From: a virus
Length of the DNA stretch: 64,000 nucleotides
Virus record (IMG/VR): IMGVR_UViG_3300027899_001695
Coordinates: 36,208-100,207 of that record
Direction: 5' to 3' (one strand)
Below the pieces are notes generated by a model. That model was not told the origin of the DNA and searched no databases. It worked only from the letters and a program-made list of their open reading frames with translations. This document shows, in pieces, positions 1 to 64,000 of this stretch. Position 1 is the first letter of the stretch, and the number at the start of each line of letters is the position of its first letter. The position numbers and the translations under genes are program-made.

Positions 1-2
1 TT

Positions 3-2204
3 TGGAGTAGGGTATTGGAGTTAAGGCGTATTCATCCTGCTTTAATGGAATATGATTTAGATAAAGCAGGACTTCCTCGTAATTCGCATTGGTTATGCCC
101 ATTTCATCGTGAAGATGTTGAAATAGCTCCTGGTCCTTGCAAAGAGTGTGGTTTTGAGATGCTTCCTGTCATGTATATTTATAACCATCGTGGAAAGAGA
201 GTATACTTACTTGAAGAAGAGATTATTCACATGTCTAAGTTCTCTCCTTCGGAAACCTACGGTTACTCTCCTTTACTTACAATCATGCAGAAGGTTTTAA
301 CTATCTCTGGTATGGATAGGTTCTTATATCGTTATTTCTTTGAGAGAAAGGCTCCTACAGGGATGATATTGACCTATACAGATGACCCACAATCATTAGA
401 GGTGGAAAGAGCCAGAATTGAGGCTAAGATGATGGAAGACCCAACATACATGCCTTGGGTAGCGGTATCTCAGAAAACAGGACGTGGAAGAACTGACTTT
501 GTTAGATTATTTCATACTCTGCAAGAAATGGACTACATGAATGTGCGTAATGAGATTAGGGATAGAATCGCTTCTATGTATGGTGTACCACAAGTCTATC
601 TTAATATCTTTGAAGGTGTCGGAGCCATGTCTGGTCAGTCTGTTTCTGGTGATACACCATTATGGATACGCAAAGATGAAAAGTTTATTGACTTGATTCC
701 TATTGAGTCGTTGCATCATAATTCTGCTAACCAACATGACCAGTTCCCCAAGAATTTGGAAGTGCTTTCTCAGGATGGCTGGACTAAGCCTAAACATATT
801 TGGAGGCATAAATGCAGGGAAGAGAACACCCTTGCGTTTGAATTTGGTGGAGGTTTTGCTGAGACTACAGTAGACCATTCTCTTATGAAAGACAAACAGG
901 AAGTAAAGGCTTCTGATTTGAAGGTAGGCGACAGTATTGATACTGTTGAATACCCTAAATCTGAAGAATATGACTCAATGACTGAAGATTTTGCTTGGTT
1001 GTTAGGTTTTTATTCTGCGGAAGGTTCTATTCTCTTTGAAGAAGCGGGTTTAGACCTATCAAACAACAAAGTAGAGCTCTTAGAAAAGTGCCAGAGAATA
1101 TTGGAAGCTAGGTATAATAAAAAGGCTAAAATAGCTTTCTATGAAGGTAATGATTGTGGTAGGGTGCTTATTTATGGTAATAGCATTGTAGAAGATTTTA
1201 AAGGTCTTGTATACTATGCCTATAATACTGTTAGTAGCAAAGACAGCAAGCCTATACGAGTACCTAAGTTAGTCCGAAAGGTTCCTACTCAAGTTATTAA
1301 TGGTTCTTCTGCTATTAAGCAATCTTTCTTAAAGGGTTACATTGATGGAGATGGTAGTGTTACTAGTGATGATTCCTATAGATGTGTTTCTACTTCATTG
1401 CTTCTATTAGCTGGTATTGAGTACTTAGTTAAGATTCTTGGTTACAATACTAACGTAGAGTTTAGAAAGAGCGATAATCAAAACTGGAACCATAACTGGA
1501 GACTTACATTTGGTAAAGGTAATAGAAAGACAGAATCAAATGTAATCAAAAGAATTCTTTCTTTACCCGCAAATAAATATGTCTATGATATTGAAACTGA
1601 GAGCCATACGTTTGTTGGTGGTATCGGCTGTCTTGTTTTCCATAACAGTCAGCAGTTAAAGGTATTTAGTAACATTATTGACGCTGACCAGAGACGCTAC
1701 AATGAGAAGCTATTTCCACAGCTATTAAAAGCTTTCCATATAACGGATTGGAGTTTGAAGTTATTACCACCTGAAGAGAAAATAGATTCAATGGTGCTTC
1801 AACAGGCACAACAAAGGGTAGCAATAGCTACGCAGATGATGACATTGGGCTTTCAGGTTGAATTAAAACCTGGAACTAAGAATATTAAGGATTTGGACTT
1901 TATCTTTACAGGTAAAGTTGAAAATCCAATGCAGGCCATGATGGGAGGTGCTGGTGGTGCTGGTGGCATGCCCCCGCTACCTCCAGGTGGAGAAGGAAGC
2001 CAAGGTGGAGAAGGCGCAGAGGGTGGAGCATCAGGCATGACCACCGCACCACCTAGAGTTCCAGAAAAGGGTGTGGAAAAAGCAGAAGGAATAGAACACT
2101 ATGCTTGGAATAAGCGAAATCCGAAGGAAGAGGCTGTTAGTAGAGATATTGAGGCCGAGAAGATATATCAAGGAAAGAACTTAGAGGAGCAGCTTGAACC
2201 ATAA
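3..2204 (+). CDS. Phage portal protein interrupted by an intein (5' end outside window)
   Basis: The reading frame is open to the left edge, so the N-terminus is missing. The extein reads like a portal protein: a segment with EEEIIHMSKFSP and YGYSPLL, then a helical stem region ending in ASMYGVPQVYL. An N-terminal Cys-rich patch (CPFH, then CKEC) could bind zinc. An in-frame intein splits the extein after GAMSGQ; the protein resumes with SQQLKVFSN. The C-terminal tail is Gly/Pro/Glu-rich, followed by a KAEG motif shared with other virion proteins of this phage. The portal forms the dodecameric DNA channel at the capsid vertex. Its position at the head of the morphogenesis operon fits. Identity is from family knowledge and is fairly sure. 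Confidence 0.82.
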   Translation, partial: WSRVLELRRIHPALMEYDLDKAGLPRNSHWLCPFHREDVEIAPGPCKECGFEMLPVMYIYNHRGKRVYLLEEEIIHMSKFSPSETYGYSPLLTIMQKVLTISGMDRFLYRYFFERKAPTGMILTYTDDPQSLEVERARIEAKMMEDPTYMPWVAVSQKTGRGRTDFVRLFHTLQEMDYMNVRNEIRDRIASMYGVPQVYLNIFEGVGAMSGQSVSGDTPLWIRKDEKFIDLIPIESLHHNSANQHDQFPKNLEVLSQDGWTKPKHIWRHKCREENTLAFEFGGGFAETTVDHSLMKDKQEVKASDLKVGDSIDTVEYPKSEEYDSMTEDFAWLLGFYSAEGSILFEEAGLDLSNNKVELLEKCQRILEARYNKKAKIAFYEGNDCGRVLIYGNSIVEDFKGLVYYAYNTVSSKDSKPIRVPKLVRKVPTQVINGSSAIKQSFLKGYIDGDGSVTSDDSYRCVSTSLLLLAGIEYLVKILGYNTNVEFRKSDNQNWNHNWRLTFGKGNRKTESNVIKRILSLPANKYVYDIETESHTFVGGIGCLVFHNSQQLKVFSNIIDADQRRYNEKLFPQLLKAFHITDWSLKLLPPEEKIDSMVLQQAQQRVAIATQMMTLGFQVELKPGTKNIKDLDFIFTGKVENPMQAMMGGAGGAGGMPPLPPGGEGSQGGEGAEGGASGMTTAPPRVPEKGVEKAEGIEHYAWNKRNPKEEAVSRDIEAEKIYQGKNLEEQLEP
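639..1646 (+). mobile_element. Intein with LAGLIDADG homing endonuclease in the portal protein
   Basis: About 336 residues. The N-terminal splice block begins SVSGDTPLWI, a class 1 start with Ser instead of Cys, and the element ends FVGGIGCLVFHN followed by extein Ser. The middle holds the two DOD endonuclease motifs, LLGFYSAEG and LKGYIDGDGS, with acidic residues in place, so the homing endonuclease is probably active. Splicing is needed to make a working portal. Boundaries are inferred from splice-junction rules (Ser1, His-Asn at the end, Ser+1). Confidence 0.88.
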
Positions 2205-2317
2205 TGTATTTATTATGTATAGCATGTAATCAGAGAAGCCATCTTAGTTTATGGAAACGTATTGGCGTTTATACATTTGCTTGCCCACATTGTGGAGCAA
2301 CTAGAGTCGTTGATTAA
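2204..2317 (+). CDS. 37-residue zinc-ribbon microprotein
   Basis: Starts on the ATG that overlaps the portal stop (TAATG). The product has two CxxC pairs (CIAC near the start, CPHC near residue 28), the pattern of a minimal zinc ribbon. It is translationally coupled to the portal gene and ends just before the ribosome binding site of the next gene. Function unknown. Confidence 0.55.
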   Translation: MYLLCIACNQRSHLSLWKRIGVYTFACPHCGATRVVD

Positions 2318-2327
2318 GGAGGAAAGA

Positions 2328-2780
2328 ATGTCAGCAGGAGACCCTATTAACTATACAACCAACTCTACAAGTATTAACTATTTTACTACAGGAGCATACA
2401 TAGACGACACAGACCCATTTAAACGTTTAATTGCTTGGAAAGGTCTAAAGATTCGTTCTATATCTATTCTTGGTAACACTATCAGTATTGAGTGTTATAA
2501 AGGAAAGAAGACATATTTTGTTACTATAGACGAAGACTTTGTTAAAGTATTTAATAATAAGAAAGAAGTTATTGATACTGTGCCTATTCCAAAGGTCTAT
2601 AAGTACCAACCTAGCACAATAACGACTGGAGGGAACACTTGGATTTATCCAACTACTACTGACCATACGACTGCACTACCGTCTAATAGTGTCGTCTGGA
2701 GAGATAGCACCACCCTTGACCCTAAATGGACAACAACCAGCAATAATACTGCTGCAGGGTATAAAATATCATTCGAATAA
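2328..2780 (+). CDS. Hypothetical virion-operon protein
   Basis: 150 residues from ATG 2328, which has a strong AAGGAGG site seven bases upstream; the longer open frame upstream lacks one. Thr/Ser-rich at both ends, with a central beta-rich segment (TYFVTIDEDFVKVF). No family recognised. It lies between the portal gene and the exonuclease. Confidence 0.65.
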   Translation: MSAGDPINYTTNSTSINYFTTGAYIDDTDPFKRLIAWKGLKIRSISILGNTISIECYKGKKTYFVTIDEDFVKVFNNKKEVIDTVPIPKVYKYQPSTITTGGNTWIYPTTTDHTTALPSNSVVWRDSTTLDPKWTTTSNNTAAGYKISFE

Positions 2781-2807
2781 AAATAAAAAAGGGGAGAAAA
2801 GAAAGAA

Positions 2808-3473
2808 ATGATAGCACCTATTAATCGACTACGCAGGGATGAAATCGCAGAACTGGCAAAGGGACGTTGCAAGCATGGGCATACTTACTTGGAGCATTAT
2901 AATTGTTTCAAGGCGGAAAAAGGAGAAGGAGAAAAGATTGGCTTCTTTGACATTGAAGCATCCAATCTAAAGGCAAACTTTGGTATAATGTTGTCGTACT
3001 GTATTAAGGAACACAATAGTGAGAAGATGTTGTATGATGTTATAACAGAGAAGGATATGAGGTCTGGTGTAATGGATAAAAGACTGGTTAGAAATTGTAT
3101 ACGGGACATGAAGAAGTTTGATAGACTTGTAGGCCATTATTCTACTAAATATGACCTACCTTTTGTACGTACAAGGGCTCTCTCAATGGGTCTTAAGTTT
3201 CCTGAGTATGGTGAGATTAAACATACTGATACCTATTATATGGCAAAGAAATTGCTCTGCTTATCTAGCAATAGACAGGGAGTAGTAGCGGAGGCTATAC
3301 AAGGTGAGGACATTAAGACTAGGATTGACCCCAAGTACTGGATACCTGCATTACAGGGTAATGTAAAAGCTTTGGAGTACATTCTTGACCATAATAAAAA
3401 GGATACTCTTCAGTTGGAAGGAAACTATAAAAAGTTAGTTATATTTGTTAAACCACTACAGAAGAGCATGTAG
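2808..3473 (+). CDS. DnaQ-like 3'-5' exonuclease (RNase H fold)
   Basis: 221 residues. Exonuclease motif I is FFDIEAS (D48, E50), motif II is YSTKYDLPFV (D116), and motif III is the C-terminal DHNKKD segment (H195, D199), the DEDDh arrangement of DnaQ-family nucleases that hydrolyse DNA or RNA 3' ends with two metal ions. A Cys/His cluster at residues 21-33 could form a small zinc site. The RBS GGGGAGAAAAG precedes the ATG. Role within a structural operon is unclear; it may serve repair or packaging. Family call good, biological role inferred. Confidence 0.7.
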   Translation: MIAPINRLRRDEIAELAKGRCKHGHTYLEHYNCFKAEKGEGEKIGFFDIEASNLKANFGIMLSYCIKEHNSEKMLYDVITEKDMRSGVMDKRLVRNCIRDMKKFDRLVGHYSTKYDLPFVRTRALSMGLKFPEYGEIKHTDTYYMAKKLLCLSSNRQGVVAEAIQGEDIKTRIDPKYWIPALQGNVKALEYILDHNKKDTLQLEGNYKKLVIFVKPLQKSM

Positions 3474-3474
3474 T

Positions 3475-3502
3475 TTGAAAGTTGACACAAATGTGGGATA
3501 AT
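3475..3502 (+). promoter_or_regulatory. Candidate promoter, TTGAAA-N16-GATAAT
   Basis: -35 TTGAAA at 3475, 16-bp spacer, -10 GATAAT at 3497, followed by TAAG. The block ATAATTAAG recurs at three other structural-operon starts (15833, 51357, 55347). It starts within the last codons of the exonuclease gene region and drives 3514 onward. Confidence 0.5.
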
Positions 3503-3513
3503 TAAGTAGTAAA

Positions 3514-3909
3514 ATGAACAGGGAAGAAGCTCAGTCTACTATAGTTCAGGCTTTAATAGAAGCATTAAGAGCTAGGGCACGTAATGGTTTTGAACTATCA
3601 CAATCATCATGCCCCGTTGTTACAATGACTTTGAAGAATTCTGGGTCTATAACAGACATCCCTAATGGTAGTGTGCTTAGTTATAAAGCACCATATGCTT
3701 CTATTGTAGAAAGAGGAATTGAAGACCATACGGAAATCGTTCCTGGATATGCAAGAAGGGGGCATATGGTGCGTAGCCACACCAGACGAGTACGTGCCAA
3801 AGAGGGTATTCATTTCATTGAAAACTCTCTTAAAAAGGCTTTTGAAACTTTATCTAATTCAGTAGATGGGGAATTGAGGGTAAAGTTTACAAGAGTAGAA
3901 CGTAGTTAA
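3514..3909 (+). CDS. Probable head-tail connector or tail-completion protein (HK97 gp10-like)
   Basis: 131 residues. The central segment YKAPYASIVERGIEDH resembles the conserved APYA..VE.G core of HK97 gp10/neck-type proteins, which join the portal complex to the tail. Basic C-terminal half. ATG 3514 sits just after a candidate promoter. The assignment rests on one short motif plus position close to the portal gene; an unrelated virion protein remains possible. Confidence 0.42.
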   Translation: MNREEAQSTIVQALIEALRARARNGFELSQSSCPVVTMTLKNSGSITDIPNGSVLSYKAPYASIVERGIEDHTEIVPGYARRGHMVRSHTRRVRAKEGIHFIENSLKKAFETLSNSVDGELRVKFTRVERS

Positions 3910-3925
3910 AGTAAGGAGGATTGTT

Positions 3926-4243
3926 ATGGATAAGTATCTTGAATATCTTGTGACTCGTTTAATCGAGTGTATGAGTTTATCGGTTCCGAAGGATAAATTG
4001 GACCAAGTATCGGCATTGATTACACGTCATGCTGCTGAATTGTTAGAACAAGTTAAAGCTTCTAAAGATGCTGAGTTTATTAAAGCCAAATTTTCCAATT
4101 TCATTAATAAAGTACTTAGTACTATAGAAGCACTTGATTTGGCAGAAACGCAGTATAAAGCTGTGCGTAAGTTAGTCTTATCAGAAATTCATGGCTGTTT
4201 GGATATGATAATAATAAATTTGGGGAAAAAAGAAGATGGATAA
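3926..4243 (+). CDS. Hypothetical all-helical protein
   Basis: 105 residues, predicted almost entirely helical (heptads such as LDQVSALITRHAAELLEQV). Strong TAAGGAGG site before ATG 3926. Its last codons overlap the start of the next gene, so the two are translationally coupled. No family recognised. Confidence 0.62.
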   Translation: MDKYLEYLVTRLIECMSLSVPKDKLDQVSALITRHAAELLEQVKASKDAEFIKAKFSNFINKVLSTIEALDLAETQYKAVRKLVLSEIHGCLDMIIINLGKKEDG

Positions 4244-6428
4244 TAATGAACGACCTGAAGACATGTTTATAAATGACCCAGCACAAGCGGAGGCTATGAA
4301 ACTTAGTTCTCCGTATGTTGCTATGTTTGATGATTACATGAAGAAGGGTGAGGGATTTTATAAAGATATTCCACAAGTAGGGCAAGTACCAGAAGTTCCT
4401 GGATTAGGAGGTGTGGGTGGAGTACCAGAAATTCCTAATATGTTTAAACGTATGGAGAAATCTAGAGAGGTTAAACATTGGGAACAGAAGATAAGAAAGC
4501 AGGGATTATATAATGAATTGAGCCACATGAATGCCTCTCAATTGGATGGAATGATTAATCGTATTGAGAAGGCGATAGAAAATAAATCTACAAAGAGGGT
4601 TACTATGAAAAAACAAAAAGCAATGATTAAAAGCTTTTCTCCTGACTTGAGGAAAGCCTTATTGCGTAAAGGTATGTCTATAGATGATGTTAGGCATGTT
4701 GAAAATGAATTTAAGACTAATCTTCCTCCTGAAGCTATTAATATAATGAATAGTTATGTTGATACTGCGGTTAGGAAAGGTTGGGGCGGTGCTGCAGTTG
4801 GGGGTCTATTAGGAGCAGGTGGTGGCCCTCTTGGGATTGCTATTGGTGCTTATATTGGTCATAAATTAGGCGAAGCTGTTGGTAGAGGGCAAATATCGTC
4901 TAAACAGGCTAAAGTAGCGAAAGAAGCAATGCTTCAGAGGTCACAGAATGAGTTAACAAGCCAAAAGATTATTGATAAGGCATTACAACAATATTTAAAT
5001 GGTACGGCTGCTGCAGGTGGCCCTGCTGCTCCGCCTAGTGTGTCACAACAAATACTGGGTAGAGTAATGGATAGATTCTTGCCACCTAAGACGGCTACTC
5101 CTTCTGCAGGTGCAGGACCGACTGCGAGTACTTCTGGTACTACAAGTGGTGCTGGGTCTGCTGCAGGTGCAAGTTCTAATACAAGTACTGGTGCTCCTCC
5201 GCCTCCTACTGCTGGTGCAGGAGCAGGAGCACCTTCTCCTTCTGCTAGTACAGGGGCACCTTCTGCTGGTGCAGGAGCAGGAGCACCTTCTCCTTCTGCT
5301 AGTACAGGGGCACCTCAGACTGGTGCTAGTGCTGGAGCAGCTCGTTGGCAAGCTAATGTTCAAGCAGGTTTGAAAAGGCAAGCTGCTGCACACAAAGCAG
5401 CACAGACCAAAGCAAATAAGCCAAAACAGTCTACACAACAACCTAGTCAGCAACCTGTAGATGGGGGGGCACCCCCAGGTCCTAAGCCTGTTCTTGGTGG
5501 ACGTAAACAAAAGAAAGTAGAGACACCACCTATAGAACCTGAAGTAACACAGTCAGAAAAAGATGCTTCTAAGAAAGGTAGAATACCTAGGAAACCGAAG
5601 AAACCAATGGATGCAATGAGTGAAGCATCTGCGAGACTTGCTGCAGGAGAGGATGAGGATACTATCATGAAATGGATGTTAGATAATAATATGACAGATG
5701 ACCAAATTGGTCAAGTTATGGAAGAGAGAAATAAACAGGCAATGGGCAAAATGATGAAAGGAGAGGTGAATCCAATGAAACCACAATCACCTATTGAATT
5801 AAAAAAGGCTATTTATAGTGTAAATAGGGCTATAGAGATGATAAAGAAAGAGGCTCCTTGGACTAAGGAAGACCCATCAATGTCTCCTGCTCAAGAACAA
5901 TCTGGCGGAGGAGAAGAGAAAGATATTAAGTGGCTTTCTCATGCATTGGAAGGTGGTGGGCTCGATTCTTTATCTAAACACCCTGTAGTGGGAGAAAATA
6001 TTGGGAATGCTGCTGATAAGGTAGGTTCCAAGTTCTTAGAGAAGATACAATCAATGGGTAAAGAAGGTAGTTTTGACCATGCTGACCCTAAAGCGATTGG
6101 TTTAGCTATTCTTGAATCTATTGATGGTATGGCCAATGATGCTGGTGATGAGAAGATAGGAAAAGCTTGGACAGGTGCAATGGCATCTCTTATTGATAAA
6201 TATGGTAAGAAAGTTGTTGCAGATGTTGCACAAGGTCTTGCTCAAGAAGGTGGACAAGGACAATTCCGTAAAGCAGTTGCTGAACCTATTGGTCCTACGC
6301 ATTATCCTGCCAAAAATAAAAAAACGGCTAAAACAGATTTTGGTGGGCAATCTGAAGTATATGGTGATGGAGCCAATATGGATACAGAGTCACTCACTGA
6401 AAATAGCAAGATGTTAGAAACTGAATAA
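4236..6428 (+). CDS. Large low-complexity virion-type protein with glycine zipper
   Basis: 730 residues. A helical N-terminus is followed by a glycine-zipper segment around residues 183-218 (GGLLGAGGGPLGIAIGAY), typical of membrane-inserting or oligomerising helices. Next come an Ala/Gly/Pro/Ser-rich linker (about 260-375) containing an 18-residue tandem duplication, a Lys-rich region and a helical C-terminal half. Residues near 520-545 (IELKKAIYSVNRAIEM) match the recurrent helix motif of other virion proteins here. It could be an internal or ejected protein; this is inference only. Confidence 0.6.
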   Translation: MDNNERPEDMFINDPAQAEAMKLSSPYVAMFDDYMKKGEGFYKDIPQVGQVPEVPGLGGVGGVPEIPNMFKRMEKSREVKHWEQKIRKQGLYNELSHMNASQLDGMINRIEKAIENKSTKRVTMKKQKAMIKSFSPDLRKALLRKGMSIDDVRHVENEFKTNLPPEAINIMNSYVDTAVRKGWGGAAVGGLLGAGGGPLGIAIGAYIGHKLGEAVGRGQISSKQAKVAKEAMLQRSQNELTSQKIIDKALQQYLNGTAAAGGPAAPPSVSQQILGRVMDRFLPPKTATPSAGAGPTASTSGTTSGAGSAAGASSNTSTGAPPPPTAGAGAGAPSPSASTGAPSAGAGAGAPSPSASTGAPQTGASAGAARWQANVQAGLKRQAAAHKAAQTKANKPKQSTQQPSQQPVDGGAPPGPKPVLGGRKQKKVETPPIEPEVTQSEKDASKKGRIPRKPKKPMDAMSEASARLAAGEDEDTIMKWMLDNNMTDDQIGQVMEERNKQAMGKMMKGEVNPMKPQSPIELKKAIYSVNRAIEMIKKEAPWTKEDPSMSPAQEQSGGGEEKDIKWLSHALEGGGLDSLSKHPVVGENIGNAADKVGSKFLEKIQSMGKEGSFDHADPKAIGLAILESIDGMANDAGDEKIGKAWTGAMASLIDKYGKKVVADVAQGLAQEGGQGQFRKAVAEPIGPTHYPAKNKKTAKTDFGGQSEVYGDGANMDTESLTENSKMLETE
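5211..5318 (+). repeat. Two tandem 54-bp coding repeats
   Basis: The 54-bp unit beginning GCTGGTGCAGGAGCAGG occurs at 5211 and again at 5265, nearly identical in DNA. It encodes an 18-residue Ala/Gly/Ser/Pro unit in the linker of the 730-residue protein, so it looks like a recent slippage or unequal-crossover duplication. Confidence 0.85.
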
Positions 6429-6437
6429 GAGGTAGTT

Positions 6438-6722
6438 ATGGAGCGATTGGCTTCCGAATATGACCCTAAGACAGGGCAGTTTACGTTTACAGTAGGCGAT
6501 GAGTTAACGGCTGAGATATCTCCAGAACAATATGTGGAGTTTATATCTCAGTCAATGATGCTTGTCCAACACGTTGTAGAAAATTACTTTAATGGGTCAA
6601 TGAAGAGGTTTATCAAATCAACTGAGCATGCTCCCTCAATACCCATAGATTCGGCAGATTTAGTAGAAGACTTGGATAAATGGTTGAGACATAAATCAAC
6701 ACATATAGATTTTGGAGCATAA
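6438..6722 (+). CDS. Hypothetical small acidic protein
   Basis: 94 residues, ATG 6438 with AGAGGTAG upstream. The N-terminal half looks beta-rich (FTFTVGDELTAEISPEQY), the C-terminal half helical. No family recognised. Ten bases separate it from the previous gene and one base from the next. Confidence 0.6.
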   Translation: MERLASEYDPKTGQFTFTVGDELTAEISPEQYVEFISQSMMLVQHVVENYFNGSMKRFIKSTEHAPSIPIDSADLVEDLDKWLRHKSTHIDFGA

Positions 6723-6723
6723 T

Positions 6724-9700
6724 ATGACAGAAAGAACTATATTGTTGTCTAGAATTGAACAGATAATGAGACTTGGTAAAAAGAAAGAGCCTACTGTTGC
6801 AGACTATTTAAGTCAGTTTGATATGGATCGGCTTATTGATACAAAGAATCCCGCTAATAATGATTATAGAAGAGAGTTTGTTAATAGTTTCTTTAAACAT
6901 CTTCCTATAGATAGACGACCTATGCTATTACTAGGAAGGTCAGGTCCCCAGGTTCTAGCCTACATTAATACAGACTCCAGTTTAGCCAAAAGACATGCCC
7001 CAGTTATGATAAGATATGAAGCTGCTATGGAAAGACAACTTCCTTTAGTTAGTGTGAAGTTATTTAATGATAAATTTAAAGATATGAGTCAAGTGGCCGC
7101 AAATTTGCAACCTTTTAGTGAAACTAAAGCAAATAATGTCAATAAAGAAGCTTTCATAAATAAGTGGGCAACTAGATTAATTTCTGATTTAAAAGCAGGA
7201 GAATTCGCACCTGATAAATTTATAGGACATGGTTTAGATGAACAAGAGTTAGCAAACCTTCCAACTAAAGTAAAACTTGTTCCAGGAAATAAGAAAGGAA
7301 AAGCAGTAAGAATCCCTAAAGAAGAACGAGAGCATCGACATTTATTACCTAAAGTTGATAAACCATTGGGAAGTGGAAAGCAACCTTTAACCAAATATCA
7401 TCCTCGTGGAGCAAGTGTTCATAATCAAAAGTTATGGAGAGCTATACATCGTGCTTTACAAACACCAGAAGATATAAAGAAATTAAGTATGGAAGTAGTC
7501 AATGCTACTCCGTCTAATCAGAAGTTTTATAGTCCCTATATTGACCCTGAAACTGGGCAATTAAAAGATAGAGTTCCTAAAGATGTAGACCAACAGTTTC
7601 ATCAAGATATGAGAGACCTTATTGAGAAAAAGGGGCAAGAGTTTCATGATAGGTATATAATATCTCCAGAATATGTAGATGATGATGGTACAGTGCATCC
7701 TGCACATCCAGAGTATAATGGAAAAAAGGGGGATAAAAGCAATGCTGGAGAGTGGTCCAAGAAAACACCAGCGGATGTTAAAAGGGCATATTCCCAAGCT
7801 GAAGGAGAAATAACAGGACATCTAGAGACATATAAGGAAGATGAGAAGCTTAAAGAAGATGCAACTATAGATTCAGGAGAAGAGCCTCCCGTAACTCCTT
7901 GGTATGAGCAACTTGGAGTAAAGGTACAACGAGAAGGTCAAGTAAAAAATGCAACAGGTATCTGGACAGATTCAAAAGGTAAGAAATACCGTCTTAAAGG
8001 CGATGAGGTTTATCATCACCCAAAAATTGGTGATATTATTGTACGAAATCTAAATGGAATGAGAACTCGTATTTTTGCTCCAGGTATAAATAGAACCTTT
8101 GTTAATAGTAAAGGTATCCAAGATATTATTAGGATGTATTTTGAACGTAACCTTCCGATACCTAAAGATTATAAACCTTATTTAATAGGGTATGAGGATT
8201 GGAAACAGTTAGCAGTTTTAAGAGAAGAGATTTATCAAGATGATTTAAAAAAGGCAAAAACAGAGAAACAACGTCAGAAACTTACGACTGCTTATGAAGA
8301 TTGGAAAAAGAAATTTAGAGGAGTTAGTCTAAAAGCTAGAGAAGAAGATTCTAAAGAATGGGGAAACCAAGACTTAGAATCGCAGTTACTTAGAGATAAT
8401 ACAGACCCTAAGTTTGATATCAAGCTTAGAGAGTTTCAAGATTTACAACATGAAGGGAATTCAAATGAGATACAAAGAAAGGATTTCTATGATGGTTTTA
8501 CACCTGCTCAAAAGGACTTCTTTGACCAATTTAAGAAGAATCTTACTACTAAAATAAAAGCCCTTAAACAAAAATTTGATGCAGAACAAGACTTAAATAT
8601 ACCTAATCCAATGGATATTAATTTTAGTCCATTAGATGCAGGAGAGGCTAGACTTCCTTATATGAGTAATAAGGACCGTTTACAGTCTGATAGCGATAGA
8701 GAGTACCAAGCTCTTAAAGACAAAGCTGCTGAAAGTATAAAAAATACACCTGCCTTTCAAGAGTTCCATAAATGGTCTGCTTTACATGGAGAATTAGCAA
8801 GTAAGGGGTACAAACATGTAGCATTAGATGATGCTGCAGAGGCTGCTTATGACAAAGCTTTATTAGATAGAACCGAAGCAGAAGAAAAGGCTGCGGAAAA
8901 GAAACAAAAAAATAGATACAAGAAGTACAAGGAAGCGGACGAAAATAAAAAAGGTGCTATAGGAACAACAGAAAGTAGCCAAGGAAAGAGTAACCCTACA
9001 CTTACTAAATTTGAAAAGCGTCAATTAGAATGGTTAAAAGCTAAAAAAGATATAGCAAGAACTGCGGTTAAACTTGAATATCATAAAGCTTTCGCTAAAA
9101 TATTACAAGAAGCATCTCCTACTAAAGAACGTAGAATTTCGCATGTTGATAATTTACTAAGTGATGACGGTACTTATACATATGATGCAACTGTTGATTC
9201 AGATGGACAAATAACAGATATTAGGAATAAAAAGCAACTTAAGCCTAATCAAATAAAGGCTTTTAAAGAGGCCAATAGTCCATCTATGTACAAACGTTAT
9301 AATCCTGCAAGTGCTGCAGCTTATGATAAAGCTTATGCAGATAGAATGAAAAGTATGCAAACAAAAGATATTAAAGATATTAAATCAGATAGGGCAAAGA
9401 AAGTAGGCATAGAGCCTCTTTCAGATAACCCAGACCGTGGTTTTGGAGACCCTAGTCCTCATAGAGATTGGCAAGACAGATTAGATAGAGCTATAACAGA
9501 AGCCATTAAAATTGGTACAGAAACAAAAGATTGGACAGAATTAAACCGATTATACGATGCTTTTCCAAACGAGAAGATGCATTATAGAAATACTCAAGAC
9601 CCACGCAGTAAAAGAAGTGGGGCATATGCAAAACGAGCAAATCTGGCGTTTGATAAGAAAAAACAAGAAGAAGCTGCAGCCAATGCTGCTAAAGCTGCTG

Positions 9701-10521
9701 CTAATGTACCTCCTCCACCTCCTCCAAAAGATAAAACTGCAGAACGAGATTCCGCTATTCGTTGGGAAATTGAAAGAGCCAAAGAAACTTCTAATGCAAG
9801 CGCAAAAGAATTTGCTCTTGAAGCGAGTCAAAAAGGTATAAGAGACCCAAAAGAAAAACAAAAATATATTGATGATGGAATGGACCAGGCTTTTAATAGA
9901 GAGCTTATGTATATTGGAAAGAAGTTTGGTGTAATTATTACGCCCTCTGCGCCTATAAAAACTAAACCTGAGAAACCGATAAAATCGCCTGAAGGTAAGA
10001 GACGTGAAAAGGACCCTACTAGACCTTGGGTAGAAGAGAATAAAAATAAAGTAACTTATAAGATAGAGGAACTTCCACAAACTGTTAAAGAACAAACAAA
10101 AGTTAAAGATAAAGCACGTATTAATGCTGGAATTAAACATCTTGAAGATAAAACAAAGAAGCTTACTGCTAAGAAAGTTGAAGCACCTGTTCCAGAAGAG
10201 GAGGTACCTGAGAAACCTAAAACTTGGCAAGAACGGCTAGCTACTATAAAGGCTGAACGAGCAAGTTCAGCACCTGCTTCTACCCATGTGGAAACGAAAA
10301 AGAAAGAGACTACTTCAGAAGTTGGAGTCACTAAACAACCTAAAACTTGGCAAGAACGGTTAGCTACTATAAAGGCTGAACGAGCAACGGCAACTCCTCC
10401 TATTCCCAAAGCTGAAAAAGGGCTGACATGGCAAGAAAGATTAGCTAATATAAAGGCTGAACGAGCAAAAAGTACTTCTAAGCAGACTTGGCAAGATAAG
10501 TTATCTACTATAGGGAATTAA
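6724..10521 (+). CDS. Giant charged virion-type protein with C-terminal repeats
   Basis: 1265 residues from ATG 6724, preceded by TTTTGGAGC; an upstream TTG in the same frame has no ribosome site. Highly charged, Lys/Glu-rich and mostly helical, with no transmembrane segment. The C-terminus holds a repeated unit TWQERLATIKAERA (three near-identical copies and one degenerate), and a related HRDWQDRLDRAI lies near residue 920. The N-terminus (TILLSRIEQIMRLGK) resembles the recurrent helix motif of neighbouring virion proteins. No catalytic motif was seen. Possibly an internal capsid or ejected protein; function unknown. Confidence 0.6.
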   Translation: MTERTILLSRIEQIMRLGKKKEPTVADYLSQFDMDRLIDTKNPANNDYRREFVNSFFKHLPIDRRPMLLLGRSGPQVLAYINTDSSLAKRHAPVMIRYEAAMERQLPLVSVKLFNDKFKDMSQVAANLQPFSETKANNVNKEAFINKWATRLISDLKAGEFAPDKFIGHGLDEQELANLPTKVKLVPGNKKGKAVRIPKEEREHRHLLPKVDKPLGSGKQPLTKYHPRGASVHNQKLWRAIHRALQTPEDIKKLSMEVVNATPSNQKFYSPYIDPETGQLKDRVPKDVDQQFHQDMRDLIEKKGQEFHDRYIISPEYVDDDGTVHPAHPEYNGKKGDKSNAGEWSKKTPADVKRAYSQAEGEITGHLETYKEDEKLKEDATIDSGEEPPVTPWYEQLGVKVQREGQVKNATGIWTDSKGKKYRLKGDEVYHHPKIGDIIVRNLNGMRTRIFAPGINRTFVNSKGIQDIIRMYFERNLPIPKDYKPYLIGYEDWKQLAVLREEIYQDDLKKAKTEKQRQKLTTAYEDWKKKFRGVSLKAREEDSKEWGNQDLESQLLRDNTDPKFDIKLREFQDLQHEGNSNEIQRKDFYDGFTPAQKDFFDQFKKNLTTKIKALKQKFDAEQDLNIPNPMDINFSPLDAGEARLPYMSNKDRLQSDSDREYQALKDKAAESIKNTPAFQEFHKWSALHGELASKGYKHVALDDAAEAAYDKALLDRTEAEEKAAEKKQKNRYKKYKEADENKKGAIGTTESSQGKSNPTLTKFEKRQLEWLKAKKDIARTAVKLEYHKAFAKILQEASPTKERRISHVDNLLSDDGTYTYDATVDSDGQITDIRNKKQLKPNQIKAFKEANSPSMYKRYNPASAAAYDKAYADRMKSMQTKDIKDIKSDRAKKVGIEPLSDNPDRGFGDPSPHRDWQDRLDRAITEAIKIGTETKDWTELNRLYDAFPNEKMHYRNTQDPRSKRSGAYAKRANLAFDKKKQEEAAANAAKAAANVPPPPPPKDKTAERDSAIRWEIERAKETSNASAKEFALEASQKGIRDPKEKQKYIDDGMDQAFNRELMYIGKKFGVIITPSAPIKTKPEKPIKSPEGKRREKDPTRPWVEENKNKVTYKIEELPQTVKEQTKVKDKARINAGIKHLEDKTKKLTAKKVEAPVPEEEVPEKPKTWQERLATIKAERASSAPASTHVETKKKETTSEVGVTKQPKTWQERLATIKAERATATPPIPKAEKGLTWQERLANIKAERAKSTSKQTWQDKLSTIGN
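10222..10513 (+). repeat. Four dispersed coding repeats (TWQERLATIKAERA)
   Basis: Units of about 43 bp start at 10222, 10345, 10426 and 10486 (the last shortened and diverged). Each begins ACTTGGCAAG or ACATGGCAAG and contains TATAAAGGCTGAACGAG in the first three. They are separated by 17-80 bp linkers of unrelated sequence. Confidence 0.85.
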
Positions 10522-10523
10522 TA

Positions 10524-12029
10524 ATGGAAGAAGTAATGTATACATATAAGTCTGGGGAAAATGAGGTAACTTTACAGGAACAAAATGGTAAATATACGGT
10601 TATTACGAATGGAAGTCCTGTACTATCTACTTCTGTGTTCCCAGATGCTTTAAATAAGTACTATCGTGATATTTCTACTATTTCTGATGCCCAGCAAAGT
10701 GGTCATGATATGGCTATGACCTTATTTGGTAATGAGGTAGTAAAAATAAATAGAGTTATTATTCCTCGACTGGCTCAATTGGGCCATTTAAAGGAGTCTA
10801 GGTATGTTAAAATGCTAACAAAGCAGTTAGAAGATGTTATGAAGTTTGTACCGCCAAGAGAGGCAGGGGCATGGATTCCGTCTCCAAATGATGGTGATAT
10901 GAATCAAGGCACAAATGAGATTAATTTACATCCTAGTAGAGAAAGCGGTTATAAAGTAAAGAAAGTTAAACTACGCCAAGCTGATACAGGTATGCAACCC
11001 TATAATGAGTTTAATGATTTACCGCATTCCGAAGTAGAGAGGCCCACTAAGATATCTAATACATATCAACAGAAGGTTAAAACTAGAGAACAAAGACCTA
11101 TTGAGGGAGATTACTTTGAACCCGCCTATTTAAGCAAGGAGTACCAATATAATACAGATTGGACTCCTGAAGAAGAAGCGTTTGCTAAGAAATATTATGA
11201 AGAAGAAAGCGGAGAAGGTAGCTGGGATAAGTTAGATGATTGGACTAAAGGAATTGAAATTGCTAGACCCACACACGAAAATATGACCAAAGATGACGTT
11301 ATAGGAACTTTAAGAGATAAATATGTTAAACCTGTTTCAAAAGATAAGGTATTAAATACAATACCTTATAAAAACTTACCTCCGCCTATTTTAAATATGC
11401 GTAAGTCTAGAGTAGCAAGAGATGATGCCTTTGATTTAGGCGAGAAGGTAGGTGTTGATTTTAATAAGGTAGGGTTTGATGATTGGATGGAAGGGTTAAA
11501 GATAGAGCATGAGCATAAAGATGTAGTGCATGATGACCATCTTATGATTGCTAAGATTGCGAATGCCCATCTTAAAGAAGACCCTAAGTATTACACAAAG
11601 CTTAAGAAATATGTAGAAAAGAGTTTAAGAAAAGAAGCAGAGAAGATGACAGAAGGCGAACAAGCACATCAGAATATGGGATTGGAGAATAAACAGCGTA
11701 ATGGCAGGCCTCAACCACCTATTAGTGGTGGAAAGATGGAGAAAGCCGCATTTTCTCCAGATGCCCCAAAGGTTGTAACTGGCGAGACACAGGAACCTAT
11801 TGAAATTCGTAAGGAGGGAATCGGTAGTTTTTCAATTGAAAATGCAGATTATAATCCTGAGATTGACAACAATGTAGGTCGTCCAAAGAAACTTGTTTTA
11901 CGCCAACAACTGGAGGACGGAGGCGATGTGGAAGAAAATAAAGGAGAGTTCTTTAAGAACTCAAAGGATTTTTATTCATTGAAGTCTTGGATTAGTTCAA
12001 TTATCGAGGAGAAACATGGCAGAGTATAA
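10524..12029 (+). CDS. Hypothetical virion-operon protein
   Basis: 501 residues, hydrophilic and helical with a His/Asp-rich patch near residues 325-345. It starts two bases after the previous stop; a second in-frame ATG lies four codons downstream. The extreme C-terminus (YSLKSWISSIIEEKHGRV) resembles the recurrent helix motif. No family recognised. Overlaps the next gene by 14 bases. Confidence 0.6.
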   Translation: MEEVMYTYKSGENEVTLQEQNGKYTVITNGSPVLSTSVFPDALNKYYRDISTISDAQQSGHDMAMTLFGNEVVKINRVIIPRLAQLGHLKESRYVKMLTKQLEDVMKFVPPREAGAWIPSPNDGDMNQGTNEINLHPSRESGYKVKKVKLRQADTGMQPYNEFNDLPHSEVERPTKISNTYQQKVKTREQRPIEGDYFEPAYLSKEYQYNTDWTPEEEAFAKKYYEEESGEGSWDKLDDWTKGIEIARPTHENMTKDDVIGTLRDKYVKPVSKDKVLNTIPYKNLPPPILNMRKSRVARDDAFDLGEKVGVDFNKVGFDDWMEGLKIEHEHKDVVHDDHLMIAKIANAHLKEDPKYYTKLKKYVEKSLRKEAEKMTEGEQAHQNMGLENKQRNGRPQPPISGGKMEKAAFSPDAPKVVTGETQEPIEIRKEGIGSFSIENADYNPEIDNNVGRPKKLVLRQQLEDGGDVEENKGEFFKNSKDFYSLKSWISSIIEEKHGRV

Positions 12030-15000
12030 GTGGCAAAGAAGAGAAAGGAAACAAAAAAAGAATAGAGAACGTATGCCTAAACATGGTAAGGCACAGGCAC
12101 AAATTTATTCTGATAGCTTAGAAAAGCGGGAAAAGGAGAAGAATAAATTGCTTGGTAGGATTGATAAAATGCTTATGAAGCAAACTCCTCTTGAAGACAC
12201 TATGGGTAAGAATCTTCAAACTATAAAACCGCAACAGTTAGCAAAAGTAACTAATACAACTATACCTCAAGCAGGACAACAGATTAAACAGCAACAAACC
12301 CAGAATAGGCAGGTAGGACAAAATGCTCCTCAGCAACCACCCGCACAGAGAAACATATCCTTTGGCCCTAATGGAGCAGACTTATTACCAAATGAGATAA
12401 AACAACGTCTGGATAAGTTTAATAGTCAGGACCAACTTATGCAGATAAATGAGACTGTAAATCTTAATGCTAAGAATCCGCAAGATTATGAGATGGCCAA
12501 GTATCTAGCACGGTCTGGTAGTCCAAAGGTGCAAACAATGGCATTGAATAAGCTATCAGCACAGGATTTAGATACAATGATACAACCAACGAGTCCTAAT
12601 ACAGATGCCGTAGCGATACTTGCTCAAAAGACTCAAAATCCTAGCTATATGCGTAGTATGACAAAACATACTTCTCCCCAAGTACGAATGAATCTGTTAA
12701 AGAATCCGAATATAACTGACTTGACGATGAGTGAGATGTATGATGATAATGATGACCAGATACGGAATCGGATTGTAGGACAATCAACTAATCAAGAGCT
12801 ATTACATTTATTCATTAGTGATAAGAATCCACAAATACGTGCTAGATTAGTAGATAAACTTGACCACGATGGTCTAAAGATTTTACTTACAGACTCAGAC
12901 CCTCATGTACAAGCAATGGCTAAAAAGAAGCTACAAGGTCGTTTTAGTAAAATGGAAAAGTCTGGCAACTTCCAGAAACCTAAACGCCCAATTTTTATTC
13001 AACAAGAGACAGATAGACTTGATAATAATCAGACGACCAGTATCTCTCCTGAGAGACTACCACACTTTAGTCATTTAGGAGATGTAGGTAGTAATTCTGT
13101 TAATGGTAAGACTTATAATACTCCTTCCTTTAGCAACAAGTCTCTTATATTAAAAGAGATTACTCATTTTATAAAAAAAGCGGAAGGAGAGATAGAACAT
13201 AGGATGCTCAAACCTGAAGATATACAGGCTTGGATTGAGGACCAGATTAAAAGTGCTAAAGAAGAATATCCAGATATAGATATAAATGATATTAATAGTA
13301 AGAATCTGTCTCCTTTACATTCTCGTGTTATCAAACCTATTATATATGCAAAACAATTACTTGTAGATTACCCAGAGTTAAATGCAAAAGATAGAGCAAA
13401 TATAACAGGCACCTTCAAAAATGGTAAATTAGAAGCGGTTCATTCAATAAGAGAAAGTGGTCCTTTTGGTTCTCATCTAAATGTGGTACTTTCTCATATT
13501 AAAAATGCTAATCCAAATAACCCAAATGCTTCTAAAGGTATGGGTAAGGCTGCTGCACGTAGAGCCATTGAAATTAGCCGTAATGGTGGAAAAACTTTAA
13601 CAATTAGTCCAGATACGAATGCTGCAGAATGGTGGCGTAAAAATGTAAAAGACCCTACGAATGGGATGATTACAATTAAACCTGCTGAATATGAGGGGGT
13701 GTTATCACGAATGGACACTCCTAAGATTGAAAATGAAATGGATGAAGAGTTTACATCCTATGCAGAACCTTTGAGAAAAGATAAGATAATGAAAGCTGAC
13801 AAGCAGAAGACTTTCCCAATAGAGGGGGAACAGTTACCATTGCCAGATGTAGGACATGAGTATGATAAAGAAGCTACACAGTTTCCTGTAAGATTGCCTA
13901 CTAAAGCAAATTCGTATCATAATGCATTTGGTAGATACTATCAAGGTCCAGATGGGGGAAAAAGACGTCTTGTTCCTTTAGATGAGTTAATAGATGCGCC
14001 AAAAACACATATGGCTACGAATTTAGGTATGACTGAAAGTGGACGATGGTATAGACATAGATTTCCTGATACAATGCAAGATGAAGCTGAACAACATGAA
14101 TCGAATAGAGAGTATGATAGAGAAGAGGAAAGACGTAGACTTCAACAAGAGACAGATGATGATGAAAGAGAAAGAGAATATGGTTATGATTCTGATAGAG
14201 ATGATGATGAAGATATAACAGGAGATGAGGATTATAGTAGTAGTGCAAATCTACCAGAAACAGAACTACCAAATGGGGCTATTAAACGAGGTGACCATGT
14301 GTTCCATAAAGCTAGAAATATACAGATAAATGATGAGGAGAATGAGAAGTTTTTAAGACAGGCCTCACAGGAATGGTCTCGTTATTCTAATTACAATCCT
14401 TCAACAAGTGGTAAATATGGAGGTAGAGGGGGTCGAGGTGCTGCTAGTGTGAGCATGCTACAGGGGGTTCTCGGTTCTTATTTTAGAGATGTACGTGCAA
14501 AAGAAGAGGACCCTAGTTATGAACCTTGGAATAAGTATATGTTTGTAACCTCTAAAAGAGGCACAAAGAAAAAGTTAGAAGGGGCGACTCGATATCAGAT
14601 GGGAGATGGTAATATACATATTGAATATTTAGCGTCTTCTCCACGAAATGAGAAAGGTATGCCTAATAGATTAAATGGAACTGGTAAAAGAATAATCTAT
14701 AAACTTGCTAAGATGTTAGATAAGCAATCTAAAGTTCCTGGTGGGAATCAACTGCCTTATATACATCTAACCTATCTTCCAGATGCTGTTCCTTTTTATG
14801 AAAGGATAGGTTTTAAACATGATGGGTATGGTCTTACTTTAGATACTCAGGGCATTCGTAACTTGCTTAAAAATGTGCGTAAAGATGACAAATCAGGTAG
14901 TCCTTTCTTTAGAAAGGATGCCGATGATTGGGATAATGGATGGGATGACCCTGATGATTATGCAGAAGACGAAGTTGTTAATAAAGCTGTAGGGATGGTT

Positions 15001-15141
15001 GGTGATGTATCCACTCCTACGTTCAATGGTTCTGCAGGACAGAACTATAAGAAGAAGATTGGTAGTGCTTTGCATTTCAAGGCAAGGGGAGTAGAAGGAG
15101 TCTTTGATGTAATGAAGTCTGTTAAATTTGAGGATGTATAA
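12016..15141 (+). CDS. Large virion-type protein with HEAT/LRV-like repeats and GNAT-like domains
   Basis: 1041 residues. A Gln-rich basic N-terminus precedes repeats at about 150-310 (SGSPKVQTMALNKLS, KNPQIRARLVDKL, DSDPHVQAMAKKKL), like leucine-rich-repeat-variant or HEAT units. A first degenerate acetyltransferase-like segment (GKAAARRAIEISRNGG) lies near 500-560. A clearer GNAT domain covers about 860-985, with a beta strand IHIEYLASSP, a GTGKRIIYKLAKML acetyl-CoA loop and helix, and the terminal PFYERIGFKHDG motif. GNAT enzymes transfer acetyl groups from acetyl-CoA; the substrate here is unknown. RBS GAGGAG before ATG 12016. The fusion architecture is unusual. Confidence 0.62.
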   Translation: MAEYKWQRRERKQKKNRERMPKHGKAQAQIYSDSLEKREKEKNKLLGRIDKMLMKQTPLEDTMGKNLQTIKPQQLAKVTNTTIPQAGQQIKQQQTQNRQVGQNAPQQPPAQRNISFGPNGADLLPNEIKQRLDKFNSQDQLMQINETVNLNAKNPQDYEMAKYLARSGSPKVQTMALNKLSAQDLDTMIQPTSPNTDAVAILAQKTQNPSYMRSMTKHTSPQVRMNLLKNPNITDLTMSEMYDDNDDQIRNRIVGQSTNQELLHLFISDKNPQIRARLVDKLDHDGLKILLTDSDPHVQAMAKKKLQGRFSKMEKSGNFQKPKRPIFIQQETDRLDNNQTTSISPERLPHFSHLGDVGSNSVNGKTYNTPSFSNKSLILKEITHFIKKAEGEIEHRMLKPEDIQAWIEDQIKSAKEEYPDIDINDINSKNLSPLHSRVIKPIIYAKQLLVDYPELNAKDRANITGTFKNGKLEAVHSIRESGPFGSHLNVVLSHIKNANPNNPNASKGMGKAAARRAIEISRNGGKTLTISPDTNAAEWWRKNVKDPTNGMITIKPAEYEGVLSRMDTPKIENEMDEEFTSYAEPLRKDKIMKADKQKTFPIEGEQLPLPDVGHEYDKEATQFPVRLPTKANSYHNAFGRYYQGPDGGKRRLVPLDELIDAPKTHMATNLGMTESGRWYRHRFPDTMQDEAEQHESNREYDREEERRRLQQETDDDEREREYGYDSDRDDDEDITGDEDYSSSANLPETELPNGAIKRGDHVFHKARNIQINDEENEKFLRQASQEWSRYSNYNPSTSGKYGGRGGRGAASVSMLQGVLGSYFRDVRAKEEDPSYEPWNKYMFVTSKRGTKKKLEGATRYQMGDGNIHIEYLASSPRNEKGMPNRLNGTGKRIIYKLAKMLDKQSKVPGGNQLPYIHLTYLPDAVPFYERIGFKHDGYGLTLDTQGIRNLLKNVRKDDKSGSPFFRKDADDWDNGWDDPDDYAEDEVVNKAVGMVGDVSTPTFNGSAGQNYKKKIGSALHFKARGVEGVFDVMKSVKFEDV

Positions 15142-15812
15142 TGGATAGTAGAAATAAGATATTAGAAGATTTATATTTTCTTCTTGTTAAAGCAGAAGAT
15201 GCGGAAGAAATGATTGAAGAAGAGGCAAAGCCTGTTAAACCAAAGACAGAAATGCAACATCATATTCTTGATAGAGTAAAACATTTTAGTAAGGAGATGG
15301 ATAGAATTCTAAAAGAAGAACAGAACATACAGAGTTTCTTACAGGGTTACTCACGATTAGCTTTGTTGTCTAAGTCGTATACTACTGATGAGGTAGGCGA
15401 CTTATATGAAACAGCTAAGAGAGTTAATCTCTTTAAAGAGTTTAATATTGCCGAACCTATGGAACAAACAAGGCTTGATAAGGTAATCTTTATAGATAAC
15501 ATTGCTCATCATTTACATCAGTTCAAGGAACCTAATGGTGCAGCGGTGTATAAGCAATTAGATAAACTTGCAGATATATCAAAATCTGCGGGAGAAAAAG
15601 AAAGAGATGATAGGTTACTTATTCTTGATAATCCTATGAATTTAAGAAAATTAGCCAAGATGAATAATCTTGAGATAATACAGAAAGGAGCCATGCTTGA
15701 TAGAGGGAGTTCTTTCTGGAGACTATTTGAGAAAGGTCTAAAAGTAGGTGTAGAAAGAATGTCGGATACAGAATTAGTAATTCTTAGAGAATGGTTGTAT
15801 TCGAAAGTTTAA
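15141..15812 (+). CDS. Hypothetical helical protein
   Basis: 223 residues, ATG overlaps the previous stop (TAATG). The N-terminus ILEDLYFLLVKAEDAEEM fits the recurrent helix-plus-KAE motif of this phage's virion proteins. The rest is helical and charged. No family recognised. Confidence 0.58.
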   Translation: MDSRNKILEDLYFLLVKAEDAEEMIEEEAKPVKPKTEMQHHILDRVKHFSKEMDRILKEEQNIQSFLQGYSRLALLSKSYTTDEVGDLYETAKRVNLFKEFNIAEPMEQTRLDKVIFIDNIAHHLHQFKEPNGAAVYKQLDKLADISKSAGEKERDDRLLILDNPMNLRKLAKMNNLEIIQKGAMLDRGSSFWRLFEKGLKVGVERMSDTELVILREWLYSKV

Positions 15813-15836
15813 TAGTTGAATGTAACGTGGTAAAAT
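15801..15836 (+). promoter_or_regulatory. Candidate extended -10 promoter
   Basis: Extended -10 GTGGTAAAAT (hexamer 15831-15836) followed by TAAG, with an upstream TTCGAAAG as at the other structural promoters but no well-spaced -35. It precedes the gene at 15866, which has its own AGGGAGG ribosome site after a 50-base gap. Confidence 0.35.
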
Positions 15837-15865
15837 TAAGTTAGTAATTAGGGAGGTACAGTAAT

Positions 15866-16642
15866 ATGTCACAAAGTGTATGGGATTCTGATTTTGGTGC
15901 TGTGTTTAAGCAAAGGTATGATATTCTTAAAGGAATAGATATAAAAAAAGGTGTCATGGGTGCTGTAGGTGGTGCAGTAGGCCATATGGTTGACCCAACT
16001 GGTGTAGTTGGTCCTGCGATTGGTGGTGGTCTTGGTGCAGAGTTGGATAAATCGGAGAAAATGGAGAAAGAAAAGATAGATAAGACAGGTTATATGGATA
16101 ATGAGTATAATAGATTAAATCCTATTGGTGGAGATAAACCTACTGCGACAGGGTATGAGCATGGTGATTCTCTACCGCCTAATCGGCCTCAACCATATAA
16201 TAGCCCACGTAGAAAACAAGATGTAAATGATGAAGATTTAGGTGATTTAAGAGTAGAGAATATGAATAAATCGCTTTATAAAGCTATTCGTTCTGTTGAT
16301 AGGGTTCTTAAAGAACTTAGAGTCGTAGATACAGGTCTTAAAGGAGAACGGGTAGGAGAGATACGCCACGACTCCAATCCTAAAGGTAGTTCTGGTGGAG
16401 GTACAACTGCTCCTAGACCCAAAGAAAGAAAATTGCCGATAAAGAAAGAAGAAGAGTTTGCTATGAGTATGAATAAGTCACTTAATAAGTCTATTAAGTC
16501 TGTTACTAAGATGCTTCATAAGCTTGATTCTTGTGGTGGTTCTACTGCTGGTTTAAATATTAAAAATGTTAAGGCAAAGAAGGATGGTGGAGGCGTATAT
16601 CCTTCAAAAACTCCTCCGAAGCCTAAAACAAGGAAGGCATAA
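15866..16642 (+). CDS. Virion-type protein with glycine zipper and two NKSL motifs
   Basis: 258 residues. Residues 29-57 form a glycine zipper (GVMGAVGGAVGHMVDPTG, then GPAIGGGLGAEL). Two copies of the recurrent motif follow: MNKSLYKAIRSVDRVLKEL and MNKSLNKSIKSVTKMLHKLD. Linkers are Pro/Arg/Lys-rich. This is the clearest carrier of the repeated helix motif, with two copies in one chain. Function unknown; possibly an internal head or pilot protein. Confidence 0.6.
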   Translation: MSQSVWDSDFGAVFKQRYDILKGIDIKKGVMGAVGGAVGHMVDPTGVVGPAIGGGLGAELDKSEKMEKEKIDKTGYMDNEYNRLNPIGGDKPTATGYEHGDSLPPNRPQPYNSPRRKQDVNDEDLGDLRVENMNKSLYKAIRSVDRVLKELRVVDTGLKGERVGEIRHDSNPKGSSGGGTTAPRPKERKLPIKKEEEFAMSMNKSLNKSIKSVTKMLHKLDSCGGSTAGLNIKNVKAKKDGGGVYPSKTPPKPKTRKA

Positions 16643-16643
16643 C

Positions 16644-17123
16644 ATGACTGCATGGTATAAAGAACCTAAGTATAACGGTGCTGGTATTATAGAGCAAATA
16701 GACTTAAAGAAAGCTATACCTGCTTTAGCTATGGCTGCCGCTCCTGTAGTTGCTGAAGCTGCAAAACCAGTTGCTCAAAATCTTGGGCAAAGAGCTTCAA
16801 AGCATATAGACAAAAAAGGCATTAATGTTCCTATAACAGGAGTTCCTATTGGACCTAGATTAAAAATTGGCGGGGATAAGAAAATGGAAAAAGAGCTTCC
16901 TACAGATGCTATGACGATGACTAATAAATCCTTAGTCAAATCAATTGACACCTTCCTAATGAGAAAGGGCATTCTTCAGAAGACTGCCAATAAGTCAGGG
17001 ATGGCTCTTGGTTCGTATCAAAAATTGGGCGACCCAGTAAAGAGAATGGTAAACAATAGTGCCACCATTCAATCTCCAGATGTGTGGAGTGCTGGAAAGA
17101 AAACAACTAAAACAAAGGAATAA
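16644..17123 (+). CDS. Virion-type protein with Ala-rich helix and NKSL motif
   Basis: 160 residues from ATG 16644; a longer upstream frame overlaps the preceding gene and lacks a ribosome site. An Ala-rich segment (IPALAMAAAPVVAEAA) could be membrane-interacting. TNKSLVKSIDTFLMRKG at about residue 93 is another copy of the recurrent motif. No family recognised. Confidence 0.57.
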   Translation: MTAWYKEPKYNGAGIIEQIDLKKAIPALAMAAAPVVAEAAKPVAQNLGQRASKHIDKKGINVPITGVPIGPRLKIGGDKKMEKELPTDAMTMTNKSLVKSIDTFLMRKGILQKTANKSGMALGSYQKLGDPVKRMVNNSATIQSPDVWSAGKKTTKTKE

Positions 17124-17125
17124 GA

Positions 17126-18568
17126 ATGACTGACTTAGATAGCATACGGTATAGGTTAGAATTACTATTAACCAAAGCTACACCTATGTCTGAATATGAT
17201 AGGATGATAAATGAACCAGACTTTGGTGCAGATATTGGTGGTATTCCTAACTTTTCTTCTTCTTCCGCAAAATCTAGAAAACCCAAAGCTCCTAAAATTC
17301 CAGTAGCGGAAGAGGGTGAAGTACAGCCGTATGTGTCTAATAGACAAAAGAAAGCAGAGAAGAGACGAAAAAGACAAGCAAAATTAGACGCATTATTTGG
17401 TCAGTTTGTTGACCAAGAACAACAAGGGCTTCCTCCTAATCCTAAATTAAAAGGTCAAATAGACAAATATCTTAGAAGAATGTTTAAGGTGGATGACTTA
17501 GATAAGGAATTAGCAGGAATGTCTCCTGAGGACCCTAATTATGCATCTACTCAAGATAAGAGAGACATGGCTCATAAGTTATGTGCAATTCGTGTTAATG
17601 CGGAGAAAGCAAAAGCCAGAACAAGTATGGGGCATAAAATGGAGAAAGCTTTATGGGGGGGAGACCCAAATGCTGTTCCAGAAGAACACCCCAATCAAGC
17701 TAAACAAAGCCAACTTAACTTCTTTCCACAACATGAAAAAGCACCGCCTGTTAGACCCCAGTCAACAAAAGAAGGCCGAAGAGTATCAAGACGCCCTTTA
17801 CGGAACTCGTTAATAAAGAGCATATTTAATTTTGGTAACATGCTTGAAAAAGCAGAAGGACCAAGAGACTATTCACAACCTGTCGATAGTGCTGAGGCAT
17901 TTAAATATCGCAGGAATGTCCCCTCTGAACGAAGGGCTAATTACGAAGTTCTTAGAGAACAGGGTTTTACACCAGAAGAAGCTACTCGCTTAAAGGATTG
18001 GAAACCTGGGCCTTTAAGGACTATCATCCAGAACAAAGATAAACCCAATAGGGGGTTAGACCCTGAATGGATTGATGACCCACAACAGAAAATGGATAAA
18101 GAGTTTGAGTTACTGGATGATTATAAAAATGCGGGAATAAAGAAAATTCCAGGAATGGAACCAATTGATGCAAATGAAGCACAAAGACTAAATCAGTATT
18201 ACCAACAAGTAGGTAAACCACTTATTCATGTACCTACACCAGAAGAATTTCAATCTCAAATGTTACAATACAAAGAAATGAAGAGAGAGGGTAAAGCACC
18301 CCCTATGTTTAACAAGGCATTAGCATATTTATTTGATTTAGATATCTCTAAAGCAGGAAATGCTATTAAGGAACTTGAAGACTTTATTAGAGAGTATGAA
18401 GCTACAATTAAATCAAGACCAAAGAACTGGTCACCAAAGGATATAGCTTCGCATACTCGTATGTTAAACAATGCTAAACAGCACTTAGAGGGCTACTATA
18501 AAAATAAACTTGTAGCTCCTGAAGCTCCTAAAATGCCCTTACAACAACAGTTACCTTTGGAGTATTAA
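17126..18568 (+). CDS. Hypothetical virion-type protein with recurrent helix motifs
   Basis: 480 residues, Lys/Pro/Gln-rich. The recurrent motif appears at the N-terminus (IRYRLELLLTKATPM), near residue 226 (RNSLIKSIFNFGNMLEKAEG) and near residue 393 (NKALAYLFDLDISKAG). No enzymatic motif seen. It starts three bases after the previous stop. Several copies of the tag-like motif in one chain suggest a structural or processed protein. Confidence 0.58.
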   Translation: MTDLDSIRYRLELLLTKATPMSEYDRMINEPDFGADIGGIPNFSSSSAKSRKPKAPKIPVAEEGEVQPYVSNRQKKAEKRRKRQAKLDALFGQFVDQEQQGLPPNPKLKGQIDKYLRRMFKVDDLDKELAGMSPEDPNYASTQDKRDMAHKLCAIRVNAEKAKARTSMGHKMEKALWGGDPNAVPEEHPNQAKQSQLNFFPQHEKAPPVRPQSTKEGRRVSRRPLRNSLIKSIFNFGNMLEKAEGPRDYSQPVDSAEAFKYRRNVPSERRANYEVLREQGFTPEEATRLKDWKPGPLRTIIQNKDKPNRGLDPEWIDDPQQKMDKEFELLDDYKNAGIKKIPGMEPIDANEAQRLNQYYQQVGKPLIHVPTPEEFQSQMLQYKEMKREGKAPPMFNKALAYLFDLDISKAGNAIKELEDFIREYEATIKSRPKNWSPKDIASHTRMLNNAKQHLEGYYKNKLVAPEAPKMPLQQQLPLEY

Positions 18569-18597
18569 TATGGAAGAAAGACTGATAGGAGAATGTT

Positions 18598-18876
18598 ATG
18601 AGCCTCCAGACGTTATTGAAGTTGCCAAAGAGAGCAACGCAGAAAAGATACGACACAATAAAGTATATAACGATTGCATTTGGAGCAGTCAGTACAGTTA
18701 TGGACATGTATATAGCGTTCCTGTTCGGAGCAGAGAACTATGTATTGGCATTCACCCTGCTAGGGGTGTCGATTATTCTGACTCTGATTGATAGTGTCCT
18801 ATGGGTCTGGGTCTTGGAACAGATGGGAAGGAAAAAAGTGGAGCATGGAAAAAGAAATGGAAAGAGGAAGGAATAG
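18598..18876 (+). CDS. Two-helix membrane protein (holin candidate)
   Basis: 92 residues, ATG 18598 with TAGGAGA upstream. A basic N-terminus is followed by two hydrophobic helices (roughly residues 24-46 and 49-73), then a Lys-rich tail. Size and topology fit a class II holin, which would permeabilise the inner membrane, but no endolysin was found nearby, so the role is a guess. Confidence 0.55.
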   Translation: MSLQTLLKLPKRATQKRYDTIKYITIAFGAVSTVMDMYIAFLFGAENYVLAFTLLGVSIILTLIDSVLWVWVLEQMGRKKVEHGKRNGKRKE

Positions 18877-18879
18877 AAT

Positions 18880-19248
18880 ATGGATTGGCACGATGTAGTA
18901 GCAATAGTATCGCCTATTATGACTATATTTATATTTGTAATTGGTGGTCTTGTATCTTATTTTACTATAATTGGGGATATGAAAAATAGACTGACGAAAT
19001 TGGAGACTCAAATGCAACCATTTTGGAATTTAATAGAGAGAGAACTTCCAAAGATTATCCATTCCCCACATACACCAGAAATAGATGCCTTATTAGAGAA
19101 AATGATAGAGGGCGTATTAACTAGAGACGAGGCGATAGACCTTAAATTTAAATTAAAAGAAGAGATGGAGATACCTGATGTGGCTAAGAAATTAGCCATA
19201 GTACTGATAATAGCGAGATTGGATTCATTAATAAAGGGGGTTAAATAG
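18880..19248 (+). CDS. Single-helix membrane protein with coiled coil
   Basis: 122 residues. One N-terminal transmembrane helix (IVSPIMTIFIFVIGGLVSY), then a coiled-coil start (KNRLTKLETQM) and a helical soluble domain. The architecture recalls XhlA- or spanin-like lysis accessory proteins, but no specific motif supports that. It lies three bases downstream of the two-helix protein. Confidence 0.55.
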   Translation: MDWHDVVAIVSPIMTIFIFVIGGLVSYFTIIGDMKNRLTKLETQMQPFWNLIERELPKIIHSPHTPEIDALLEKMIEGVLTRDEAIDLKFKLKEEMEIPDVAKKLAIVLIIARLDSLIKGVK

Positions 19249-19249
19249 A

Positions 19250-19582
19250 GTGGACTGCTATACTGTATTCGACACACTTGATATTATAACATTTATAATA
19301 CTGTGTATTACTAGTTGGTATTCTTATAAAATATATAAGTTATTACCAGCACAAATGGTAACCTTTTTATTTATTGGATTTATTCTTTCCGCTTTTTTAC
19401 AAATAGGGTTTGTAATAATTAGTTTTATACCTTTAGATGGGGAGTTTTTGATTGTAAATAGATTTATTGGAGAACTGACAGTAGCTTTAAGAGTAATACC
19501 GATTGCTTTTATTATGATTGGAACGATAAATCTGTATAAAGTAGTTACTAAATATATCAATGGAAATGGAGGTATACACTAA
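19250..19582 (+). CDS. Three-helix membrane protein
   Basis: 110 residues starting at GTG 19250, preceded by AAGGGGG. Hydrophobic segments at about residues 10-27, 35-58 and 76-100. No family recognised. Third in a run of four membrane proteins that could form a lysis or membrane-remodelling group. Confidence 0.52.
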
Positions 19583-19698
19583 TGGGTTGTTCAACATGCC
19601 CAATTTGCGGAGAAAGAAAACCTTGTCACGATGAGATTTGCTATAAATGTGAGTTGCAAAATCTCGATATAGGTAGAGATAAAAAGGAAGATAAATAA
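19582..19698 (+). CDS. 38-residue zinc-ribbon microprotein
   Basis: ATG overlaps the previous stop (TAATG). Six cysteines, including CPIC and CYKC pairs, in 38 residues, followed by a Lys/Asp tail. Translationally coupled to the membrane-protein genes on both sides. Confidence 0.5.
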
Positions 19699-19842
19699 AT
19701 GCCGTTTGGTCTATGTTGTTGTTTCTGGACTAACCTTGGGATGGGATTAGCATTGCTATTTCCTTTTCTTTCTGCCGCAATTTTTTATATAACTAGTAAG
19801 TTCAAGAAACATGAATGTGAGGACGAAGATGCCTGCTGTTAG
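19699..19842 (+). CDS. 47-residue membrane microprotein
   Basis: Starts directly after the previous stop. A CCC cluster near residue 6 precedes one hydrophobic helix (GMGLALLFPFLSAAIFY), then a charged tail ending in CC. The CDS contains a reverse-orientation copy of the dispersed GCGG element. No ribosome site is visible, so expression relies on coupling. Confidence 0.45.
   Translation: MPFGLCCCFWTNLGMGLALLFPFLSAAIFYITSKFKKHECEDEDACC
19759..19790 (-). repeat. Dispersed GCGG element, reverse copy
   Basis: Reverse complement of the A-rich element: TTTCTTTCTGCCGCAATTTT on the + strand, inside the membrane microprotein gene at 19699. Confidence 0.5.
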
Positions 19843-20062
19843 TCGTGCACAGCATAGATTTATGGGTTTAGTAGCTTCTGGTAAGAAGAAAGTTAAAGGG
19901 CTATCTAAAGAAGATGCAAAAGAGTACATTCGTGGGCAAAAACGAGAAAATCTACCAGAACGAATTGAGAAATTTGTGCGGGAAAAGAAAGAAAAGATGA
20001 ATTTACCATATAATCAAGGAACGTTTGGAGTCTCCCAAGCAGGAGTAGGAGCAAGAATATGA
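19829..20062 (+). CDS. Small phage protein of the MPAVSxAQxRF family (DUF3008-like)
   Basis: 77 residues from ATG 19829. The N-terminus MPAVSRAQHRFMGLVASGK matches a short family common in phage structural regions, followed by a basic helical tail containing GLSKEDAKEYIRG. Function unknown in the family. It overlaps the previous gene by 14 bases and the next by four. Confidence 0.6.
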   Translation: MPAVSRAQHRFMGLVASGKKKVKGLSKEDAKEYIRGQKRENLPERIEKFVREKKEKMNLPYNQGTFGVSQAGVGARI

Positions 20063-21114
20063 TAAGAAAAGACTTAGGTAACTATATGCGTTGGAAAACA
20101 ATCCAACAACAAGGACCTTGTGAAGGACAATTTGATGGAATATGCCAAGGACCGAAGGGTATTGATGTACCAATGAGGCAACTTGCACATCGTAGACCTA
20201 AAGATAGAGAGGATGCTGAAAGAAGACTTATGTCTATGAACCAAGCTCCCAATAAAAAACCAGGGCATAAACCTAGGTTATATGATTCCTTGAATAGACC
20301 TCATGCGTATCGTCATTTATGCCCTACTTGCCATCTCCATCATGATAACCATATGTTTGATGAAGGCTATCAAGAGCCTAAATGGGTGCTGGATAATAAG
20401 TTTAGGCAGCTTATTAGAGATAGAAATAAGAATAAACAAAAGATAAAAAGGCATGGTGGAATTGTTAAATCTATAAATGACTTTGTAAGAAAATTTGATA
20501 ATACTATTGACCCAAATGAGCCAAGGCAAACAAGGTATTTACATAATTTACCTTCTAGAGACACTCATATTAAATATGAAGACCCGTTTGACCCTGAAAT
20601 TTATATAGAAGAAGAATCAGATGAGGAGTACGTTCCTGAAATGCACACCCAAAATACAAGATTGCCAATAGAAACAAAAAGATATAATAAGATAATGGAT
20701 AGAATAAGCCCTCATGGAAGTCAAAAGATATTGGATAAAATTGTGGGTAAAGAAGATATACCATATGCGAAATCATTATGTAAGTCTATTAATCAATTTG
20801 TAAGAAAGTTTGATACTTCTTATCTACCACATGAAGGAACGGCTAAATATAAACCACAGAACGAAGCAAGAGCAAGAATAAATAACAAGCTTGGACCACA
20901 CTCTATGTCCAATCGTAAGCAAGAAGTAAATCCAGCCTCTTCACCACCTATGGGGTTTGGACAAAAGACTAATCCTGAAGAGCATATAGTACCTAACTAT
21001 GTACCAAAGGATAAGACCCATGCTTTCAAGTATCGTGGTAGGACATATGATGCAAGCAGAATGACACCCGAAGAGCTTTCAGACATATTATCAGAGATGG
21101 AGCAACAGATATAA
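20059..21114 (+). CDS. HNH-type zinc protein with duplicated virion helix motif
   Basis: 351 residues. The N-terminal third carries an HNH/His-Me-like pattern: paired Cys (CEGQFDGIC), LAHRRPKDRE, then CPTCHLHHDNH. Such domains cut DNA or only fold around zinc, and phage head regions often encode one near the terminase. The C-terminal part contains two copies of the recurrent motif (IVKSINDFVRKFDNT and LCKSINQFVRKFDTS). Whether the HNH part is catalytic cannot be told. Confidence 0.55.
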   Translation: MIRKDLGNYMRWKTIQQQGPCEGQFDGICQGPKGIDVPMRQLAHRRPKDREDAERRLMSMNQAPNKKPGHKPRLYDSLNRPHAYRHLCPTCHLHHDNHMFDEGYQEPKWVLDNKFRQLIRDRNKNKQKIKRHGGIVKSINDFVRKFDNTIDPNEPRQTRYLHNLPSRDTHIKYEDPFDPEIYIEEESDEEYVPEMHTQNTRLPIETKRYNKIMDRISPHGSQKILDKIVGKEDIPYAKSLCKSINQFVRKFDTSYLPHEGTAKYKPQNEARARINNKLGPHSMSNRKQEVNPASSPPMGFGQKTNPEEHIVPNYVPKDKTHAFKYRGRTYDASRMTPEELSDILSEMEQQI

Positions 21115-22568
21115 TGAAGAATATTCTTCGTGACGTAGAACAAGAAATTGAGAGACGTGGCATCCAAGAAGATGATGTTGCAGATATTGTACAAAGTGTG
21201 CCTGCATTAAAGAATCGGAGGATAGTGGGCGGTTATGCAAGTGTAATTATGGTAGATAGAGAAGGCCACAAGATTACCAAAGAAGCTTTAGTTGATGCTA
21301 CAAAGAGATTTATGGCTGAGATTTATTATCGCCCCATAAATGTGTTTCATTGCTTGACGGGGGAAACTCAAATAAGAACTACCTCAGGTTATAAAAATAT
21401 AGAAGCAATTAAAGTAGGAGATAAGGTTTATACTCATACTGGAAAGAGCCAAAAAGTAACTAAAACGATTATGCATGAAAACAATGGCTTGGCTTTAAGA
21501 TTAGAATTAGAGAATGGTGAAGTTATTCGTGTAACAGACGAGCATCCTATCTTAACTAAACGTGGGTGGGTAAAAGCAGGTGACTTAACTACTCAAGATA
21601 TTCTTCTGCATTTAGAATCGTCTGCTAAAGAATACCATGATAAAGTACGAGGAAAGTCTTTAGTAGGTATATTTGGTATAGAGAAAGCTAAAGAAGTGTT
21701 ATTAAAAATGCGGGGAAAAAGAGAAAGTTATACTGTTACAGAAAAACATAATTCGCAACAAAGAAAAGGGCATACATGGCAAGAAGTATATGGTCATAAT
21801 AAACCTGATTATGGTGGCTGTGTTGGAGAAAAGAACCCTCAATTTGGTAACAAGGGTAGAATAACTGGAGAAAAGAACCCTAACTGGAACAATGGGGCTT
21901 CTCTTATAGCTTATGGAATAGGGTTTACTAAAGAATTAAAAGAAAATATACGAAAAGCGTGTGACAACAGATGCTTCTTATGTGGAGAACAACCCAAATA
22001 TAGTCTTTCAATACATCATATTGATTACAATAAGAAGAATAATCAAGAAGATAATTTAATTGCATTATGTAGAAAGTGCCACATGAAAGCACATAATGAA
22101 GAACGATTGGCTATTAAGAACGGAACTAATATCAAGTCTATCGAGAAGTTTTGGTATACTGGAAAGGTGTATAATCTTGAAGTAGATATAGACCACACAT
22201 ATGTAGGAAAAGGTATTATCTACCATAATTCAGATGTTACAGTTGGAAGGATACTTCCTAAGTGGGCAAACCCAAAAACAGGTCAGATAGTAGTAACGCA
22301 TGTAGATGATACTGGATGGTATATAGTTGCAGAAATTCGTGATGATGTTGAGATTGCTGATAAGGTATGGGAAGAGATAGAAAAAGGAAACTTACGAAGT
22401 TTCTCAATTGCAGGGTCTTCTAAAGATAAAACTGAGGGATATAAAGATGGGAAGTTTATGACTGAAATAACAAAGTTAGACATATACGAAACTACGATTT
22501 GCGAAGAGCCCGTTTGCCCTATGGCTAAATTTGACTTCTTCTATAATCCTAACGAAACTATAATGTAA
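21114..22568 (+). CDS. Prohead protease (XkdF/HK97-like, U35 type) interrupted by an intein
   Basis: The extein of 191 residues has IVGGYASVIMVDREGH, FH followed after splicing by SDVTVGRIL, GWYIVAEIRDD, RSFSIAGSS and LDIYETTICEEPVCP, the order of His and Ser catalytic segments in U35/XkdF prohead proteases that mature the capsid. The intein sits directly after H79, the likely catalytic His, so the unspliced protein should be inactive. ATG overlaps the previous stop. In this genome the scaffold-like and capsid genes lie nearly 30 kb downstream, separated by the accessory region. Confidence 0.75.
   Translation: MKNILRDVEQEIERRGIQEDDVADIVQSVPALKNRRIVGGYASVIMVDREGHKITKEALVDATKRFMAEIYYRPINVFHCLTGETQIRTTSGYKNIEAIKVGDKVYTHTGKSQKVTKTIMHENNGLALRLELENGEVIRVTDEHPILTKRGWVKAGDLTTQDILLHLESSAKEYHDKVRGKSLVGIFGIEKAKEVLLKMRGKRESYTVTEKHNSQQRKGHTWQEVYGHNKPDYGGCVGEKNPQFGNKGRITGEKNPNWNNGASLIAYGIGFTKELKENIRKACDNRCFLCGEQPKYSLSIHHIDYNKKNNQEDNLIALCRKCHMKAHNEERLAIKNGTNIKSIEKFWYTGKVYNLEVDIDHTYVGKGIIYHNSDVTVGRILPKWANPKTGQIVVTHVDDTGWYIVAEIRDDVEIADKVWEEIEKGNLRSFSIAGSSKDKTEGYKDGKFMTEITKLDIYETTICEEPVCPMAKFDFFYNPNETIM
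21351..22229 (+). mobile_element. Intein with HNH endonuclease in the prohead protease
   Basis: About 293 residues. It starts CLTGETQIRTTSGYKNIEAI with Cys1 and ends YVGKGIIYHN before extein Ser. Block B is VTDEHPILTKRGWV. Two NUMOD3-like segments (GEKNPQFGNKG, GEKNPNWNNGA) precede an HNH domain (CFLCGE, IHHIDYNKKNNQEDNL, ALCRKCHMKAH). Splice and endonuclease motifs look intact. Confidence 0.88.
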
Positions 22569-22579
22569 GGAGAGTAAGA

Positions 22580-22768
22580 ATGACAGTAGCAATAATATGG
22601 ATGATATGTGTAATAATATTACAAGTAGTACTAACAGTATTAATATGGAACAATGATACAAGATTAACAAGACTTGAAAAGACCAAGAAATCTTCTCTTT
22701 TCCCCGCAAAATTAAAAACAAAAGGTAAGGTAATACCCTATGTCGCACCTATTAGAAAGAATAAATAG
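22580..22768 (+). CDS. Single-helix membrane microprotein
   Basis: 62 residues with AAGGAGAG before ATG 22580. One N-terminal transmembrane helix (residues 3-23), then a short coiled stretch and a basic tail. The 3' half contains a reverse copy of the dispersed GCGG element. Overlaps the next gene by 29 bases. Confidence 0.55.
   Translation: MTVAIIWMICVIILQVVLTVLIWNNDTRLTRLEKTKKSSLFPAKLKTKGKVIPYVAPIRKNK
22691..22719 (-). repeat. Dispersed GCGG element, reverse copy
   Basis: On the + strand it reads TCTTTTCCCCGCAAAATTAA; its complement matches the A-rich element with core TTGCGGGGAAAAGA. It lies inside a coding region. Confidence 0.6.
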
Positions 22769-23357
22769 TTTAATTATTAAAGACGAGAAAACAAGAGGGC
22801 TAGTTACACCTAAAGATGTAATGGCCAAGCCTCATGCTATGGCTGGTAAAGTACGTAAGAAGCTTCGTAACGTAGAAGGAGGGCCACAAGACGAACCCAT
22901 AAGTCCTACAAAAGAACGACATAGTGGAAAAAAGGGAAAAGTACCTAAGATAATCATGGAATGGGTAAGACGTAATGGTAAGATGTTTATGCGTAGGCGG
23001 ACTATCATGGTAAATCCAGAAGAAGTTGAGTCACATGATAAAGTAGTAAAAGTATATTTGAACAAAAAGCATATAGATAACCCAAGATGGGTAGAGTTTG
23101 CGATGCAGGCCTATGCAAGAAATATTAAATTTACAAAGAAAATGGAAGGGTATGCAGTATGGCATGACCCTGAAGACCCTTTGCAGAAAATAGTATATAA
23201 GTCACATGATGATAAAAAGAAGACTGTACTGGTACATAATACAAAATTATCTGAAAAGGTATTATTGAGAGTATTTAATATTACGCAAAAAGAAAAACAA
23301 GAAGGCCTTGAAGAAGTCGAACAGCAACAAAAGAAACAAGGAATTATTCCTGAATAA
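22740..23357 (+). CDS. Hypothetical virion-operon protein
   Basis: 205 residues, strongly basic in the first half, with a Gln/Glu-rich coiled tail. The N-terminus HLLERINSLIIKDEKTRG resembles the recurrent virion helix motif. Last gene before a strong terminator, hence the end of the morphogenesis operon. No family recognised. Confidence 0.6.
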   Translation: MSHLLERINSLIIKDEKTRGLVTPKDVMAKPHAMAGKVRKKLRNVEGGPQDEPISPTKERHSGKKGKVPKIIMEWVRRNGKMFMRRRTIMVNPEEVESHDKVVKVYLNKKHIDNPRWVEFAMQAYARNIKFTKKMEGYAVWHDPEDPLQKIVYKSHDDKKKTVLVHNTKLSEKVLLRVFNITQKEKQEGLEEVEQQQKKQGIIPE

Positions 23358-23363
23358 ATGAAG

Positions 23364-23394
23364 AAGCCCAGACTAAAAATCTGGGCTTTCTTTC
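23364..23394 (+). terminator. Intrinsic terminator after the morphogenesis operon
   Basis: Stem AAGCCCAGA / TCTGGGCTT with a short A-rich loop, followed by TCTTTC. The flanking A and T runs make it plausible in both directions, fitting the convergent minus-strand genes. Confidence 0.85.
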
Positions 23395-23420
23395 ATATAC
23401 CGACATCGCAACATCGGTAC

Positions 23421-23537
23421 TTAAATTGGTGGTGTACACCACAATGCAAGAGCAGTAAACAAGAGTATTAGTCCGATTGCCCATACAAGTAATAACCTAC
23501 CAAATCCCTGCATACTGTCAGTCTCCATATTATTCAT
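23421..23537 (-). CDS. 38-residue membrane microprotein (minus strand)
   Basis: Reads MNNMETDSMQGFGRLLLV, then a hydrophobic helix of about 20 residues ending near the C-terminus. It lies just downstream of the minus-strand gene at 23548, whose last codons contain AAAGGAG, a possible ribosome site about 15 bases from this ATG. Too short for certainty, but the composition is clearly membrane-like. Confidence 0.45.
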   Translation of the reverse strand: MNNMETDSMQGFGRLLLVWAIGLILLFTALALWCTPPI

Positions 23538-23547
23538 CTTATGTCTA

Positions 23548-23862
23548 TTATACTCCTTTAGAGACATCTTTCAAACTATCTAGCTTTGTATTAATTCCTT
23601 TTCCCCACATTTTTATTTTAATTGGTTCGTTATTTCCAAACTTCTTGTATACTCTGCATATCTCACAGATGGAAGTATCATCCCCTGTTGCACCGAAGTC
23701 ATTGAGTTTGCAGTAAGTCCCTTCAATTTCCCAACAATGTAGGAACGTGTATTTAGGTGCAGGACAGTCACGCTTAATCATCTCAGGACAATGGCACTTG
23801 TCCCAACAGGCTTCTGTGTCTTGCCATACACTTGTTTTGGTTTCCATTTCTATCTTATTCAT
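23548..23862 (-). CDS. Cys-rich protein with CWE..GTYC motif (minus strand)
   Basis: 104 residues with 10 cysteines, including CHC, CPEMIKRDC, CWEIEGTYC and CEICRVYKKF. The CWE-x-x-GTxC...CxxC pattern resembles small metal or heme-associated Cys-rich domains (two-CW-like). Strong GTAGGAGG site upstream of the ATG at 23862. It is one of only two minus-strand genes in the window, with its own promoter. Function unknown; it may be an independently regulated gene. Confidence 0.68.
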   Translation of the reverse strand: MNKIEMETKTSVWQDTEACWDKCHCPEMIKRDCPAPKYTFLHCWEIEGTYCKLNDFGATGDDTSICEICRVYKKFGNNEPIKIKMWGKGINTKLDSLKDVSKGV

Positions 23863-23889
23863 GATTTCCTCCTACTTGATTTATACCTT

Positions 23890-23919
23890 ATTATATAGTA
23901 TAATAGGATGGTGGGTCAA
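23890..23919 (-). promoter_or_regulatory. Minus-strand promoter, TTGACC-N18-TATAAT
   Basis: Read on the minus strand, -35 TTGACC (23914-23919) and -10 TATAAT (23890-23895) with an 18-bp spacer, 28 bp upstream of the ATG at 23862. It is divergent from the plus-strand promoter at 23973. Confidence 0.6.
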
Positions 23920-23972
23920 TAGAGCAAAAGGCGTAATCGGATATACGCATAAATGCTTAGAGTATGGGGTAG

Positions 23973-24001
23973 GTAGCTTCAAAACCCCCCTGTGCTATAC
24001 T
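23973..24001 (+). promoter_or_regulatory. GTAGCTTC promoter, copy 1
   Basis: GTAGCTTCAAAACCC, then TGTGCTATACT; the -10 TATACT is at 23996, 23 bases after the first G. The same arrangement and phase occur at nine other sites. Drives the accessory operon from 24067. Confidence 0.75.
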
Positions 24002-24066
24002 GTCCACAGAGAGAAAAAATGCGAAGAAAAAGACAAAAAGCAATTAAAAATGTGGAGAAAAAGAAA

Positions 24067-24270
24067 ATGCTTATTAATGAGATTAAATGTACTCTTGCAG
24101 AATGCCCTCATTATCATGCTTGGCATAATGGTAAGTATCCTACTGATGGAAGATTGTGTGCTTATTATCCTAATTTAAGTACTACTCATTGTAATAAATG
24201 GACAAGGATAGATGAATTTAAGTTGTTTTTAGCAATTCATAAGGAGAAACGAAATGTCGAGAAGTTATAA
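24067..24270 (+). CDS. Cys/His microprotein
   Basis: 67 residues from ATG 24067, preceded by TGTGGAGAAAAAG; an ATG at 24019 in the same frame is an alternative that would add a basic leader. Contains CTLAECPHYHAWH and a later Cys pair. The tail WTRIDEFKLFLAI resembles the DPFKRxLL tail of neighbouring microproteins. Confidence 0.55.
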   Translation: MLINEIKCTLAECPHYHAWHNGKYPTDGRLCAYYPNLSTTHCNKWTRIDEFKLFLAIHKEKRNVEKL

Positions 24271-24487
24271 ACATATTGCTTGTTATACAGACCATAATGC
24301 TTCTACATGGAGAAGAAAGCGTTGGGCATCCAAAGCTATTCGTAGGAAGATACTTGAGTTAGTAGATGGTAATATGTATAAGAAAATATATGAAACTTGG
24401 GCTATTTGTGATTATCGTTTTAAGGTAGGATTTAAGATACCTAACCATTGGTCATACGAAGATTTAGCTAAAGCAAGGAGAAAGTAA
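24254..24487 (+). CDS. Conserved small phage protein (MSRSY family)
   Basis: 77 residues, basic. The N-terminus MSRSYKHIACYTDH and the later YKKIYETWAICDYRF match a short protein seen in many tailed phages (MSRSYxK..., then W.I.D.R). Function unknown. RBS AAGGAG before ATG. Confidence 0.6.
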   Translation: MSRSYKHIACYTDHNASTWRRKRWASKAIRRKILELVDGNMYKKIYETWAICDYRFKVGFKIPNHWSYEDLAKARRK

Positions 24488-24703
24488 ATGGAATGTAAAG
24501 AATGTAACAATGCTATTGTGCATGTTGATGGAGTAACGGCCCATATACAAGGAGAGTGGCACGTAGTAGAACGTAAAGCACGTATGGTTAAAGCACATAA
24601 ATGCGGTTATCATTTAAACTGCTTTGAGTATAGGTTTGACCCTTTTAAACGATGTCTATTAATAAAAAAAGCGGAGAAAGAAGAAAATGAAAACAGAGAT
24701 TAG
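24488..24703 (+). CDS. Zinc microprotein with DPFKR tail
   Basis: 71 residues. CKEC at the N-terminus and CGYHLNC further on form a probable zinc site; the tail FDPFKRCLLIKKAEK is the fingerprint of the microprotein family in this region. The tail codons contain the dispersed GCGG element, which also supplies the ribosome site of the next gene. Confidence 0.6.
   Translation: MECKECNNAIVHVDGVTAHIQGEWHVVERKARMVKAHKCGYHLNCFEYRFDPFKRCLLIKKAEKEENENRD
24661..24688 (+). repeat. Dispersed GCGG element, forward copy
   Basis: AATAAAAAAAGCGGAGAAAG followed by AAGAAAATG. It spans the KKAEK tail of one gene and the ribosome site of the next. Confidence 0.75.
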
Positions 24704-25322
24704 ATGGTGTTCAGATATAGGACTGTATGTACTTGATAGGTCGAAAGACTCTTGTGCTTATCGTACTACATTTTGTGTCTTGAACTGTTATAACAATAAG
24801 ATGTATAAGGTATTCAAGAATATGCTCAAGAAAGATGTAAGAAATGAAGCATATTGGGCATCACTTACACCAAAGGAATTTGCTCGTGGATTAAGATATA
24901 AGCGTCATAGTGTAGCAAGATTTAGGTTCTGTGCAAGAGGAGAGCCGTTTGATGATGGTAGTGCTGTTGTTAAGATAGCAGATATAGTATCATCATTTCC
25001 AAATATACTATTTCAGCTTCCTACAAGGGCATGGCGAAATCCTTTAATGAAACTATTAATTGAAGATAGAGTTATGAAGTTTCCCAATGCAAGAGTAATA
25101 GCTTCAATTGACCCATCAAATACAGAGAAAGAATTATTAAGTGCTCATGAATGGAGAACATTCTTCTTTGGTGATGATACTAAGCATCCATATGAGAATG
25201 AAAATCCTAATCGAGTATTTAGATGCCCAAAAACATGGCAACATATGAAAGGGCATTGTGAGATATGTGAAGCAGGGTGCTTTAATAAGGAGAAGAAACA
25301 CGTATGGCTAAAACAGCATTAG
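24687..25322 (+). CDS. Gp88-like phage protein
   Basis: 211 residues. Early Cys triad CAYRTTFCVLNC followed by YNNKMY, then ARGEPFDDGSAVVKIADI and a C-terminal CEICEAGC. This resembles the phage Gp88/Gp37-type family, whose members share a Cys-x-x-CYN core and a later strand-helix segment, and may be related to radical-SAM folds. Enzymatic activity is not established for the family. Similarity is by motif only. Confidence 0.45.
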   Translation: MKTEIRWCSDIGLYVLDRSKDSCAYRTTFCVLNCYNNKMYKVFKNMLKKDVRNEAYWASLTPKEFARGLRYKRHSVARFRFCARGEPFDDGSAVVKIADIVSSFPNILFQLPTRAWRNPLMKLLIEDRVMKFPNARVIASIDPSNTEKELLSAHEWRTFFFGDDTKHPYENENPNRVFRCPKTWQHMKGHCEICEAGCFNKEKKHVWLKQH

Positions 25323-25576
25323 AAATAAAAAAAGATAGGTTGTTGGGGAGACGTTATGTGCTTTATAGTGATATAAAGTGGGAATGTACTCATGACAATA
25401 AAATAATAAATAGGCTTAAAATATCAACAAAAGATGGAAAAAGTTTATATCCAAACCATTTCTATCTAAGCGACCATGACTATCTTACTGTACCAATGAT
25501 GTGTGAACAATGCTTCAAGAAAAAGCGATTGTTACTGGCATTGGGTGGAAGAAAGTTAGAACGGATAGATAAATGA
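25304..25576 (+). CDS. Zinc microprotein
   Basis: 90 residues. A single CEQC pair near the C-terminus followed by FKKKRLLLAL, a variant of the family tail; an upstream Cys/His pair could complete the site. Overlaps both neighbours. Confidence 0.52.
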   Translation: MAKTALEIKKDRLLGRRYVLYSDIKWECTHDNKIINRLKISTKDGKSLYPNHFYLSDHDYLTVPMMCEQCFKKKRLLLALGGRKLERIDK

Positions 25577-25770
25577 TAAGTATAGAACATGCACAAGCCT
25601 TATGTGAACTTGTATCAGAAATACCGAAATTTCAAAATTGTAACCATCCTATCTTTTGCAAACTTGCTCCACAAGGTGGTTGTGTTGTGTGGCATAATAT
25701 AGACCCATTTAAACGCAAGTTACTGGAGATAAAATATAAGGAGAAAAATGAGCGAAACAGTATCAAATGA
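25573..25770 (+). CDS. Zinc microprotein with DPFKR tail
   Basis: 65 residues. Cys residues at NCNHPIFC and later GGCVVWHN, then the tail IDPFKRKLLEIKYKEK. It closely resembles the microproteins at 27875 and 28968, so these three are paralogues. ATG overlaps the previous stop. Confidence 0.6.
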   Translation: MISIEHAQALCELVSEIPKFQNCNHPIFCKLAPQGGCVVWHNIDPFKRKLLEIKYKEKNERNSIK

Positions 25771-26062
25771 TTATTTCTGTACTTTGGAATTAGATAATAT
25801 CAAGAAATGCAGAGTACGTCTTAATACAGGAAGTCTTATGGGGTTAGGCAATAGGATTGTCTGCTCTCATAAATACAACATGTATAAAGAACTGAATGAC
25901 CCAAAGCAGTATGGCTGTGAACGAGTGTCTTCTATTGGGCAAGTAAAGTCAGAACTACTTTGTCTTATTCAAGACCCATTCAAGAAGACTTTGCTAAAAG
26001 CAAAAGCAAAAATACTATTCAAAGAATTGGCACGTAAGGAGAAGAAAAATGAAAATTCTTAA
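25748..26062 (+). CDS. Cys-containing small protein with DPFKK tail
   Basis: 104 residues. Cys spaced through the first 70 residues, then QDPFKKTLLKAKAK, the family tail, followed by a basic extension. The longest member of the DPFKR-tail group. Confidence 0.55.
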   Translation: MSETVSNDYFCTLELDNIKKCRVRLNTGSLMGLGNRIVCSHKYNMYKELNDPKQYGCERVSSIGQVKSELLCLIQDPFKKTLLKAKAKILFKELARKEKKNENS

Positions 26063-26651
26063 AACAGAGGACATTAAAACAGCACTCGTAGCATGGCTAA
26101 AAACAGCATATACAGACAATTATGAGATAGATGCAGGACATTATTATACATCGATTCGTATGAAAGATGTAGGTAGTGTAGAGTTACATTTTCTTAAGAG
26201 ACGCCATATTCGTGTAAAAGGAATGACTGGAGAGCAGTTAATTGGTGGTGGTGTTTCGTTTAATGGTAGGCGTGATGGTGATATGCTTGTTCATGGTGGT
26301 GCTAAGAGCGATTTTGGCGTCTTTGATGAAGTAGAGTTTAAAAGACGTATTGATGCTCGCTTTAAGGGCAAGATAGAACAAGCCGAAGCTTCTAAGAAAT
26401 CACAGCAAGAATGGAAAGATAAATGTGTCACTTTAGACCCAATACTAACAGCCATTGGGTTTACTCTCGATAATAGATATTCTTGGCAAAAAGCATGGGA
26501 GTATGACCGTAAAGTAAGTATAAATCTGCGTCAAGGGTCTAAATTAAGTATAGACCTGCATAGTCAGAATATATCCGAAGAGGAAATACTAAAATTGGCT
26601 AAAGTAATAAAGGAGACTTTAAGTGGAGAACTTACAAGTAATACTATCTGA
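26049..26651 (+). CDS. Hypothetical protein
   Basis: 200 residues, AAGGAG before ATG 26049. Mixed alpha/beta with two similar halves (IRMKDVGSVELHF and VSINLRQGSKLSIDLH), so it may contain a duplicated fold. No family recognised. Overlaps its neighbours by 14 and 29 bases. Confidence 0.55.
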   Translation: MKILKTEDIKTALVAWLKTAYTDNYEIDAGHYYTSIRMKDVGSVELHFLKRRHIRVKGMTGEQLIGGGVSFNGRRDGDMLVHGGAKSDFGVFDEVEFKRRIDARFKGKIEQAEASKKSQQEWKDKCVTLDPILTAIGFTLDNRYSWQKAWEYDRKVSINLRQGSKLSIDLHSQNISEEEILKLAKVIKETLSGELTSNTI

Positions 26652-27006
26652 ATGTCTTAAAATGGTAGATATAACAGGAGAGGTTAAAGCTACTGATAGA
26701 GAGTTTCACTATATCTTAGATGGTATGGTGGTAGAAAATAAACATGTGATTAAACATATGTCTAAAGATATCATAGCTAAACCTGTCTTTCAGTTGTTGC
26801 ATGATTGGCTTATTTGTGATAAAATGGATTATATCATGAATAGGCAACATATCATGACAATAGCATCAGGATATTTAAGCAGATATAAAGATATATTTGC
26901 TGTTGATTTATATCCTTTAACCGCAAAAATAAAAATAGAAGAACCAGTACTAATTAAGGAGAAAAAACGTGGAAAATTCAAAAAAGCTATGCCCAAACTG
27001 CAATAG
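26623..27006 (+). CDS. Hypothetical protein (GTG start)
   Basis: 127 residues. GTG 26623 with AAGGAG nine bases upstream. Hydrophilic, with no motif recognised. The 3' end overlaps the next gene by 38 bases. Confidence 0.5.
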   Translation: MENLQVILSECLKMVDITGEVKATDREFHYILDGMVVENKHVIKHMSKDIIAKPVFQLLHDWLICDKMDYIMNRQHIMTIASGYLSRYKDIFAVDLYPLTAKIKIEEPVLIKEKKRGKFKKAMPKLQ

Positions 27007-27319
27007 AGAACTCGCTCCCGCAGGAGTAAACAGTGCAAATGAGTTAGCCTATCAATGTGGGCATTGTCTCTTGACTGGTGGTACTCTTGCAGAAATGGCA
27101 AGAATAGCAATAGAGAAAAAGAAGCGAGTAGAAGCTACCGCTTCCTTATTCAAATGCAAGATGTGTAATGAGAGTGTGCCATCTACCAAAATAAATCTTG
27201 CTGATACATTTCCAACTGGAATGTTAGAACTTATACATGTTTGTGATGATTGTATGCCACTTTTGGCTATATCGGAAGCAAAACGTAGGGAGAAAATAAA
27301 TGACACAAGAAGAGCGTAA
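26969..27319 (+). CDS. Double zinc-ribbon protein
   Basis: 116 residues starting at GTG 26969 (TAAGGAG upstream). Two Cys4 units: CPNC...CGHC and CKMC...CDDC. This is the duplicated form of the zinc-ribbon theme in the region. Function unknown; DNA, RNA or protein binding is possible. Confidence 0.6.
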   Translation: MENSKKLCPNCNRELAPAGVNSANELAYQCGHCLLTGGTLAEMARIAIEKKKRVEATASLFKCKMCNESVPSTKINLADTFPTGMLELIHVCDDCMPLLAISEAKRREKINDTRRA

Positions 27320-27692
27320 AGAGTTTGATGAACTTATATGTGGTTCAACCTGTTTTTCAAGACCTTGTTGTATAAGACGTACTGCCGCACATCAATTAGT
27401 ATATTCTGATGGCATATACCATTGTTCTATGCACTCATATTGTTCACGAGTAACGCCTGTTCGTGGTAAGATTGCTAAATGGGTAGGTCGGTATGAGGGC
27501 AAGAATGATGCTTTTAAGATTAACTTAATAAATCGTAAACTCAAAGCCTTAAAAACTGAGATTAAGGCAAGCACAATGAAACTGATTACACAAAATGGTA
27601 AAACATGGGTGGAAGTAAATGGTATGGTGGTATCGCCATCACGCTTTTCTTCGCAATGGTGGAAATTCAAGTTTGAGCGAGAAGAGAGGTAG
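27300..27692 (+). CDS. Cys-rich small protein
   Basis: 130 residues. The first 55 residues hold seven Cys and two His (CGSTCFSRPCC, then CSMHSYC); the C-terminal part is basic and beta-like. Last gene before the second GTAGCTTC promoter, whose first bases overlap its stop codon. Confidence 0.55.
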   Translation: MTQEERKEFDELICGSTCFSRPCCIRRTAAHQLVYSDGIYHCSMHSYCSRVTPVRGKIAKWVGRYEGKNDAFKINLINRKLKALKTEIKASTMKLITQNGKTWVEVNGMVVSPSRFSSQWWKFKFEREER

Positions 27693-27717
27693 CTTCAAAA
27701 CCCCTGTGTGCTATACT
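27689..27717 (+). promoter_or_regulatory. GTAGCTTC promoter, copy 2
   Basis: GTAGCTTC at 27689 and TATACT at 27712, again 23 bases apart. Overlaps the stop codon of the preceding gene. Confidence 0.75.
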
Positions 27718-27721
27718 AAAG

Positions 27722-27743
27722 AACAGGTGGAAAACCACCTGTT
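27722..27743 (+). other. Perfect hairpin at the predicted 5' end of the transcript
   Basis: AACAGGTGG-AAAA-CCACCTGTT, a 9-bp perfect stem starting 5 bases after the -10. No T run follows, so it is a 5' leader hairpin (stability or regulatory) rather than a terminator. Confidence 0.7.
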
Positions 27744-27766
27744 ACTGATAGTAGGAGAGAAAAGAA

Positions 27767-27847
27767 ATGTTTTTATTTATCACAATAAGTTTAATTTTGG
27801 TACTGACTATGATGGTTATGTGGGCTGTATATCACATTGTGGAGTAA
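27767..27847 (+). CDS. 26-residue membrane microprotein
   Basis: ATG 27767 with TAGGAGAG upstream. Almost the whole product is one hydrophobic helix (FLFITISLILVLTMMVMW). First gene after the hairpin leader. Confidence 0.55.
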   Translation: MFLFITISLILVLTMMVMWAVYHIVE

Positions 27848-27874
27848 TACATGATGACTTATAGGAGTTATACA

Positions 27875-28072
27875 ATGAATTTATCTAAACAACACTTTAA
27901 TGAACTATGCCAATTAGCAGACTGTATTGATAAATGTGAATATAATAAAAGTAGAAACTGTGTCGCTTGGATTTTAATAGACCCATTCAAGCGTAAATTA
28001 CTTGAAGTAAAATATACAAATGCGGAGAAAAGAATGAAATGGAAAAAGCAAAACCAAATATTGGAAATATAG
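27875..28072 (+). CDS. Zinc microprotein with DPFKR tail
   Basis: 65 residues from ATG 27875 (TAGGAG upstream), chosen over an ATG 24 bases earlier without a site. Five Cys (LCQLADCIDKCEY, NC), then ILIDPFKRKLLEVKYTNAEK. Paralogue of 25573 and 28968. The tail overlaps a dispersed GCGG element. Confidence 0.6.
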   Translation: MNLSKQHFNELCQLADCIDKCEYNKSRNCVAWILIDPFKRKLLEVKYTNAEKRMKWKKQNQILEI

Positions 28073-28332
28073 AAATTGAACAGGTTGCTAAAATGCTTAA
28101 TATGCAACCAAAGATTAAAACAACTAAACGATGTATTATTGAGGCTTTTAGTAGTCTTATAATATGGTTAGAGGAGCCTTGCAAGGAAGAATTGCATTTT
28201 CCTGAAGAAGGTCGTGACCATTATATTCGGTATGTGAAAGGACAATATACACATCGTAAATATTGCCCCATATGTTGGAAAGAATTTAAGGAGAGTATAG
28301 CACATGATGACATTAAAAGATTTCATGGATAA
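28039..28332 (+). CDS. Hypothetical protein with C-terminal Cys pair
   Basis: 97 residues. A helical N-terminus, a His-rich stretch near residues 70-80, and CPIC near the C-terminus. The GCGGAGAAAAG element supplies its ribosome site. Confidence 0.52.
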   Translation: MEKAKPNIGNIEIEQVAKMLNMQPKIKTTKRCIIEAFSSLIIWLEEPCKEELHFPEEGRDHYIRYVKGQYTHRKYCPICWKEFKESIAHDDIKRFHG

Positions 28333-28990
28333 GAGAAAACAGGGCGAACAGCCTACAACTGAGGAAGCACTTGAAATGCCTGTGGCTCAAGCTACTATTA
28401 AACGTATTGAGCGTAAAGAGGATATGGATGAACACCGCAAAGGCGTTCTAACAAGGGCAAAGATACTGGCAAAGTTTGCAGGAATTAAATTTAAGGCAAG
28501 GGAACTGGTAGACGAATGGATACTTGTTACCTATGACCTACCTGCTACTGATGCAGGTAATAAGGCTCGTCAGGATTTTCTTAGACTTGCACCACGAATA
28601 GGTGCAGTCATGCACACGAAATCTGTATACCTTATGCCTAATACGAATGAGTGTCAGACTGCTACTGTTGATTTGGCAAAGATTGGGAATGTCTATATTT
28701 GGACTTCCAAGGCCAATGATGAAGCATCAAAGAAACAGCTAACCGACCTTTATGACGAACGAATAAAAGGCGGAATAAAAGAAATAAAAGAGAGGATGTC
28801 TTCTATTCGTAAGCATATGGCTAAGGAACAGAATGGCATGGCTAATAGGATGGTAGAGAAAACGATTGATATATTCAATAATAGTGTATTCTCTGTTGTT
28901 CAACGTGGCAATGCTGAACTGTATAATCTGCTTGCTACAATGCGTGACGAATTACAGGAGTTACAGCATGAAGTGGAAAGCAAGGTCTAA
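28304..28990 (+). CDS. Cas2/ChrB-N-like ferredoxin-fold protein
   Basis: 228 residues. Residues about 68-125 read WILVTYDLPATDAGNKARQD, then RIGAVMHTKSVYLMP, the strand-helix-strand pattern of ChrB N-terminal, PaaX-C and Cas2-like proteins, followed by a helical tail (ERIKGGIKEIKERM) as in ChrB. In cells these domains are regulators or structural nucleases. Adjacent to the MoxR ATPase gene. No cas1 or CRISPR array is present, so a CRISPR role is not suggested. Confidence 0.5.
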   Translation: MMTLKDFMDKRKQGEQPTTEEALEMPVAQATIKRIERKEDMDEHRKGVLTRAKILAKFAGIKFKARELVDEWILVTYDLPATDAGNKARQDFLRLAPRIGAVMHTKSVYLMPNTNECQTATVDLAKIGNVYIWTSKANDEASKKQLTDLYDERIKGGIKEIKERMSSIRKHMAKEQNGMANRMVEKTIDIFNNSVFSVVQRGNAELYNLLATMRDELQELQHEVESKV

Positions 28991-29159
28991 AGCAGAGCAG
29001 AGAAAGCTATGCTTACTCTCTGAGTGTACTTATTCTGAGTGCTACAATAGAAACACTAAACGTGTGGCTTATTGTAGCATTTGGGATGAAATAGACCCAT
29101 TCAAAAAGTTATTACTTGAAATAAAATATAAAAAACAGGAGAAACAGAAAAATGGCTAA
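28968..29159 (+). CDS. Zinc microprotein with DPFKK tail
   Basis: 63 residues from ATG 28968 with CAGGAG upstream. Cys at LCLLSECTYSEC and YC, then EIDPFKKLLLEIKYKKQEK. Translationally coupled to the Cas2-like gene and to the MoxR gene. Confidence 0.6.
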   Translation: MKWKARSKAEQRKLCLLSECTYSECYNRNTKRVAYCSIWDEIDPFKKLLLEIKYKKQEKQKNG

Positions 29160-30219
29160 AGACACACCGATTACTACATCAATGATTAGGATGCGTCCTG
29201 CAGAAATTGAGGAAGCTATCGTAGGTAATTACAAGAAACGTGTTCCTCGTGCAATTATACTTGGTTCACCTGGGAGTGGAAAGACTTCTGTGCTTTATCA
29301 TATAGCAGACAACATCTTAAAAGTACCACGTTTTACATTTCAGGCTACTCTTTATGACCCTACTGAGGTTAAAGGATTGCCTGTAATGACCGAAGAAATG
29401 CGTGATGGTAAGTTGGTTAAGATTGCAAAATTTCTTCCTTTTGAAGATATGCCGTCTTGCCCTGAGGGACTTCTTATCATTGATGATATAACACATTCCG
29501 CACAACAGACACAAAATGCGTTCATGCGTCTTATTCTTGAGGGAATAGCAGGGGCATGGGATTTGGGCGGTTTGTATCCTGTTGCTACTGGTAATAGGGC
29601 GATGGATAGGGCAGGTGCAAAAGACCTGCAGACTGCTATGGCTAACCGCTTTTGGTTCGTTGAGTTTGAGGACAACTACTCCGATTGGCGGTCATGGGCG
29701 GTACAGAATGACATTCATCCTGCTATCATTGCTTACTTGGGTACTCCGTTTGGTCAAGATTGGCTAAACAAGTTTGATGCAACACATCAGATTAATCCGA
29801 CACAACGTACATGGGAAATGGCTTCACACCATATGAAGTCTATGTCAAGCAACGAAATACTCATGCGTAAATGTATTGCAGGGTGCATTGGTGATGAAGC
29901 TACTGCAAAATTCATGGGATGGATGAAAGTCTATTCACAGCTTCCCGACCTTAAAAAGGTTATGGCAGGAGAAGACATTTACGTTGATAATGTTGACGTA
30001 ATGTATGCTACTGTTTCCGCACTTGTTTCAATGGCAAAAAATGCGGATAAAAGAAAGGTTGCCTTTCAACGTTTAATTGACTATGCTTTGGGTATTCCTG
30101 ATGGATACGTTGAATTGGGTGCTTTGATTGGTAAGGACTTGTTCAAACTTGATATGGCTACGTTTGAGAAACTTAACCTTGATAAGTGGGAGTCACGTTT
30201 CGAAGAGATTGTAATCTAG
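29152..30219 (+). CDS. MoxR-type AAA+ ATPase
   Basis: 355 residues. Walker A GSPGSGKT (residues 39-45), Walker B LLIIDD (107-112), sensor-1 PVATGNR and arginine-finger region AMANRF are all present. MoxR ATPases remodel or activate partner proteins, usually a VWA-domain protein encoded nearby; that partner is the gene at 31078, four small genes downstream. A forward GCGG element is embedded in the 3' part (KNADKRK). Catalytic motifs look intact. Confidence 0.85.
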   Translation: MAKDTPITTSMIRMRPAEIEEAIVGNYKKRVPRAIILGSPGSGKTSVLYHIADNILKVPRFTFQATLYDPTEVKGLPVMTEEMRDGKLVKIAKFLPFEDMPSCPEGLLIIDDITHSAQQTQNAFMRLILEGIAGAWDLGGLYPVATGNRAMDRAGAKDLQTAMANRFWFVEFEDNYSDWRSWAVQNDIHPAIIAYLGTPFGQDWLNKFDATHQINPTQRTWEMASHHMKSMSSNEILMRKCIAGCIGDEATAKFMGWMKVYSQLPDLKKVMAGEDIYVDNVDVMYATVSALVSMAKNADKRKVAFQRLIDYALGIPDGYVELGALIGKDLFKLDMATFEKLNLDKWESRFEEIVI

Positions 30220-30236
30220 TACAAATGTACTATAAT
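30209..30236 (+). promoter_or_regulatory. Candidate promoter, TTGTAA-N16-TATAAT
   Basis: -35 at 30209, -10 at 30231, inside the end of the MoxR gene. A small palindrome GTACAAATGTAC covers the spacer and could be an operator. The next ATG (30250) follows closely. Confidence 0.45.
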
Positions 30237-30249
30237 GCAGGAGAGTAAA

Positions 30250-30495
30250 ATGAACAAAGAATGTAATGTTAGGGAAATATGCCCATTTGATTTGGAGAAA
30301 CTGGCTATCAAACAAGACACATTCCATCAAAAATGTTCCCCTGATGATACATTAAAAAAGGATGGCGACTTTTGTAGTAACGTATCATACTGTTGTGTGA
30401 TATGTTCTACAAAAGGTTGTGATGCACTAAATAAAGAAAGATGGGGCTTCAAAAGAACCTTATTAAGGATGAAATTAAATGCAAAGTCAACTTAA
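30250..30495 (+). CDS. Cys-rich microprotein
   Basis: 81 residues from ATG 30250 (GCAGGAGAG upstream). Nine Cys, including CCVIC, and a tail GFKRTLLRMKLNAK resembling the family tail. Lies between MoxR and its VWA partner. Confidence 0.57.
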   Translation: MNKECNVREICPFDLEKLAIKQDTFHQKCSPDDTLKKDGDFCSNVSYCCVICSTKGCDALNKERWGFKRTLLRMKLNAKST

Positions 30496-30724
30496 TGACT
30501 ACCCAAATGCATTCCAACAATTAAACTTAGCACAAAAACAACGGTTATGTTTATATTGTTCTACACATGGTCTTTGTAAGCCAGCTAAAGATAAAACCCA
30601 ACGAATAGGAAATGGGTGTTATACAGGCTTTGAACAAAGTAAATGGATATGGTGTGGTCAATGGTTGGAGTTAGATTGGTTTAAAGTAGTTTTAATAACG
30701 AGGAGTAAAAATGAAAGTAAGTGA
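30479..30724 (+). CDS. Cys-rich microprotein
   Basis: 81 residues. CLYCSTHGLC and CYTGF... WC, then the tail LDWFKVVLITRSK, a variant of DPFKRxLL. Overlaps both neighbouring genes. Confidence 0.55.
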   Translation: MQSQLNDYPNAFQQLNLAQKQRLCLYCSTHGLCKPAKDKTQRIGNGCYTGFEQSKWIWCGQWLELDWFKVVLITRSKNESK

Positions 30725-30902
30725 TATACTAAATCGTCTCAAAGATACAAGAGGATTTATCAATGAACGTAAAATCTATGAAGAAGACGGTGAGTGTGAT
30801 GAAGACGAGTTAAGCAACATGGAGTTTATGCTTGAGGGCGTTGAGAGTGCTATTGAGTTCTTTGAGGAGTGGTTAGCAGAAAATGAAGACTTTGAGGAGT
30901 AA
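30711..30902 (+). CDS. Small acidic helical protein
   Basis: 63 residues, about one third Asp/Glu. GAGGAG before ATG 30711. Could be a DNA mimic or an acidic partner; no family recognised. Confidence 0.5.
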   Translation: MKVSDILNRLKDTRGFINERKIYEEDGECDEDELSNMEFMLEGVESAIEFFEEWLAENEDFEE

Positions 30903-30906
30903 GTAA

Positions 30907-31077
30907 ATGAATGAGTTAGAACTGTTCTTTAGTGACTTAAATGAACAAGCAAAAAAGAAAGTAATGGAGTTTTATGGAATGGAAAGTGCAGGTGATGGTA
31001 ATTGGGAAATACTGCCTTTGTGTATTCTATGCAACGAAGATACAGAATATGTAAAAAGAGAAACGCAGGAGAGTTAA
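30907..31077 (+). CDS. Small acidic protein with CILC pair
   Basis: 56 residues. Helical acidic N-terminus and a late LCILC. Its stop codon abuts the start of the VWA gene, so it is coupled to it. Confidence 0.5.
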   Translation: MNELELFFSDLNEQAKKKVMEFYGMESAGDGNWEILPLCILCNEDTEYVKRETQES

Positions 31078-32184
31078 ATGGACGTAAAAGTAATTAGGGC
31101 AAAGGTTCAGTTAATGCTGAACAGACCATTCTATGGTTCACTTGTTGCAAGATTGCAATTAAAACCTTGGGATGGTTATACATTTGCTACTGATGGAGAG
31201 TTTCTTTATGTTCCTGCAAAGCATGACTACGATAAAGATACTCTTGAGTCAGTAGTAGCACATGAAACATGGCATTGTGCGTTGCTTCATCCATTTCGTA
31301 TTGGAAAACGTAACCATATGCTGTGGAACATTGCTTGTGATTATGCAATCAATGACCTGCTTCAACGTGATGGCTTCAAAATTCATAGTACGTGGCTGTA
31401 CGATAAGAAATACGCAGGTATGAGTGCAGAGAAGATTTATGAGAAGCTACCAAAAGATATGCAAATGCCAAAAGAATTGATAGACTTGATTGAGCGTCTT
31501 GATAAGGCAAGTAAGGGCAAAGGTAATAAGGGTAAGAACAAGTTTCCATCCAAATCTAATCAAGATTTAGAGCAAGAATGGAAAGAGAACATGGCTTCTT
31601 CTATTGAACGCAATCGTGGGCATCTTCCTGCAGGATTTGAGGAACAACTGACAGACTATATGTTCCCACAAATTCCTTGGCAAACTCTTCTATTCCGCTT
31701 TTTACAAGTCACTAAAGGTATGCAAGACTTTAGAGCATATCCGTTCCATAGGGCTCATATATGGCGTGGTATATTCTTGCCATCGTTGCAAGGTGACTTC
31801 ATTGAAATCAACGTGGCATGGGATACATCAGGAAGTATGAGCAACGAGGAACTATCAAAGGGACTTGCGGAAACAAGGGGAATGTGTGCAAACTTCGGTG
31901 GTTATCTCATTCATCTTTTTATGTGTGATGCGGATTGTCATTCGGTTACAGATATAACAGATGATTCAGAAGTACCAACAGTAGTAACAGGTCGTGGTGG
32001 TACATCATTTGTTCCTGTATTCAAGAAGATACAAGAATTGCAGTTAGATGATTTGCCACTTGTTTACTTTACTGACTTGGATGGTGAGTTTCCAAAAGAA
32101 GCAAAGGATGATACGCTATGGGTTACTTCCGAAAGGAGCAAGCATACTAAAATTCCATTCGGAGAACTTATCGTACTCAATTAA
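31078..32184 (+). CDS. DUF2201-type metallopeptidase-like/VWA protein (MoxR partner)
   Basis: 368 residues. The N-terminal domain has an HExxH-like zinc motif (HETWHCALLH, residues 62-71) and a Trp-Asn-Ala-x-Asp helix typical of the putative metallopeptidase domain (DUF2201_N). The C-terminal VWA-like domain carries the MIDAS DTSGSMS (249-255) and GRGGTSF. Such proteins are partners of MoxR ATPases. GCAGGAGAG precedes ATG. It probably acts with the ATPase at 29152; the target is unknown. Confidence 0.78.
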   Translation: MDVKVIRAKVQLMLNRPFYGSLVARLQLKPWDGYTFATDGEFLYVPAKHDYDKDTLESVVAHETWHCALLHPFRIGKRNHMLWNIACDYAINDLLQRDGFKIHSTWLYDKKYAGMSAEKIYEKLPKDMQMPKELIDLIERLDKASKGKGNKGKNKFPSKSNQDLEQEWKENMASSIERNRGHLPAGFEEQLTDYMFPQIPWQTLLFRFLQVTKGMQDFRAYPFHRAHIWRGIFLPSLQGDFIEINVAWDTSGSMSNEELSKGLAETRGMCANFGGYLIHLFMCDADCHSVTDITDDSEVPTVVTGRGGTSFVPVFKKIQELQLDDLPLVYFTDLDGEFPKEAKDDTLWVTSERSKHTKIPFGELIVLN

Positions 32185-32201
32185 ACAAGAAAGGAGAGCA
32201 A

Positions 32202-32549
32202 GTGAGAATTACTGCAAGATATTCCGAAGCAAATACACATATGTATTTGTATCATGTGCCAAAATATGAATTGGCAAAGCTACTTGAAACAAAACAGTTT
32301 AGTGTTAAAGTAAGCGTGATGCGTAAGCCTACTGCTAAACAGAGCCAATACTATGATGAAAAAGAGTCTGTTGGTTATCATAAGGTTACGCTATCGCAAC
32401 AAGTAGCTACAGGCAGGTTAGATATAGTCTTGACGTCACATAGACTTACTGAGAAAGACATACTTGCCTTGAAGTTACAACCAATTCAACAGGCCGTTGA
32501 GAAAGAACGGCATCAAGCAATTACAGCCAAATTGAAAAAGGCTACCTAA
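32202..32549 (+). CDS. Hypothetical protein after the VWA gene (GTG start)
   Basis: 115 residues. GTG 32202 with AAGGAGAG upstream. Mixed alpha/beta, ending in a basic helix; no family recognised. It is the last gene before a terminator, so it closes the MoxR-VWA operon. Confidence 0.55.
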   Translation: MRITARYSEANTHMYLYHVPKYELAKLLETKQFSVKVSVMRKPTAKQSQYYDEKESVGYHKVTLSQQVATGRLDIVLTSHRLTEKDILALKLQPIQQAVEKERHQAITAKLKKAT

Positions 32550-32553
32550 AATT

Positions 32554-32597
32554 GGGCGGGTCATTCGTTTAATTACGTTTGACTCGCCCTTTTTTTG
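32554..32597 (+). terminator. Intrinsic terminator of the MoxR-VWA operon
   Basis: GGGCGGGTCA pairs with TGACTCGCCC (one G-T wobble), followed by seven T. A new GTAGCTTC promoter begins six bases later. Confidence 0.85.
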
Positions 32598-32602
32598 TTT
32601 CC

Positions 32603-32631
32603 GTAGCTTCAAAACCCTGCTGTGGTATACT
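32603..32631 (+). promoter_or_regulatory. GTAGCTTC promoter, copy 3, with inverted repeat
   Basis: GTAGCTTC at 32603, TATACT at 32626 (23-base phase). ACCCTG at 32614 and CAGGGT at 32634 form a perfect inverted repeat around the -10, a possible operator. Confidence 0.75.
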
Positions 32632-32666
32632 GTCAGGGTAGAGAAAAAACAGATAGGAGAGATAAA

Positions 32667-32846
32667 ATGCCAAATATAAATGGGTACTTAGTATCAACAA
32701 ACTGTCTTGATGCACCTGTTCAAATAGAAGAAATAAGAGATACAGATGAAGACTTGATAATCTTATTTGACAAACCTTTTACTTTTGCACTTTGGTTTAA
32801 TAAGAAAGAAAAAGAAATCTTAATTGATATTCTTAATGGAGCATAA
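32667..32846 (+). CDS. Small acidic protein
   Basis: 59 residues from ATG 32667 (TAGGAGAG upstream); the longer open frame would start inside the promoter. Contains a beta-rich FDKPFTFALWF segment. No family recognised. Confidence 0.55.
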   Translation: MPNINGYLVSTNCLDAPVQIEEIRDTDEDLIILFDKPFTFALWFNKKEKEILIDILNGA

Positions 32847-33211
32847 TGATGGCAATTAGAGAAGTAAAACTATTTCAAATACCGCCAATAATAGCAGTTA
32901 TGCCTGTTATTCCAGTAACTACAACACCATGTAACAAGTATAGGTATAACGAATACGAACCTGAAATGACAAGATTTCATCCTGATGATATGACAGGAGA
33001 AGATATACCTTGGTACTTACAACCTGAAATGCAAGGCGTAGCAAAAGAGATATATGATGCTACTTCAAGTGATAGAACAAGTGCTTTTGCTTGTAAGGCT
33101 TGTGGTGTTATACCATCAGTAAGGGATAGACGCTATGTAGTTAAGACAGGCAATATTGAGTTAGCTTGTAGTGCCGAATGTGTGGCTACAATAAAAAAGC
33201 GGAAAGGATAA
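32846..33211 (+). CDS. Zinc-binding protein with Pro-rich N-terminus
   Basis: 121 residues. ATG overlaps the previous stop. A hydrophobic Pro/Ile/Val N-terminus, an acidic middle, and a C-terminal treble-clef-like CKAC...CSAEC. The last codons (KKRKG) lie in a forward GCGG element. Confidence 0.57.
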   Translation: MMAIREVKLFQIPPIIAVMPVIPVTTTPCNKYRYNEYEPEMTRFHPDDMTGEDIPWYLQPEMQGVAKEIYDATSSDRTSAFACKACGVIPSVRDRRYVVKTGNIELACSAECVATIKKRKG

Positions 33212-33217
33212 AATAAA

Positions 33218-33340
33218 ATGAATGATTGGTTATTTAACTTTTGGTGGCAACAAAAAGTAATTTCAATGTGGTTATTGCTACCAGTTATACTATTTGGTAT
33301 AATAATGCTAATAAAAATAGTGTGTAAAAAGGAGAAATAA
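33218..33340 (+). CDS. 40-residue membrane microprotein
   Basis: ATG 33218. An aromatic N-terminus (WLFNFWW) and one hydrophobic helix of about 19 residues, then a basic KKEK tail whose codons contain the ribosome site of the next gene. Confidence 0.55.
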   Translation: MNDWLFNFWWQQKVISMWLLLPVILFGIIMLIKIVCKKEK

Positions 33341-33514
33341 ATGAAAACGTATGAAATGCCAGTAACATTAACAATCAAGTTTGAAGCAGAGAATGAGAAA
33401 CAAGCTATGGAATTGCTTACATTCATGTTCATCAATCCTAAATTTGAAGAAAAGTTTGAAGCAAGGCTATTAGATGTTGAAGAAGATTGGGGCGAGTTGC
33501 AGTTACTCAAATGA
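33341..33514 (+). CDS. Small acidic alpha/beta protein
   Basis: 57 residues with AAAGGAGAAATA before ATG. Reads MKTYEMPVTLTIKFEAENEK, the start of a small beta-alpha-beta protein. The stop overlaps the next ATG (ATGA). Confidence 0.5.
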   Translation: MKTYEMPVTLTIKFEAENEKQAMELLTFMFINPKFEEKFEARLLDVEEDWGELQLLK

Positions 33515-33828
33515 AAGAAATAACAACTATTGTATGTAAACTTGAACAGACTGAAAGCAAAGAGTATCACGCTATTGAAGCAGGTGAATGTAAACGTGGA
33601 CAAGGACTTATATATGACCACATGACAGGATATAGGTGCTTGAGAGAGAATGGCACGTTAGGACATTGTATTAGAGTAACATCTGATGGCAGTATGTTTA
33701 CGAACTTCAATGTGCGTGATGGCTTTAAGGTTAGCTTAGTAATCAATGACCTTAATCAATTAAAGACAAGCACAATAAAAAATGCGGATAAAAGAAAAGC
33801 ATTTATATGGGATGGCACAGTAGGGTAG
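33511..33828 (+). CDS. Hypothetical protein
   Basis: 105 residues from ATG 33511, coupled to the previous stop. Four Cys spread through the chain; ends in KNADKRKAFIWDGT, where the KNADKRK codons are a forward GCGG element identical in frame to the one in the MoxR gene. Its last codon overlaps the next promoter. Confidence 0.52.
   Translation: MKEITTIVCKLEQTESKEYHAIEAGECKRGQGLIYDHMTGYRCLRENGTLGHCIRVTSDGSMFTNFNVRDGFKVSLVINDLNQLKTSTIKNADKRKAFIWDGTVG
33774..33799 (+). repeat. Dispersed GCGG element, forward copy
   Basis: AATAAAAAATGCGGATAAAA followed by GAAAAG, inside a coding region with no start codon after it, so its conservation there is not explained by ribosome binding. Confidence 0.75.
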
Positions 33829-33853
33829 CTTCAAAACCCTGCTGTGCTATACT
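33825..33853 (+). promoter_or_regulatory. GTAGCTTC promoter, copy 4
   Basis: GTAGCTTC at 33825, TATACT at 33848 (23-base phase). Drives 33894 to 35611. Confidence 0.75.
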
Positions 33854-33893
33854 GTGAGAGTAGCAAAAATAAACAGATAAAGGAGAGTTAAAG

Positions 33894-34649
33894 ATGCCTA
33901 CAAATCTATTAAACAATGACCCAAGACTAAGCTATCCATTATTCAGGGATGAAAACGGAAACATTCCAGTCATTAAGAGTCTAAATCGTTTGGGAAATAT
34001 CGTATATCAAATACCAAATGATAATGCTCAAATAGTCTATCGGATATTGGTATATGAAGCATCAAATCAAAATGAAGATGTATATAACAATCTGGTGGTA
34101 GCCAATCCTAATAGCTATAGACTACGATTGAATAATCAGGTAATGGTAGAACGTGTTAGTACGATTGATTATACTTATCCGTATAATAGTAATGGTGAAA
34201 GACCACGTAGATTAACAGGTTTGAAATTCAAGGTAGACGTACCTACACGTGGTTCATGGGGAAGATGGCAAAGTTATTCAGCACGAACAGCATCAGTAGT
34301 GCGTGGTACAATTACTTTTAATGCAATGCAAAATGTATTAAGGGAAGTTAATCAGTTACTTGAACACCATATAGAACATGAGAATGAACGCCAACGCCTT
34401 CATCGTATAGAACGTGAACGAATAGACCGTGAAGCTAATCAAGCAAGTGTCTTTATGAATAGTGTACTTGAACACTATCCACTTGAACCATCTGATGATT
34501 ATGGTTGGCGTAACAACTTTACGCAAGTACGTTTGTCTATTGTAATAGATAAGTATCAAGTAGCAAAAGTATTTGATGCTATTCATAATGTTCGGCATAT
34601 GCAGACCAATCCGTTGGATGCAGAATACCTACTGAAAAAGGATTACTAA
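33894..34649 (+). CDS. Hypothetical protein upstream of the amidotransferase
   Basis: 251 residues, AAGGAGAG before ATG 33894. A beta-rich N-terminal half and a long Arg/Glu/His helix (HHIEHENERQRLHRIERE). No family recognised. Same operon as the glutamine amidotransferase, so it may belong to that system. Confidence 0.55.
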   Translation: MPTNLLNNDPRLSYPLFRDENGNIPVIKSLNRLGNIVYQIPNDNAQIVYRILVYEASNQNEDVYNNLVVANPNSYRLRLNNQVMVERVSTIDYTYPYNSNGERPRRLTGLKFKVDVPTRGSWGRWQSYSARTASVVRGTITFNAMQNVLREVNQLLEHHIEHENERQRLHRIERERIDREANQASVFMNSVLEHYPLEPSDDYGWRNNFTQVRLSIVIDKYQVAKVFDAIHNVRHMQTNPLDAEYLLKKDY

Positions 34650-34650
34650 T

Positions 34651-34905
34651 ATGAGTAGCGGATTACGGAGAGTATACAATATCCAATCAAATACAGACCC
34701 ATTATGGTATTCAATTCAACAGAAATGGTATCTACCACGACATCATAGGATATTTAAGAAACTTTATGAATGTCCTAAATGTGGCAAACCAACTTTAACA
34801 AATAAACGTTGTTCAGACAGATGTAAAAATAAAAAAGGAGAGTTAATCAATGTGCAGACTATCAGCAATCATTCAACTCGGAGAGCAGAAGGCAACACCG
34901 CTTGA
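34651..34905 (+). CDS. Zinc-ribbon microprotein
   Basis: 84 residues. CPKCGKPTLTNKRCSDRC is a compact Cys4 site; a basic aromatic N-terminus precedes it. The 3' 56 bases overlap the amidotransferase gene. Confidence 0.55.
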   Translation: MSSGLRRVYNIQSNTDPLWYSIQQKWYLPRHHRIFKKLYECPKCGKPTLTNKRCSDRCKNKKGELINVQTISNHSTRRAEGNTA

Positions 34906-35611
34906 GATTAAACAACTACTTATATCAATGGAAGATGGTGGCAAGGATGCGACAGGTATCGCTTTTATAACACCTGATGATATAATTTATGCCAAACAAA
35001 AGGGAAAGGCAAGTGATGTTATATCAAGCACCTTTGAAAGTGATATAGAGCAATATAGTGAGAAAGCTAATGCAATTATATTGCATACAAGGGCATCTAC
35101 TCATGGTTCACCTAATAACAATGACAACAACCATCCTATCATTGGTGAGAAGTACATACTGGTACATAATGGAATTGTTCATACAGATAGAAAATATCCT
35201 GCTAAGGGTGAAACTGATAGTGAGCAAATGCTTCGGTCTATTGAGTTTAACGGAATTGATAAAGGATTGTCTAAGTGTTCAGGATGGGTAGCAATGATAT
35301 TTGCTGATATACAGAACCTTAAAGACTTTTATTGGTTTTCAAATCCAACAGCCAGTATGTCAGCAGGACATGATAAGGAACGTGGTATATGGTTTATAGC
35401 ATCAACCTATTCCATTATTACTCAAAGTGTCATACCAAATACTATCGAATACAGTATAGCGAAGAATTCGCTATATAAATGTGACCTATCAACAGGTAAA
35501 ATGAGCATTGAGAGTAAGCCTGTGGTAAAGCAAAATTACTATGCTAATTCATCATTTGATTGGGATGGTTTTTATGCTAAAGGAAAATATAATAAATCAT
35601 ATGCTTACTAA
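34850..35611 (+). CDS. Class-II glutamine amidotransferase (Ntn hydrolase)
   Basis: 253 residues. Cys2 after the initiator Met is the expected nucleophile; the chain has KDATGIAFI, LHTRASTHGSPNNNDNNHPI, LVHNGIVH and ETDSEQML, the hallmark segments of class-II glutaminases that release ammonia from glutamine. AAAGGAGAG precedes ATG. It lacks a synthetase domain and lies immediately upstream of an amidoligase, so it probably supplies ammonia to or works in sequence with that enzyme. Iyer and colleagues described this pairing in phiEco32-like phages. Confidence 0.8.
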   Translation: MCRLSAIIQLGEQKATPLEIKQLLISMEDGGKDATGIAFITPDDIIYAKQKGKASDVISSTFESDIEQYSEKANAIILHTRASTHGSPNNNDNNHPIIGEKYILVHNGIVHTDRKYPAKGETDSEQMLRSIEFNGIDKGLSKCSGWVAMIFADIQNLKDFYWFSNPTASMSAGHDKERGIWFIASTYSIITQSVIPNTIEYSIAKNSLYKCDLSTGKMSIESKPVVKQNYYANSSFDWDGFYAKGKYNKSYAY

Positions 35612-35612
35612 G

Positions 35613-35641
35613 GTAGCTTCAAAACCCATTTGTGGTATGAT
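35613..35641 (+). promoter_or_regulatory. GTAGCTTC promoter, copy 5
   Basis: GTAGCTTC at 35613, -10 TATGAT at 35636 (23-base phase, weakest -10 of the set). Drives the amidoligase. Confidence 0.68.
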
Positions 35642-35681
35642 GATAGCATAGCAAAAATAAACAGCAGGAGAGTAAAACAGT

Positions 35682-36875
35682 ATGGCAAAGAAACTAAATC
35701 TTACTTATGGTGCAGACCCTGAATTCTGCATATATGAAAGGATAACCCAACGTACTGCCGATGCATGTCATGTTATAGCAGGTGCAAGCCTATCAAGTCC
35801 CATCGGACATGATGGATGCTCTTGTACAGGTGAATTAAGGTTGCCACCTACTCATAGTGCCGAAAGTGCATTTAAGGCATTGAAAAATCTACTTAAAGTA
35901 GAATTGCCGAAACGCCTTAACCTAATAGAATATGACATTACAGCAGGTTCAGGTACTGAACACCAATGTACTGGTGGTCATATTCATATAGGTGGTTTGG
36001 GAATGAACCCAACGCATCAAATACTTAATAATATTTGGCGTTTCATATCTACACCACTTAATAGCATTTCAAGGACTGCGAATAGGCATAGGGCTTATGG
36101 GAATAAAGACGACTATCATCGGCAAGAGAAGTATGGCGGATATGAATTGCGTAGTCCGCTTTCATGGATTGTAACGCCACGCATTTCAAAGGGCGTATTC
36201 GTTATAACTTCTATTCTTGCTAATAATGCTACTACTGATTTCCCTGATTGGGATGCTCTTATTGCAGTAGCAAATAAGCAGGAACAGATTGTCATATCAT
36301 CCTATCGCAAAGAGATTGCATGGTTTCTTTCAAGTGGTACTAAACTTGAAGATATAAGCGTTATTAAGGCATGGCGTAGGCGTAATATAAGTAAGTGTAA
36401 GACTACATCACTTACTACTGTATTTCACATCATTTCATTCTCACGTGATATGAATATGAATGAGATATTCTTTACGACCAAACGCAATCCTGTTTGTCGT
36501 ATTCCTTTGCGTGTAGTCGGTGCAAGGTCAGGCCGCACATCTGAAAAAGCGGTTTTAATTCCCAATGATTGGACTTTTGTTCTACCTGATATACTTTGGG
36601 GCGTAAGGATAATCAAATGGGGACATCAGGCTGTAGGGCTTTCAAGGGCGTTGCGTGAAGATGCCGTTGAAGCGAAAAGGTTCTTCATTCAATTCATAAA
36701 GATATTGAATAGGCAAATAAAAAAACGGCAGGAAGAAGATAAACTTCCTGTTGTTCCTGTTAATCCAATAGCAACAGCATCGGTTAGAATGGAAGTAGTA
36801 GAACGTGATGATTATGACCATTGTACTGATTGTGATGATGATAGTGATTGTGATAACTGCCAGTACAGTAATTAA
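35682..36875 (+). CDS. phiEco32-type amidoligase (COOH-NH2 ligase type 2)
   Basis: 397 residues. N-terminal YGADPEFCIYE, then IGHDGCSCTGELRLPP, GGHIHIGG and YELRSPLSW match the conserved glutamine-synthetase-like core of the phage COOH-NH2 ligase family, which joins a carboxylate to an amine using ATP. An Asp/Cys-rich C-terminus (CTDCDDDSDCDNCQY) may bind metal. Iyer et al. proposed that these enzymes modify cell wall peptides or protein side chains. The adjacent class-II glutaminase supports a function in amide-bond chemistry; the substrate is unknown. Confidence 0.75.
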   Translation: MAKKLNLTYGADPEFCIYERITQRTADACHVIAGASLSSPIGHDGCSCTGELRLPPTHSAESAFKALKNLLKVELPKRLNLIEYDITAGSGTEHQCTGGHIHIGGLGMNPTHQILNNIWRFISTPLNSISRTANRHRAYGNKDDYHRQEKYGGYELRSPLSWIVTPRISKGVFVITSILANNATTDFPDWDALIAVANKQEQIVISSYRKEIAWFLSSGTKLEDISVIKAWRRRNISKCKTTSLTTVFHIISFSRDMNMNEIFFTTKRNPVCRIPLRVVGARSGRTSEKAVLIPNDWTFVLPDILWGVRIIKWGHQAVGLSRALREDAVEAKRFFIQFIKILNRQIKKRQEEDKLPVVPVNPIATASVRMEVVERDDYDHCTDCDDDSDCDNCQYSN

Positions 36876-36889
36876 GTAGGAGAATAAAT

Positions 36890-37294
36890 ATGCCGAAAGT
36901 AAAAGCAAGTACAGTAATTGATAACATCGTAAAACAGTATGCATCTATTGATGCACAAGTAAAGTTACTTGAAGTAACAAAAGCAACACTACGCAATAAG
37001 GTAATTGAATGTATGAAAACACATGATACTACTGAGTGGAGTGTAGATGGAGTTACAGTTAAATTAGTCAAAGCGGAAACTGTTAAATTCAATGATGAAG
37101 CTATGGCAGAGTTATTGGGTAGGCGTTTCAATGACATATCCGATAGGACAACCAATAGGGAAAAATTCAAATCTGCTATGGTATTAAACAGGTTTGATGG
37201 AATTGATTTTTCCAACGCTATCAACAAGGTGATTACAGATAGGCTGTTAGTTGATGGCAAAAGCACAGCAAAACTTTCATTCGTGATTGAGTAG
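36890..37294 (+). CDS. Hypothetical protein with coiled N-terminus
   Basis: 134 residues, TAGGAGAATAA before ATG. A helical coiled N-terminus and an alpha/beta C-terminal half. No family recognised. Last gene of the amidoligase operon; it may be a partner. Confidence 0.55.
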   Translation: MPKVKASTVIDNIVKQYASIDAQVKLLEVTKATLRNKVIECMKTHDTTEWSVDGVTVKLVKAETVKFNDEAMAELLGRRFNDISDRTTNREKFKSAMVLNRFDGIDFSNAINKVITDRLLVDGKSTAKLSFVIE

Positions 37295-37299
37295 GGTAG

Positions 37300-37328
37300 G
37301 TAGCTTCAAAACCCTGCTGTGCTATACT
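37300..37328 (+). promoter_or_regulatory. GTAGCTTC promoter, copy 6, upstream of a noncoding stretch
   Basis: GTAGCTTC at 37300, TATACT at 37323 (23-base phase), with ACCCT/AGGGT inverted repeat around the -10. The next convincing gene starts 370 bases later. Confidence 0.72.
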
Positions 37329-37334
37329 GTTAGG

Positions 37335-37655
37335 GTAGGGCAAACAGCATCCATAACTACGGCAGGGATAATGAGTATCTAATCCAACAGCGTACAGACC
37401 GAGTGCAGTATACGGCTTTAATCTTAATTAGTATACTGATTAAGACAAGCTATTCTGCGGGTGGTGCAGTATCGTCTTAACTGATGAACATACCTTATTA
37501 TCGTTGTTTAATTGCAAGGTTAGCAGGTGGTGTTAATCAAGTGAGTGAACAGCCTGTGCAACAGTTATTTAGAAGCGTGTTTCGCTATCATGGTGGCGAT
37601 GCCCATTTGAAGTAAGCCTATACAGATGTCGGTTACTTCAAATGGGCATTTTTTA
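37335..37655 (+). ncRNA. Candidate structured noncoding RNA between promoter and terminator
   Basis: About 320 bases run from a GTAGCTTC promoter to a 17-bp terminator hairpin without a convincing gene. Local hairpins include TCTTAAT/ATTAAGA and AGCG/CGCT. A 43-codon frame (37484-37615, MNIPYYRCLIARLAGGV...) is open but has no ribosome site, and its stop coincides with the end of the terminator's 5' arm. Either a regulatory RNA or an unusual short ORF. Confidence 0.4.
37599..37655 (+). terminator. 17-bp perfect terminator hairpin
   Basis: ATGCCCATTTGAAGTAA at 37599 pairs perfectly with 37633-37649, followed by a run of T. The stem is longer than typical, so the transcript end would be very stable. 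Confidence 0.88.
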
Positions 37656-37701
37656 TTATCTATTTATCAAATTTGCGTATTATAATTAACAGGAGATATA
37701 A

Positions 37702-38046
37702 ATGAAAGCAAAAGTCAATTTCGGTGATATTCTAATAGAGATTTCCAATGGATGCAAAAGACAGTATGATATAGAGTATTTGGGTAAGACGAATATAGGT
37801 TTCTTCCTTGAATATGGCGATTATCCTGAAATACTTACAGGTGATGATGGATATAGGTATTATGCCAGTATCAATATACTATGGTTCAAGCTATTCGTAT
37901 CATGGACATGGGGTTCATACGATATAGAAACTGAACAAGCCGTAGCAGTAGCAGATAAAATGGATACTGCTAATACATATAGCGTAGCAGATACTAAAAT
38001 ATATGATACTAAGATAGCAGTACCATTGTTTCCTGTTAGCAATTAG
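37702..38046 (+). CDS. Hypothetical beta-rich protein
   Basis: 114 residues, CAGGAGATATAA before ATG. Beta-strand pattern in the first 75 residues, Thr/Asp/Ala-rich tail. No family recognised. Confidence 0.55.
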   Translation: MKAKVNFGDILIEISNGCKRQYDIEYLGKTNIGFFLEYGDYPEILTGDDGYRYYASINILWFKLFVSWTWGSYDIETEQAVAVADKMDTANTYSVADTKIYDTKIAVPLFPVSN

Positions 38047-38109
38047 CATCCTGCAAATAATTGAAAGGTAGGTTAAGATAATCAAATTATTTGATAGGAG
38101 AAACAAGAA

Positions 38110-38211
38110 TTGGCTAATCCCACACATCAACGTAAGATTACATTCAAAGCACCTAAGGTAAGTACGAAAATGCCTAAGGTGAAGTTACCTAAGATAAAAA
38201 AGCGGAGATAA
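38110..38211 (+). CDS. 33-residue basic peptide (TTG start)
   Basis: TTG 38110 with AGGAGAAACAAGAA upstream. Lys/Pro repeats (FKAPKV, KMPKVKLPKIKKRR) like a nucleic-acid-binding tail. Its last codons contain a forward GCGG element. Confidence 0.45.
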   Translation: MANPTHQRKITFKAPKVSTKMPKVKLPKIKKRR

Positions 38212-38216
38212 AGAAA

Positions 38217-38507
38217 ATGGATAGTTATATATGCCCACAATGTAACCAAATATATAAGGGATGGTCAGGGCATACTAATTGTTTTGTATGTGGTACTAAA
38301 TTAGTACCATATACAGATATAAAGGACAAAGATAAAGAGTTACCTATAACAAGTGAGTTTCCAATAGAGAATTTGCCTTATACGATTAAGGCAACACGTT
38401 TCGGTGATAGTACCATAATTACTTTTACTGATACGATACTGCATGAGCATGAAACATTTGCTATTACAGTATATGAAGACCATATATACATAAGTACAGC
38501 AGGGTAG
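38217..38507 (+). CDS. Zinc-ribbon small protein
   Basis: 96 residues. CPQC and CFVCGTKL at the N-terminus form a classic zinc ribbon; the rest is a small beta-rich domain. The start is preceded by the GCGG element, which provides the ribosome site. Confidence 0.6.
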   Translation: MDSYICPQCNQIYKGWSGHTNCFVCGTKLVPYTDIKDKDKELPITSEFPIENLPYTIKATRFGDSTIITFTDTILHEHETFAITVYEDHIYISTAG

Positions 38508-38532
38508 CTTCGGAACCCTGCTGTGGTATACT
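38504..38532 (+). promoter_or_regulatory. GTAGCTTC promoter, copy 7
   Basis: GTAGCTTCGGAACCC variant at 38504 (GG replaces AA), TATACT at 38527, 23-base phase kept. It overlaps the stop of the preceding gene. Confidence 0.7.
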
Positions 38533-38548
38533 GTATAGGTAACAGAGA

Positions 38549-38576
38549 AAATAAAAAATGCGGATAAAAGAAAATG
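38549..38576 (+). repeat. Dispersed GCGG element, forward copy
   Basis: AATAAAAAATGCGGATAAAA followed by GAAAATG, which provides the start context of the microprotein at 38574. Confidence 0.75.
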
Positions 38577-38687
38577 TATAGTAACGTAGAATGTATAGGT
38601 ATATTTGTACTGGCTATGACATTCCCATTATGGATTATACCTTACTTGATATATAAGTTTTATCATAGGCAGATAGTAGGCAGGTAG
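38574..38687 (+). CDS. 37-residue membrane microprotein
   Basis: ATG 38574 directly after a GCGG element. One helix (IGIFVLAMTFPLWIIPYLIY), then a basic tail. The stop codon TAG lies inside the next GTAGCTTC promoter. Confidence 0.52.
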   Translation: MYSNVECIGIFVLAMTFPLWIIPYLIYKFYHRQIVGR

Positions 38688-38712
38688 CTTCAAAACCCTA
38701 ATGTGGTATACT
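38684..38712 (+). promoter_or_regulatory. GTAGCTTC promoter, copy 8 (leaderless gene follows)
   Basis: GTAGCTTC at 38684, TATACT at 38707 (23-base phase). The ATG at 38718 starts only five bases after the -10, at the expected transcription start. Confidence 0.72.
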
Positions 38713-38717
38713 AAGCT

Positions 38718-38909
38718 ATGATGAAAAAACAGATGAAAGGTAAAACAACCAGAGCTAAGTCTAACATGGATATGGTTCGTATAGCTAAGTGTGCAAACTG
38801 TGGTAAAAGCTATGAACAATCGGATTACTCTATACTATGTGATGCGATAACAAAGTATAAACCAGTATGCTCATTAGCTTGTAACAAGGCAATAGGTCAG
38901 GTACGATAA
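38718..38909 (+). CDS. Zinc-ribbon microprotein, probably leaderless
   Basis: 63 residues. A basic N-terminus, then CANCGKSYEQ and CSLAC, a treble-clef-like Cys4 site. There is no room for a ribosome site between promoter and ATG, so translation is likely leaderless. Confidence 0.57.
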   Translation: MMKKQMKGKTTRAKSNMDMVRIAKCANCGKSYEQSDYSILCDAITKYKPVCSLACNKAIGQVR

Positions 38910-38967
38910 CCCATAGTAAAATAAAAAAAAGCGGATAAAAGAAAATAAATTAAATAGGAGAGTTAAA

Positions 38968-39183
38968 TTGGATATAATTAGTTTTGGAGAAGTGTTTACA
39001 GTACAGAACATACCAGTACATACTATGAAGCTAATCATTAAAGCATTAAATTATAGTATTGTAAATGATATATATAATCCTGATGATGTAGAGATAGTGG
39101 TTGATTTGAGTAATGCTTTATATTATAAGATAGTAAGACAGCAGGTAGCTTCAAAACCCCCCTGTGATATACTGTTAGGGTAG
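38968..39183 (+). CDS. Hypothetical protein whose 3' end runs through a promoter (TTG start)
   Basis: 71 residues. TTG 38968 with TAGGAGAG upstream. The last 13 residues (ASKPPCDILLG among them) are encoded by the GTAGCTTC promoter element at 39145, so the promoter seems to have been inserted into, or to have extended, this gene. Confidence 0.48.
   Translation: MDIISFGEVFTVQNIPVHTMKLIIKALNYSIVNDIYNPDDVEIVVDLSNALYYKIVRQQVASKPPCDILLG
39145..39173 (+). promoter_or_regulatory. GTAGCTTC promoter, copy 9, inside a CDS
   Basis: GTAGCTTC at 39145, TATACT at 39168 (23-base phase), within the 3' codons of the gene at 38968. Confidence 0.72.
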
Positions 39184-39218
39184 AGAGAAAATAAACATAG
39201 CAGGAGAGTTAAAACAAT

Positions 39219-39407
39219 ATGATACCATGTAACAAGTGCGGGAATACAGTCTATAGCATGAAAGGCAAGTGCCTATCATGCGGTAATCAGCAATTCAAGA
39301 GCAAGGAAACGGTCATACAGAAAGTAAATACAGTCGTTGATAACATGGTGGCCGACAAGGTAGAACGTATTTTAATGGCTCTGGTTAAGGTAAACGTATG
39401 CGACTAA
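39219..39407 (+). CDS. Zinc-ribbon microprotein (CLxCGNxQF type)
   Basis: 62 residues. CNKCGNTVYSMKGKCLSCGN forms a zinc ribbon, then QQFKSK and a helix. It is a paralogue of the microprotein at 46514, which shares the Cys spacing and the GN-Q-F-x-SK segment. Confidence 0.6.
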   Translation: MIPCNKCGNTVYSMKGKCLSCGNQQFKSKETVIQKVNTVVDNMVADKVERILMALVKVNVCD

Positions 39408-39499
39408 ATCAGGTAGCAGGAAATGTAATCCTGTGCATAGCATTTATATCCTTGCCGTTATTGATACTTGCGGTGACTGTTGCCTATATGATTATTTAA
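39398..39499 (+). CDS. 33-residue membrane microprotein
   Basis: ATG 39398 overlaps the end of the preceding gene. A single hydrophobic helix fills most of the chain (LCIAFISLPLLILAVTVAY). Coupled translation is likely. Confidence 0.5.
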   Translation: MRLNQVAGNVILCIAFISLPLLILAVTVAYMII

Positions 39500-39540
39500 C
39501 AACGCTTGATTAAAGCTATGTCAATAGCAATTACAAGAAC

Positions 39541-39706
39541 AACGATTATAAGAACCGATGCGAACATGGACTTGCGGACATCGGATATGTATACTACCTA
39601 ATCCCAATCACGCATGACCGAATAACGGCATAGTGCGTATGTGATGCCTATATGGAGAACATCGCATAAGCGTACAGCCGTTGTTCTCATGCGTGGTTTT
39701 TTATTT
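39541..39706 (+). ncRNA. Candidate structured RNA or 3' UTR closing in a terminator
   Basis: Hairpin CCGATG/CATCGG lies at 39555-39583. A closing helix CACGCATG (39609) / CATGCGTG (39688) encloses a GAGAACA/TGTTCTC hairpin and ends in a run of six T plus ATTT. No gene is present. It could be an independent RNA or the structured tail of the upstream mRNA. Confidence 0.4.
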
Positions 39707-39865
39707 GCCCATTGGGATGGTCACATGGGCTCATCGTATGCGTGAACGTACATTAGATACCCCTAAGTAGCGAAGCTACTACGGGGCATTTGAATGTCCC
39801 CTAATGATATCTTCACATGGTGTTATTTGAATAGGCTTTCATATGAATTGGTATTATCCTATAGT
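39707..39865 (+). other. Intergenic region with alternative hairpins
   Basis: A GCCCAT/ATGGGC hairpin is followed by a CCCC...GGGG arm with an AGTAG/CTACT inner stem (39759-39786) and an overlapping GGGGCAT/ATGTCCC hairpin (39783-39801). The last two share the GGGG run, so they are mutually exclusive. No gene seen. Confidence 0.45.
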
Positions 39866-39894
39866 GTAGCTTCAAAACCCCTGTATGGTATACT
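39866..39894 (+). promoter_or_regulatory. GTAGCTTC promoter, copy 10
   Basis: GTAGCTTC at 39866, TATACT at 39889 (23-base phase). Drives the Lys-rich protein at 39955. Confidence 0.72.
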
Positions 39895-39954
39895 GTTAAG
39901 GTAGAGGAAAAGACGAGCTTATCCTTTATAATAATAAATGCGAGGTACGATATA

Positions 39955-40326
39955 TTGCCAGTAGCGAAGAAAGGAAAGGGAAAGGTTGCGGAAACCAACA
40001 CAGCAAAGGTCAATACGGATAAAGCCGTTAAAAGTAAAGGTAAGGATGCCAAAACTGAGAAAGTTGAGGCGTTAGACTTATGTGACATGCTGATTTACGA
40101 CAGCAAAAACTGCACAGTCGGTACTGATAAGAAAGGCGAGTATGTGATTATCAAGGCGAAAATCGTAAAGACACAATCAGCCAATAGCTTTACGCTTGTC
40201 AATCTGGGCGGTTTCAAGTCTGCGAAGAACGCACCCGATAATATGACTGGTGCGTTTGCTGATGCAGGCGGTTATATCAACTTTCTCATCGGATATACTA
40301 AGGCGGACTTCGTAAAAGGTTCCTAA
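39955..40326 (+). CDS. Lys-rich small protein (TTG start)
   Basis: 123 residues. TTG 39955 with GCGAGG upstream. The first 40 residues are Lys/Ala/Thr-rich, like a histone-type tail; the rest is a small beta-rich domain (YVIIKAKIVKTQ, FTLVNLGGF). Its base composition looks more GC-rich than the neighbours. Nucleic-acid binding is possible; no family recognised. Confidence 0.52.
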   Translation: MPVAKKGKGKVAETNTAKVNTDKAVKSKGKDAKTEKVEALDLCDMLIYDSKNCTVGTDKKGEYVIIKAKIVKTQSANSFTLVNLGGFKSAKNAPDNMTGAFADAGGYINFLIGYTKADFVKGS

Positions 40327-40332
40327 GACTAC

Positions 40333-40370
40333 GGGCGTGTGCGAGAAATCGCATACGTCCATTTTCTTTT
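40333..40370 (+). terminator. Intrinsic terminator with GAAA loop
   Basis: A 12-bp stem starting GGGCGTGTGCGA, a GAAA tetraloop, and ATTTTCTTTT after it. Confidence 0.85.
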
Positions 40371-40379
40371 ACCTGTTTG

Positions 40380-40426
40380 GATACCCCTAAAATGGGCTTG
40401 CTATATAGCCCTAAAATAGGGGTATC
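40380..40426. other. Long two-part inverted repeat
   Basis: Outer arms GATACCCCTA / TAGGGGTATC (10 bp) and inner arms GGGCT / AGCCC. GATACCCCTAA also starts the hairpin at 39758. No T run follows, so it is a cruciform-type or protein-binding site rather than a terminator. Confidence 0.6.
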
Positions 40427-40706
40427 TCTATTATGTACGTGGTGTGTGTGGTAGACTGTAGAATGTCCTTGCATATCTGTAGCATTGTGTCCTGTATATG
40501 TATACTGTATTCCTGTGTGATATTCCCTTCGGGAAACTTTCTTTTCTCCGCATTTTATTTTATTCTATCCTGTATCTGTGCATCGTGTGTGTGCTGTGCT
40601 GTGTGCAGGTCGTGTGGGACATTCGGCTGTGGAGATGCGGGATTTTGTGGGGATTATACGAGCTGTTACCGTAATTCTCACCAAATTAAAAATTGAAAGT
40701 AAGCTC
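40427..40706 (+). other. GT-rich region without a convincing gene
   Basis: Long GT runs (GTGTGTGTGCTGTGCTGTG) and an 87-codon Cys-rich frame that looks spurious. It contains a reverse GCGG element at 40537-40565 and a TTCCC-TTCG-GGAA hairpin. Composition differs from the surroundings. Confidence 0.4.
40537..40565 (-). repeat. Dispersed GCGG element, reverse copy
   Basis: Plus-strand TTTCTTTTCTCCGCATTTTA; a near-perfect reverse complement of the forward copies. Confidence 0.75.
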
Positions 40707-40735
40707 TTGACAACTTAGTTATTTTGTGGTATACT
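40707..40735 (+). promoter_or_regulatory. Consensus sigma70 promoter, TTGACA-N17-TATACT
   Basis: TTGACA at 40707, 17-bp spacer, TGTGG before TATACT at 40730. The best -35 box in the window. ATG 40742 lies six bases after the -10. Confidence 0.85.
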
Positions 40736-40741
40736 AGTGGT

Positions 40742-40936
40742 ATGAATAAGAAATCGCCTAAAATACATGACACTATATGCCCAGGATGTGGTGTGTCCCA
40801 CCAAGCATATAAGCCCCAAGAGTACTGTATTGCTTGTTGGGTAAATTTTAGCTCTTTCCAAAGATTCTTAATACTAAAAAAAGCGGGGAAAAATGAAAAG
40901 AAAACAAGTAAGAAGACATTCGATAGATGTCTGTAA
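40742..40936 (+). CDS. Zinc microprotein, probably leaderless
   Basis: 64 residues from ATG 40742, at the expected transcription start. CPGCG and CIAC pairs, then the tail FQRFLILKKAGK. The tail codons are a forward GCGG element that carries the ribosome site of the next gene. Confidence 0.6.
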   Translation: MNKKSPKIHDTICPGCGVSHQAYKPQEYCIACWVNFSSFQRFLILKKAGKNEKKTSKKTFDRCL

Positions 40937-41069
40937 AGAATGCCACATATTTTATACTATGAGTTCATTGGGAATTTGTTTTCCATGTTGGGAGAAAAAG
41001 AACGAATTTGCACAATGGCTCATATTAAAAAAGGCGGATAAACAAGATAATCCGAAGGATTTGAAATGA
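40893..41069 (+). CDS. Zinc microprotein
   Basis: 58 residues. CKEC and CFPCW pairs, tail KNEFAQWLILKKADK. Clear paralogue of the next gene (KNELARFLIIKKAEK). Overlaps both neighbours. Confidence 0.6.
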   Translation: MKRKQVRRHSIDVCKECHIFYTMSSLGICFPCWEKKNEFAQWLILKKADKQDNPKDLK

Positions 41070-41245
41070 ACCTAACAACTAAAGACACAACTTTTATCAA
41101 AAAAAGAACATTTCTATTCAAATGTAAAGATTGTGGTAATGTTACTTTAAGTAGATTGAAGTATTGTTTCTCTTGTTGGGACAAGAAGAACGAATTGGCT
41201 AGGTTTCTCATAATAAAAAAAGCGGAGAAAAAGAAAGTACTATAA
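41066..41245 (+). CDS. Zinc microprotein
   Basis: 59 residues. CKDCGN and CFSCWDKKNELARFLIIKK; tandem paralogue of 40893. ATG overlaps the previous stop. The tail is again a forward GCGG element. Confidence 0.6.
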   Translation: MNLTTKDTTFIKKRTFLFKCKDCGNVTLSRLKYCFSCWDKKNELARFLIIKKAEKKKVL

Positions 41246-41451
41246 TGTTTGAAATGAGAGATACTTATACTTGTCATATTTGTGGCTTACCTTGTCGTTC
41301 TTTCCTTCGTTATATTAATAATGTAGTAGTTTGTGCCTATTGTCAAGATAAGGAGTCTACAGATATAAGGACCTATTTAATGATTAAAAAACTAAGAAAT
41401 GAAGACCCAACTGAATATAGAGGAGGATTTGATTATGATTGGACCGAGTAG
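41245..41451 (+). CDS. Zinc microprotein
   Basis: 68 residues. CHICG and CAYCQDKES pairs, tail IRTYLMIKKLRNED. ATG overlaps the previous stop (TAATG). The 3' end contains the GAGGAGG site of the regulator gene. Confidence 0.58.
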   Translation: MFEMRDTYTCHICGLPCRSFLRYINNVVVCAYCQDKESTDIRTYLMIKKLRNEDPTEYRGGFDYDWTE

Positions 41452-41902
41452 CAATGAGGAGCAGTTTGAGCGAAACCAGATAATAATAAATAAGGTATCC
41501 CAAGGCAATACAATGGAGTCAATTGGAAAGGAATATGGCATATCCAAGCAGAGAGTGGAGCAAATCTACCGCAGAGGGTTCAAAAAGGACCCAGACCTCA
41601 TGACAATTAATGAATATTGCAACAAAAAGCACATAAGCAGGAGCAAAATTGACAAGCAAATCAAGAATGGAGAGATAAACTTTGTCAAAGTGGGCAATAA
41701 ATACCTCATCAAAACTAGCTTCAAAATCACCAAAATCTGTGGAAATTGCGGAATAGAGTATGAACCTGACCGTAGATTTAGGTACTGTTCAGAAGATTGT
41801 AGAGATAATGCATTAAAAGAGCAGCATAAGAGGGCTCTATGGCGTAGATTTAATCGTTTGAAGAAAGAAAAAGATAGACTTGTACAACCAGAAGTGGTAT
41901 AA
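41435..41902 (+). CDS. Sigma-region-4-like regulator with excisionase-type HTH and zinc ribbon
   Basis: 155 residues from ATG 41435, GGAGG upstream. Residues 14-48 (GNTMESIGKEYGISKQRVEQ) match the region-4 helix-turn-helix of sigma70, which reads -35 boxes. Residues 56-92 (MTINEYCNKKHISRSKIDKQ) look like an excisionase-type winged HTH. C102, C105, C118 and C122 form a zinc ribbon. Probable transcription regulator or anti/alternative sigma; it could recognise the phage promoters. Confidence 0.65.
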   Translation: MIGPSSNEEQFERNQIIINKVSQGNTMESIGKEYGISKQRVEQIYRRGFKKDPDLMTINEYCNKKHISRSKIDKQIKNGEINFVKVGNKYLIKTSFKITKICGNCGIEYEPDRRFRYCSEDCRDNALKEQHKRALWRRFNRLKKEKDRLVQPEVV

Positions 41903-41903
41903 T
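41875..41903 (+). promoter_or_regulatory. Candidate extended -10 promoter
   Basis: GTGGTATAAT with the hexamer at 41898 and a poor -35 (TAGACT) 17 bp upstream. Lies inside the last codons of the regulator gene. Confidence 0.5.
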
Positions 41904-41921
41904 ATACAAATGGAGGTGCAA

Positions 41922-42143
41922 ATGAGAGGCATACGATTAATCAAGTCAAACCAAATTGCTAAAAGATATCTAAAACATTGTGGCTCTTGGTATCGAGACC
42001 CAAATGACAAAAGATTAATTGGCATCCTAAGAAAAACTAGAGTACCTTGTTCTTGTTGGATGTGTTGCAACCCTCGTAGAATCTATGGCAACGGTCATCT
42101 TGGAAAAACATTTAAGGAGAGAAAGTTAGAATACTATGAGTAA
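41922..42143 (+). CDS. Small basic protein with CSCWMCC cluster
   Basis: 73 residues from ATG 41922 (GGAGGTGCAA upstream). The Arg/Lys-rich chain with PCSCWMCCNPRR resembles short phage proteins ending in a CxCxxCCNPR segment. Function unknown. Confidence 0.57.
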   Translation: MRGIRLIKSNQIAKRYLKHCGSWYRDPNDKRLIGILRKTRVPCSCWMCCNPRRIYGNGHLGKTFKERKLEYYE

Positions 42144-42363
42144 AAAAACAGATACTTGGGCAGAGATGTTAGACGTCTTAAAAGACATCGGAGGACATTT
42201 AGCTACGGCTGATAAAAATGAAAAAGTTAAGCCAGTACATATGGAAACATGCTACTACTGCAAAGGACCCATTGAAGATGGAGTAGTCAAAGGTGGTTAT
42301 ACTTATTGCAATCTTGACCATGCGATTAAGAATACATTAAAAAAAGCGGAAGGAGAGAATTAA
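42136..42363 (+). CDS. Zinc microprotein carrying the scaffold-like N-terminal module
   Basis: 75 residues. Residues 8-29 (WAEMLDVLKDIGGHLATAD) are nearly identical to the N-terminus of the scaffold-like protein at 51443 (WGEMLDVLKDIGGYLAKAD). The remainder is a zinc unit (CYYCKGP, YCNLDHAI) ending LKKAEGEN. So it is a fusion of a virion-protein module with a microprotein. Possibly a capsid-targeted small protein. Confidence 0.65.
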   Translation: MSKKTDTWAEMLDVLKDIGGHLATADKNEKVKPVHMETCYYCKGPIEDGVVKGGYTYCNLDHAIKNTLKKAEGEN

Positions 42364-42767
42364 TGAATAAAGAAATTAACCCAGCAGAATATCTAAAGAA
42401 GGTATTCAATTGTCCAGAAGATGATTGGGGAGCAGTAAAATTTGGGCGGATAAAAGAAAAGTTTATCAATCTTATCAATACAGAAGATGCAAGTGGTGTT
42501 CTTCTTGAACTAGCCAAAGCATACTCAAATGATGTTACAAGGTATTTTATGCTTGATGAGATGCAAGATAAGACAGACACTACAATAGAGTCTATGATGG
42601 AGCTTGGTAACATTGCAGCTATGGGGTTCATTCTCATGGGAGTCTACTATGGTTATATGCTCAAGCAGAAAGAAATACGAGAGAAACCAATCCTGGTAGA
42701 CTGGAGTTTTCTAAAAGATATCAAGGAAAGTAAGAAAGAGAAGAAAGAGGATACCGATATGGTATAA
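42363..42767 (+). CDS. Hypothetical protein
   Basis: 134 residues. ATG overlaps the previous stop. Helical, with a moderately hydrophobic segment near residues 80-97 (LGNIAAMGFILMGVYYGY) that may be a membrane helix, then a Lys-rich tail. A GCGG element variant is embedded near the N-terminus (GRIKEK). Confidence 0.55.
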   Translation: MNKEINPAEYLKKVFNCPEDDWGAVKFGRIKEKFINLINTEDASGVLLELAKAYSNDVTRYFMLDEMQDKTDTTIESMMELGNIAAMGFILMGVYYGYMLKQKEIREKPILVDWSFLKDIKESKKEKKEDTDMV

Positions 42768-43204
42768 TGAGAATTTTTTATTTCTTTGCAATACTCTTCA
42801 TGTCTATGTTTATGATGGTAGGAATCGTTATAATCCAGCAACCTACTCCTCTTAAAGAACTACCACCTACTATTCAACAACAATCGATAGACTGGTTATC
42901 ATTAGATATGGAAATACATCTAAGCTTCTTAGAGAGGCCAGAAGACCCTATCTATGCAGCACCATATATCAATACAGGTTCACATAAATTCCATCAAGAG
43001 TGGGCAGATAACTTTGATGAAATCATAAAGTTTATTAAACGGGAACCCTGCAAGTACACAAAAGATGAGTGTCTAGAATTATTGGGCGAAGCCCAATCCA
43101 CACACGCAGGAGTAGTAAGTCGTGATTATCAAGTACTTCAATGGAACTATGACTGGTTTGAACGCTATGAGATAATCATGAAATATATAGAAACAATAAA
43201 ATAA
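42767..43204 (+). CDS. Membrane-anchored extracytoplasmic protein
   Basis: 145 residues. An N-terminal helix (FYFFAILFMSMFMMVGIVII) acts as an anchor or uncleaved signal; the rest is a soluble Trp/Glu-rich domain, presumably outside the cytoplasm. No family recognised; superinfection exclusion is one possible role. Confidence 0.55.
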   Translation: MRIFYFFAILFMSMFMMVGIVIIQQPTPLKELPPTIQQQSIDWLSLDMEIHLSFLERPEDPIYAAPYINTGSHKFHQEWADNFDEIIKFIKREPCKYTKDECLELLGEAQSTHAGVVSRDYQVLQWNYDWFERYEIIMKYIETIK

Positions 43205-43224
43205 AAAACGGAGAGAAAGAAAAG

Positions 43225-43749
43225 ATGAGTTTAGAAAAGACTATTCAAACATTCATCAAAGAAGGTAAAGAAGCAGAAATGCTATTTGCTACTACAGCAG
43301 CTAAACAAGGATTCGAAGTTATTAAATCCAGTAGATTGGCTGATTTACATGAACATTGGGACTATCTTCTAAAGAAAGACAATAAAAAAGTGCGGGTAGA
43401 AGTAAAAGGACTAAAAAGATTTAGCCGTAAAGATGAGAATTATATGGTAGACTATACTTGGGTGGAGTTACATGGGGTAGGAAAGAACAACCAAGGCTGG
43501 TTGTGGGGAAAAGCAGACATAATTGCCTTTGAAACTGCTCATAATAGCTTTATTCTTGTACCAATTGAAGATTTAAGAACCCTATTAATGAAAAAAATGC
43601 GGAGAGAGGGAAGGCAATATTCACTCTCAAATCCAGCAGAAATGGCCTATAAACAGTATTCTAGAGGACTTGACAGACATGATATAATAGTATGTGTACC
43701 ACTAGAAGATATATATAGGATAAAATCTGTAGAATGGAAGAAGATGTAA
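43225..43749 (+). CDS. PD-(D/E)XK-like nuclease
   Basis: 174 residues. An N-terminal helix (GKEAEMLFATTAAKQGFEV), then HWDYLLKK (D46) and VRVEVKG (E59, K61), the D-(E)xK arrangement of restriction-endonuclease-like folds. Later strands (ADIIAFET, FILVPIED) fit the core. Could cut host or rival DNA or act in recombination. Catalytic residues look complete; substrate unknown. The GCGG element supplies its start context. Confidence 0.6.
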   Translation: MSLEKTIQTFIKEGKEAEMLFATTAAKQGFEVIKSSRLADLHEHWDYLLKKDNKKVRVEVKGLKRFSRKDENYMVDYTWVELHGVGKNNQGWLWGKADIIAFETAHNSFILVPIEDLRTLLMKKMRREGRQYSLSNPAEMAYKQYSRGLDRHDIIVCVPLEDIYRIKSVEWKKM

Positions 43750-43940
43750 TTAAACCACACCCAGAATCCTGGTATAATAAGCACTATGCAGTCTACTGTA
43801 GATATTGTGGCAAGCATATACTAAGTGCCCCTTACTACGAGTTAGAACTACTAGGCCATGCTACAATGGATGGTAGTTTCTGTTGTAAAAGACATGAGAT
43901 ACTCAATAAATTAAAAAAAGCGGGAGAAAGAAATGATTAA
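43734..43940 (+). CDS. Zinc microprotein
   Basis: 68 residues. CRYCGKH and CCKRHEILNKLKKAGE; the tail is the LNKLKKA variant of the family. The tail codons are a forward GCGG element. Confidence 0.58.
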   Translation: MEEDVIKPHPESWYNKHYAVYCRYCGKHILSAPYYELELLGHATMDGSFCCKRHEILNKLKKAGERND

Positions 43941-44028
43941 GACAGCAATTGGGCTAGCAATGTTTGGTATATCTGTAGGTATAATAGCCTTGTTATACTA
44001 CTTCTTTAAGTATTTTGGAATTATTTAA
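43933..44028 (+). CDS. 31-residue membrane microprotein
   Basis: ATG 43933 follows GCGGGAGAAAGAA. One helix (IGLAMFGISVGIIALLYYFF) makes up the chain. Confidence 0.52.
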   Translation: MIKTAIGLAMFGISVGIIALLYYFFKYFGII

Positions 44029-44029
44029 C

Positions 44030-44125
44030 ATGTGGGAAAAAGTACTAGAATACTTTGGAGATAACGTAACAGCACAGAAGATTCTAGAAGTGTTCTACTA
44101 TCTGGAACAGGAGGATGAAGAATAA
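44030..44125 (+). CDS. 31-residue acidic peptide
   Basis: Reads MWEKVLEYFGDNVTAQKIL and ends in EQEDEE. Its stop overlaps the next ATG (TAATG). Helical, no family recognised. Confidence 0.45.
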   Translation: MWEKVLEYFGDNVTAQKILEVFYYLEQEDEE

Positions 44126-44322
44126 TGGATAGAACAAATACAGCCATAACTGAGAGCATTTCCTGGGTGTGCCCTATGTGTGGAAAAGGTTTTAATATGT
44201 CTCATAAAGATTGGGTGTGGTTTATTAACTGGAACCTAAAAGAAAAACAAAGCTGGTTTTATGAATTTCCATATTGTAGTAAAAGATGTAAACTACTTAA
44301 TAAACTCAAGGAAGCAAAATAA
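44125..44322 (+). CDS. Zinc microprotein
   Basis: 65 residues. CPMCGKGF and YCSKRCKLLNKLKEAK; same Cys arrangement and tail as 43734 and 44994. Strong member of the family. Confidence 0.6.
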   Translation: MDRTNTAITESISWVCPMCGKGFNMSHKDWVWFINWNLKEKQSWFYEFPYCSKRCKLLNKLKEAK

Positions 44323-44343
44323 AAAAGCGGAGAAAAGAAAATG
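44316..44343 (+). repeat. Dispersed GCGG element, forward copy
   Basis: AATAAAAAAGCGGAGAAAAG followed by AAAATG; the best match to the consensus, between two microprotein genes. Confidence 0.8.
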
Positions 44344-44556
44344 GAATGCCCAATTAAGAATCATGCAGTAGAAACTGGTACATATAGAGGTAAGTCTTCT
44401 ACTAGGGATTGTAATGAAGAGAAGTGTGCTTGGTGGATGAGAGCATTTGAATGTTGTAGTATTACAGCTCTTGCTATCATTACGTACAATAAGACTACAG
44501 AGCCACTTATAGATAGAGGTTCTTTTGCCGAGTATGCCAAAGAAGATGAAGAATAA
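44341..44556 (+). CDS. Cys-containing small protein
   Basis: 71 residues. Cys at CPIKNH, DCNEEKCAWWMRAFECC; acidic C-terminus. The CNEEKCAWW...C segment resembles small phage Cys proteins with an E-x-CAWW motif. Ribosome site from the GCGG element. Confidence 0.55.
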   Translation: MECPIKNHAVETGTYRGKSSTRDCNEEKCAWWMRAFECCSITALAIITYNKTTEPLIDRGSFAEYAKEDEE

Positions 44557-44578
44557 AAAATTGCGGAGAAAAAAGAAA

Positions 44579-44653
44579 ATGATTATATTAATGATAGCTT
44601 TGGGTCTTCTAGTAGGAATAATTCTAGGTTATCTCATATGGGGTATAAAGTAA
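44579..44653 (+). CDS. 24-residue membrane microprotein
   Basis: ATG 44579 after a GCGG element. A single hydrophobic helix with a GIK end. The stop directly precedes the next ATG. Confidence 0.48.
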   Translation: MIILMIALGLLVGIILGYLIWGIK

Positions 44654-44836
44654 ATGCCACCGAATACTCTTCCTTATACTAGTTCTACTATAGGTAGTCC
44701 TCAGAATACCTTTATAAAATGGTATAGGTGTGAGTACTGTTATAAAGAAATACAAAATGGTACTCTTAGGAACAGTCATATATACTGCAATCTTCGGCAT
44801 GCAATCCTAGGGGCACTCAAAGGAGAACAAAAATGA
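44654..44836 (+). CDS. Zinc microprotein
   Basis: 60 residues. CEYCYKEIQNG and YCNLRHAILGALKGEQ; the YCNL-x-HAI segment is shared with 42136, so these two are close paralogues. Confidence 0.58.
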   Translation: MPPNTLPYTSSTIGSPQNTFIKWYRCEYCYKEIQNGTLRNSHIYCNLRHAILGALKGEQK

Positions 44837-45003
44837 TGGGATTTATAGTTGTCATGGCCATTACGTTCATTATTATGCCCGCATTTTTTATTTGTGCATG
44901 CGTATGGATTGGTGGGAAGGTGGGTGGCACCGTTTATGATACATTTTTCAGACGCAAGGACCGTCATGAGTATATACGGGAGAAGTTTAACAAATGTCCG
45001 TAA
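44833..45003 (+). CDS. 56-residue membrane microprotein
   Basis: ATG 44833 overlaps the previous stop. A hydrophobic helix (IVVMAITFIIMPAFFICACV) then a Gly-rich turn and a basic tail. A partial reverse GCGG element (CCCGCATTTTTTATTT) is embedded at 44878-44893. Confidence 0.53.
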   Translation: MMGFIVVMAITFIIMPAFFICACVWIGGKVGGTVYDTFFRRKDRHEYIREKFNKCP

Positions 45004-45191
45004 TAAAAACAGAATCACATAAAGTAGTAGGTTGGGATAAATGTCATTATTGTCTTAAACACCACACAAAAGGCAGTACTATACTATATGCTATAATGAG
45101 TCAAGCTGATAATGGTTTAGGATGTCATCATTATGAAGCCTATTGTAACAAAAGATGTTTATTACTATCTGCATTAAAGGAGAGTAAATAA
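44994..45191 (+). CDS. Zinc microprotein
   Basis: 65 residues. CHYCLKHH, then CHHYEAYCNKRCLLLSALKESK, the LLxxLKESK variant of the tail. Overlaps its neighbours on both sides. Confidence 0.58.
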   Translation: MSVIKTESHKVVGWDKCHYCLKHHTKGSTILYAIMSQADNGLGCHHYEAYCNKRCLLLSALKESK

Positions 45192-45697
45192 TGGAATTTT
45201 TTATTGCCAATGTGGCTACAGGTAGAGAAGCACAAACTAAAGAACTATTAGAAAATAGAATCGAAGAAGCAGGTCTGGCATCTAAAGTAGGACGTATTCT
45301 CATTCCTACAGAGAATGTAGTAGCTACTAAGAAAGGCTCACGTGTAATTGTCTCTAAAAGAGTAGCTCCTGCTTATCTTATGGTAGAGATGGAAAACGAG
45401 ATAGAGTTGTTTTCTTTTATGCGAACTATTAACGGAATCTTTAAATTTCTAGGTAACCCTCCCAAACCTCTATCACAAGAAGAAACAAATCAATTATTGA
45501 CTTGGATTGTGGCTCCTCCTAGAACTCAAAAGAATATAAAAAGAGGAGATAATGTACAGATTACAGATGGGCCATTTAAAGACTTTGTAGGCATTATACA
45601 AGACATCAATAATAAGAAAGCTAGAGTCTCTATAATTGTCTTTGGTAAAGAAACTACCATTGCAATGGACCCTTTAGCTCTTGCTAAAATTTGCTAA
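45191..45697 (+). CDS. NusG-family transcription elongation factor
   Basis: 168 residues with both NusG parts: an NGN domain (FFIANVATGREAQTKELLEN at the start, RILIPTENV, APAYLMVEME, NGIFKFLG) and a KOW domain (RGDNVQITDGPFKDFVGIIQ, IIVFGKETTIAMD). NusG and RfaH bind RNA polymerase and promote elongation or antitermination. A phage-encoded copy may redirect host polymerase past the hairpins seen in phage leaders. Full-length and apparently intact. Confidence 0.85.
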   Translation: MEFFIANVATGREAQTKELLENRIEEAGLASKVGRILIPTENVVATKKGSRVIVSKRVAPAYLMVEMENEIELFSFMRTINGIFKFLGNPPKPLSQEETNQLLTWIVAPPRTQKNIKRGDNVQITDGPFKDFVGIIQDINNKKARVSIIVFGKETTIAMDPLALAKIC

Positions 45698-45709
45698 GTG
45701 TGGTATAAT
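45681..45709 (+). promoter_or_regulatory. Promoter TTGCTA-N17-TATAAT
   Basis: -35 at 45681, extended -10 GTGGTATAAT with the hexamer at 45704, inside the NusG gene's end. The next ATG (45721) is 11 bases after the -10. Confidence 0.65.
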
Positions 45710-45720
45710 ATAATAGAAGC

Positions 45721-46089
45721 ATGAAGATGGAGAATCTATTAGAGAAACATTCGTCTTTCTTTTCTCCGCATTTTTATTTTGAATGTGGGGATGGCTGGTA
45801 TGATATTCTTGATGATTTCTTTAAGATGCTTTCTGTTCAGAAACTTGAAGTTACTGTGGCTCAGGTTAAAGAGAAGTATGGAGATTTAAGAATATATGTA
45901 GAATATGAGAAGGCCACACTATTAGAACACAATCTGATTAGGCAACTTATTCAAGAGACTGAAACAAAATCAAGAACAATTTGTGAAATTTGCGGTAAAA
46001 AAGGAAAAATAGAAAAGATAAATGGTTGGTACAGTTGTAGATGTACCCATTGTAGAATAATGTATAAATTACAAGAGAGTAAAATATGA
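45721..46089 (+). CDS. Conserved phage protein with C-terminal zinc ribbon
   Basis: 122 residues. FECGDGWYDILDDFF and VAQVKEKYGDLRIYV, then CEICGKKG and CTHC, match a recurrent phage protein of unknown function (ECGDGWxxI...QVKEKxGxLR...CExCG). The N-terminal codons contain a reverse GCGG element (FFSPHFYF). Very short leader from the promoter at 45704. Confidence 0.7.
   Translation: MKMENLLEKHSSFFSPHFYFECGDGWYDILDDFFKMLSVQKLEVTVAQVKEKYGDLRIYVEYEKATLLEHNLIRQLIQETETKSRTICEICGKKGKIEKINGWYSCRCTHCRIMYKLQESKI
45755..45780 (-). repeat. Dispersed GCGG element, reverse copy
   Basis: Plus-strand TTTCTTTTCTCCGCATTTTT, within the coding region at 45721; codes FFSPHFYF. Confidence 0.75.
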
Positions 46090-46514
46090 CAATAATAAAA
46101 GATTTAACAAAAAGGGCCCAAAGATGTGATTGTTGTGGCAATGCTAACATAATGTACTTTCTATTGAAAGACCTTTCTAGAAATCGCCACCATTTTCACT
46201 ATCTTTATGACTTTACGTTCCCACAATTGGAAGCTGTACCACATCCTACAGAGAAAGATATTGTCACATTGATATGTGAAGAGATGGGACGGAGTAAAGA
46301 AGTCATGAAAGGCATAAATGAAGGCTATGAATTGGTTTCTTACTACTGTTGGGGCTGTGCTACAAGAGGGCTAAATAAGTTCTTAATTATGAATAAGTTC
46401 CAAGAAAAGGAGGGTGATTGCCACTATTGTAACAAAAATACCTACTTTATTAAAGCAAAAAGACTAGGAATGACCAAAGGATTGGAAAATATGGAAACAA
46501 GGAGAGTAAGGTAA
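46086..46514 (+). CDS. Zinc-binding protein with several Cys pairs
   Basis: 142 residues. CDCCGNAN, YCWGCATRG and CHYCNKNTYF pairs; helical middle. ATG overlaps the previous stop. No family recognised; possibly a two-site zinc protein. Confidence 0.55.
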   Translation: MTIIKDLTKRAQRCDCCGNANIMYFLLKDLSRNRHHFHYLYDFTFPQLEAVPHPTEKDIVTLICEEMGRSKEVMKGINEGYELVSYYCWGCATRGLNKFLIMNKFQEKEGDCHYCNKNTYFIKAKRLGMTKGLENMETRRVR

Positions 46515-46654
46515 TGGCAGTATGCACAAAATGCAAAGGCGAGTCAATGTTCTCAATTCATGGTAGGTGTCTATTATGTGGTAATCCGCAGTTTCCGTCT
46601 AAAAAGAGGCCTGTAGCAGAGCCGAAAGATGTGGATAAAGAGAAGAGTGATTGA
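46514..46654 (+). CDS. Zinc-ribbon microprotein (CLxCGNxQF type)
   Basis: 46 residues. CTKC...GRCLLCGNPQF, the same arrangement as the microprotein at 39219 (CNKC...GKCLSCGNQQF), then a Lys/Glu tail. GGAGAG precedes ATG. Confidence 0.57.
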   Translation: MAVCTKCKGESMFSIHGRCLLCGNPQFPSKKRPVAEPKDVDKEKSD

Positions 46655-46805
46655 ATGGAGTGTCTGGTCTTCTTCTTTAGACTGGGCACTACCACTTCGT
46701 ATTAATATAGAACCAAACAATACTGCATTTGAGATTCAATTTCTCTGTTTCTCTTTTGCACTTTGGAGGAGGGAAATCTATGAAACTGATAACAGTCATA
46801 GGTAA
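46629..46805 (+). CDS. Small protein in an overlapping frame
   Basis: 58 residues in another frame, overlapping the genes on both sides. Reads LPLRINIEPNNTAFEIQFL, then FALWRREIYETD; the composition is protein-like. No strong ribosome site (AGCCGAAAG). Without it, 46655-46779 would be empty, so it is a plausible real gene. Confidence 0.4.
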   Translation: MWIKRRVIEWSVWSSSLDWALPLRINIEPNNTAFEIQFLCFSFALWRREIYETDNSHR

Positions 46806-46956
46806 CTGGAACGTGCTCAAATTAGATGAGCAGGACCCAATAGAATATGCTGTTACAAAAGGAAAAACTTTATATCATAACCGAGAGGAAGGGGCAGCAA
46901 TAAGACTAGCAGAGTTGCTATCTAAGACTGATGGAGAAGAACTTGAAGCAGTATAA
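46780..46956 (+). CDS. Small alpha/beta protein
   Basis: 58 residues from ATG 46780 with GGAGGAGGG upstream. Reads MKLITVIGNWNVLKLDEQDP with an acidic C-terminus. No family recognised. Confidence 0.52.
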   Translation: MKLITVIGNWNVLKLDEQDPIEYAVTKGKTLYHNREEGAAIRLAELLSKTDGEELEAV

Positions 46957-47119
46957 TAAAATTTTAATTGAAAAAAGAAAAGAAAGTAACCAAAGAAAAG
47001 AAATAAGCTACTTCGTAGCTACTATTAATAAACTATACTATATCAAGAAGAATATATAATATATATAGAAGAACTAAGAATACTTTTTCATAATAATTTT
47101 TATTTTGGAGGAAAAGAAA
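46957..47119 (+). other. AT-rich intergenic region with small hairpin
   Basis: A TAGCTAC-TTC-GTAGCTA hairpin lies at 47005-47021 in a very A-rich stretch. No gene, no clear promoter, no terminator seen. Confidence 0.4.
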
Positions 47120-47284
47120 ATGCATAATTGTCCTGGATGTAACAACCCTTTACAGAAGAAGTATGTACCATATCATGAGAAGGAGATGGACTACTGCCCT
47201 GAATGTGGATGGAGTGAAGAAGACGGAGATAGTTATTGCTGGCCTAGAAAAGAAGGAGTTCAATTAAGACTGGAGGGAATGTAA
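47120..47284 (+). CDS. Zinc-ribbon microprotein
   Basis: 54 residues. CPGCNNP and CPECGWS pairs, then YCWPRKEG. GGAGGAAAAG before ATG 47120. A compact zinc ribbon coupled to the next gene (TAATG). Confidence 0.57.
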   Translation: MHNCPGCNNPLQKKYVPYHEKEMDYCPECGWSEEDGDSYCWPRKEGVQLRLEGM

Positions 47285-47463
47285 TGGAAATTTTTGTTGA
47301 CTGTGTTAAATGGTACTCAGTACTTTTACTTGGAGTAGTAGAAATATCACTTGCTCTTAGTATTGCTACATCAAAAGATTGGACTGAAGGATGGCCTAAA
47401 ATTATTTCTTTTATTCTTTTTGCGCCAATTTTATTGCTTGTAGTTTACATGTTTACTATATAA
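47284..47463 (+). CDS. Two-helix membrane protein
   Basis: 59 residues. Hydrophobic segments at about residues 11-29 and 40-59 with a charged loop between. Last gene before the tRNA array; a GCGG element follows its stop. Confidence 0.52.
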   Translation: MEIFVDCVKWYSVLLLGVVEISLALSIATSKDWTEGWPKIISFILFAPILLLVVYMFTI

Positions 47464-47499
47464 AATTTGCGGAAAAATAGAAAAAAGAAAGAAAAGGGC

Positions 47500-47529
47500 T
47501 TGACAAACCCTATAGCAATAGTGTATAAT
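47500..47529 (+). promoter_or_regulatory. tRNA-array promoter, TTGACA-N18-TATAAT
   Basis: TTGACA at 47500, 18-bp spacer, TATAAT at 47524. Both boxes are consensus. The first tRNA starts about 90 bases after the -10. Confidence 0.8.
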
Positions 47530-47557
47530 ATATTTACTGTGACTACAGAAAGAGAGG

Positions 47558-47584
47558 ACGGTTTCTTAACAAGGGCCGTTTTTT
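47558..47584 (+). terminator. Terminator-like hairpin in the tRNA leader
   Basis: ACGGTTT pairs with GGGCCGT (with G-T pairs), followed by six T. It lies between promoter and first tRNA, so it could attenuate the array. Confidence 0.5.
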
Positions 47585-47620
47585 CTAATTTGTACCTTAA
47601 AAACAGAATAGTCCTAGCAT

Positions 47621-47694
47621 AGGTCGGTCGTTCAATGACAGGATGCCAATCTTATATATTGGAGACAGAGGTTTGACTCCTCTACGACCTACCA
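47621..47694 (+). tRNA. tRNA-Ile (UAU)
   Basis: Acceptor AGGTCGG with one mismatch at pair 7, anticodon stem CCAAT/ATTGG, loop CTTATAT with anticodon TAT, T-stem AGAGG/CCTCT, encoded CCA. Reads AUA codons directly. Confidence 0.75.
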
Positions 47695-47698
47695 AAAC

Positions 47699-47787
47699 GG
47701 AAGGTTGCCAGAGTCTGGTAATGGCGCAGTCTTGAAAACTGAAGGAACCGAGAGGTTACGAGGGTTCGAATCCTTCACCTTCCGCCA
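47699..47787 (+). tRNA. tRNA-Ser (UGA)
   Basis: Acceptor GGAAGGT/ACCTTCC, loop CTTGAAA with anticodon TGA, long variable arm as in Ser tRNAs, discriminator G, CCA encoded. Confidence 0.9.
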
Positions 47788-47788
47788 A

Positions 47789-47863
47789 TGCGGAATAGCT
47801 CAGTAGCAGAGCATCGGCCTCATAAACCGATATGCGTGAGTGCAATTCTCACTTCCGCTACCA
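47789..47863 (+). tRNA. tRNA-Met-type (CAU)
   Basis: Acceptor TGCGGAA with a T-T mismatch at pair 1, D-stem GCTC/GAGC, loop CTCATAA with anticodon CAT, unusual T-loop TGCAATT. The unpaired first position resembles an initiator; elongator Met or lysidine-modified Ile is also possible. Confidence 0.72.
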
Positions 47864-47864
47864 T

Positions 47865-47942
47865 CTGAGTGTAGCTCAGTCTGGCCAGAGCACTTGCCCT
47901 GGGAGCAAGGGGTCAGTGGTCCGAATCCACTCACTCAGACCA
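47865..47942 (+). tRNA. tRNA-Pro (UGG)
   Basis: Acceptor CTGAGTG/CACTCAG, stem CTTGC/GCAAG, loop CCTGGGA giving anticodon TGG with C instead of U at position 33. CCA encoded. Confidence 0.78.
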
Positions 47943-47943
47943 T

Positions 47944-48020
47944 ACTCTCGTAGCTCAGTTGTATAGAGCAGGATGCTTCTAACATCAAGGCCGTGGGTTA
48001 GAGTCCCACCGAGAGTACCA
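47944..48020 (+). tRNA. tRNA-Arg (UCU)
   Basis: Acceptor ACTCTCG/CGAGAGT, loop CTTCTAA with anticodon TCT, CCA encoded. Confidence 0.9.
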
Positions 48021-48021
48021 T

Positions 48022-48096
48022 GCTCGCATCATCTAATGATAGGATACTGGGTTTTCACCCCAATAACGGTGGGTTTGATTCCCCCTGCGAGTACCA
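48022..48096 (+). tRNA. tRNA-Glu (UUC)
   Basis: Acceptor GCTCGCA/TGCGAGT, stem CTGGG, loop TTTTCAC with anticodon TTC, CCA encoded. Confidence 0.88.
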
Positions 48097-48097
48097 T

Positions 48098-48171
48098 TTC
48101 GGAATCGTCTAGTGATAGGACAGAGGCCTTTGAAGCCTAGAACGGTGGTTTGAATCCATCTTCCGAAGCCA
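48098..48171 (+). tRNA. tRNA-Gln (UUG)
   Basis: Acceptor TTCGGAA/TTCCGAA, loop CTTTGAA with anticodon TTG, CCA encoded. Confidence 0.9.
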
Positions 48172-48172
48172 T

Positions 48173-48247
48173 TTTAGAGTCGTCTAATTGGTAGGACCTT
48201 ACGTTCTGAGCGTAAAGATTGTGGTCCGAGTCCACACTCTAAAGCCA
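48173..48247 (+). tRNA. tRNA-Gln (CUG)
   Basis: Acceptor TTTAGAG/CTCTAAA, stem TTACG/CGTAA, loop TTCTGAG with anticodon CTG, CCA encoded. Confidence 0.88.
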
Positions 48248-48248
48248 T

Positions 48249-48323
48249 CTTCCTATCTTCTAGTGGTTAGGATTCCACCCTCTCAAGGTGGGGACGCCAG
48301 TTCAAATCTGGCTGGGAAGACCA
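48249..48323 (+). tRNA. tRNA-Glu (CUC)
   Basis: Acceptor CTTCCTA/TGGGAAG, stem CCACC/GGTGG, loop CTCTCAA with anticodon CTC, CCA encoded. Confidence 0.88.
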
Positions 48324-48385
48324 TAATATATAGAATTTCGTATACCTGAAATGTATGAAATGCGGGAAAGAAACAGAAGAGATAA

Positions 48386-48460
48386 GCCTCTTAAGTGTTG
48401 ATAGATACACACGTGGCTTCCAACCATGAGTAGTGAGAGCATTACTCACAAGAGGCTCCA
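48386..48460 (+). tRNA. tRNA-Gly (UCC) with aberrant T-loop
   Basis: Acceptor GCCTCTT/AAGAGGC, D-stem GTGT/ACAC, stem CGTGG/CCATG, loop CTTCCAA with anticodon TCC, T-stem GTGAG/CTCAC with loop AGCATTA in place of TTCRANN. CCA encoded. It would be missed by strict T-loop searches. Confidence 0.75.
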
Positions 48461-48461
48461 T

Positions 48462-48538
48462 AGGAGCGTAGCCGAATTGGCATAGGCAGCAGGTTTAGAC
48501 CCTGAAATCTAGGAGTTCGACTCTCCTCGCTCCTACCA
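48462..48538 (+). tRNA. tRNA-Leu (UAG), short variable loop
   Basis: Acceptor AGGAGCG/CGCTCCT, Leu-like 3-bp D-stem with 11-nt loop, loop TTTAGAC with anticodon TAG, but only five bases (AATCT) between anticodon and T stems. Confidence 0.8.
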
Positions 48539-48539
48539 T

Positions 48540-48629
48540 GCTAGCATTGCATAGTGGCGAATGCACCTGCCTGTAGAGCAGACACCCTTTGGGTAAACAT
48601 CGGAGGTTCGAGTCCTTCTGCTAGCACCA
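48540..48629 (+). tRNA. tRNA-Tyr (GUA)
   Basis: Acceptor GCTAGCA/TGCTAGC, loop CTGTAGA with anticodon GTA, long variable arm as expected in bacteria, CCA encoded. Confidence 0.9.
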
Positions 48630-48630
48630 A

Positions 48631-48707
48631 GGAAGTATAGACCAATTGGCAGAGTCATCTGCCTTAAGAGCAGAGTAGTGTCAGTTCGAATCTGACTACT
48701 TCCACCA
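48631..48707 (+). tRNA. tRNA-Leu (UAA), short variable loop
   Basis: Acceptor GGAAGTA/TACTTCC, loop CTTAAGA with anticodon TAA, five-base variable loop GTAGT. Same build as the other two Leu tRNAs here. Confidence 0.82.
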
Positions 48708-48716
48708 TTTTATTGT

Positions 48717-48793
48717 GGGGGCGTAGACCAACTGGCAGAGTCGTCATCCTCAAAAGATGAATGATGTAGGTCCGAATCCTACCGCCCTTACCA
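48717..48793 (+). tRNA. tRNA-Leu (CAA), short variable loop
   Basis: Acceptor GGGGGCG/CGCCCTT with two G-T pairs, loop CTCAAAA with anticodon CAA, five-base variable loop ATGAT. Confidence 0.82.
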
Positions 48794-48796
48794 TGC

Positions 48797-48870
48797 GGGA
48801 GAATAGTTTAATAGTAGAATAAATGTCTCCAAAACATTTGGTGTGCGTGCAAATCGTACTTCTCTTGCCA
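48797..48870 (+). tRNA. tRNA-Trp (CCA)
   Basis: Acceptor GGGAGAA/TTCTCTT with G-T pairs, stem AATGT/ACATT, loop CTCCAAA with anticodon CCA, discriminator G, CCA encoded. Confidence 0.85.
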
Positions 48871-48933
48871 TAATTCGTAGTTATATAGAGATTAGCACTG
48901 TATAACAGTATGCGGGAATAGAAACAGTACTGT

Positions 48934-49022
48934 GGAAAGTTGGCAGAGTGGCTAATTGCAAGGGTTTGCTAAACCCTCGACCCTAAAAAGTCACGTGAGT
49001 TCGAATCTCACACTTTCCGCCA
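48934..49022 (+). tRNA. tRNA-Ser (GCU)
   Basis: Acceptor GGAAAGT/ACTTTCC, stem AGGGT/ACCCT, loop TTGCTAA with anticodon GCT, long variable arm, discriminator G, CCA encoded. Confidence 0.9.
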
Positions 49023-49023
49023 T

Positions 49024-49100
49024 CAGTGAGTAGTGTTAATGGCTAGCACGGAAGGTCGTGGCCCTTCCAGAGTTGGTTCGAATCCAACCTCAACTGACCA
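49024..49100 (+). tRNA. tRNA-His (GUG) with bulged acceptor
   Basis: Stem GAAGG/CCTTC, loop TCGTGGC with anticodon GTG. The acceptor pairs CAGTGAG with CTCAACTG only if one A bulges. The canonical extra G at -1 is not evident. Confidence 0.72.
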
Positions 49101-49108
49101 TATTTTAT

Positions 49109-49183
49109 GGGCTTATAGTGATAACGGGAGCACATCGCACTTGCAATGCGATAGTCAGGGTTCAATTCCCTGTGGGTCCACCA
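49109..49183 (+). tRNA. tRNA-Ala (UGC)
   Basis: Acceptor GGGCTTA/TGGGTCC with G-T pairs, stem TCGCA/TGCGA, loop CTTGCAA with anticodon TGC, CCA encoded. Confidence 0.87.
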
Positions 49184-49184
49184 T

Positions 49185-49258
49185 ACAGGATTGGTATAGT
49201 GGCAAAACGTCTGCTTGCCAAGTAGAAAACATGAGTTCGATTCTCATATCCTGTACCA
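49185..49258 (+). tRNA. tRNA-Gly (GCC)
   Basis: Acceptor ACAGGAT/ATCCTGT, loop TTGCCAA with anticodon GCC, CCA encoded. Confidence 0.87.
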
Positions 49259-49265
49259 TTTTAAT

Positions 49266-49340
49266 GCCGCCATAGCACAGTGGTAGTGCGGTGGTTTTGT
49301 AAACCACTGACGAGAGTTCGATTCTACTCTGGTGGCTCCA
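49266..49340 (+). tRNA. tRNA-Thr (UGU)
   Basis: Acceptor GCCGCCA/TGGTGGC, stem GTGGT/ACCAC, loop TTTGTAA with anticodon TGT, CCA encoded. Confidence 0.9.
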
Positions 49341-49343
49341 TAC

Positions 49344-49418
49344 GGGTCTATGGTATAAAGGCTATTACACTTGCCTGTCTAGCAAGAAATAGGAGTTCAA
49401 TTCTCCTTAGACTCGCCA
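49344..49418 (+). tRNA. tRNA-Asp (GUC)
   Basis: Acceptor GGGTCTA/TAGACTC, stem CTTGC/GCAAG, loop CTGTCTA with anticodon GTC, discriminator G, CCA encoded. Confidence 0.88.
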
Positions 49419-49438
49419 AATCTTTTAGTGAGGTAGTT

Positions 49439-49873
49439 ATGAATGTCAGTAAAATATGTTGCGTATGTAAAGTAGAAAAACCAGTCGAAGAATTTGTTAA
49501 AAACCGCTCTAAAATAGCAAATGATGGATTAAGTTATTATTGTAGAGAGTGTACTAAATTATATCAAAAAGAGCATTATAAGAATAATAAAGCTAAGTAT
49601 TTAAAAAGGAATTCTGCCACAAGAAAGAAAAATCGTAATCTTATAAAAGATTATAAGAGAGACAAGGCTTGTATTTTATGTGGTGAATCTCATCCAGCTT
49701 GTTTAACATTCCATCATAGAGATATAAAGAATAAAGACTTTGATATAGGAATAGCTGCTGGATGTGGATTTGGCATAAATAAGATTAAAGAAGAGATAGC
49801 TAAATGTGATGTTTTGTGTGCTAATTGTCATCATAAATTGCATTATGCTGTTAATTATAGAATGCCCTCATAG
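49439..49873 (+). CDS. HNH homing-type endonuclease inside the tRNA array
   Basis: 144 residues from ATG 49439 (GTGAGGTAG upstream). An N-terminal zinc pair (CCVC, CREC) and an HNH core: CILCGESHPACLTFHHRD, then a long helix and DVLCANCHHKLHY. Such free-standing endonucleases cut and spread themselves. Its stop codon lies inside the tRNA-Arg(ACG) gene that begins at 49864. Codon composition resembles the phage genes around it. Confidence 0.82.
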   Translation: MNVSKICCVCKVEKPVEEFVKNRSKIANDGLSYYCRECTKLYQKEHYKNNKAKYLKRNSATRKKNRNLIKDYKRDKACILCGESHPACLTFHHRDIKNKDFDIGIAAGCGFGINKIKEEIAKCDVLCANCHHKLHYAVNYRMPS

Positions 49874-49938
49874 TGAAACGGATATCACGTGAAGCTACGA
49901 ACTTCAAATTGCGGATTCGATTTCTGCTGAGGGTGCCA
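49864..49938 (+). tRNA. tRNA-Arg (ACG)
   Basis: Acceptor GCCCTCA/TGAGGGT, stem TGAAG/CTTCA, loop CTACGAA with anticodon ACG (read as ICG), T-stem GCGGA/TCTGC, CCA encoded. Overlaps the end of the HNH gene. Confidence 0.83.
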
Positions 49939-49939
49939 T

Positions 49940-50014
49940 GCTCCTATAACTCAATGATAGAGTACTTCTCTCTTAAAGAAGACGTTGTAGGTTTGAGTCC
50001 TACTGGGAGCACCA
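49940..50014 (+). tRNA. tRNA-Lys (CUU)
   Basis: Acceptor GCTCCTA/TGGGAGC, stem CTTCT/AGAAG, loop CTCTTAA with anticodon CTT, CCA encoded. Confidence 0.9.
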
Positions 50015-50015
50015 T

Positions 50016-50089
50016 ACCTCCATAGCTTAACGGTAAAGCAGTAGGCTTTTAACCTATTGATGTGGGTCCAATTCCCTCTGGGGGTACCA
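50016..50089 (+). tRNA. tRNA-Lys (UUU)
   Basis: Acceptor ACCTCCA/TGGGGGT, loop CTTTTAA with anticodon TTT, CCA encoded. Confidence 0.9.
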
Positions 50090-50090
50090 T

Positions 50091-50165
50091 ACTCTCGTAG
50101 TTCAATGGATGAACAAGATTTTCCTAAAATCTAATATGTGGGTTCAAGTCCCATCGAGAGTACCA
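50091..50165 (+). tRNA. tRNA-Arg (CCU)
   Basis: Acceptor ACTCTCG/CGAGAGT, identical to that of tRNA-Arg(UCU), stem AGATT/AATCT, loop TTCCTAA with anticodon CCT, CCA encoded. Confidence 0.88.
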
Positions 50166-50166
50166 T

Positions 50167-50241
50167 ACACCCTTGGCCTGATAGGGAAGCAGCTCTTTTA
50201 CACGGAGTGATATGTAGGTTCGAATCCTACAGGGTGTACCA
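50167..50241 (+). tRNA. tRNA-Val (UAC)
   Basis: Acceptor ACACCCT/AGGGTGT, stem GCTCT/GGAGT with G-T pairs, loop TTTACAC with anticodon TAC, CCA encoded. Confidence 0.83.
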
Positions 50242-50242
50242 T

Positions 50243-50316
50243 ACTGGAGTCGTTCAATGGTAGGATAATGTGCTGATATCACATTGACGTAGGTTCAACT
50301 CCTTCCTCCAGTACCA
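50243..50316 (+). tRNA. tRNA-Ile (GAU)
   Basis: Acceptor ACTGGAG/CTCCAGT, stem ATGTG/CACAT, loop CTGATAT with anticodon GAT, T-stem with one mismatch, CCA encoded. Confidence 0.87.
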
Positions 50317-50329
50317 ACAAGTTTTCATG

Positions 50330-50404
50330 GGGGCAGAAACCAAATGATTTAGGTAGCTGTCTGCAAAACAGAATGACAGGGTTTGATTCCCTGCTGCCCC
50401 TCCA
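50330..50404 (+). tRNA. tRNA-Cys (GCA)
   Basis: Acceptor GGGGCAG/CTGCCCC, loop CTGCAAA with anticodon GCA, discriminator T as typical for Cys, CCA encoded. Confidence 0.9.
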
Positions 50405-50406
50405 AT

Positions 50407-50482
50407 AGTCCAGTAGCTTAATTGGTAAAGCACGGAGCTGTTAACTCTGGGGATGCTGGTTCGAATCCAGCCTTGACTGCCA
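50407..50482 (+). tRNA. tRNA-Asn (GUU)
   Basis: Acceptor AGTCCAG/CTTGACT with one mismatch, loop CTGTTAA with anticodon GTT, discriminator G, CCA encoded. Confidence 0.87.
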
Positions 50483-50483
50483 T

Positions 50484-50560
50484 GCTTAGGTAGCTCAGTC
50501 TGGTAGAGCACTTGCCTGAAGAGTAAGGTGTCGTTGGTCCGATTCCAACCCTAAGCACCA
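50484..50560 (+). tRNA. tRNA-Phe (GAA)
   Basis: Acceptor GCTTAGG/CCTAAGC, stem CTTGC/GTAAG, loop CTGAAGA with anticodon GAA, CCA encoded. Last tRNA of the array. Confidence 0.9.
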
Positions 50561-50565
50561 TGAAT

Positions 50566-50594
50566 ATTAAACACTTGCATAGGTGTGGTATAAT
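50566..50594 (+). promoter_or_regulatory. Extended -10 promoter after the tRNA array
   Basis: TGTGGTATAAT with the hexamer at 50589; weak -35. ATG 50600 begins five bases after the -10, so the following gene appears leaderless. Confidence 0.58.
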
Positions 50595-50599
50595 AGAGT

Positions 50600-50929
50600 A
50601 TGAAAAAGAAATACTTTTTAGTATGTGGGCATTGCGAAAAACGAGAGGCAGAGTTTGTATTTATAGACTCTTATGATGAGTGGTGGAATGATAGACCCTG
50701 CTTTCCTGTATGTAAGAAATGTAGGCTCTATGAGAAACTAAAACGAATGGGAGAACAAATAAGACAAAATATCGCAATGTACACTATCAAACAAATTAGA
50801 TATATAGGAATGGAGGATATAGACGACCATATCATTACAGTACAGGAAAATAAGAAACTGTACAAGGTCAGAGGAACAGTAAAGCGAGTTATAAAGGAGA
50901 AAATACATGATAAACGAAGAAGAAAATAA
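50600..50929 (+). CDS. Zinc-binding protein, probably leaderless
   Basis: 109 residues. CGHCEKRE and CKKCRLYEKLKRMGE form the microprotein-type zinc unit; a basic beta-rich C-terminal half follows. The ATG sits at the predicted transcription start with no ribosome site. Confidence 0.58.
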   Translation: MKKKYFLVCGHCEKREAEFVFIDSYDEWWNDRPCFPVCKKCRLYEKLKRMGEQIRQNIAMYTIKQIRYIGMEDIDDHIITVQENKKLYKVRGTVKRVIKEKIHDKRRRK

Positions 50930-51329
50930 ACCACAGGACCCAGGACTTCCGTATAAAAAGAAACGAGTGTATCGCAGGAAAAATGCGGGGAAAAAAGAAA
51001 TAAAACCTAAAGCAGACATGACTGAAGAAGAGGAAGAATTAGCAGCTAGGTCTAAGTTTTGTACTAAGGTAAGAGACATTCTTGCTATAGATTATAGAGA
51101 TACTACAATAGCTAAGTCTCTTGAACAAGATGATGAATTCATTTCTGGGCAATGGAAGAAAATAGGCAGGATAGTAATGCCGTTTGTAGCAGGTGGGGTT
51201 GCCTTAGAGGGACCACAGTCAACTGTTAAGAATGCTTTTGTCATTGGCTACTATCTTGGCTCATTAAAGTCACAGCATAATAAAGAAGTTGAAAATTTTA
51301 ATAAAAAGTTTGGAATTCTTTCTGAATAA
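50907..51329 (+). CDS. Hypothetical protein upstream of the scaffold-like gene
   Basis: 140 residues with AAAGGAG before ATG 50907. A basic N-terminus containing a forward GCGG element (RKNAGKKE), an acidic stretch, and a helical C-terminal part with a hydrophobic segment (IVMPFVAGGVALEG). No family recognised. Confidence 0.55.
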   Translation: MINEEENKPQDPGLPYKKKRVYRRKNAGKKEIKPKADMTEEEEELAARSKFCTKVRDILAIDYRDTTIAKSLEQDDEFISGQWKKIGRIVMPFVAGGVALEGPQSTVKNAFVIGYYLGSLKSQHNKEVENFNKKFGILSE

Positions 51330-51332
51330 GTT

Positions 51333-51360
51333 TTGAAAGAAGCGTCCTCTGTAGTATAAT
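51333..51360 (+). promoter_or_regulatory. Scaffold/capsid operon promoter, TTGAAA-N16-TATAAT
   Basis: TTGAAA at 51333, TATAAT at 51355 followed by TAAG, the same block seen at 3497, 15831 and 55345. Confidence 0.75.
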
Positions 51361-51361
51361 T

Positions 51362-51403
51362 AAGTCTAGACTAGGAAACATATTCCTTTTCTAGGCTTTT
51401 TTA
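51362..51403 (+). terminator. Terminator overlapping the start of the scaffold/capsid transcript
   Basis: Arms AAGTCTAGA/TCTAGGCTT plus an inner AGGAA/TTCCT, followed by TTTTTTATT. A transcript from the adjacent promoter would begin inside the 5' arm, so the full hairpin forms mainly in read-through RNA from upstream. Confidence 0.72.
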
Positions 51404-51442
51404 TTGCCTAAGAAAGATTGAAAAAAAGGAGGACTAATATTT

Positions 51443-52222
51443 ATGAACGGACAAATGTGGGGCGAAATGCTCGATGTCTTAAAAGACATTGGAGGTTATT
51501 TAGCCAAGGCTGACACCGAACAGACTCGTGCCAGTATCGACAAGGCTCCGAAGATTTCTGAAGAGCAGAAACCTATTAAGGGTGATGGCGATTTAGTGCA
51601 TGGATTTGCTCCTGGTAAAGGCGTGGCTAAGTCCTTACGCAAGGGAATGGATGTAGACATTCCAGAGGAAGGAAGCGAGAATGAGAGTTTTACTCCTAAG
51701 GATGAGGAATCTTCAAAGTTTGCCAAAGAGTTTGGTGAAGAGGAAGAGTATGGCGATGAGGTAGAAGATGATGGGATGGGTGGAGATGATGAATATGCTG
51801 AGGAAGAGGAAGAAGAAGAGGAAGAGGAAGGCGAAGGTGGCGAAGGTGAACCGTCTATGGAAGACCTAAGTCAACTAAAATCACTCCTAAAAGACATTCG
51901 CAAATCTCTTATTCAGCAAGCTAAAACTGTTACTAGCAATAGTGGCATGATTAGTAAGGCAGACCTGAAGAAGGCTATACAGCCTATGATTAAAGAGGAA
52001 GCTCAACGTATGATTCGCAAGATGGGATTCAATCCCTCTAGGGCAGATATTGTACGTTTTGGCGTTGAAGATAGTGGAAACTTGATTCAAAAGAGCATGG
52101 ATAGAGAGAAAGCACAGGTAGATAAGAATGCGGATACTGTGGAACAACTGTCTGGTTTGTCATGGCAGAAGCTGGGGCAGATTAGGGAAAACCTTGGACA
52201 GTTTAATCCCTTTTACAAGTAA
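51443..52222 (+). CDS. Acidic scaffold-like head protein
   Basis: 259 residues, AAAGGAGGA upstream. Asp/Glu-rich in the middle (about residues 75-135), then helical. The N-terminal module WGEMLDVLKDIGGYLAKAD is repeated in the microprotein at 42136; a second recurrent motif is LKSLLKDIRKSLIQQ. Position directly before the major capsid gene, acidity and helicity fit a capsid scaffold or core protein that would be removed by the prohead protease. Confidence 0.68.
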   Translation: MNGQMWGEMLDVLKDIGGYLAKADTEQTRASIDKAPKISEEQKPIKGDGDLVHGFAPGKGVAKSLRKGMDVDIPEEGSENESFTPKDEESSKFAKEFGEEEEYGDEVEDDGMGGDDEYAEEEEEEEEEEGEGGEGEPSMEDLSQLKSLLKDIRKSLIQQAKTVTSNSGMISKADLKKAIQPMIKEEAQRMIRKMGFNPSRADIVRFGVEDSGNLIQKSMDREKAQVDKNADTVEQLSGLSWQKLGQIRENLGQFNPFYK

Positions 52223-52249
52223 TTAACAAGGAGGTTAAGATAAAATATA

Positions 52250-53647
52250 ATGGCTAATGAAATGTCGTTAGGCGAATATCTAGCTCAGGCTCAGAGGAGC
52301 ATGGGTGGTGGTCAGTTTGGTAGGGTTTCTGGACCTATGACGGGCTACATGTTTGGGTCTGACGCACTTCGTAAGGGTACGCCTGTTGGTGGCGGAACTT
52401 ACCTAGACCTTGCACAGAACACATTCACCGCAACATACGGTAAAAAGGTCTGGGACGCTTTGAACAATAAGACCGTAACTTTCAACGCAATTAAAAAGGT
52501 TGATTGGGGTCCTACAGTAGGTTGGAGACTGAGGACAGATAGAGGTGTTGGCAGGTCAAGTCCTGTGACTGAAACTGGCAACCTTCCTGTAATCGATGTC
52601 TCAAACTATATTGGTGTTTATAGCTATCCGAAACAACTCGTGACTACTTTCGGTGTGAGTCTGAAGGCTCAAGCGGTATCAGCCCTTGAAGGTGGTATCG
52701 GAAACCAATTCTCTGTGGAGCAGGAAGCTTCATCTCGTGACCATGTCAAGGAAATCAATGGCGAAATTATGTGCGGTAGTGCTTTCCAGTGTATCACTAC
52801 ACCTAGTACACCTGCTGCAACAGCCTTTGCTGTTCCGCCAGCTGCGGTTACTAACTTTAGAGTTGGGGATACTGTCAATTTCTGTGATGCTACTGACGGG
52901 TCTTTTAAAACTACAGGTGGTGTAATTTCTGCTATTAATACTACTACAGGTCAATGTACTATCTCTGATGCAGGGTTTACTCCCGCAGATGGGGATACTG
53001 TATATGTAGTAGCTAGAAATGGTATCACAGGTCTTGATGATGCATGTATGGCTGATGGTTATACGATTGCTGCAGCTGGTTCTGCAAAAGCAAATGTGTA
53101 TAACTTCACTACTCGTGTGGCTGGGACATATTCTGCGGGTGCAAACTCACAGGCGTATGCTGCTGGTGTAGCTAGGGACTTGACTCTTCCTTTGGTTGAT
53201 GCAGGTTTCCAGACCATTCGTCAGAATGGTGGCGAGCCCAAGCTTATCGTAACTGGTCTTGACCAGTATGATAATTTCAACCAGTTTCTACAGGCACAGC
53301 AGAGGTTTGTGGACGTTACGGACTTTATCGTTGGTGTTGGCGATGATAGGACATATCCTGGTACTAGGGCTGGTTTCCAGCTTGCTACGTACAGGGGTGT
53401 CCCCATTCTACCTGACCCTGATACGGCTAAGTCGTATAATCTGGCAGACACCGCTCTTGGTTCTGATTTCTATATGTTAGATACGGACTATTTGGAACTG
53501 GCAGTAATGTATCCTACTCAATACGTTGAGAATAGGGATTACTTCGCAGCCAATGCTCTGGTTATTCGTGGTATGTTTATTACCATGATGGAACTTAGGG
53601 TTCTTAGGCCTGATTTAATGTACAAGATTTCTAACCTTAACACTTAA
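52250..53647 (+). CDS. Major capsid protein (HK97 fold)
   Basis: 465 residues with AAGGAGG upstream. The N-arm and E-loop/P-domain pattern (YLDLAQNTFTATYGKKVW, VIDVSNYIGVYSYPKQ) and the C-terminal LELAVMYPTQYVENRDY and LRVLRPDLMYKI resemble HK97-type capsid proteins. Residues about 185-260 form a beta-rich insertion (VGDTVNFCDATDG, GDTVYVVARNG) like an I-domain or surface Ig-like domain. Forms the icosahedral shell. Highest GC and codon regularity in the region, as expected for a highly expressed gene. Confidence 0.8.
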   Translation: MANEMSLGEYLAQAQRSMGGGQFGRVSGPMTGYMFGSDALRKGTPVGGGTYLDLAQNTFTATYGKKVWDALNNKTVTFNAIKKVDWGPTVGWRLRTDRGVGRSSPVTETGNLPVIDVSNYIGVYSYPKQLVTTFGVSLKAQAVSALEGGIGNQFSVEQEASSRDHVKEINGEIMCGSAFQCITTPSTPAATAFAVPPAAVTNFRVGDTVNFCDATDGSFKTTGGVISAINTTTGQCTISDAGFTPADGDTVYVVARNGITGLDDACMADGYTIAAAGSAKANVYNFTTRVAGTYSAGANSQAYAAGVARDLTLPLVDAGFQTIRQNGGEPKLIVTGLDQYDNFNQFLQAQQRFVDVTDFIVGVGDDRTYPGTRAGFQLATYRGVPILPDPDTAKSYNLADTALGSDFYMLDTDYLELAVMYPTQYVENRDYFAANALVIRGMFITMMELRVLRPDLMYKISNLNT

Positions 53648-53693
53648 GTCTAATACAGTTTGACCATACCTTAAAATGGCAGGCAGGATAATC

Positions 53694-53731
53694 CCACGAA
53701 GCGTGGCTCATAGGAAAGGTGGAAGCCTATG
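53694..53731 (+). other. Double hairpin between capsid and next gene
   Basis: CCACG/CGTGG directly followed by CATAGG/CCTATG. No T run, so more likely an mRNA processing or stability element that sets relative expression downstream of the capsid gene. Confidence 0.55.
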
Positions 53732-53757
53732 GGATATAAATTATAGGAGGCTTTAAT

Positions 53758-54081
53758 ATGGCAGCTACTACAATTACTTCAGTTACACCTATTTCAGGTG
53801 GTAATACCGTCTTTGGAAATAAACGAATTGTTATTGCAGATATTGTGTTTGATGGTGGAGATTGGCCTGCTGCAGGTTTAGCATTGATAGGGTCGAGGTT
53901 TGGTATGCAAGCATTAGATGCTGTAATAGTTTCAGGTTGTGCAAAATTAAACTACAAATGGGCATCAGATGTTATTAATGCCTATGTTAGTACTACTGCA
54001 GGAGCTGCGATGACTTCTGCTTCTGGTATTGCGAATGATGAAACTATAAGAGTTACCGCAATCGGTTATGGTCTTAAATAA
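53758..54081 (+). CDS. Small head protein (decoration-like), copy 1
   Basis: 107 residues with ATAGGAGG upstream. Beta-rich. Conserved segments with the next gene: GGNTVFGNKRIVIAD, WPAAGLAL, FGMQALD, NYKWASD, IRVTAIGYGLK. Proteins of this type commonly follow capsid genes and may decorate the shell or complete the neck. Confidence 0.65.
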   Translation: MAATTITSVTPISGGNTVFGNKRIVIADIVFDGGDWPAAGLALIGSRFGMQALDAVIVSGCAKLNYKWASDVINAYVSTTAGAAMTSASGIANDETIRVTAIGYGLK

Positions 54082-54093
54082 GGAGGGTGAATT

Positions 54094-54414
54094 ATGGCTA
54101 CAGTAATTAGTTCAATTACTCCTATAGAAGGAGGCCATACTGTTTTTGGTAACAAAAGAATCTGTATTGCAGATGTAGTTTTATCTAGTAGCACATGGCC
54201 TGCAAGTGGTTTAGCTTTAACAGGTTCTGATTTTGGAATGTCTGCTCTAGATACTGTATGGACTTGTGGTGGAGCTAAGGCCAACTATAAATGGTCTTCC
54301 AATTTACTACAGGCCTATGTTAGTACTGGAACATCTGCTGTTATGGGATTAGCCACAGGCTTAAATGTAGCAGAAACTATAAGAGTAGTCGCAATAGGTT
54401 ATGGCTTAAAATAA
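54094..54414 (+). CDS. Small head protein (decoration-like), copy 2
   Basis: 106 residues, tandem paralogue of the previous gene (GGHTVFGNKRICIAD, WPASGLAL, NYKWSSN, IRVVAIGYGLK). About half the residues match by eye. AAGGAGG upstream. Confidence 0.65.
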   Translation: MATVISSITPIEGGHTVFGNKRICIADVVLSSSTWPASGLALTGSDFGMSALDTVWTCGGAKANYKWSSNLLQAYVSTGTSAVMGLATGLNVAETIRVVAIGYGLK

Positions 54415-54426
54415 GGAGCGTAAAAT

Positions 54427-54501
54427 ATGGCTCTTATTAGTATTATTCAGACCGAGAGAATAGAGAAGTTGATTAGAGTAGGTAATATATATGGGACTTA
54501 A
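54427..54501 (+). CDS. 24-residue peptide
   Basis: ATG 54427 with AAGGAGCG upstream; reads MALISIIQTERIEKLIRVGN. Overlaps the next ATG by 11 bases, so it may act as a leader that couples translation. Confidence 0.42.
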   Translation: MALISIIQTERIEKLIRVGNIYGT

Positions 54502-55057
54502 AAGTGTACAAATAATTGCTGATGACCAGACAGAAGTAGCTAGCAAATTACAAACGTTGATAGATACTTATGATGTGTCCAGTACTGAAGTTAAAACTGT
54601 TGAGATTTCTCCCTTCGGTGCATTAAAGTTTTTAATTAGTTTAACCTATGCAGATAGCTCTTTGAAGACTCTGGAAATTCTTTCTTCTAAATTAGGAATA
54701 TCCGTACTTGCTCCTAAAATAAAAGTTGTTGCACAGAGGGCTTTAAGTACTACAATTGGATTAAAAGCGGCTTTTGTAGATTCTTATAAATATTATAGGA
54801 AACTAACAACAAGTCTTGGTTTAACTGTATCTTTTGCTTTAAATATAACTACTAAGATAACAGGTATCGTGGGGCTTAGTGCTTTAGTTCCTGTAGTTAG
54901 TTTAGTTTTAAGTAGGGCTTTAAGTACTACAGTAGGTTTAGTAGCTTCTATGGACTTTTTAAACATAGTTAGATGTAATAGTTTTACTAACAAAACAGGT
55001 TTAAAGATTACTTGGAGAGCTAATTTAAATGGAGTTGAAATAGAACCTTTGGTTTAA
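54491..55057 (+). CDS. Repetitive structural protein
   Basis: 188 residues. Ser/Thr/Leu/Val-rich with repeated units LSTTIGLKAAF, LTTSLGLTVSF, LSTTVGLVASM. Beta-strand repeats suggest a head fibre or surface protein. No family recognised. Confidence 0.55.
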   Translation: MGLKSVQIIADDQTEVASKLQTLIDTYDVSSTEVKTVEISPFGALKFLISLTYADSSLKTLEILSSKLGISVLAPKIKVVAQRALSTTIGLKAAFVDSYKYYRKLTTSLGLTVSFALNITTKITGIVGLSALVPVVSLVLSRALSTTVGLVASMDFLNIVRCNSFTNKTGLKITWRANLNGVEIEPLV

Positions 55058-55071
55058 TTTAGGAGGAAAAT

Positions 55072-55320
55072 ATGGAAAAGGATGTATTGAAAGGGAAAAA
55101 GATGACTAAGGAAATTACTTTTAAGACAAAGAAAGGAGCTACTGTAATAGCACGAGAATGGGTTACAGACCCAGAGATAAAAAAAGCGGAAGAAACGAAA
55201 AGGTATCTTGAATGTAATTTCTGTCACGAAAAGGATTATGAGCAACATCATAAGGAATCAGGCTCTTCTTGGTGTAAAACATGTGGAAGATGTTTTCCTG
55301 CAATATGGAAGACTGAATAG
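55072..55320 (+). CDS. Zinc-ribbon small protein
   Basis: 82 residues with AGGAGGAAAAT upstream. CNFCHEKDYEQHH and CKTCGRC form a zinc ribbon; a forward GCGG element lies inside (KKAEETK). It is the only member of the zinc group inside the late structural block. Confidence 0.57.
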   Translation: MEKDVLKGKKMTKEITFKTKKGATVIAREWVTDPEIKKAEETKRYLECNFCHEKDYEQHHKESGSSWCKTCGRCFPAIWKTE

Positions 55321-55321
55321 T

Positions 55322-55350
55322 TTTAAAAGTATAAACATATAGTATATAAT
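55322..55350 (+). promoter_or_regulatory. Candidate structural promoter
   Basis: -10 TATAAT at 55345 followed by TAAG, -35 TTTAAA 17 bp upstream. Same TATAATTAAG block as the scaffold/capsid promoter. Confidence 0.55.
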
Positions 55351-55378
55351 TAAGATAAAGATGGAGGATATGTAAAGA

Positions 55379-55708
55379 ATGCCAGAAGTACAGACTCAAG
55401 TATCGCCTTTTATGGCTTATGAGCATAGGGATAAGGATGGTAATATTATATCTATGGGCTCTAATCGTATAAAAAGAGGCGGTAAAATACAATTTGTACA
55501 AGAGACGGGAAAGGGAGTAAAACTGTATGAATCTCTGCAGTTATTATCTGATGGTAGACTGTTAGAAGAAAAGTTTTATACAGATGGAAAGGAGACAGAA
55601 AAGCTTACTTTTGCATATGATGAAAAAGGGGAGCTTTTAACTGTTACTGATAAATTGGGCGTTGTTTCCCTTTCACCGATAGCGGTGGAAAAAGAAACAA
55701 TTAAATAA
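55379..55708 (+). CDS. Hypothetical beta-rich protein
   Basis: 109 residues. Short beta units (GRLLEEKFYTDGKE, LTFAYDEKGELL) resembling RHS/YD-like hairpins. ATGGAGGATATG-type leader. No family recognised. Confidence 0.52.
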   Translation: MPEVQTQVSPFMAYEHRDKDGNIISMGSNRIKRGGKIQFVQETGKGVKLYESLQLLSDGRLLEEKFYTDGKETEKLTFAYDEKGELLTVTDKLGVVSLSPIAVEKETIK

Positions 55709-55721
55709 GGAGGATTAACAA

Positions 55722-56180
55722 ATGGCTTTTGTAAGTAATTCAGGTTATACCGCAGTAGCTAAAAGGATAGTATATCCAGATAGCACTAATACTTCTTTTC
55801 CTTTTGCATGGATGGAAATTGGTAGTGGTAGTAATGCTGCTACAGATTCTGTTGCTTTGCAGTCAGCTATGGCCAATGCTACTACAGACTCAGGCTTGAT
55901 TAGGGCTTCAATGGATGTAGGAACTGGTACTGCTGCAGACGGCAGGTATATTGCAACTAGTACAGGTACCGATTCCGTTAATGGAGATACTGCATGGTTC
56001 AGGAATACCTGGACTTGTAAGGTTACTTCTATTGCATCAGGGGTTAAAGAGTGTGGTGTGTTTAATTCAGCTACTAATGGTGACATGCTAGCTTATGGTA
56101 CATTCCCAACCGCTATCCCTATGGGTACAGGTGATACGCTCCAGGTAACATGGAGTGTGCAAGTGAAGACAGGCGCATAA
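55722..56180 (+). CDS. Virion surface or tail protein
   Basis: 152 residues with AAGGAGGA upstream. The segment WMEIGSGSNAATDSVALQSA resembles the IGxGxxxxTxxDxxL pattern common in tail and fibre-associated proteins of tailed phages. Gly/Thr/Ser-rich beta protein. Assigned by that motif and location. Confidence 0.55.
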   Translation: MAFVSNSGYTAVAKRIVYPDSTNTSFPFAWMEIGSGSNAATDSVALQSAMANATTDSGLIRASMDVGTGTAADGRYIATSTGTDSVNGDTAWFRNTWTCKVTSIASGVKECGVFNSATNGDMLAYGTFPTAIPMGTGDTLQVTWSVQVKTGA

Positions 56181-56218
56181 GCGCATAAGTGCTTATAACT
56201 AAATGAAGTAAATTGAAG

Positions 56219-56250
56219 GAGGAGGATGAGGAAACTTATCCTCCTCTTTT
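56219..56250 (+). terminator. Intrinsic terminator
   Basis: GAGGAGGAT / ATCCTCCTC, 9-bp stem, then four T. Directly precedes the homing endonuclease gene. Confidence 0.82.
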
Positions 56251-56268
56251 AACTTAAAGGAGGAAAAG

Positions 56269-56910
56269 TTGGAAAGAGATAACAAAGGAAGGTTTATAAA
56301 AGGGCAGAGAGCTTGGAATAAGGGATTGAAAATGTCTGAAAGGTTTAAGGAAGCTTGTAGAGTAGGACATACGGGGATAGTGCTTTCAGACTATCATAAA
56401 TCTAATATTTCTAAAAGTAATAAAGGTTTAAATAGTGGTAGCCATAATGGAATGTATGGTACTAAATATATTCGTAGTAGTTTAGTAACTTGTGAGCTTT
56501 GTGGAGAAAAGATTAAATCTAGAGCAATGGGGCAACATAGATTGTTTCATGACCCAGAATACACTCAAAAGAGGTCAGATAGAGCTAGAGAATATCGACT
56601 TACTCAGGTTTTACCCAATAAAGATACTTTACCAGAAAGAAAATTACAAGATTTCTTAACTAGCCAAAATATTAAATTTATTAAACATAAAACAATTCTT
56701 AATTTCTGTCAACCAGATATATTTATTGAACCTAATATCTGCATTTTTGCGGATGGCGATTATTGGCATAAAAGACCCAAAACTACTGAAAGAGATGAGT
56801 ATGTAACAATGAAACTGCTTAATAATGGTTTTGTCGTTCTTAGGTTTTGGGAACGTGAAATTCATAATACATTTAAAGATGTGACAGATAGATTGCTTAG
56901 AATTGTATAG
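56269..56910 (+). CDS. EDxHD-type (Vsr-like) homing endonuclease (TTG start)
   Basis: 213 residues from TTG 56269 with AAAGGAGG. The N-terminal half has NUMOD3-like DNA-binding segments (KGQRAWNKGLKMS, NKGLNSGSHNGMYG) and a CELCG zinc pair. The C-terminal half has the Vsr-like core: PERKLQ (E), QPDIFI (D), DGDYWH (xH) and RDEY (D), the EDxHD signature of the I-Bth0305I family. Free-standing, between fibre-type genes and the FkbM methyltransferase. All signature residues are present. Confidence 0.72.
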   Translation: MERDNKGRFIKGQRAWNKGLKMSERFKEACRVGHTGIVLSDYHKSNISKSNKGLNSGSHNGMYGTKYIRSSLVTCELCGEKIKSRAMGQHRLFHDPEYTQKRSDRAREYRLTQVLPNKDTLPERKLQDFLTSQNIKFIKHKTILNFCQPDIFIEPNICIFADGDYWHKRPKTTERDEYVTMKLLNNGFVVLRFWEREIHNTFKDVTDRLLRIV

Positions 56911-56919
56911 GGGGTTCGT

Positions 56920-57609
56920 ATGAAAGATTTTGAAATTGATATAGGTGACGAAAAGATAGCAAAGATACAATGCGAAGATGATTGTGCAATATCTACAGGC
57001 AATGTATTACGTGGTGAGTATGATATAGATGTTGGCTTTTCTGGTAGGCCAGTTATTTTAGATATTGGAGCAAATATCGGAGCTTTTGCTATTTGGGCTT
57101 TAAAAAGATTCAATCCAATTAAAGTTTATTGTTATGAACCGTTGAAAATAAACTTTGAGCAGTTAAAAAGGAATGTTGAAAACCTTCCTACAAACTCTAC
57201 CGAATTTATGTTAGTAAATGCTTCCGTTGAAGCTCCTACAAATAAGCTATATTTAAATACACAAGGAACCGCTTCTTCCAGTTTTTATAATTTTACAGGT
57301 AAATTAGAAGAATTTGAAGAAGTTGAACATAACCTAACTGTAGAAGAGCTCCCAGATTGTGGAGTACTAAAAGCAGATACAGAAGGTTGTGAAAAGGAAA
57401 TTATTACAAAATATATGAAAACTCATAATAGACCAACTTTAATTCTTTTTGAATACCATAGAGACTTAGATAGAATTGAATTAGATAGGTTTTTATATGA
57501 GTTTGGTTATAGGTTGTGCGGTGGTTATTTCTACGGATTAGGCTTTGGAGTAGCTAAATATATAAGCTATAATTGTATTACAACTCCAAAAGAACAGTTA
57601 TTAAGATAG
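56920..57609 (+). CDS. FkbM-family SAM methyltransferase
   Basis: 229 residues. SAM-binding DIGANIGAFAIW (about 48-59), YCYEPLK after the second strand, and LKADTEGCEKE (about 150-160) are FkbM/Methyltransf_21 signatures. These enzymes O-methylate sugars or lipids. Neighbouring glycosyltransferase and GDP-sugar genes suggest a role in glycan modification of virion or host surface. Confidence 0.78.
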   Translation: MKDFEIDIGDEKIAKIQCEDDCAISTGNVLRGEYDIDVGFSGRPVILDIGANIGAFAIWALKRFNPIKVYCYEPLKINFEQLKRNVENLPTNSTEFMLVNASVEAPTNKLYLNTQGTASSSFYNFTGKLEEFEEVEHNLTVEELPDCGVLKADTEGCEKEIITKYMKTHNRPTLILFEYHRDLDRIELDRFLYEFGYRLCGGYFYGLGFGVAKYISYNCITTPKEQLLR

Positions 57610-57618
57610 GAGGATAGT

Positions 57619-59679
57619 ATGTTAAAGATTATTTGGTATTCTACAGTTCCTTATTCTAGTGTAGGCTATGGGAATGCTACTAGAGAAATTCTTCGTAGAT
57701 TTCGTGATGCAGGACATCAAGTACGATTGGCTACAAAACATGCTTTAGGTGGAAGTGTGGTAGTGGATGGTATAGACTGTTTTGATGGGGGAGAGAGGGA
57801 TTTAATTAATATCATCCGTAAAGAAGAAGGATATGATTATATTATATCTATGTGTGATGATTGGTGTCTTCCACCCCCCTTTAAATTTGATAATTGGATA
57901 AATTGTTGTTTTCTGGATGCTCATATGATGCATCCTAGATTATTAGAAGCTTCAAAAAGGTCTTTACATACTATTGCTATGACTAAGTTTACAAGAAGAG
58001 AATTAGAAACTAACGGAAGACCTTGTTTCTACGCTCCTTTAGGAGTAAACACTTCTACATTTAAACCAGACCCCCAGAGAAGGAAAGAGTTTAGAGAAGG
58101 TAGATTTTGGACAGATGAAACCTTTGTTATTGGTAGTCTTGGTTTAAACTATAGCTCTGATAGAAAGAATTTTATTGGGCTCCTGCAAGCATTCAAGATA
58201 TTCCATGAAAAGCATCCAGATTCTTTACTCTATCTTCATACGGATGTTATGGGCACGGCTTCTCATGGCCTTCCTCTTCAATGGATAATAAATAATTTAG
58301 GATTTAAAGAAGACGGTACTGGGGCTGTTCAGTATGTTGTTCAAAAGCCTTACCATCTATGGGAGATTTCTGAAGAAACTATAATTCGAACCTTCAATGC
58401 TTTTGATGTATTTTGTTTTCCTACAATGGGAGAAGGTTTTGGCATGCCTATTATTGAAGCACAGTCTTGCGGAGTTCCCGTAATTGTACCAGATACTACT
58501 AGTTGTAAAGAGCTTCTTAAAGGTGGTTGGTTAATTGAATGCGAGCCCTCTGATATGGAGTTTTCCGTACATCTTGCATGGATTATGAGAACTAGAGTTA
58601 CTAAGATAGTAGAAAAGTTAGAAGAAGCTTATACTGAATGGAAAAGCGGAAAGATAAAAGAAAGAGGAATTCAAGCAAGAGAAGGTTCTCTTGAATATGA
58701 TTGGGATACTATTTATAAAGAACATTGGACACCTATTTTTGATTATTTGGATGCTGAGAAAGTAGGTAAGATTTTCGATTTTCCAAAGAAGTACCCTGAT
58801 TATCAAATGCTTTATAATGGGTTTGGCCAACTATACCAGATTGGAAATTGTGAAAACTATGAACATGATAAGGTTTGCTTTACTATGAATATGCCCAGAC
58901 TCCCCAATGAACCAGAAGATGAGACAAGACCTTTATTGATACGTAGCTATCCTATATTTCCTGATAGTTCTGGTGAATTTTATGTGCATACAAAATGCCC
59001 TGTATCAAAATTTATGCCCCCTAGATTTGTAAAACATTGTGCAAGTGTATGGAAAGAGGTGCTTTCTTATCCAATTATCAGACAAGAAGTACAGAAATTG
59101 TGGGAAGAAAAAGTAAAAGATAATTCTGAATATGCAAAATTATCTGATATTATTCCTGCTTTTGATGAAGGTTATAGTAAATTCTTACAAACTTTCTTTC
59201 AAACCACTTTTAAAATTGGGCCTATTATAAGTGCTTTTCTACAGGATTGCAGTTCTTTTGTAGATGTAGGTTGTGGTGATGGAAGAGTATTAAAACAAAT
59301 AAAAGAATTAAAACCAGACGCTATTATAAAAGGTACTGAAATTAATAACTATTGGATTAATGGAGAAGAGGTAGTCTATGGAGATATGCTAAAGTTACCT
59401 TTTAAAGACGAAGAATTTGATTGTGTATTTAGTATAGACGTACTCGAACATACTTCAGAACCTTTAAAAGCTTTAGACGAGTTGTTTAGAATTGCTAAAA
59501 AGAAATTAATATTATGTGTGACTCCTGTCAATGACCTTTGTTTTGAAGAAGACCCTACTCATGTCGTTAAGTGGGATCTGGAACAATGGAAACGTGAAAT
59601 AAATGTTTTTGGTAATATCCAAGCAATTGGGCCAGATAACACCGCTTGTACTTTTATTGTTGAAAAAAGAGGAGGATAA
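57619..59679 (+). CDS. Glycosyltransferase (GT4-type) fused to a SAM methyltransferase
   Basis: 686 residues, AGGAGG upstream. Residues 1-380 are a GT-B glycosyltransferase: WYSTVPYSSVGYGNATRE, FRDAGHQV, and the nucleotide-sugar site GEGFGMPIIEAQSCGVPVI (about 270-290). Residues 545-686 are a class I methyltransferase: FVDVGCGDGRVLKQ, YGDMLKLPF, DCVFSIDVLEHT. The middle links them and may be a third domain. Likely transfers and then methylates a sugar; acceptor unknown. Confidence 0.8.
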   Translation: MLKIIWYSTVPYSSVGYGNATREILRRFRDAGHQVRLATKHALGGSVVVDGIDCFDGGERDLINIIRKEEGYDYIISMCDDWCLPPPFKFDNWINCCFLDAHMMHPRLLEASKRSLHTIAMTKFTRRELETNGRPCFYAPLGVNTSTFKPDPQRRKEFREGRFWTDETFVIGSLGLNYSSDRKNFIGLLQAFKIFHEKHPDSLLYLHTDVMGTASHGLPLQWIINNLGFKEDGTGAVQYVVQKPYHLWEISEETIIRTFNAFDVFCFPTMGEGFGMPIIEAQSCGVPVIVPDTTSCKELLKGGWLIECEPSDMEFSVHLAWIMRTRVTKIVEKLEEAYTEWKSGKIKERGIQAREGSLEYDWDTIYKEHWTPIFDYLDAEKVGKIFDFPKKYPDYQMLYNGFGQLYQIGNCENYEHDKVCFTMNMPRLPNEPEDETRPLLIRSYPIFPDSSGEFYVHTKCPVSKFMPPRFVKHCASVWKEVLSYPIIRQEVQKLWEEKVKDNSEYAKLSDIIPAFDEGYSKFLQTFFQTTFKIGPIISAFLQDCSSFVDVGCGDGRVLKQIKELKPDAIIKGTEINNYWINGEEVVYGDMLKLPFKDEEFDCVFSIDVLEHTSEPLKALDELFRIAKKKLILCVTPVNDLCFEEDPTHVVKWDLEQWKREINVFGNIQAIGPDNTACTFIVEKRGG

Positions 59680-59680
59680 A

Positions 59681-60700
59681 ATGAACTATGAAGTTTCTTT
59701 TTCTACTGCAATTTTACCAAAGGCCTCTATGCCAACAACTCCCGTAGCCTTACTTACAGGAATAACTGGGCAAGATGGTTCATACTTAGCCGAATTTCTT
59801 TTATCAAAGGGCTATGAAGTACATGGTCTTGTAAGACGTTGTTCTACTATCAATACAAAGAACATTGACCATATTCTAGATAAACTAATACTGCATTATG
59901 GAGATTTAACAGATGGGGATTCAATTGATTCTTTATTATTTGAACTTCATCCAACTGAGATATATCATCTAGGAGCCCAGAGCGATGTAAGAATTAGTTT
60001 TGATATTCCAGAATATACTGCCGATGTAGTAGCATTGGGCACCCTCCGCATGCTGGATGCTGTACGTAAATTCTCTCCCGATTCTAAATTCTATAATGCA
60101 GCTACGTCAGAACTGTATGGAAGTGCCATGCCTCCACAAGATGAAACTACAGTAATGCACCCCAATAGTCCGTATGCTATTGCAAAGCTAGCCGCCTATG
60201 AAATGACAAGACTTTATAGGGAATCCTACGGATTATTCGCTTGTTCTGGTATTTTATTTAATCATGAGAGCCCAAGAAGAGGAGATAACTTTGTAACTCA
60301 GAAGGTAGTTAAAGGCCTCATAAATTGCAAGTTGGGTAAACAAGATAAATTATATATGGGTAACATTGACTCAAATCGAGACTGGGGATATGCAAAAGAG
60401 TATGTAGAGGCCCAATGGATGATGCTACAACAAAAGGCCCCAATGGACTTAGTTATTGGTACTGGTGAGGTACATACTGTAAGAAATCTTTTAGAAGTTG
60501 TAGGTAAGTATGTTAAAATAGAATGGTCGAAATATGTAGAGATTGATTCTAACTTATACAGACCTACTGAAACTAATTACTTACTTGCAAATGCAAAAAA
60601 AGCGGAAGAAAAGATGGGATGGAAATCAAAGATTAAATTTGAGGAATTGGTTAAACTTATGATTGATGCCGAATTAAAAAGACAAGGGGTTGAAATATGA
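59681..60700 (+). CDS. gmd: GDP-mannose 4,6-dehydratase
   Basis: 339 residues from ATG 59681 with GGAGGAT upstream. Rossmann motif LLTGITGQDGSYLAE, YHLGAQSDV, the catalytic region NAATSELYG and YAIAK (Tyr-x-x-x-Lys), and NHESPRRGDNFVT are diagnostic. Converts GDP-mannose to GDP-4-keto-6-deoxymannose, a precursor of fucose, rhamnose or perosamine-type sugars. Probably supplies the fused glycosyltransferase just upstream. A forward GCGG element is embedded near the 3' end (KKAEEK). Confidence 0.9.
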   Translation: MNYEVSFSTAILPKASMPTTPVALLTGITGQDGSYLAEFLLSKGYEVHGLVRRCSTINTKNIDHILDKLILHYGDLTDGDSIDSLLFELHPTEIYHLGAQSDVRISFDIPEYTADVVALGTLRMLDAVRKFSPDSKFYNAATSELYGSAMPPQDETTVMHPNSPYAIAKLAAYEMTRLYRESYGLFACSGILFNHESPRRGDNFVTQKVVKGLINCKLGKQDKLYMGNIDSNRDWGYAKEYVEAQWMMLQQKAPMDLVIGTGEVHTVRNLLEVVGKYVKIEWSKYVEIDSNLYRPTETNYLLANAKKAEEKMGWKSKIKFEELVKLMIDAELKRQGVEI

Positions 60701-60996
60701 CAGTAGGTTATGTATCTTCTTCTGGGGCAAATACTGCAACAGGGGCTTATTTTAATATTGCTCCTGCTGATACTACAGAAATAGTAGTTCATAATATATA
60801 CTGTGGTGGTGCTGCTTTAATTTATTATGGTTCTGGTACTGCTACTACTGCCTGTGCTCCTGTGTATTCTCTCAGTTCAAGTGGTTGGGTAACTGGCATT
60901 TTTATGCATGCTTCTAGTGGTCAGTATGTAATGGTTAAGAATAATGGAAGTGCTAGTGCATATTTTGCTTATGACGGAATTTTAACTCGTGATTAA
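60697..60996 (+). CDS. Small fibre or decoration-type protein
   Basis: 99 residues, ATG overlaps the gmd stop. Beta-rich, Gly/Ala/Ser/Thr (GYVSSSGANTATGAYFNIA). Resembles short surface proteins in fibre regions; no family recognised. Confidence 0.5.
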   Translation: MTVGYVSSSGANTATGAYFNIAPADTTEIVVHNIYCGGAALIYYGSGTATTACAPVYSLSSSGWVTGIFMHASSGQYVMVKNNGSASAYFAYDGILTRD

Positions 60997-61004
60997 GGAG
61001 ATAT

Positions 61005-62420
61005 ATGCCATTATTTGATGCTTATACAATAAACAATACAGGTCTTGTAAATGCGGTTGTACAGAATGTAACTGTTTCACCTTATAATAGTTCTACTGCA
61101 GTTCTTGCTCCGACTGGAACTTTTACAGGTACAGGTACGTCTACTCTTGGTGTTGCAGGAATTCAAGTATCTCTATTTGCTAATCAGAATTGTACGGTAT
61201 ATGTAGAGCAGTCTGATGATAATACAAATTGGGATATTTCAGATATATACTATTATAAATATCAGACCCATCCGAATTTTGGTAAAACAGTTCAAGCAGT
61301 TACTTCTTACTTTAGAGTACGAGTCCAGAATGATAGTCAGACTGCTTCTGCTACTACCTTTAGGCTTCAGTCTTGTTTATGCCCAATTGTAGAAGCACTA
61401 CCAAGAAGTTTGGATGCAAATGGGTATTTAGAAACTTGTGTAGAGCATATAACGGATGAGTATGGAAGTACGGTAAAAATTGCTCCAGTAGGTGCTTTAA
61501 ATACTTCAAAGCTATCAATATTGGTGGGAATCCCTTTTTCTGGAACCACGATAGATTCTAATTTCTGGCAAGCAAGTGTTGTAAGTGGGGCTTCTGCTGT
61601 TCAGGTAGGAGGTGAGTTTTCACTAAATACAAATGCGTCTACTACTGGTGCTTGTGCTTATTTGCAATCTTATAGAAGTGCTAGATATATTCCAGCAAAT
61701 AATCAATATGTAAGGTTTCAATTAGATTGTGGTAGTACTACTGGTACTGGAACAATAAAAAGATGGGGAACATGGACATCTTCTGCAATCGGTGCTTATA
61801 ATGCCCCACAAGATGGTTGTGCTTTTACTGTGTATAATGGTGTTTTAGCACTAGAGACATTTAATAGTGGGAGTGCTACAAGAATAGATAATGGTTCTTT
61901 TAATGGGGCCTATGGAACTACTGTTAATATTCCTCCTTCTGGAACAAATCTTTATGAGATTGTATATACAAACACTTCTGTTTTATTTATGTATAATGGT
62001 AACTATATTCATAAAGTTTCGGCTGCTGGGTCTCCTTGGTCTAGTACTTTAACTTTACCTATTAGAATGGAAGTTTATAATGCTTCTGCTACTGTATTTA
62101 ATACTTCAATTAAAACAAGAAGTGCTTCAATTCATAGATTTGGGGAACTTTCTTCTTCTCCGCTTTTTTATTATGCTTCTGCTGCTGCAACTGGAGTAGT
62201 ACTAAAAAGAAGTGCGGGAAGATTACAACGAGTAATAAATATGGATGATGGAATAGGTACTTTAACTCTCTATGATGGTGTTACAACTACTGCTCCTTCT
62301 GTAACAATAGGTGCTTTTGATATTGCAAAAGTTTTAGGTGCTTTTGAATTTGGAATTGATTTTTATAGTGGTTTAACCATGACAACTACTCGTAATGCAG
62401 TTATGGTTGTGTATGAATAA
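61005..62420 (+). CDS. Fibre-like or receptor-binding protein
   Basis: 471 residues with AAGGAGAT upstream. A beta-rich N-terminal domain (FTGTGTSTLG, VYVEQSDDNTNWDI) and a larger lectin-like beta-sandwich in the centre (YVRFQLDCGSTTGTGT, LYEIVYTNTSVLFMYNG). A reverse GCGG element is embedded near 62150 (SSSPLFYY). Assigned by fold impression and position. Confidence 0.58.
   Translation: MPLFDAYTINNTGLVNAVVQNVTVSPYNSSTAVLAPTGTFTGTGTSTLGVAGIQVSLFANQNCTVYVEQSDDNTNWDISDIYYYKYQTHPNFGKTVQAVTSYFRVRVQNDSQTASATTFRLQSCLCPIVEALPRSLDANGYLETCVEHITDEYGSTVKIAPVGALNTSKLSILVGIPFSGTTIDSNFWQASVVSGASAVQVGGEFSLNTNASTTGACAYLQSYRSARYIPANNQYVRFQLDCGSTTGTGTIKRWGTWTSSAIGAYNAPQDGCAFTVYNGVLALETFNSGSATRIDNGSFNGAYGTTVNIPPSGTNLYEIVYTNTSVLFMYNGNYIHKVSAAGSPWSSTLTLPIRMEVYNASATVFNTSIKTRSASIHRFGELSSSPLFYYASAAATGVVLKRSAGRLQRVINMDDGIGTLTLYDGVTTTAPSVTIGAFDIAKVLGAFEFGIDFYSGLTMTTTRNAVMVVYE
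62148..62174 (-). repeat. Dispersed GCGG element, reverse copy
   Basis: Plus-strand CTTCTTCTCCGCTTTTTTAT, inside a fibre-like gene where no small-gene junction exists. Confidence 0.65.
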
Positions 62421-62459
62421 AAAGGCGGAAAGGAAAAGAAGAAATAGGATTATATTAAT

Positions 62460-63881
62460 ATGGGTAGTTTATTTCATGATACAGTAGGTACTGATTTAAC
62501 TCAAGCAGAGTGGGAAGCAACAGGAGTACATAAGTTTGGTCCTGCTACTGCTGGTGATATGCCTTATGCTAGTGGTGCAGGTACTGGTGTAGTTCTTGCA
62601 GGGCTACCAATTGGTGCTAGTGGTACTATTCTAACTGTATCTGCTGGTCTCCCTTCATGGAATACTACTCTTAATGGTGATTATACAATTAATGGTGGCA
62701 TAAATGTAACTGGAAATATTACAGGTGCTGCTGTATCTGGAACTACTTCTCTTTTCTCTCCTTCCGCCACTTTTGGTACTGTGAATGCTACAGGTGCTGT
62801 AACCGCTACTGGATTAACTGTAAATGGTGGATTGGATGTAACTGGTGGAATTTCTGGTACTCCAAGCGTATCCGCAACTTCTGTTAGTGGTATTACTGGC
62901 ACATTTCCTACTCTAAACGGCGGTACTTTCAATAATACTGGTAATGCCAATGTAACAGGAACATTGGATGTAACAGGAGTATCTACATTTGCTAATGTTC
63001 ATGCTCATAATGTAACAGGTGTAACAGGTAATGTATCTGCTACTACAGGTAATTTTGCTAATTTATCTGGCACAGTTACTACTGCAGGTACTCTTAATGT
63101 AACTGGAAATATAGCGGTTACAGGTACTGTAGATGGAATAGATGTTGGAGCACATGCAGTAGCAGATACTGGGGTTCATGGGGTTAGCACAGCATTTATT
63201 GCTAAAACTTCAAATTCTGACCAAACAGTTTCTTGGGACATGTCTGAGCAACATTTAGGACTTGAGCTAATAACTAATAAATATGATAGAAGTATAGTAG
63301 ATTATCTTATTTCTGGCTATCCAGCAGCGTCATATGCAACTGGTATCTCATCAAGTGCTACTATAAGTATGGCCTTTGGTAATCTTAATGTATCTGCTAA
63401 TGGTGCTGGGGCTACTGGATATATAGGCTATCCTGTTGCTAGTTTTTATATAGGCAGGGCTAATTATAGTTCATTTTTGGGAGTATCGAATGTTTATATA
63501 TCTACTACTGCAGTTAATTGTGAGATTTTTGTAGGTTATGCTTTAGCTGATGCTCATTGTGTAGACTATGATGATACTACAACTCATATAGGATTTTTAT
63601 ATTATATTAATGGGGCAACGACAAAAGTATATGCTACTAATGCTAATGCTACAACTCAATCAAGAACTGAATTAGCGGACTTTAATTTGGGTGCTTATAA
63701 TAACCTATCTCTTAAAGGCACAGGAGCTAGTGTAGAATGGTATGTAAATGGAGTGTTAGCACACACAGAAACAGATTATCTATTTACAACCGCAGTTACT
63801 TGGAAAACTAGTTTAATAGCTAATGAAGCGGGGGGTATTTATATATCACATAGAAATCTAACTATGGGATATAACTTATAG
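62460..63881 (+). CDS. Tail-fibre protein with repeated beta shaft
   Basis: 473 residues. Residues about 60-220 hold repeated VTGNITG, TGTLDVTG and LNVTGNIAVTG units typical of fibre shafts; a globular beta-rich domain follows (about 245-473). Short leader with no strong ribosome site. Likely receptor-binding or head fibre. Confidence 0.65.
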   Translation: MGSLFHDTVGTDLTQAEWEATGVHKFGPATAGDMPYASGAGTGVVLAGLPIGASGTILTVSAGLPSWNTTLNGDYTINGGINVTGNITGAAVSGTTSLFSPSATFGTVNATGAVTATGLTVNGGLDVTGGISGTPSVSATSVSGITGTFPTLNGGTFNNTGNANVTGTLDVTGVSTFANVHAHNVTGVTGNVSATTGNFANLSGTVTTAGTLNVTGNIAVTGTVDGIDVGAHAVADTGVHGVSTAFIAKTSNSDQTVSWDMSEQHLGLELITNKYDRSIVDYLISGYPAASYATGISSSATISMAFGNLNVSANGAGATGYIGYPVASFYIGRANYSSFLGVSNVYISTTAVNCEIFVGYALADAHCVDYDDTTTHIGFLYYINGATTKVYATNANATTQSRTELADFNLGAYNNLSLKGTGASVEWYVNGVLAHTETDYLFTTAVTWKTSLIANEAGGIYISHRNLTMGYNL

Positions 63882-63892
63882 GAGCAATAATT

Positions 63893-64000
63893 ATGAAATG
63901 GATAGATAAAGAATTAAATATATCAGAGTTAGAATCATTAATAGGGGTCAAAATTAAAGGGATGCGAGGAGGGGGCCTTCAGACAGGGGAATTTATTGAT
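63893..64000 (+). CDS. Partial gene at window end
   Basis: ATG 63893 with TAGGAGC upstream; 36 codons visible, reading MKWIDKELNISELESLIGV then a Gly-rich turn. Continues beyond the window; function cannot be told. Confidence 0.5.
   Translation, partial: MKWIDKELNISELESLIGVKIKGMRGGGLQTGEFID

What the first reader, a model, noticed from the sequence alone, without database searches (positions are those of the whole stretch)
34850..36875. Glutamine amidotransferase and phiEco32-type amidoligase pair
A stand-alone class-II glutaminase (Cys2, NHP and HNG motifs) directly precedes a COOH-NH2 ligase (YGADPEF, GELR, GGHIHIGG). Iyer et al. predicted that phage amidoligases modify cell-wall peptides or proteins, but substrates remain unknown. 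Each gene has its own GTAGCTTC promoter; unknown genes at 33894 and 36890 flank them and may be partners.
Basis: partly seen in the sequence, partly recalled or inferred. Interest (0 to 1): 0.65.

Follow-up and report, generated by a model that had tools for sequence, protein, structure and literature searches.

The report
Phage glutaminase–amide ligase gene pair
An uncultured 100 kb phage carries two neighbouring genes that very probably work together, one releasing ammonia from glutamine and one using ATP to join a carboxyl group to a nitrogen; the enzyme kinds are known from many phages, but this is a stripped-down two-gene form from a separate branch, and nobody knows what it modifies.

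Summary
ORF 34850-35611 is a class-II (Ntn) glutaminase with all catalytic residues, and its model matches GlmS, PurF and EgtC. ORF 35682-36875 is a PF14395 COOH-NH2 ligase (65 bits) with every family motif intact; its model, confident only over about 220 N-terminal residues, matches YbdK, glutathione-synthesis ligases and glutamine synthetase. Two corrections. First, the glutaminase has no GTAGCTTC promoter of its own: it is third in an operon starting at 33825, and the ligase has one at 35613. Second, the ligase is not of the phiEco32 type: it falls in a separate supported clade (97/97) of mostly longer proteins. Many phages carry a larger module (PF14395 + Amidoligase_2 + glutaminase + ATP-grasp + GGCT). 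This record shows only the pair. Its nearest ligase kin also lie beside a glutaminase (L039, L040, L034), and L040 shows only the pair as well. No support was found for the flanking ORFs 33894 and 36890 as partners. Most likely mechanism: a two-subunit glutamine-dependent amidotransferase (Gln to NH3 to acyl-phosphate to amide); the substrate is unknown. Chief rival: a gamma-glutamyl ligase with an EgtC-like hydrolase. A new variant of a known kind, moderate interest.

The parts
33825..33853 (+). promoter-like element GTAGCT-17 nt-TATACT heading the operon 33894 / 34651 / GAT
   Evidence: same architecture at 10 sites, all + strand, 23.9-39.9 kb
33894..34649 (+). ORF of unknown function (251 aa), first gene of the operon that contains the GAT; partner role not supported
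   Evidence: no family; no relative in other amidoligase loci
34651..34905 (+). small Cys-rich ORF (84 aa, CPKC...C...C) overlapping the GAT start by 56 bases
   Evidence: no significant family
34850..35611 (+). stand-alone class-II glutamine amidotransferase (glutaminase), 253 aa, Cys2 nucleophile
   Evidence: PF13522 1.1e-8; conserved catalytic residues; AlphaFold2 pTM 0.78, Foldseek top hit 1xff GlmS glutaminase domain 1e-12
35613..35641 (+). promoter-like element GTAGCT-17 nt-TATGAT in front of the ligase
35682..36875 (+). COOH-NH2 ligase (PF14395), 397 aa; catalytic core about residues 5-220, long C-terminal extension of low model confidence
   Evidence: PF14395 7.8e-18; motifs; Foldseek YbdK/gamma-GCS/GS; clade
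36890..37294 (+). 134 aa ORF 14 bases behind the ligase, probably co-transcribed; weak resemblance to phrog_6244 and the C-terminal part of a RecE-like family; no sign of an amidoligase role
   Evidence: no relatives in amidoligase loci
37300..37328 (+). next promoter-like element, closing the ligase/36890 unit

Best explanation
The two genes encode the two halves of a glutamine-dependent amide-forming enzyme. Met1 of the GAT is removed, exposing a catalytic N-terminal Cys that hydrolyses glutamine to glutamate and ammonia. The PF14395 protein, a glutamine-synthetase-fold ligase, uses Mg-ATP to phosphorylate a carboxylate of its substrate, and ammonia from the GAT attacks this acyl-phosphate to give a primary amide. 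Functionally this would resemble the two-subunit MurT-GatD amidotransferase of Gram-positive cell-wall precursors (known from the literature, not tested here), built from different folds. Shown: gene identity, intact active sites, predicted folds, recurrent adjacency, absence of detectable additional module genes in the record. Inferred: physical or functional coupling, ammonia as the nitrogen donor, amide product. Unknown: the substrate; a cell-wall peptide, a host protein or a small metabolite are all open.
For: Both families over curated cut-offs. All class-II GAT catalytic positions present and conserved. All ligase motifs present; 10 invariant and 8 near-invariant columns across 14 phage ligases. 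Predicted folds match GlmS/PurF/EgtC and YbdK/gamma-glutamylcysteine ligase/glutamine synthetase/Dop. The ligase's nearest kin sit directly beside a short stand-alone GAT: L039 twice, L040, L034. An independent amidoligase family, PF12224, is likewise paired directly with such a GAT in L004, L005, L006 and Arthrobacter phage Ottawa. No Amidoligase_2, ATP-grasp or GGCT gene was detected in the window's 100 kb record, which favours simple amidation over multi-step peptide or gamma-glutamyl chemistry.
Against: No direct evidence that the GAT feeds the ligase. Some PF14395 loci show no GAT in the stretch held (L031, L033, L035, L036, L037, L038), so the ligase may act without one. In larger modules GGCT and ATP-grasp point to gamma-glutamyl or peptide chemistry. 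The GAT fold also matches EgtC, which hydrolyses a gamma-glutamyl amide rather than donating ammonia. The ligase model is poor beyond residue 220.
Confidence: 0.5

Rival explanations
1. Gamma-glutamyl tagging and untagging: the ligase makes a gamma-glutamyl (or similar) amide of an amine or peptide, as EgtA/GCS2 enzymes do, and the GAT-like protein is an EgtC-like hydrolase that removes or trims it.
For: The closest solved fold to the ligase is YbdK, with bifunctional glutathione synthetases next; EgtC is among the listed structural matches of the GAT. Larger phage modules add a gamma-glutamyl cyclotransferase and sometimes a class-I GATase.
Against: No GGCT detected in this record. The GAT's best structural matches are ammonia-donating enzymes, GlmS and PurF.
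Confidence: 0.25
2. The ligase condenses a carboxylate with an amine of another substrate (peptide or polyamine) on its own, and the GAT serves a different step or merely sits nearby.
For: In this record the two genes lie behind different promoter-like elements; several PF14395 loci show no GAT in the stretch held.
Against: Direct GAT-ligase adjacency recurs in unrelated phages and with two ligase families.
Confidence: 0.15
3. Remnant of the larger phage amidoligase module, with little or no activity.
For: The other module genes are not detected in the record; the ligase sits on a long branch.
Against: Both frames intact, all active-site motifs kept at about 18-33% identity to relatives, promoter-like element in front of the ligase. 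The two-gene form recurs in L040 within the stretch held.
Confidence: 0.07

Closest known systems
Phage amidoligase module of phiEco32, Privateer, LUZ24-like (DL54), Bjorn and crAss-like phages (cr108_1, phi14:2)
   Same: PF14395 ligase together with a class-II GAT in one gene cluster
   Different: Those loci also show most of Amidoligase_2, ATP-grasp, GGCT and a ~200 aa ORF; their ligases are ~265 aa and form another clade; their GATs are longer (about 490-680 aa)
IMG/VR contigs 3300020045_010174 (L039/L030), 3300014502_000001 (L040), 3300037827_000187 (L034)
   Same: Long PF14395 ligase of the same clade directly beside a short stand-alone GAT
   Different: Only about 20-30% identical; L039 and L034 add an ATP-grasp gene and have the ligase more than once
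PF12224 Amidoligase_2 + GAT pairs (L004-L006; Arthrobacter phage Ottawa gp65-66)
   Same: Two adjacent genes, ligase and short GAT
   Different: A different ligase family; order ligase then GAT; Ottawa has a weak GGCT-like ORF upstream
YbdK / EgtA (GCS2) and EgtC
   Same: Predicted folds of the ligase (YbdK) and the GAT (EgtC)
   Different: About 11-14% identity; substrates known for EgtA and EgtC, unknown here

Membership tests
Pfam PF14395 COOH-NH2_lig | profile score above the curated cut-off of 25 bits | tested here: met
   65.1 bits, profile 2-180 of 254
Pfam PF14395 COOH-NH2_lig | conserved motifs (GADPE, ELR/EF, GGHxHxG, YG, E[YL]R) | tested here: met
   alignments A3 and A5, hmmsearch
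Pfam PF14395 COOH-NH2_lig | glutamine-synthetase-like fold | tested here: met
   Foldseek against PDB: YbdK 4.3e-6, glutamine synthetases, Dop; model confident only for about residues 10-220
phiEco32-type branch of PF14395 | groups with phiEco32 gp86 and kin in a tree | tested here: not met
   separate clade at 97/97; long branch noted
Full phage amidoligase module (PF14395 + Amidoligase_2 + ATP-grasp + GGCT + GAT) | presence of Amidoligase_2, ATP-grasp and GGCT genes | tested here: not met
   none found by Pfam searches or by HMMs built from the phage modules (PF12224 positive control). The record may be incomplete.
Class-II glutamine amidotransferase | N-terminal Cys, oxyanion NG, Arg, His and Asp positions | tested here: met
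   C2, R81, T84, H95, N107, G108, D123
Class-II glutamine amidotransferase | Ntn-hydrolase fold | tested here: met
   1xff 1e-12, TM 0.69
Class-II glutamine amidotransferase | glutaminase activity and ammonia transfer | not testable with these tools
   needs enzymology

The most novel reading that the evidence does not exclude
The pair is a minimal phage-encoded amidotransferase, a functional counterpart of MurT-GatD or AsnB/LtsA built from a PF14395 ligase and a class-II GAT, that amidates carboxylates of host cell-wall precursors during infection.
Probability: 0.12. Interest if true: 0.75.

Novelty: new variant of a known kind. Interest (0 to 1): 0.38.

Why it matters
Phage amidoligases occur across unrelated phages (at least 316 records of a 50,697-record phage collection match one PF14395 ligase), yet the papers found still give only predictions for their role. 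A two-gene form with no detectable additional module genes is a simpler starting point for finding the reaction and the substrate than the larger modules, and comparing the two shows which genes may be essential to the core chemistry.

Tried and rejected
Single-sequence scans of viral contigs and genome contigs with the window ligase found no relatives; tblastn of the ligase against 50,697 phage records found none at 1e-5. A first alignment (A1) misaligned the GGHIHIG motif and gave no hits; an exact GGHIHIGG DNA pattern then recovered nine loci and the nearest kin. A second genome-contig scan with A3 found none, so no cellular relatives were recovered. The flanking ORFs as partners: rejected for lack of recurrence. 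phiEco32-branch membership: rejected. DNA hypermodification as the role: considered, but no adjacent gene pointed that way; not tested further. Paper search for the promoter word gave nothing relevant. Records related by RNR or by the VWA protein show no PF14395 hit, so the pair could not be followed in close kin; the closest (L048, 83% RNR identity) is only 6 kb. Whole-record GAT searches by the genome search miss some true GATs (L039, L040), so absences there were not used. One script failed and printed stale hits; it was redone.

Full report
What is there. The window is bases 36208-100207 of a 100,207-base virus record. ORF 34850-35611 (253 aa) and ORF 35682-36875 (397 aa) lie on the + strand 70 bases apart, each behind a Shine-Dalgarno-like purine run. 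The first is a class-II glutamine amidotransferase: PF13522 1.1e-8 and PF13230 over cut-off, phrog_14519 5.8e-13, best solved relative by sequence the GlmS glutaminase domain. The second is PF14395, 'phiEco32-like COOH.NH2 ligase-type 2', 65 bits against a cut-off of 25.

Active sites and folds. The GAT keeps Cys2, HTR(81), TH(84-85)G, H95-P, N107-G108 and D123; most of these positions are invariant among five to eight relatives. By established knowledge of GlmS they correspond to Cys1, Arg73, Thr76/His77, His86, Asn98/Gly99 and Asp123. Its AlphaFold2 model (pTM 0.78) matches the glutaminase domain of GlmS at 1e-12, then PurF and EgtC. The ligase keeps every PF14395 motif: GADPEF, D44/E51 (GELR), GGHIHIGG, YG139-140 and YELRS. 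Its model is good only for about residues 10-220 (mean pLDDT 60.5), but Foldseek still places it with YbdK (4.3e-6), bifunctional glutathione synthetases, glutamine synthetase and Dop, and with a phage COOH.NH2 ligase in BFVD.

Promoters. GTAGCTTCAAAACCC is a real repeat. With a shared downstream part it reads roughly GTAGCTTCAAAACCC-N3-TGTGSTATACT, that is GTAGCT-17 nt-TATACT with an extended -10, at ten places, all on the + strand and all between 23.9 and 39.9 kb; none lies in the 36 kb of the record outside the window. This looks like a phage promoter for one gene module (inference). Elements at 33825, 35613 and 37300 define two units: [33894, 34651, GAT] and [ligase, 36890]. The claim that each gene has its own element is therefore wrong for the GAT.

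Comparison with known modules. Eleven named-phage loci (Bjorn, Privateer, phiEco32, cr108_1, phi14:2, Lbo-JY46, RIO-1, T4S1, ctwe8250, DL54, ctOsX528) all have PF14395 with a class-II GAT within about 5 kb. HMMs built from them show Amidoligase_2, ATP-grasp, GGCT and a ~200 aa ORF in most. Four of the eleven loci (Bjorn, Privateer, ctOsX528, T4S1) come from records that the GAT search had also hit, so linkage is best judged on the others, reached through the ligase or, for phiEco32, by accession. In the window's record the same HMMs find only the GAT and the ligase, in agreement with the Pfam searches; PF12224 was recovered in positive controls.

Nearest relatives. The ligase had no detectable relative in single-sequence scans. 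A DNA pattern for GGHIHIGG and the alignment A3 recovered L030/L039, L034 and L040. In L039 the order is ATP-grasp-like ORF, GAT, PF14395, GAT, PF14395; in L040 PF14395 then GAT, with nothing else of the module in 12.5 kb; in L034 PF14395, PF14395, GAT, ATP-grasp, PF14395. A tree places the window ligase with L034, L035, L039, L040 and L041 (97/97), apart from the phiEco32 branch. The window branch is long (2.33), so its exact place inside that clade is unsure. A second amidoligase family, PF12224, pairs directly with a short GAT in L004-L006 and in Arthrobacter phage Ottawa. Recurrence of ligase + short GAT with two different ligase families argues that the GAT serves the ligase (inference). 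Against universality, L031, L033 and L035-L038 show no GAT in the stretch held, although some of those stretches are short and two of the records have a GATase_6 match elsewhere.

Mechanism. Most likely: Gln to Glu + NH3 at the GAT; carboxylate + ATP to acyl phosphate at the ligase; NH3 attack gives an amide. The lack of detectable ATP-grasp and GGCT makes a single amidation step more likely than peptide elongation or gamma-glutamyl cycling, but the record may be incomplete and this is inference. The chief rival is the EgtA/EgtC logic, in which the ligase makes a gamma-glutamyl amide and the Ntn protein hydrolyses one; sequence alone did not separate these. The substrate is unknown. Papers repeat the 2009 proposal of cell-wall modification and superinfection control without an experimental test that I could find (PMC10580990, PMC11318856); one paper proposes a nitrogen-metabolism role for such genes in a planctomycete phage, again by inference from growth effects of the whole phage (PMC10945688). 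Iyer et al. 2009 itself was not held, so its content is taken from citing papers.

Flanking genes. ORF 33894 has no family and no relative in any amidoligase locus; ORF 36890 resembles small phage proteins and the C-terminal part of a RecE-like family weakly; neither recurs with other pairs. They are not supported as partners.

Verdict. The finding is real and mostly read correctly. It is a new variant (two-gene form, separate ligase clade) of a widespread, functionally uncharacterised phage enzyme kind.

Noticed in passing
window 36817-36872: The ligase ends in an acidic Cys-rich tail (HCTDCDDDSDCDNCQYSN, Cx2Cx5Cx2C) not seen in its relatives; possible metal-binding tail.
   Followed up: no
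window 23973-39894 (ten sites): Promoter-like repeat GTAGCTTCAAAACCC-N3-TGTGSTATACT, ten copies, all + strand and confined to one 16 kb gene module; the -35 region looks non-canonical, suggesting a phage-encoded activator or sigma factor.
   Followed up: partly
L003:13639-17238: Terminase-like ORF (1200 aa) carrying an intein splicing domain and LAGLIDADG.
   Followed up: no
window 15-2204: Portal-like ORF whose middle matches an endonuclease family (phrog_4645), possibly an intein or homing insertion.
   Followed up: no
window 21114-22568: 484 aa ORF matching pieces of HNH endonucleases, helicase, head-protease and methyltransferase families in different segments; looks like a second intein/HNH mosaic.
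   Followed up: no
window 47699-50560: Cluster of 25 tRNA genes covering most amino acids.
   Followed up: no
window 29152-32184: MoxR-like AAA ATPase and DUF2201 metallopeptidase/VWA genes close together; the same two families lie close together in contigs L012-L019.
   Followed up: partly
L003:10302-11909: Ribonucleotide reductase whose best named-phage matches include B12-dependent class II enzymes, top Moorella phage MTATph1 at 41%.
   Followed up: partly

Follow-up and report, generated by a model that had tools for sequence, protein, structure and literature searches.

To our knowledge, peptides that target proteins into the phage head are known in few phages. Those of T4 are the closest to the arrangement considered here, in that IPI, IPII, IPIII and Alt carry a short N-terminal peptide on small and diverse payloads, the tag binding the scaffold core while the payload parts vary freely between phages (PMC9026906, PMC3012670). 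Ten residues of IPIII suffice as a capsid targeting sequence (CTS); the propeptides show an affinity for the core, and the scaffold gp22 and the internal proteins purify together (PMC9026906). The T4 tags are about 10-20 residues long, are found on basic proteins and are cut by gp21 at L/I-x-E (PMC9026906, PMC3012670). In P1, 30 residues at the N-terminus of DarB are sufficient for entry into the head and will send a reporter there, and the DarB paper reports no sharing of that signal with a scaffold (PMC9024508). N-terminal propeptides are removed from head proteins of SPN3US by its prohead protease, and that of gp47 has been proposed to target gp47 into the prohead; these are long propeptides of about 110-130 residues with A-x-E at their end (PMC7411985).

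In the phage described here the N-terminus of a probable head scaffold recurs on a small zinc-finger protein. In contrast to the T4 tags the shared stretch is about 19-26 residues long and is a recognisable copy of the N-terminus of the protein encoded before the capsid gene, and its putative payload, a zinc finger, is near neutral. DarB differs in being about 250 kDa and P1 is without a known separate scaffold; in contrast to SPN3US, no A-x-E processing site is established here.

Coordinates given below are those of the window, the whole 64,000-nt stretch analysed (36208-100207 of a viral contig of 100,207 bases), unless marked contig. The contig encodes a family A DNA polymerase, a bacterial-type RecA and a DnaG-type primase, and terminase, portal and Peptidase_S78 prohead protease genes are present, each of these three interrupted by an intein. 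This gene content, together with the tRNAs and an SU10-type capsid gene, identifies the uncultivated source as a tailed phage, and its host is probably a bacterium. The head genes needed for what follows are:

contig G000:C1:31639-35241, terminase with intein
15-2204, portal with intein
21114-22568, plus strand, prohead protease (Peptidase_S78) with intein, a possible processing enzyme
52250-53647, plus strand, major capsid protein of SU10 type (PF17236, 1.8e-9)

An array of 25 tRNA genes (47699-50560, with an HNH-like ORF inside) lies between the block of microprotein genes and the head genes, and in the relative L004 a tRNA group likewise lies 5' of the pre-capsid genes. Directly after the capsid gene stand tandem paralogs (53758-54081 and 54094-54414), the top-scoring protein pair of the contig, which are found in L004 too and are possible decoration proteins. 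Upstream of the window a Tubulin/FtsZ-family GTPase is encoded (contig G000:C1:22788-23792; PF00091, 1.6e-10). Near the microprotein block is a gene for a NusG-like protein with a KOW domain (45191-45697), which matches PF02357 at 1e-12 and a PHROG transcription antiterminator family at 7.4e-19.

The two proteins that share the N-terminal module, and their parts, are as follows:

42136-42363, plus strand, microprotein ORF, 75 residues, ATG start
42157-42213, plus strand, grafted module W8-D26 of the microprotein, WAEMLDVLKDIGGHLATAD
42250-42360, plus strand, zinc-finger half of the microprotein from C39, C-x2-C-x15-C-x3-H, paralogous to 44654
44654-44836, plus strand, zinc microprotein paralog without the module
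51443-52222, plus strand, probable scaffold ORF, 259 residues, ATG start
51458-51514, plus strand, N-terminal module W6-D24 of the 51443 protein, WGEMLDVLKDIGGYLAKAD
51875-51919, plus strand, internal scaffold helix, residues 145-159, LKSLLKDIRKSLIQQ, resembling the N-terminal module

The earlier note on this DNA had proposed that a module is common to the 42136 and 51443 proteins while the rest differs, and this is borne out. The two copies, with the consensus W(A/G)EMLDVLKDIGG(H/Y)LA(T/K)AD, agree at 16 of their 19 residues and, in the DNA, at 45 of 57 bases, and in both proteins the module lies at the extreme N-terminus, starting at residue 8 of the microprotein and residue 6 of the 51443 protein; outside of it the two do not align. 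Aligned locally with BLOSUM62 they score 86, the best of 2000 shuffles being 55 (Gumbel p of about 1e-7, or about 1.5e-3 once all protein pairs of the contig are counted), and the pair ranks third among all contig protein pairs compared. A profile (HMM) built from the scaffold N-termini of four genomes only gave two significant matches among the proteins of the 100-kb contig, at 2.4e-29 for the 51443 protein and at 7.2e-9 for the microprotein, the next standing at 0.24. Chance similarity is thus ruled out by the shuffles, the all-pair ranking and the specificity of the HMM.

The remainder of the microprotein belongs, as the earlier note did not say, to a family of zinc microproteins within the contig. 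The protein is a two-part mosaic, with its N-terminal third matching the 51443 protein and its C-terminal half matching the 44654 protein (a six-frame search gives E 5.9e-6; the pair scores 82 and ranks fourth among all pairs). That six-frame search with the microprotein found three places in the contig, itself, 51443 and the zinc paralog 44654. The ligand-pattern residues of the zinc half are C39, C42, C58 and H62. Like 44654, which likely represents the state before the graft, the zinc microproteins 43734, 44125 and 44994 are without the module. In the predicted structure a helix at residues 6-21 is of low confidence, and the zinc half has strands at 49-52 and 55-57 and a helix at 60-73 (block pLDDT about 81-84). 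Foldseek with this model returned weak matches only, among them zinc fingers of treble-clef, MYND, LIM and eL24 type, and no structural match with E below 0.4; no Pfam family was found, and the whole microprotein matched nothing significant in a phage collection (E 2 or worse). The C-x2-C ... YC-x3-H/C pattern is in common with treble-clef, MYND, LIM and eL24-like (TRASH-type) fingers, but, unlike those, the family of the microprotein and its zinc paralogs is seen in this contig alone. The contig has 85 small plus-strand ORFs, and CxxC is present in 30 of them; this phage thus encodes zinc microproteins habitually, and the tagged one is a special case among them. Small CxxC proteins are unusually many between 24488 and 50929, with some neighbouring paralogous groups such as 40724/40893/41066. 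The microprotein gene shares its first 8 bases with the tail of the ORF before it and sits among these zinc microprotein genes and away from the head genes, and its product is slightly acidic (pI 6.3).

That the 51443 protein is the head scaffold is probable from gene order, composition and predicted disorder. It is acidic (pI 4.5), 27 bases separate the end of its gene from the capsid gene, and a pre-capsid gene stands directly before the capsid gene in the close relatives L004, L007 and L008 as well (contigs of 5.5, 17 and 23 kb). The AlphaFold model has a helix at residues 2-26 (block pLDDT 73-79 for residues 1-20), then a long, low-confidence, disordered acidic middle, and becomes helical towards the C-terminus. 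An acidic, disordered and helical protein whose gene adjoins the capsid gene, in an order kept in relatives, is what argues for a scaffold; PHROG and Pfam give the protein and its relatives no significant match and no annotated scaffold family. The module is present in all four close pre-capsid orthologs, being retained in L004, L007 and L008 as WGEMLDVLKDIGGYLTKQD, WGDMLNVLKDINSYLEKQD and KTELLTLLKDMAAYFEKQD. The wider capsid family comprises 218 viral contigs with a capsid relative, of which 80 were fetched, and here about 65 pre-capsid proteins, encoded at the corresponding position, have a different, strongly conserved helix-like stretch at the N-terminus, typically GTNLALAAVAEVLQKMD. In an HMM alignment the N-termini of the 51443 type and of the wider family could not be aligned, so the two kinds have only position and character in common. 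A capsid search through the genomes of bacteria and archaea yielded none.

The internal scaffold helix reads LLKDI where the module reads VLKDI, and a KSLxKSIxxF-like helix recurs in proteins of the structural region, some having two copies. The carriers are:

12016-15141, carrier of the KSLxKSIxxF-like motif
15866-16642, carrier
16566-17123, carrier
17126-18568, carrier
20059-21114, carrier
51443-52222, carrier, in the internal helix of the probable scaffold

A first de novo search over all proteins recovered nothing but the CxxC zinc motif, whereas a search of the structural-region proteins gave NKSLxKSIxxF with a score of 159 against a maximum of 127.5 in 15 shuffles. The corresponding regular expression occurs 7 times against 0.77 expected, a count to be read with the protein set and the expression having been chosen after the motif was seen, and it is nearly absent from the relatives checked. 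A second-ranked motif solution (154) includes both module copies as putative members, and the relation of this motif to the module is only a resemblance and a lead.

The module is an ancestral part of the pre-capsid protein, and the zinc paralogs lack it; the direction of transfer is therefore from scaffold to microprotein, the pre-capsid protein being most simply the source. A recent direct duplication of DNA is excluded, the longest exact match being 14 bases and the synonymous sites heavily changed. Across the 19 module codons 8 of the 12 differences are synonymous (pS 0.70, pN 0.09; binomial p 6e-4), and as most differences between the copies are of this kind the module peptide is constrained while its synonymous sites have changed heavily. 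With L004 as outgroup all three residue changes fall on the microprotein branch, and if that branch is credited with half of the synonymous changes, the signal of constraint along it is weak (p about 0.06); for the microprotein copy by itself, constraint is suggested and likely but not proven.

Searches for further carriers returned the scaffold and one microprotein as the only tagged proteins of the 100-kb contig, the scaffold N-terminus HMM giving no other below 0.2. Within the stretches examined of L004, L007 and L008 the scaffold N-terminus was on no second protein, and the wider-family loci (10 kb to either side of the capsid gene, up to about 21 kb) held no second tagged protein. The viral contigs searched held no ortholog of the microprotein; queries with the microprotein or the module alignment found no relatives covering its region, nor did queries with the zinc pair, the 43225 protein and the NusG-like protein find one spanning it. 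Of the T4 CTS features, then, a short N-terminal peptide on different proteins of one phage (microprotein and pre-capsid protein) is seen here, and the tagging of several different payloads is not seen in the 100-kb contig; the graft is known from one case.

By analogy with T4, the chances seem about even that the module is a recruitment tag which brings the zinc microprotein into the prohead core. This reading draws support from the HMM specificity, the keeping of the module in pre-capsid proteins, the zinc paralogs that lack it and the synonymous excess, as also from the predicted scaffold helix at 2-26, the encoded prohead protease and the T4 and P1 precedents. It is weakened by the single example, the missing ortholog, the residue changes and borderline constraint on the microprotein branch, the slightly acidic pI, the non-head neighbourhood, the lack of a scaffold family match and the low confidence of the microprotein helix. 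Overall, use of the module as an address label is suggested but not proven, and recruitment as a tag is the best of several readings, partly supported. On such a path the opening codons of the scaffold gene, about 26 of them, would have become fused to a gene for a zinc-finger microprotein. The N-terminal helix would most likely pair with scaffold chains, or with a partner gathered by the scaffolds inside the prohead, and a microprotein with the same helix would then join the scaffold core during head assembly and so come to be inside the prohead. There the encoded S78 protease may trim it, and it may stay with the DNA and pass into the next cell, or else act in assembly only. We infer the scaffold role of the 51443 protein and the recruiting of the microprotein to the core by the helix; cleavage and injection of the microprotein are speculative.

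The same homology and mosaicism would fit a regulator of assembly rather than a cargo, in which the helix binds the scaffold, or the partner of its N-terminus, outside the prohead or at its edge, and the microprotein competes with scaffold chains so as to tune head assembly or scaffold release, much as a dominant-negative microprotein does. To put a lone interaction helix on a small domain is a usual way of building a competitor, but a competitor that binds the scaffold probably enters proheads too and so overlaps with the recruitment reading, and we hold this role to be doubtful. It is improbable that the helix instead recruits a factor unrelated to the head (a host chaperone, the membrane or a regulator) used by both proteins, prohead entry then being irrelevant. 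In well studied scaffolds, P22 among them, the coat-binding part is C-terminal, which speaks for this reading; however, a module kept in all the close orthologs, next to the capsid gene, is explained more economically by a head partner.

Whether the tag on the zinc microprotein does anything bears on the last alternative, a recombination relic left functionless by an accidental fusion. The single case, the three changed residues on the microprotein side and the branch p value are all consistent with a relic, yet the frame is open and 16 of 19 residues are kept with pS at 0.70, where a sequence of such age free of constraint would have lost far more of the likeness, and this explanation seems improbable.

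Returning to recruitment into the prohead, the portable tag of the earlier note stands in part, for the module does come from the probable scaffold, was grafted and differs mostly at synonymous sites, while the term portable rests on one case. The fuller proposal, that a scaffold helix has been re-used as a modular tag to load the microprotein into the head for delivery to the host, as an independently evolved equivalent of the T4 CTS, is tentative and rather unlikely. If it is true, the use of the scaffold's own N-terminus as tag would show the origin of a targeting tag by direct grafting from a scaffold, and head-loaded accessory proteins of uncultivated phages would be findable by sequence, as small ORFs that begin with a scaffold N-terminus. 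That would make the tagged zinc microprotein a candidate for an injected factor or a factor in assembly.
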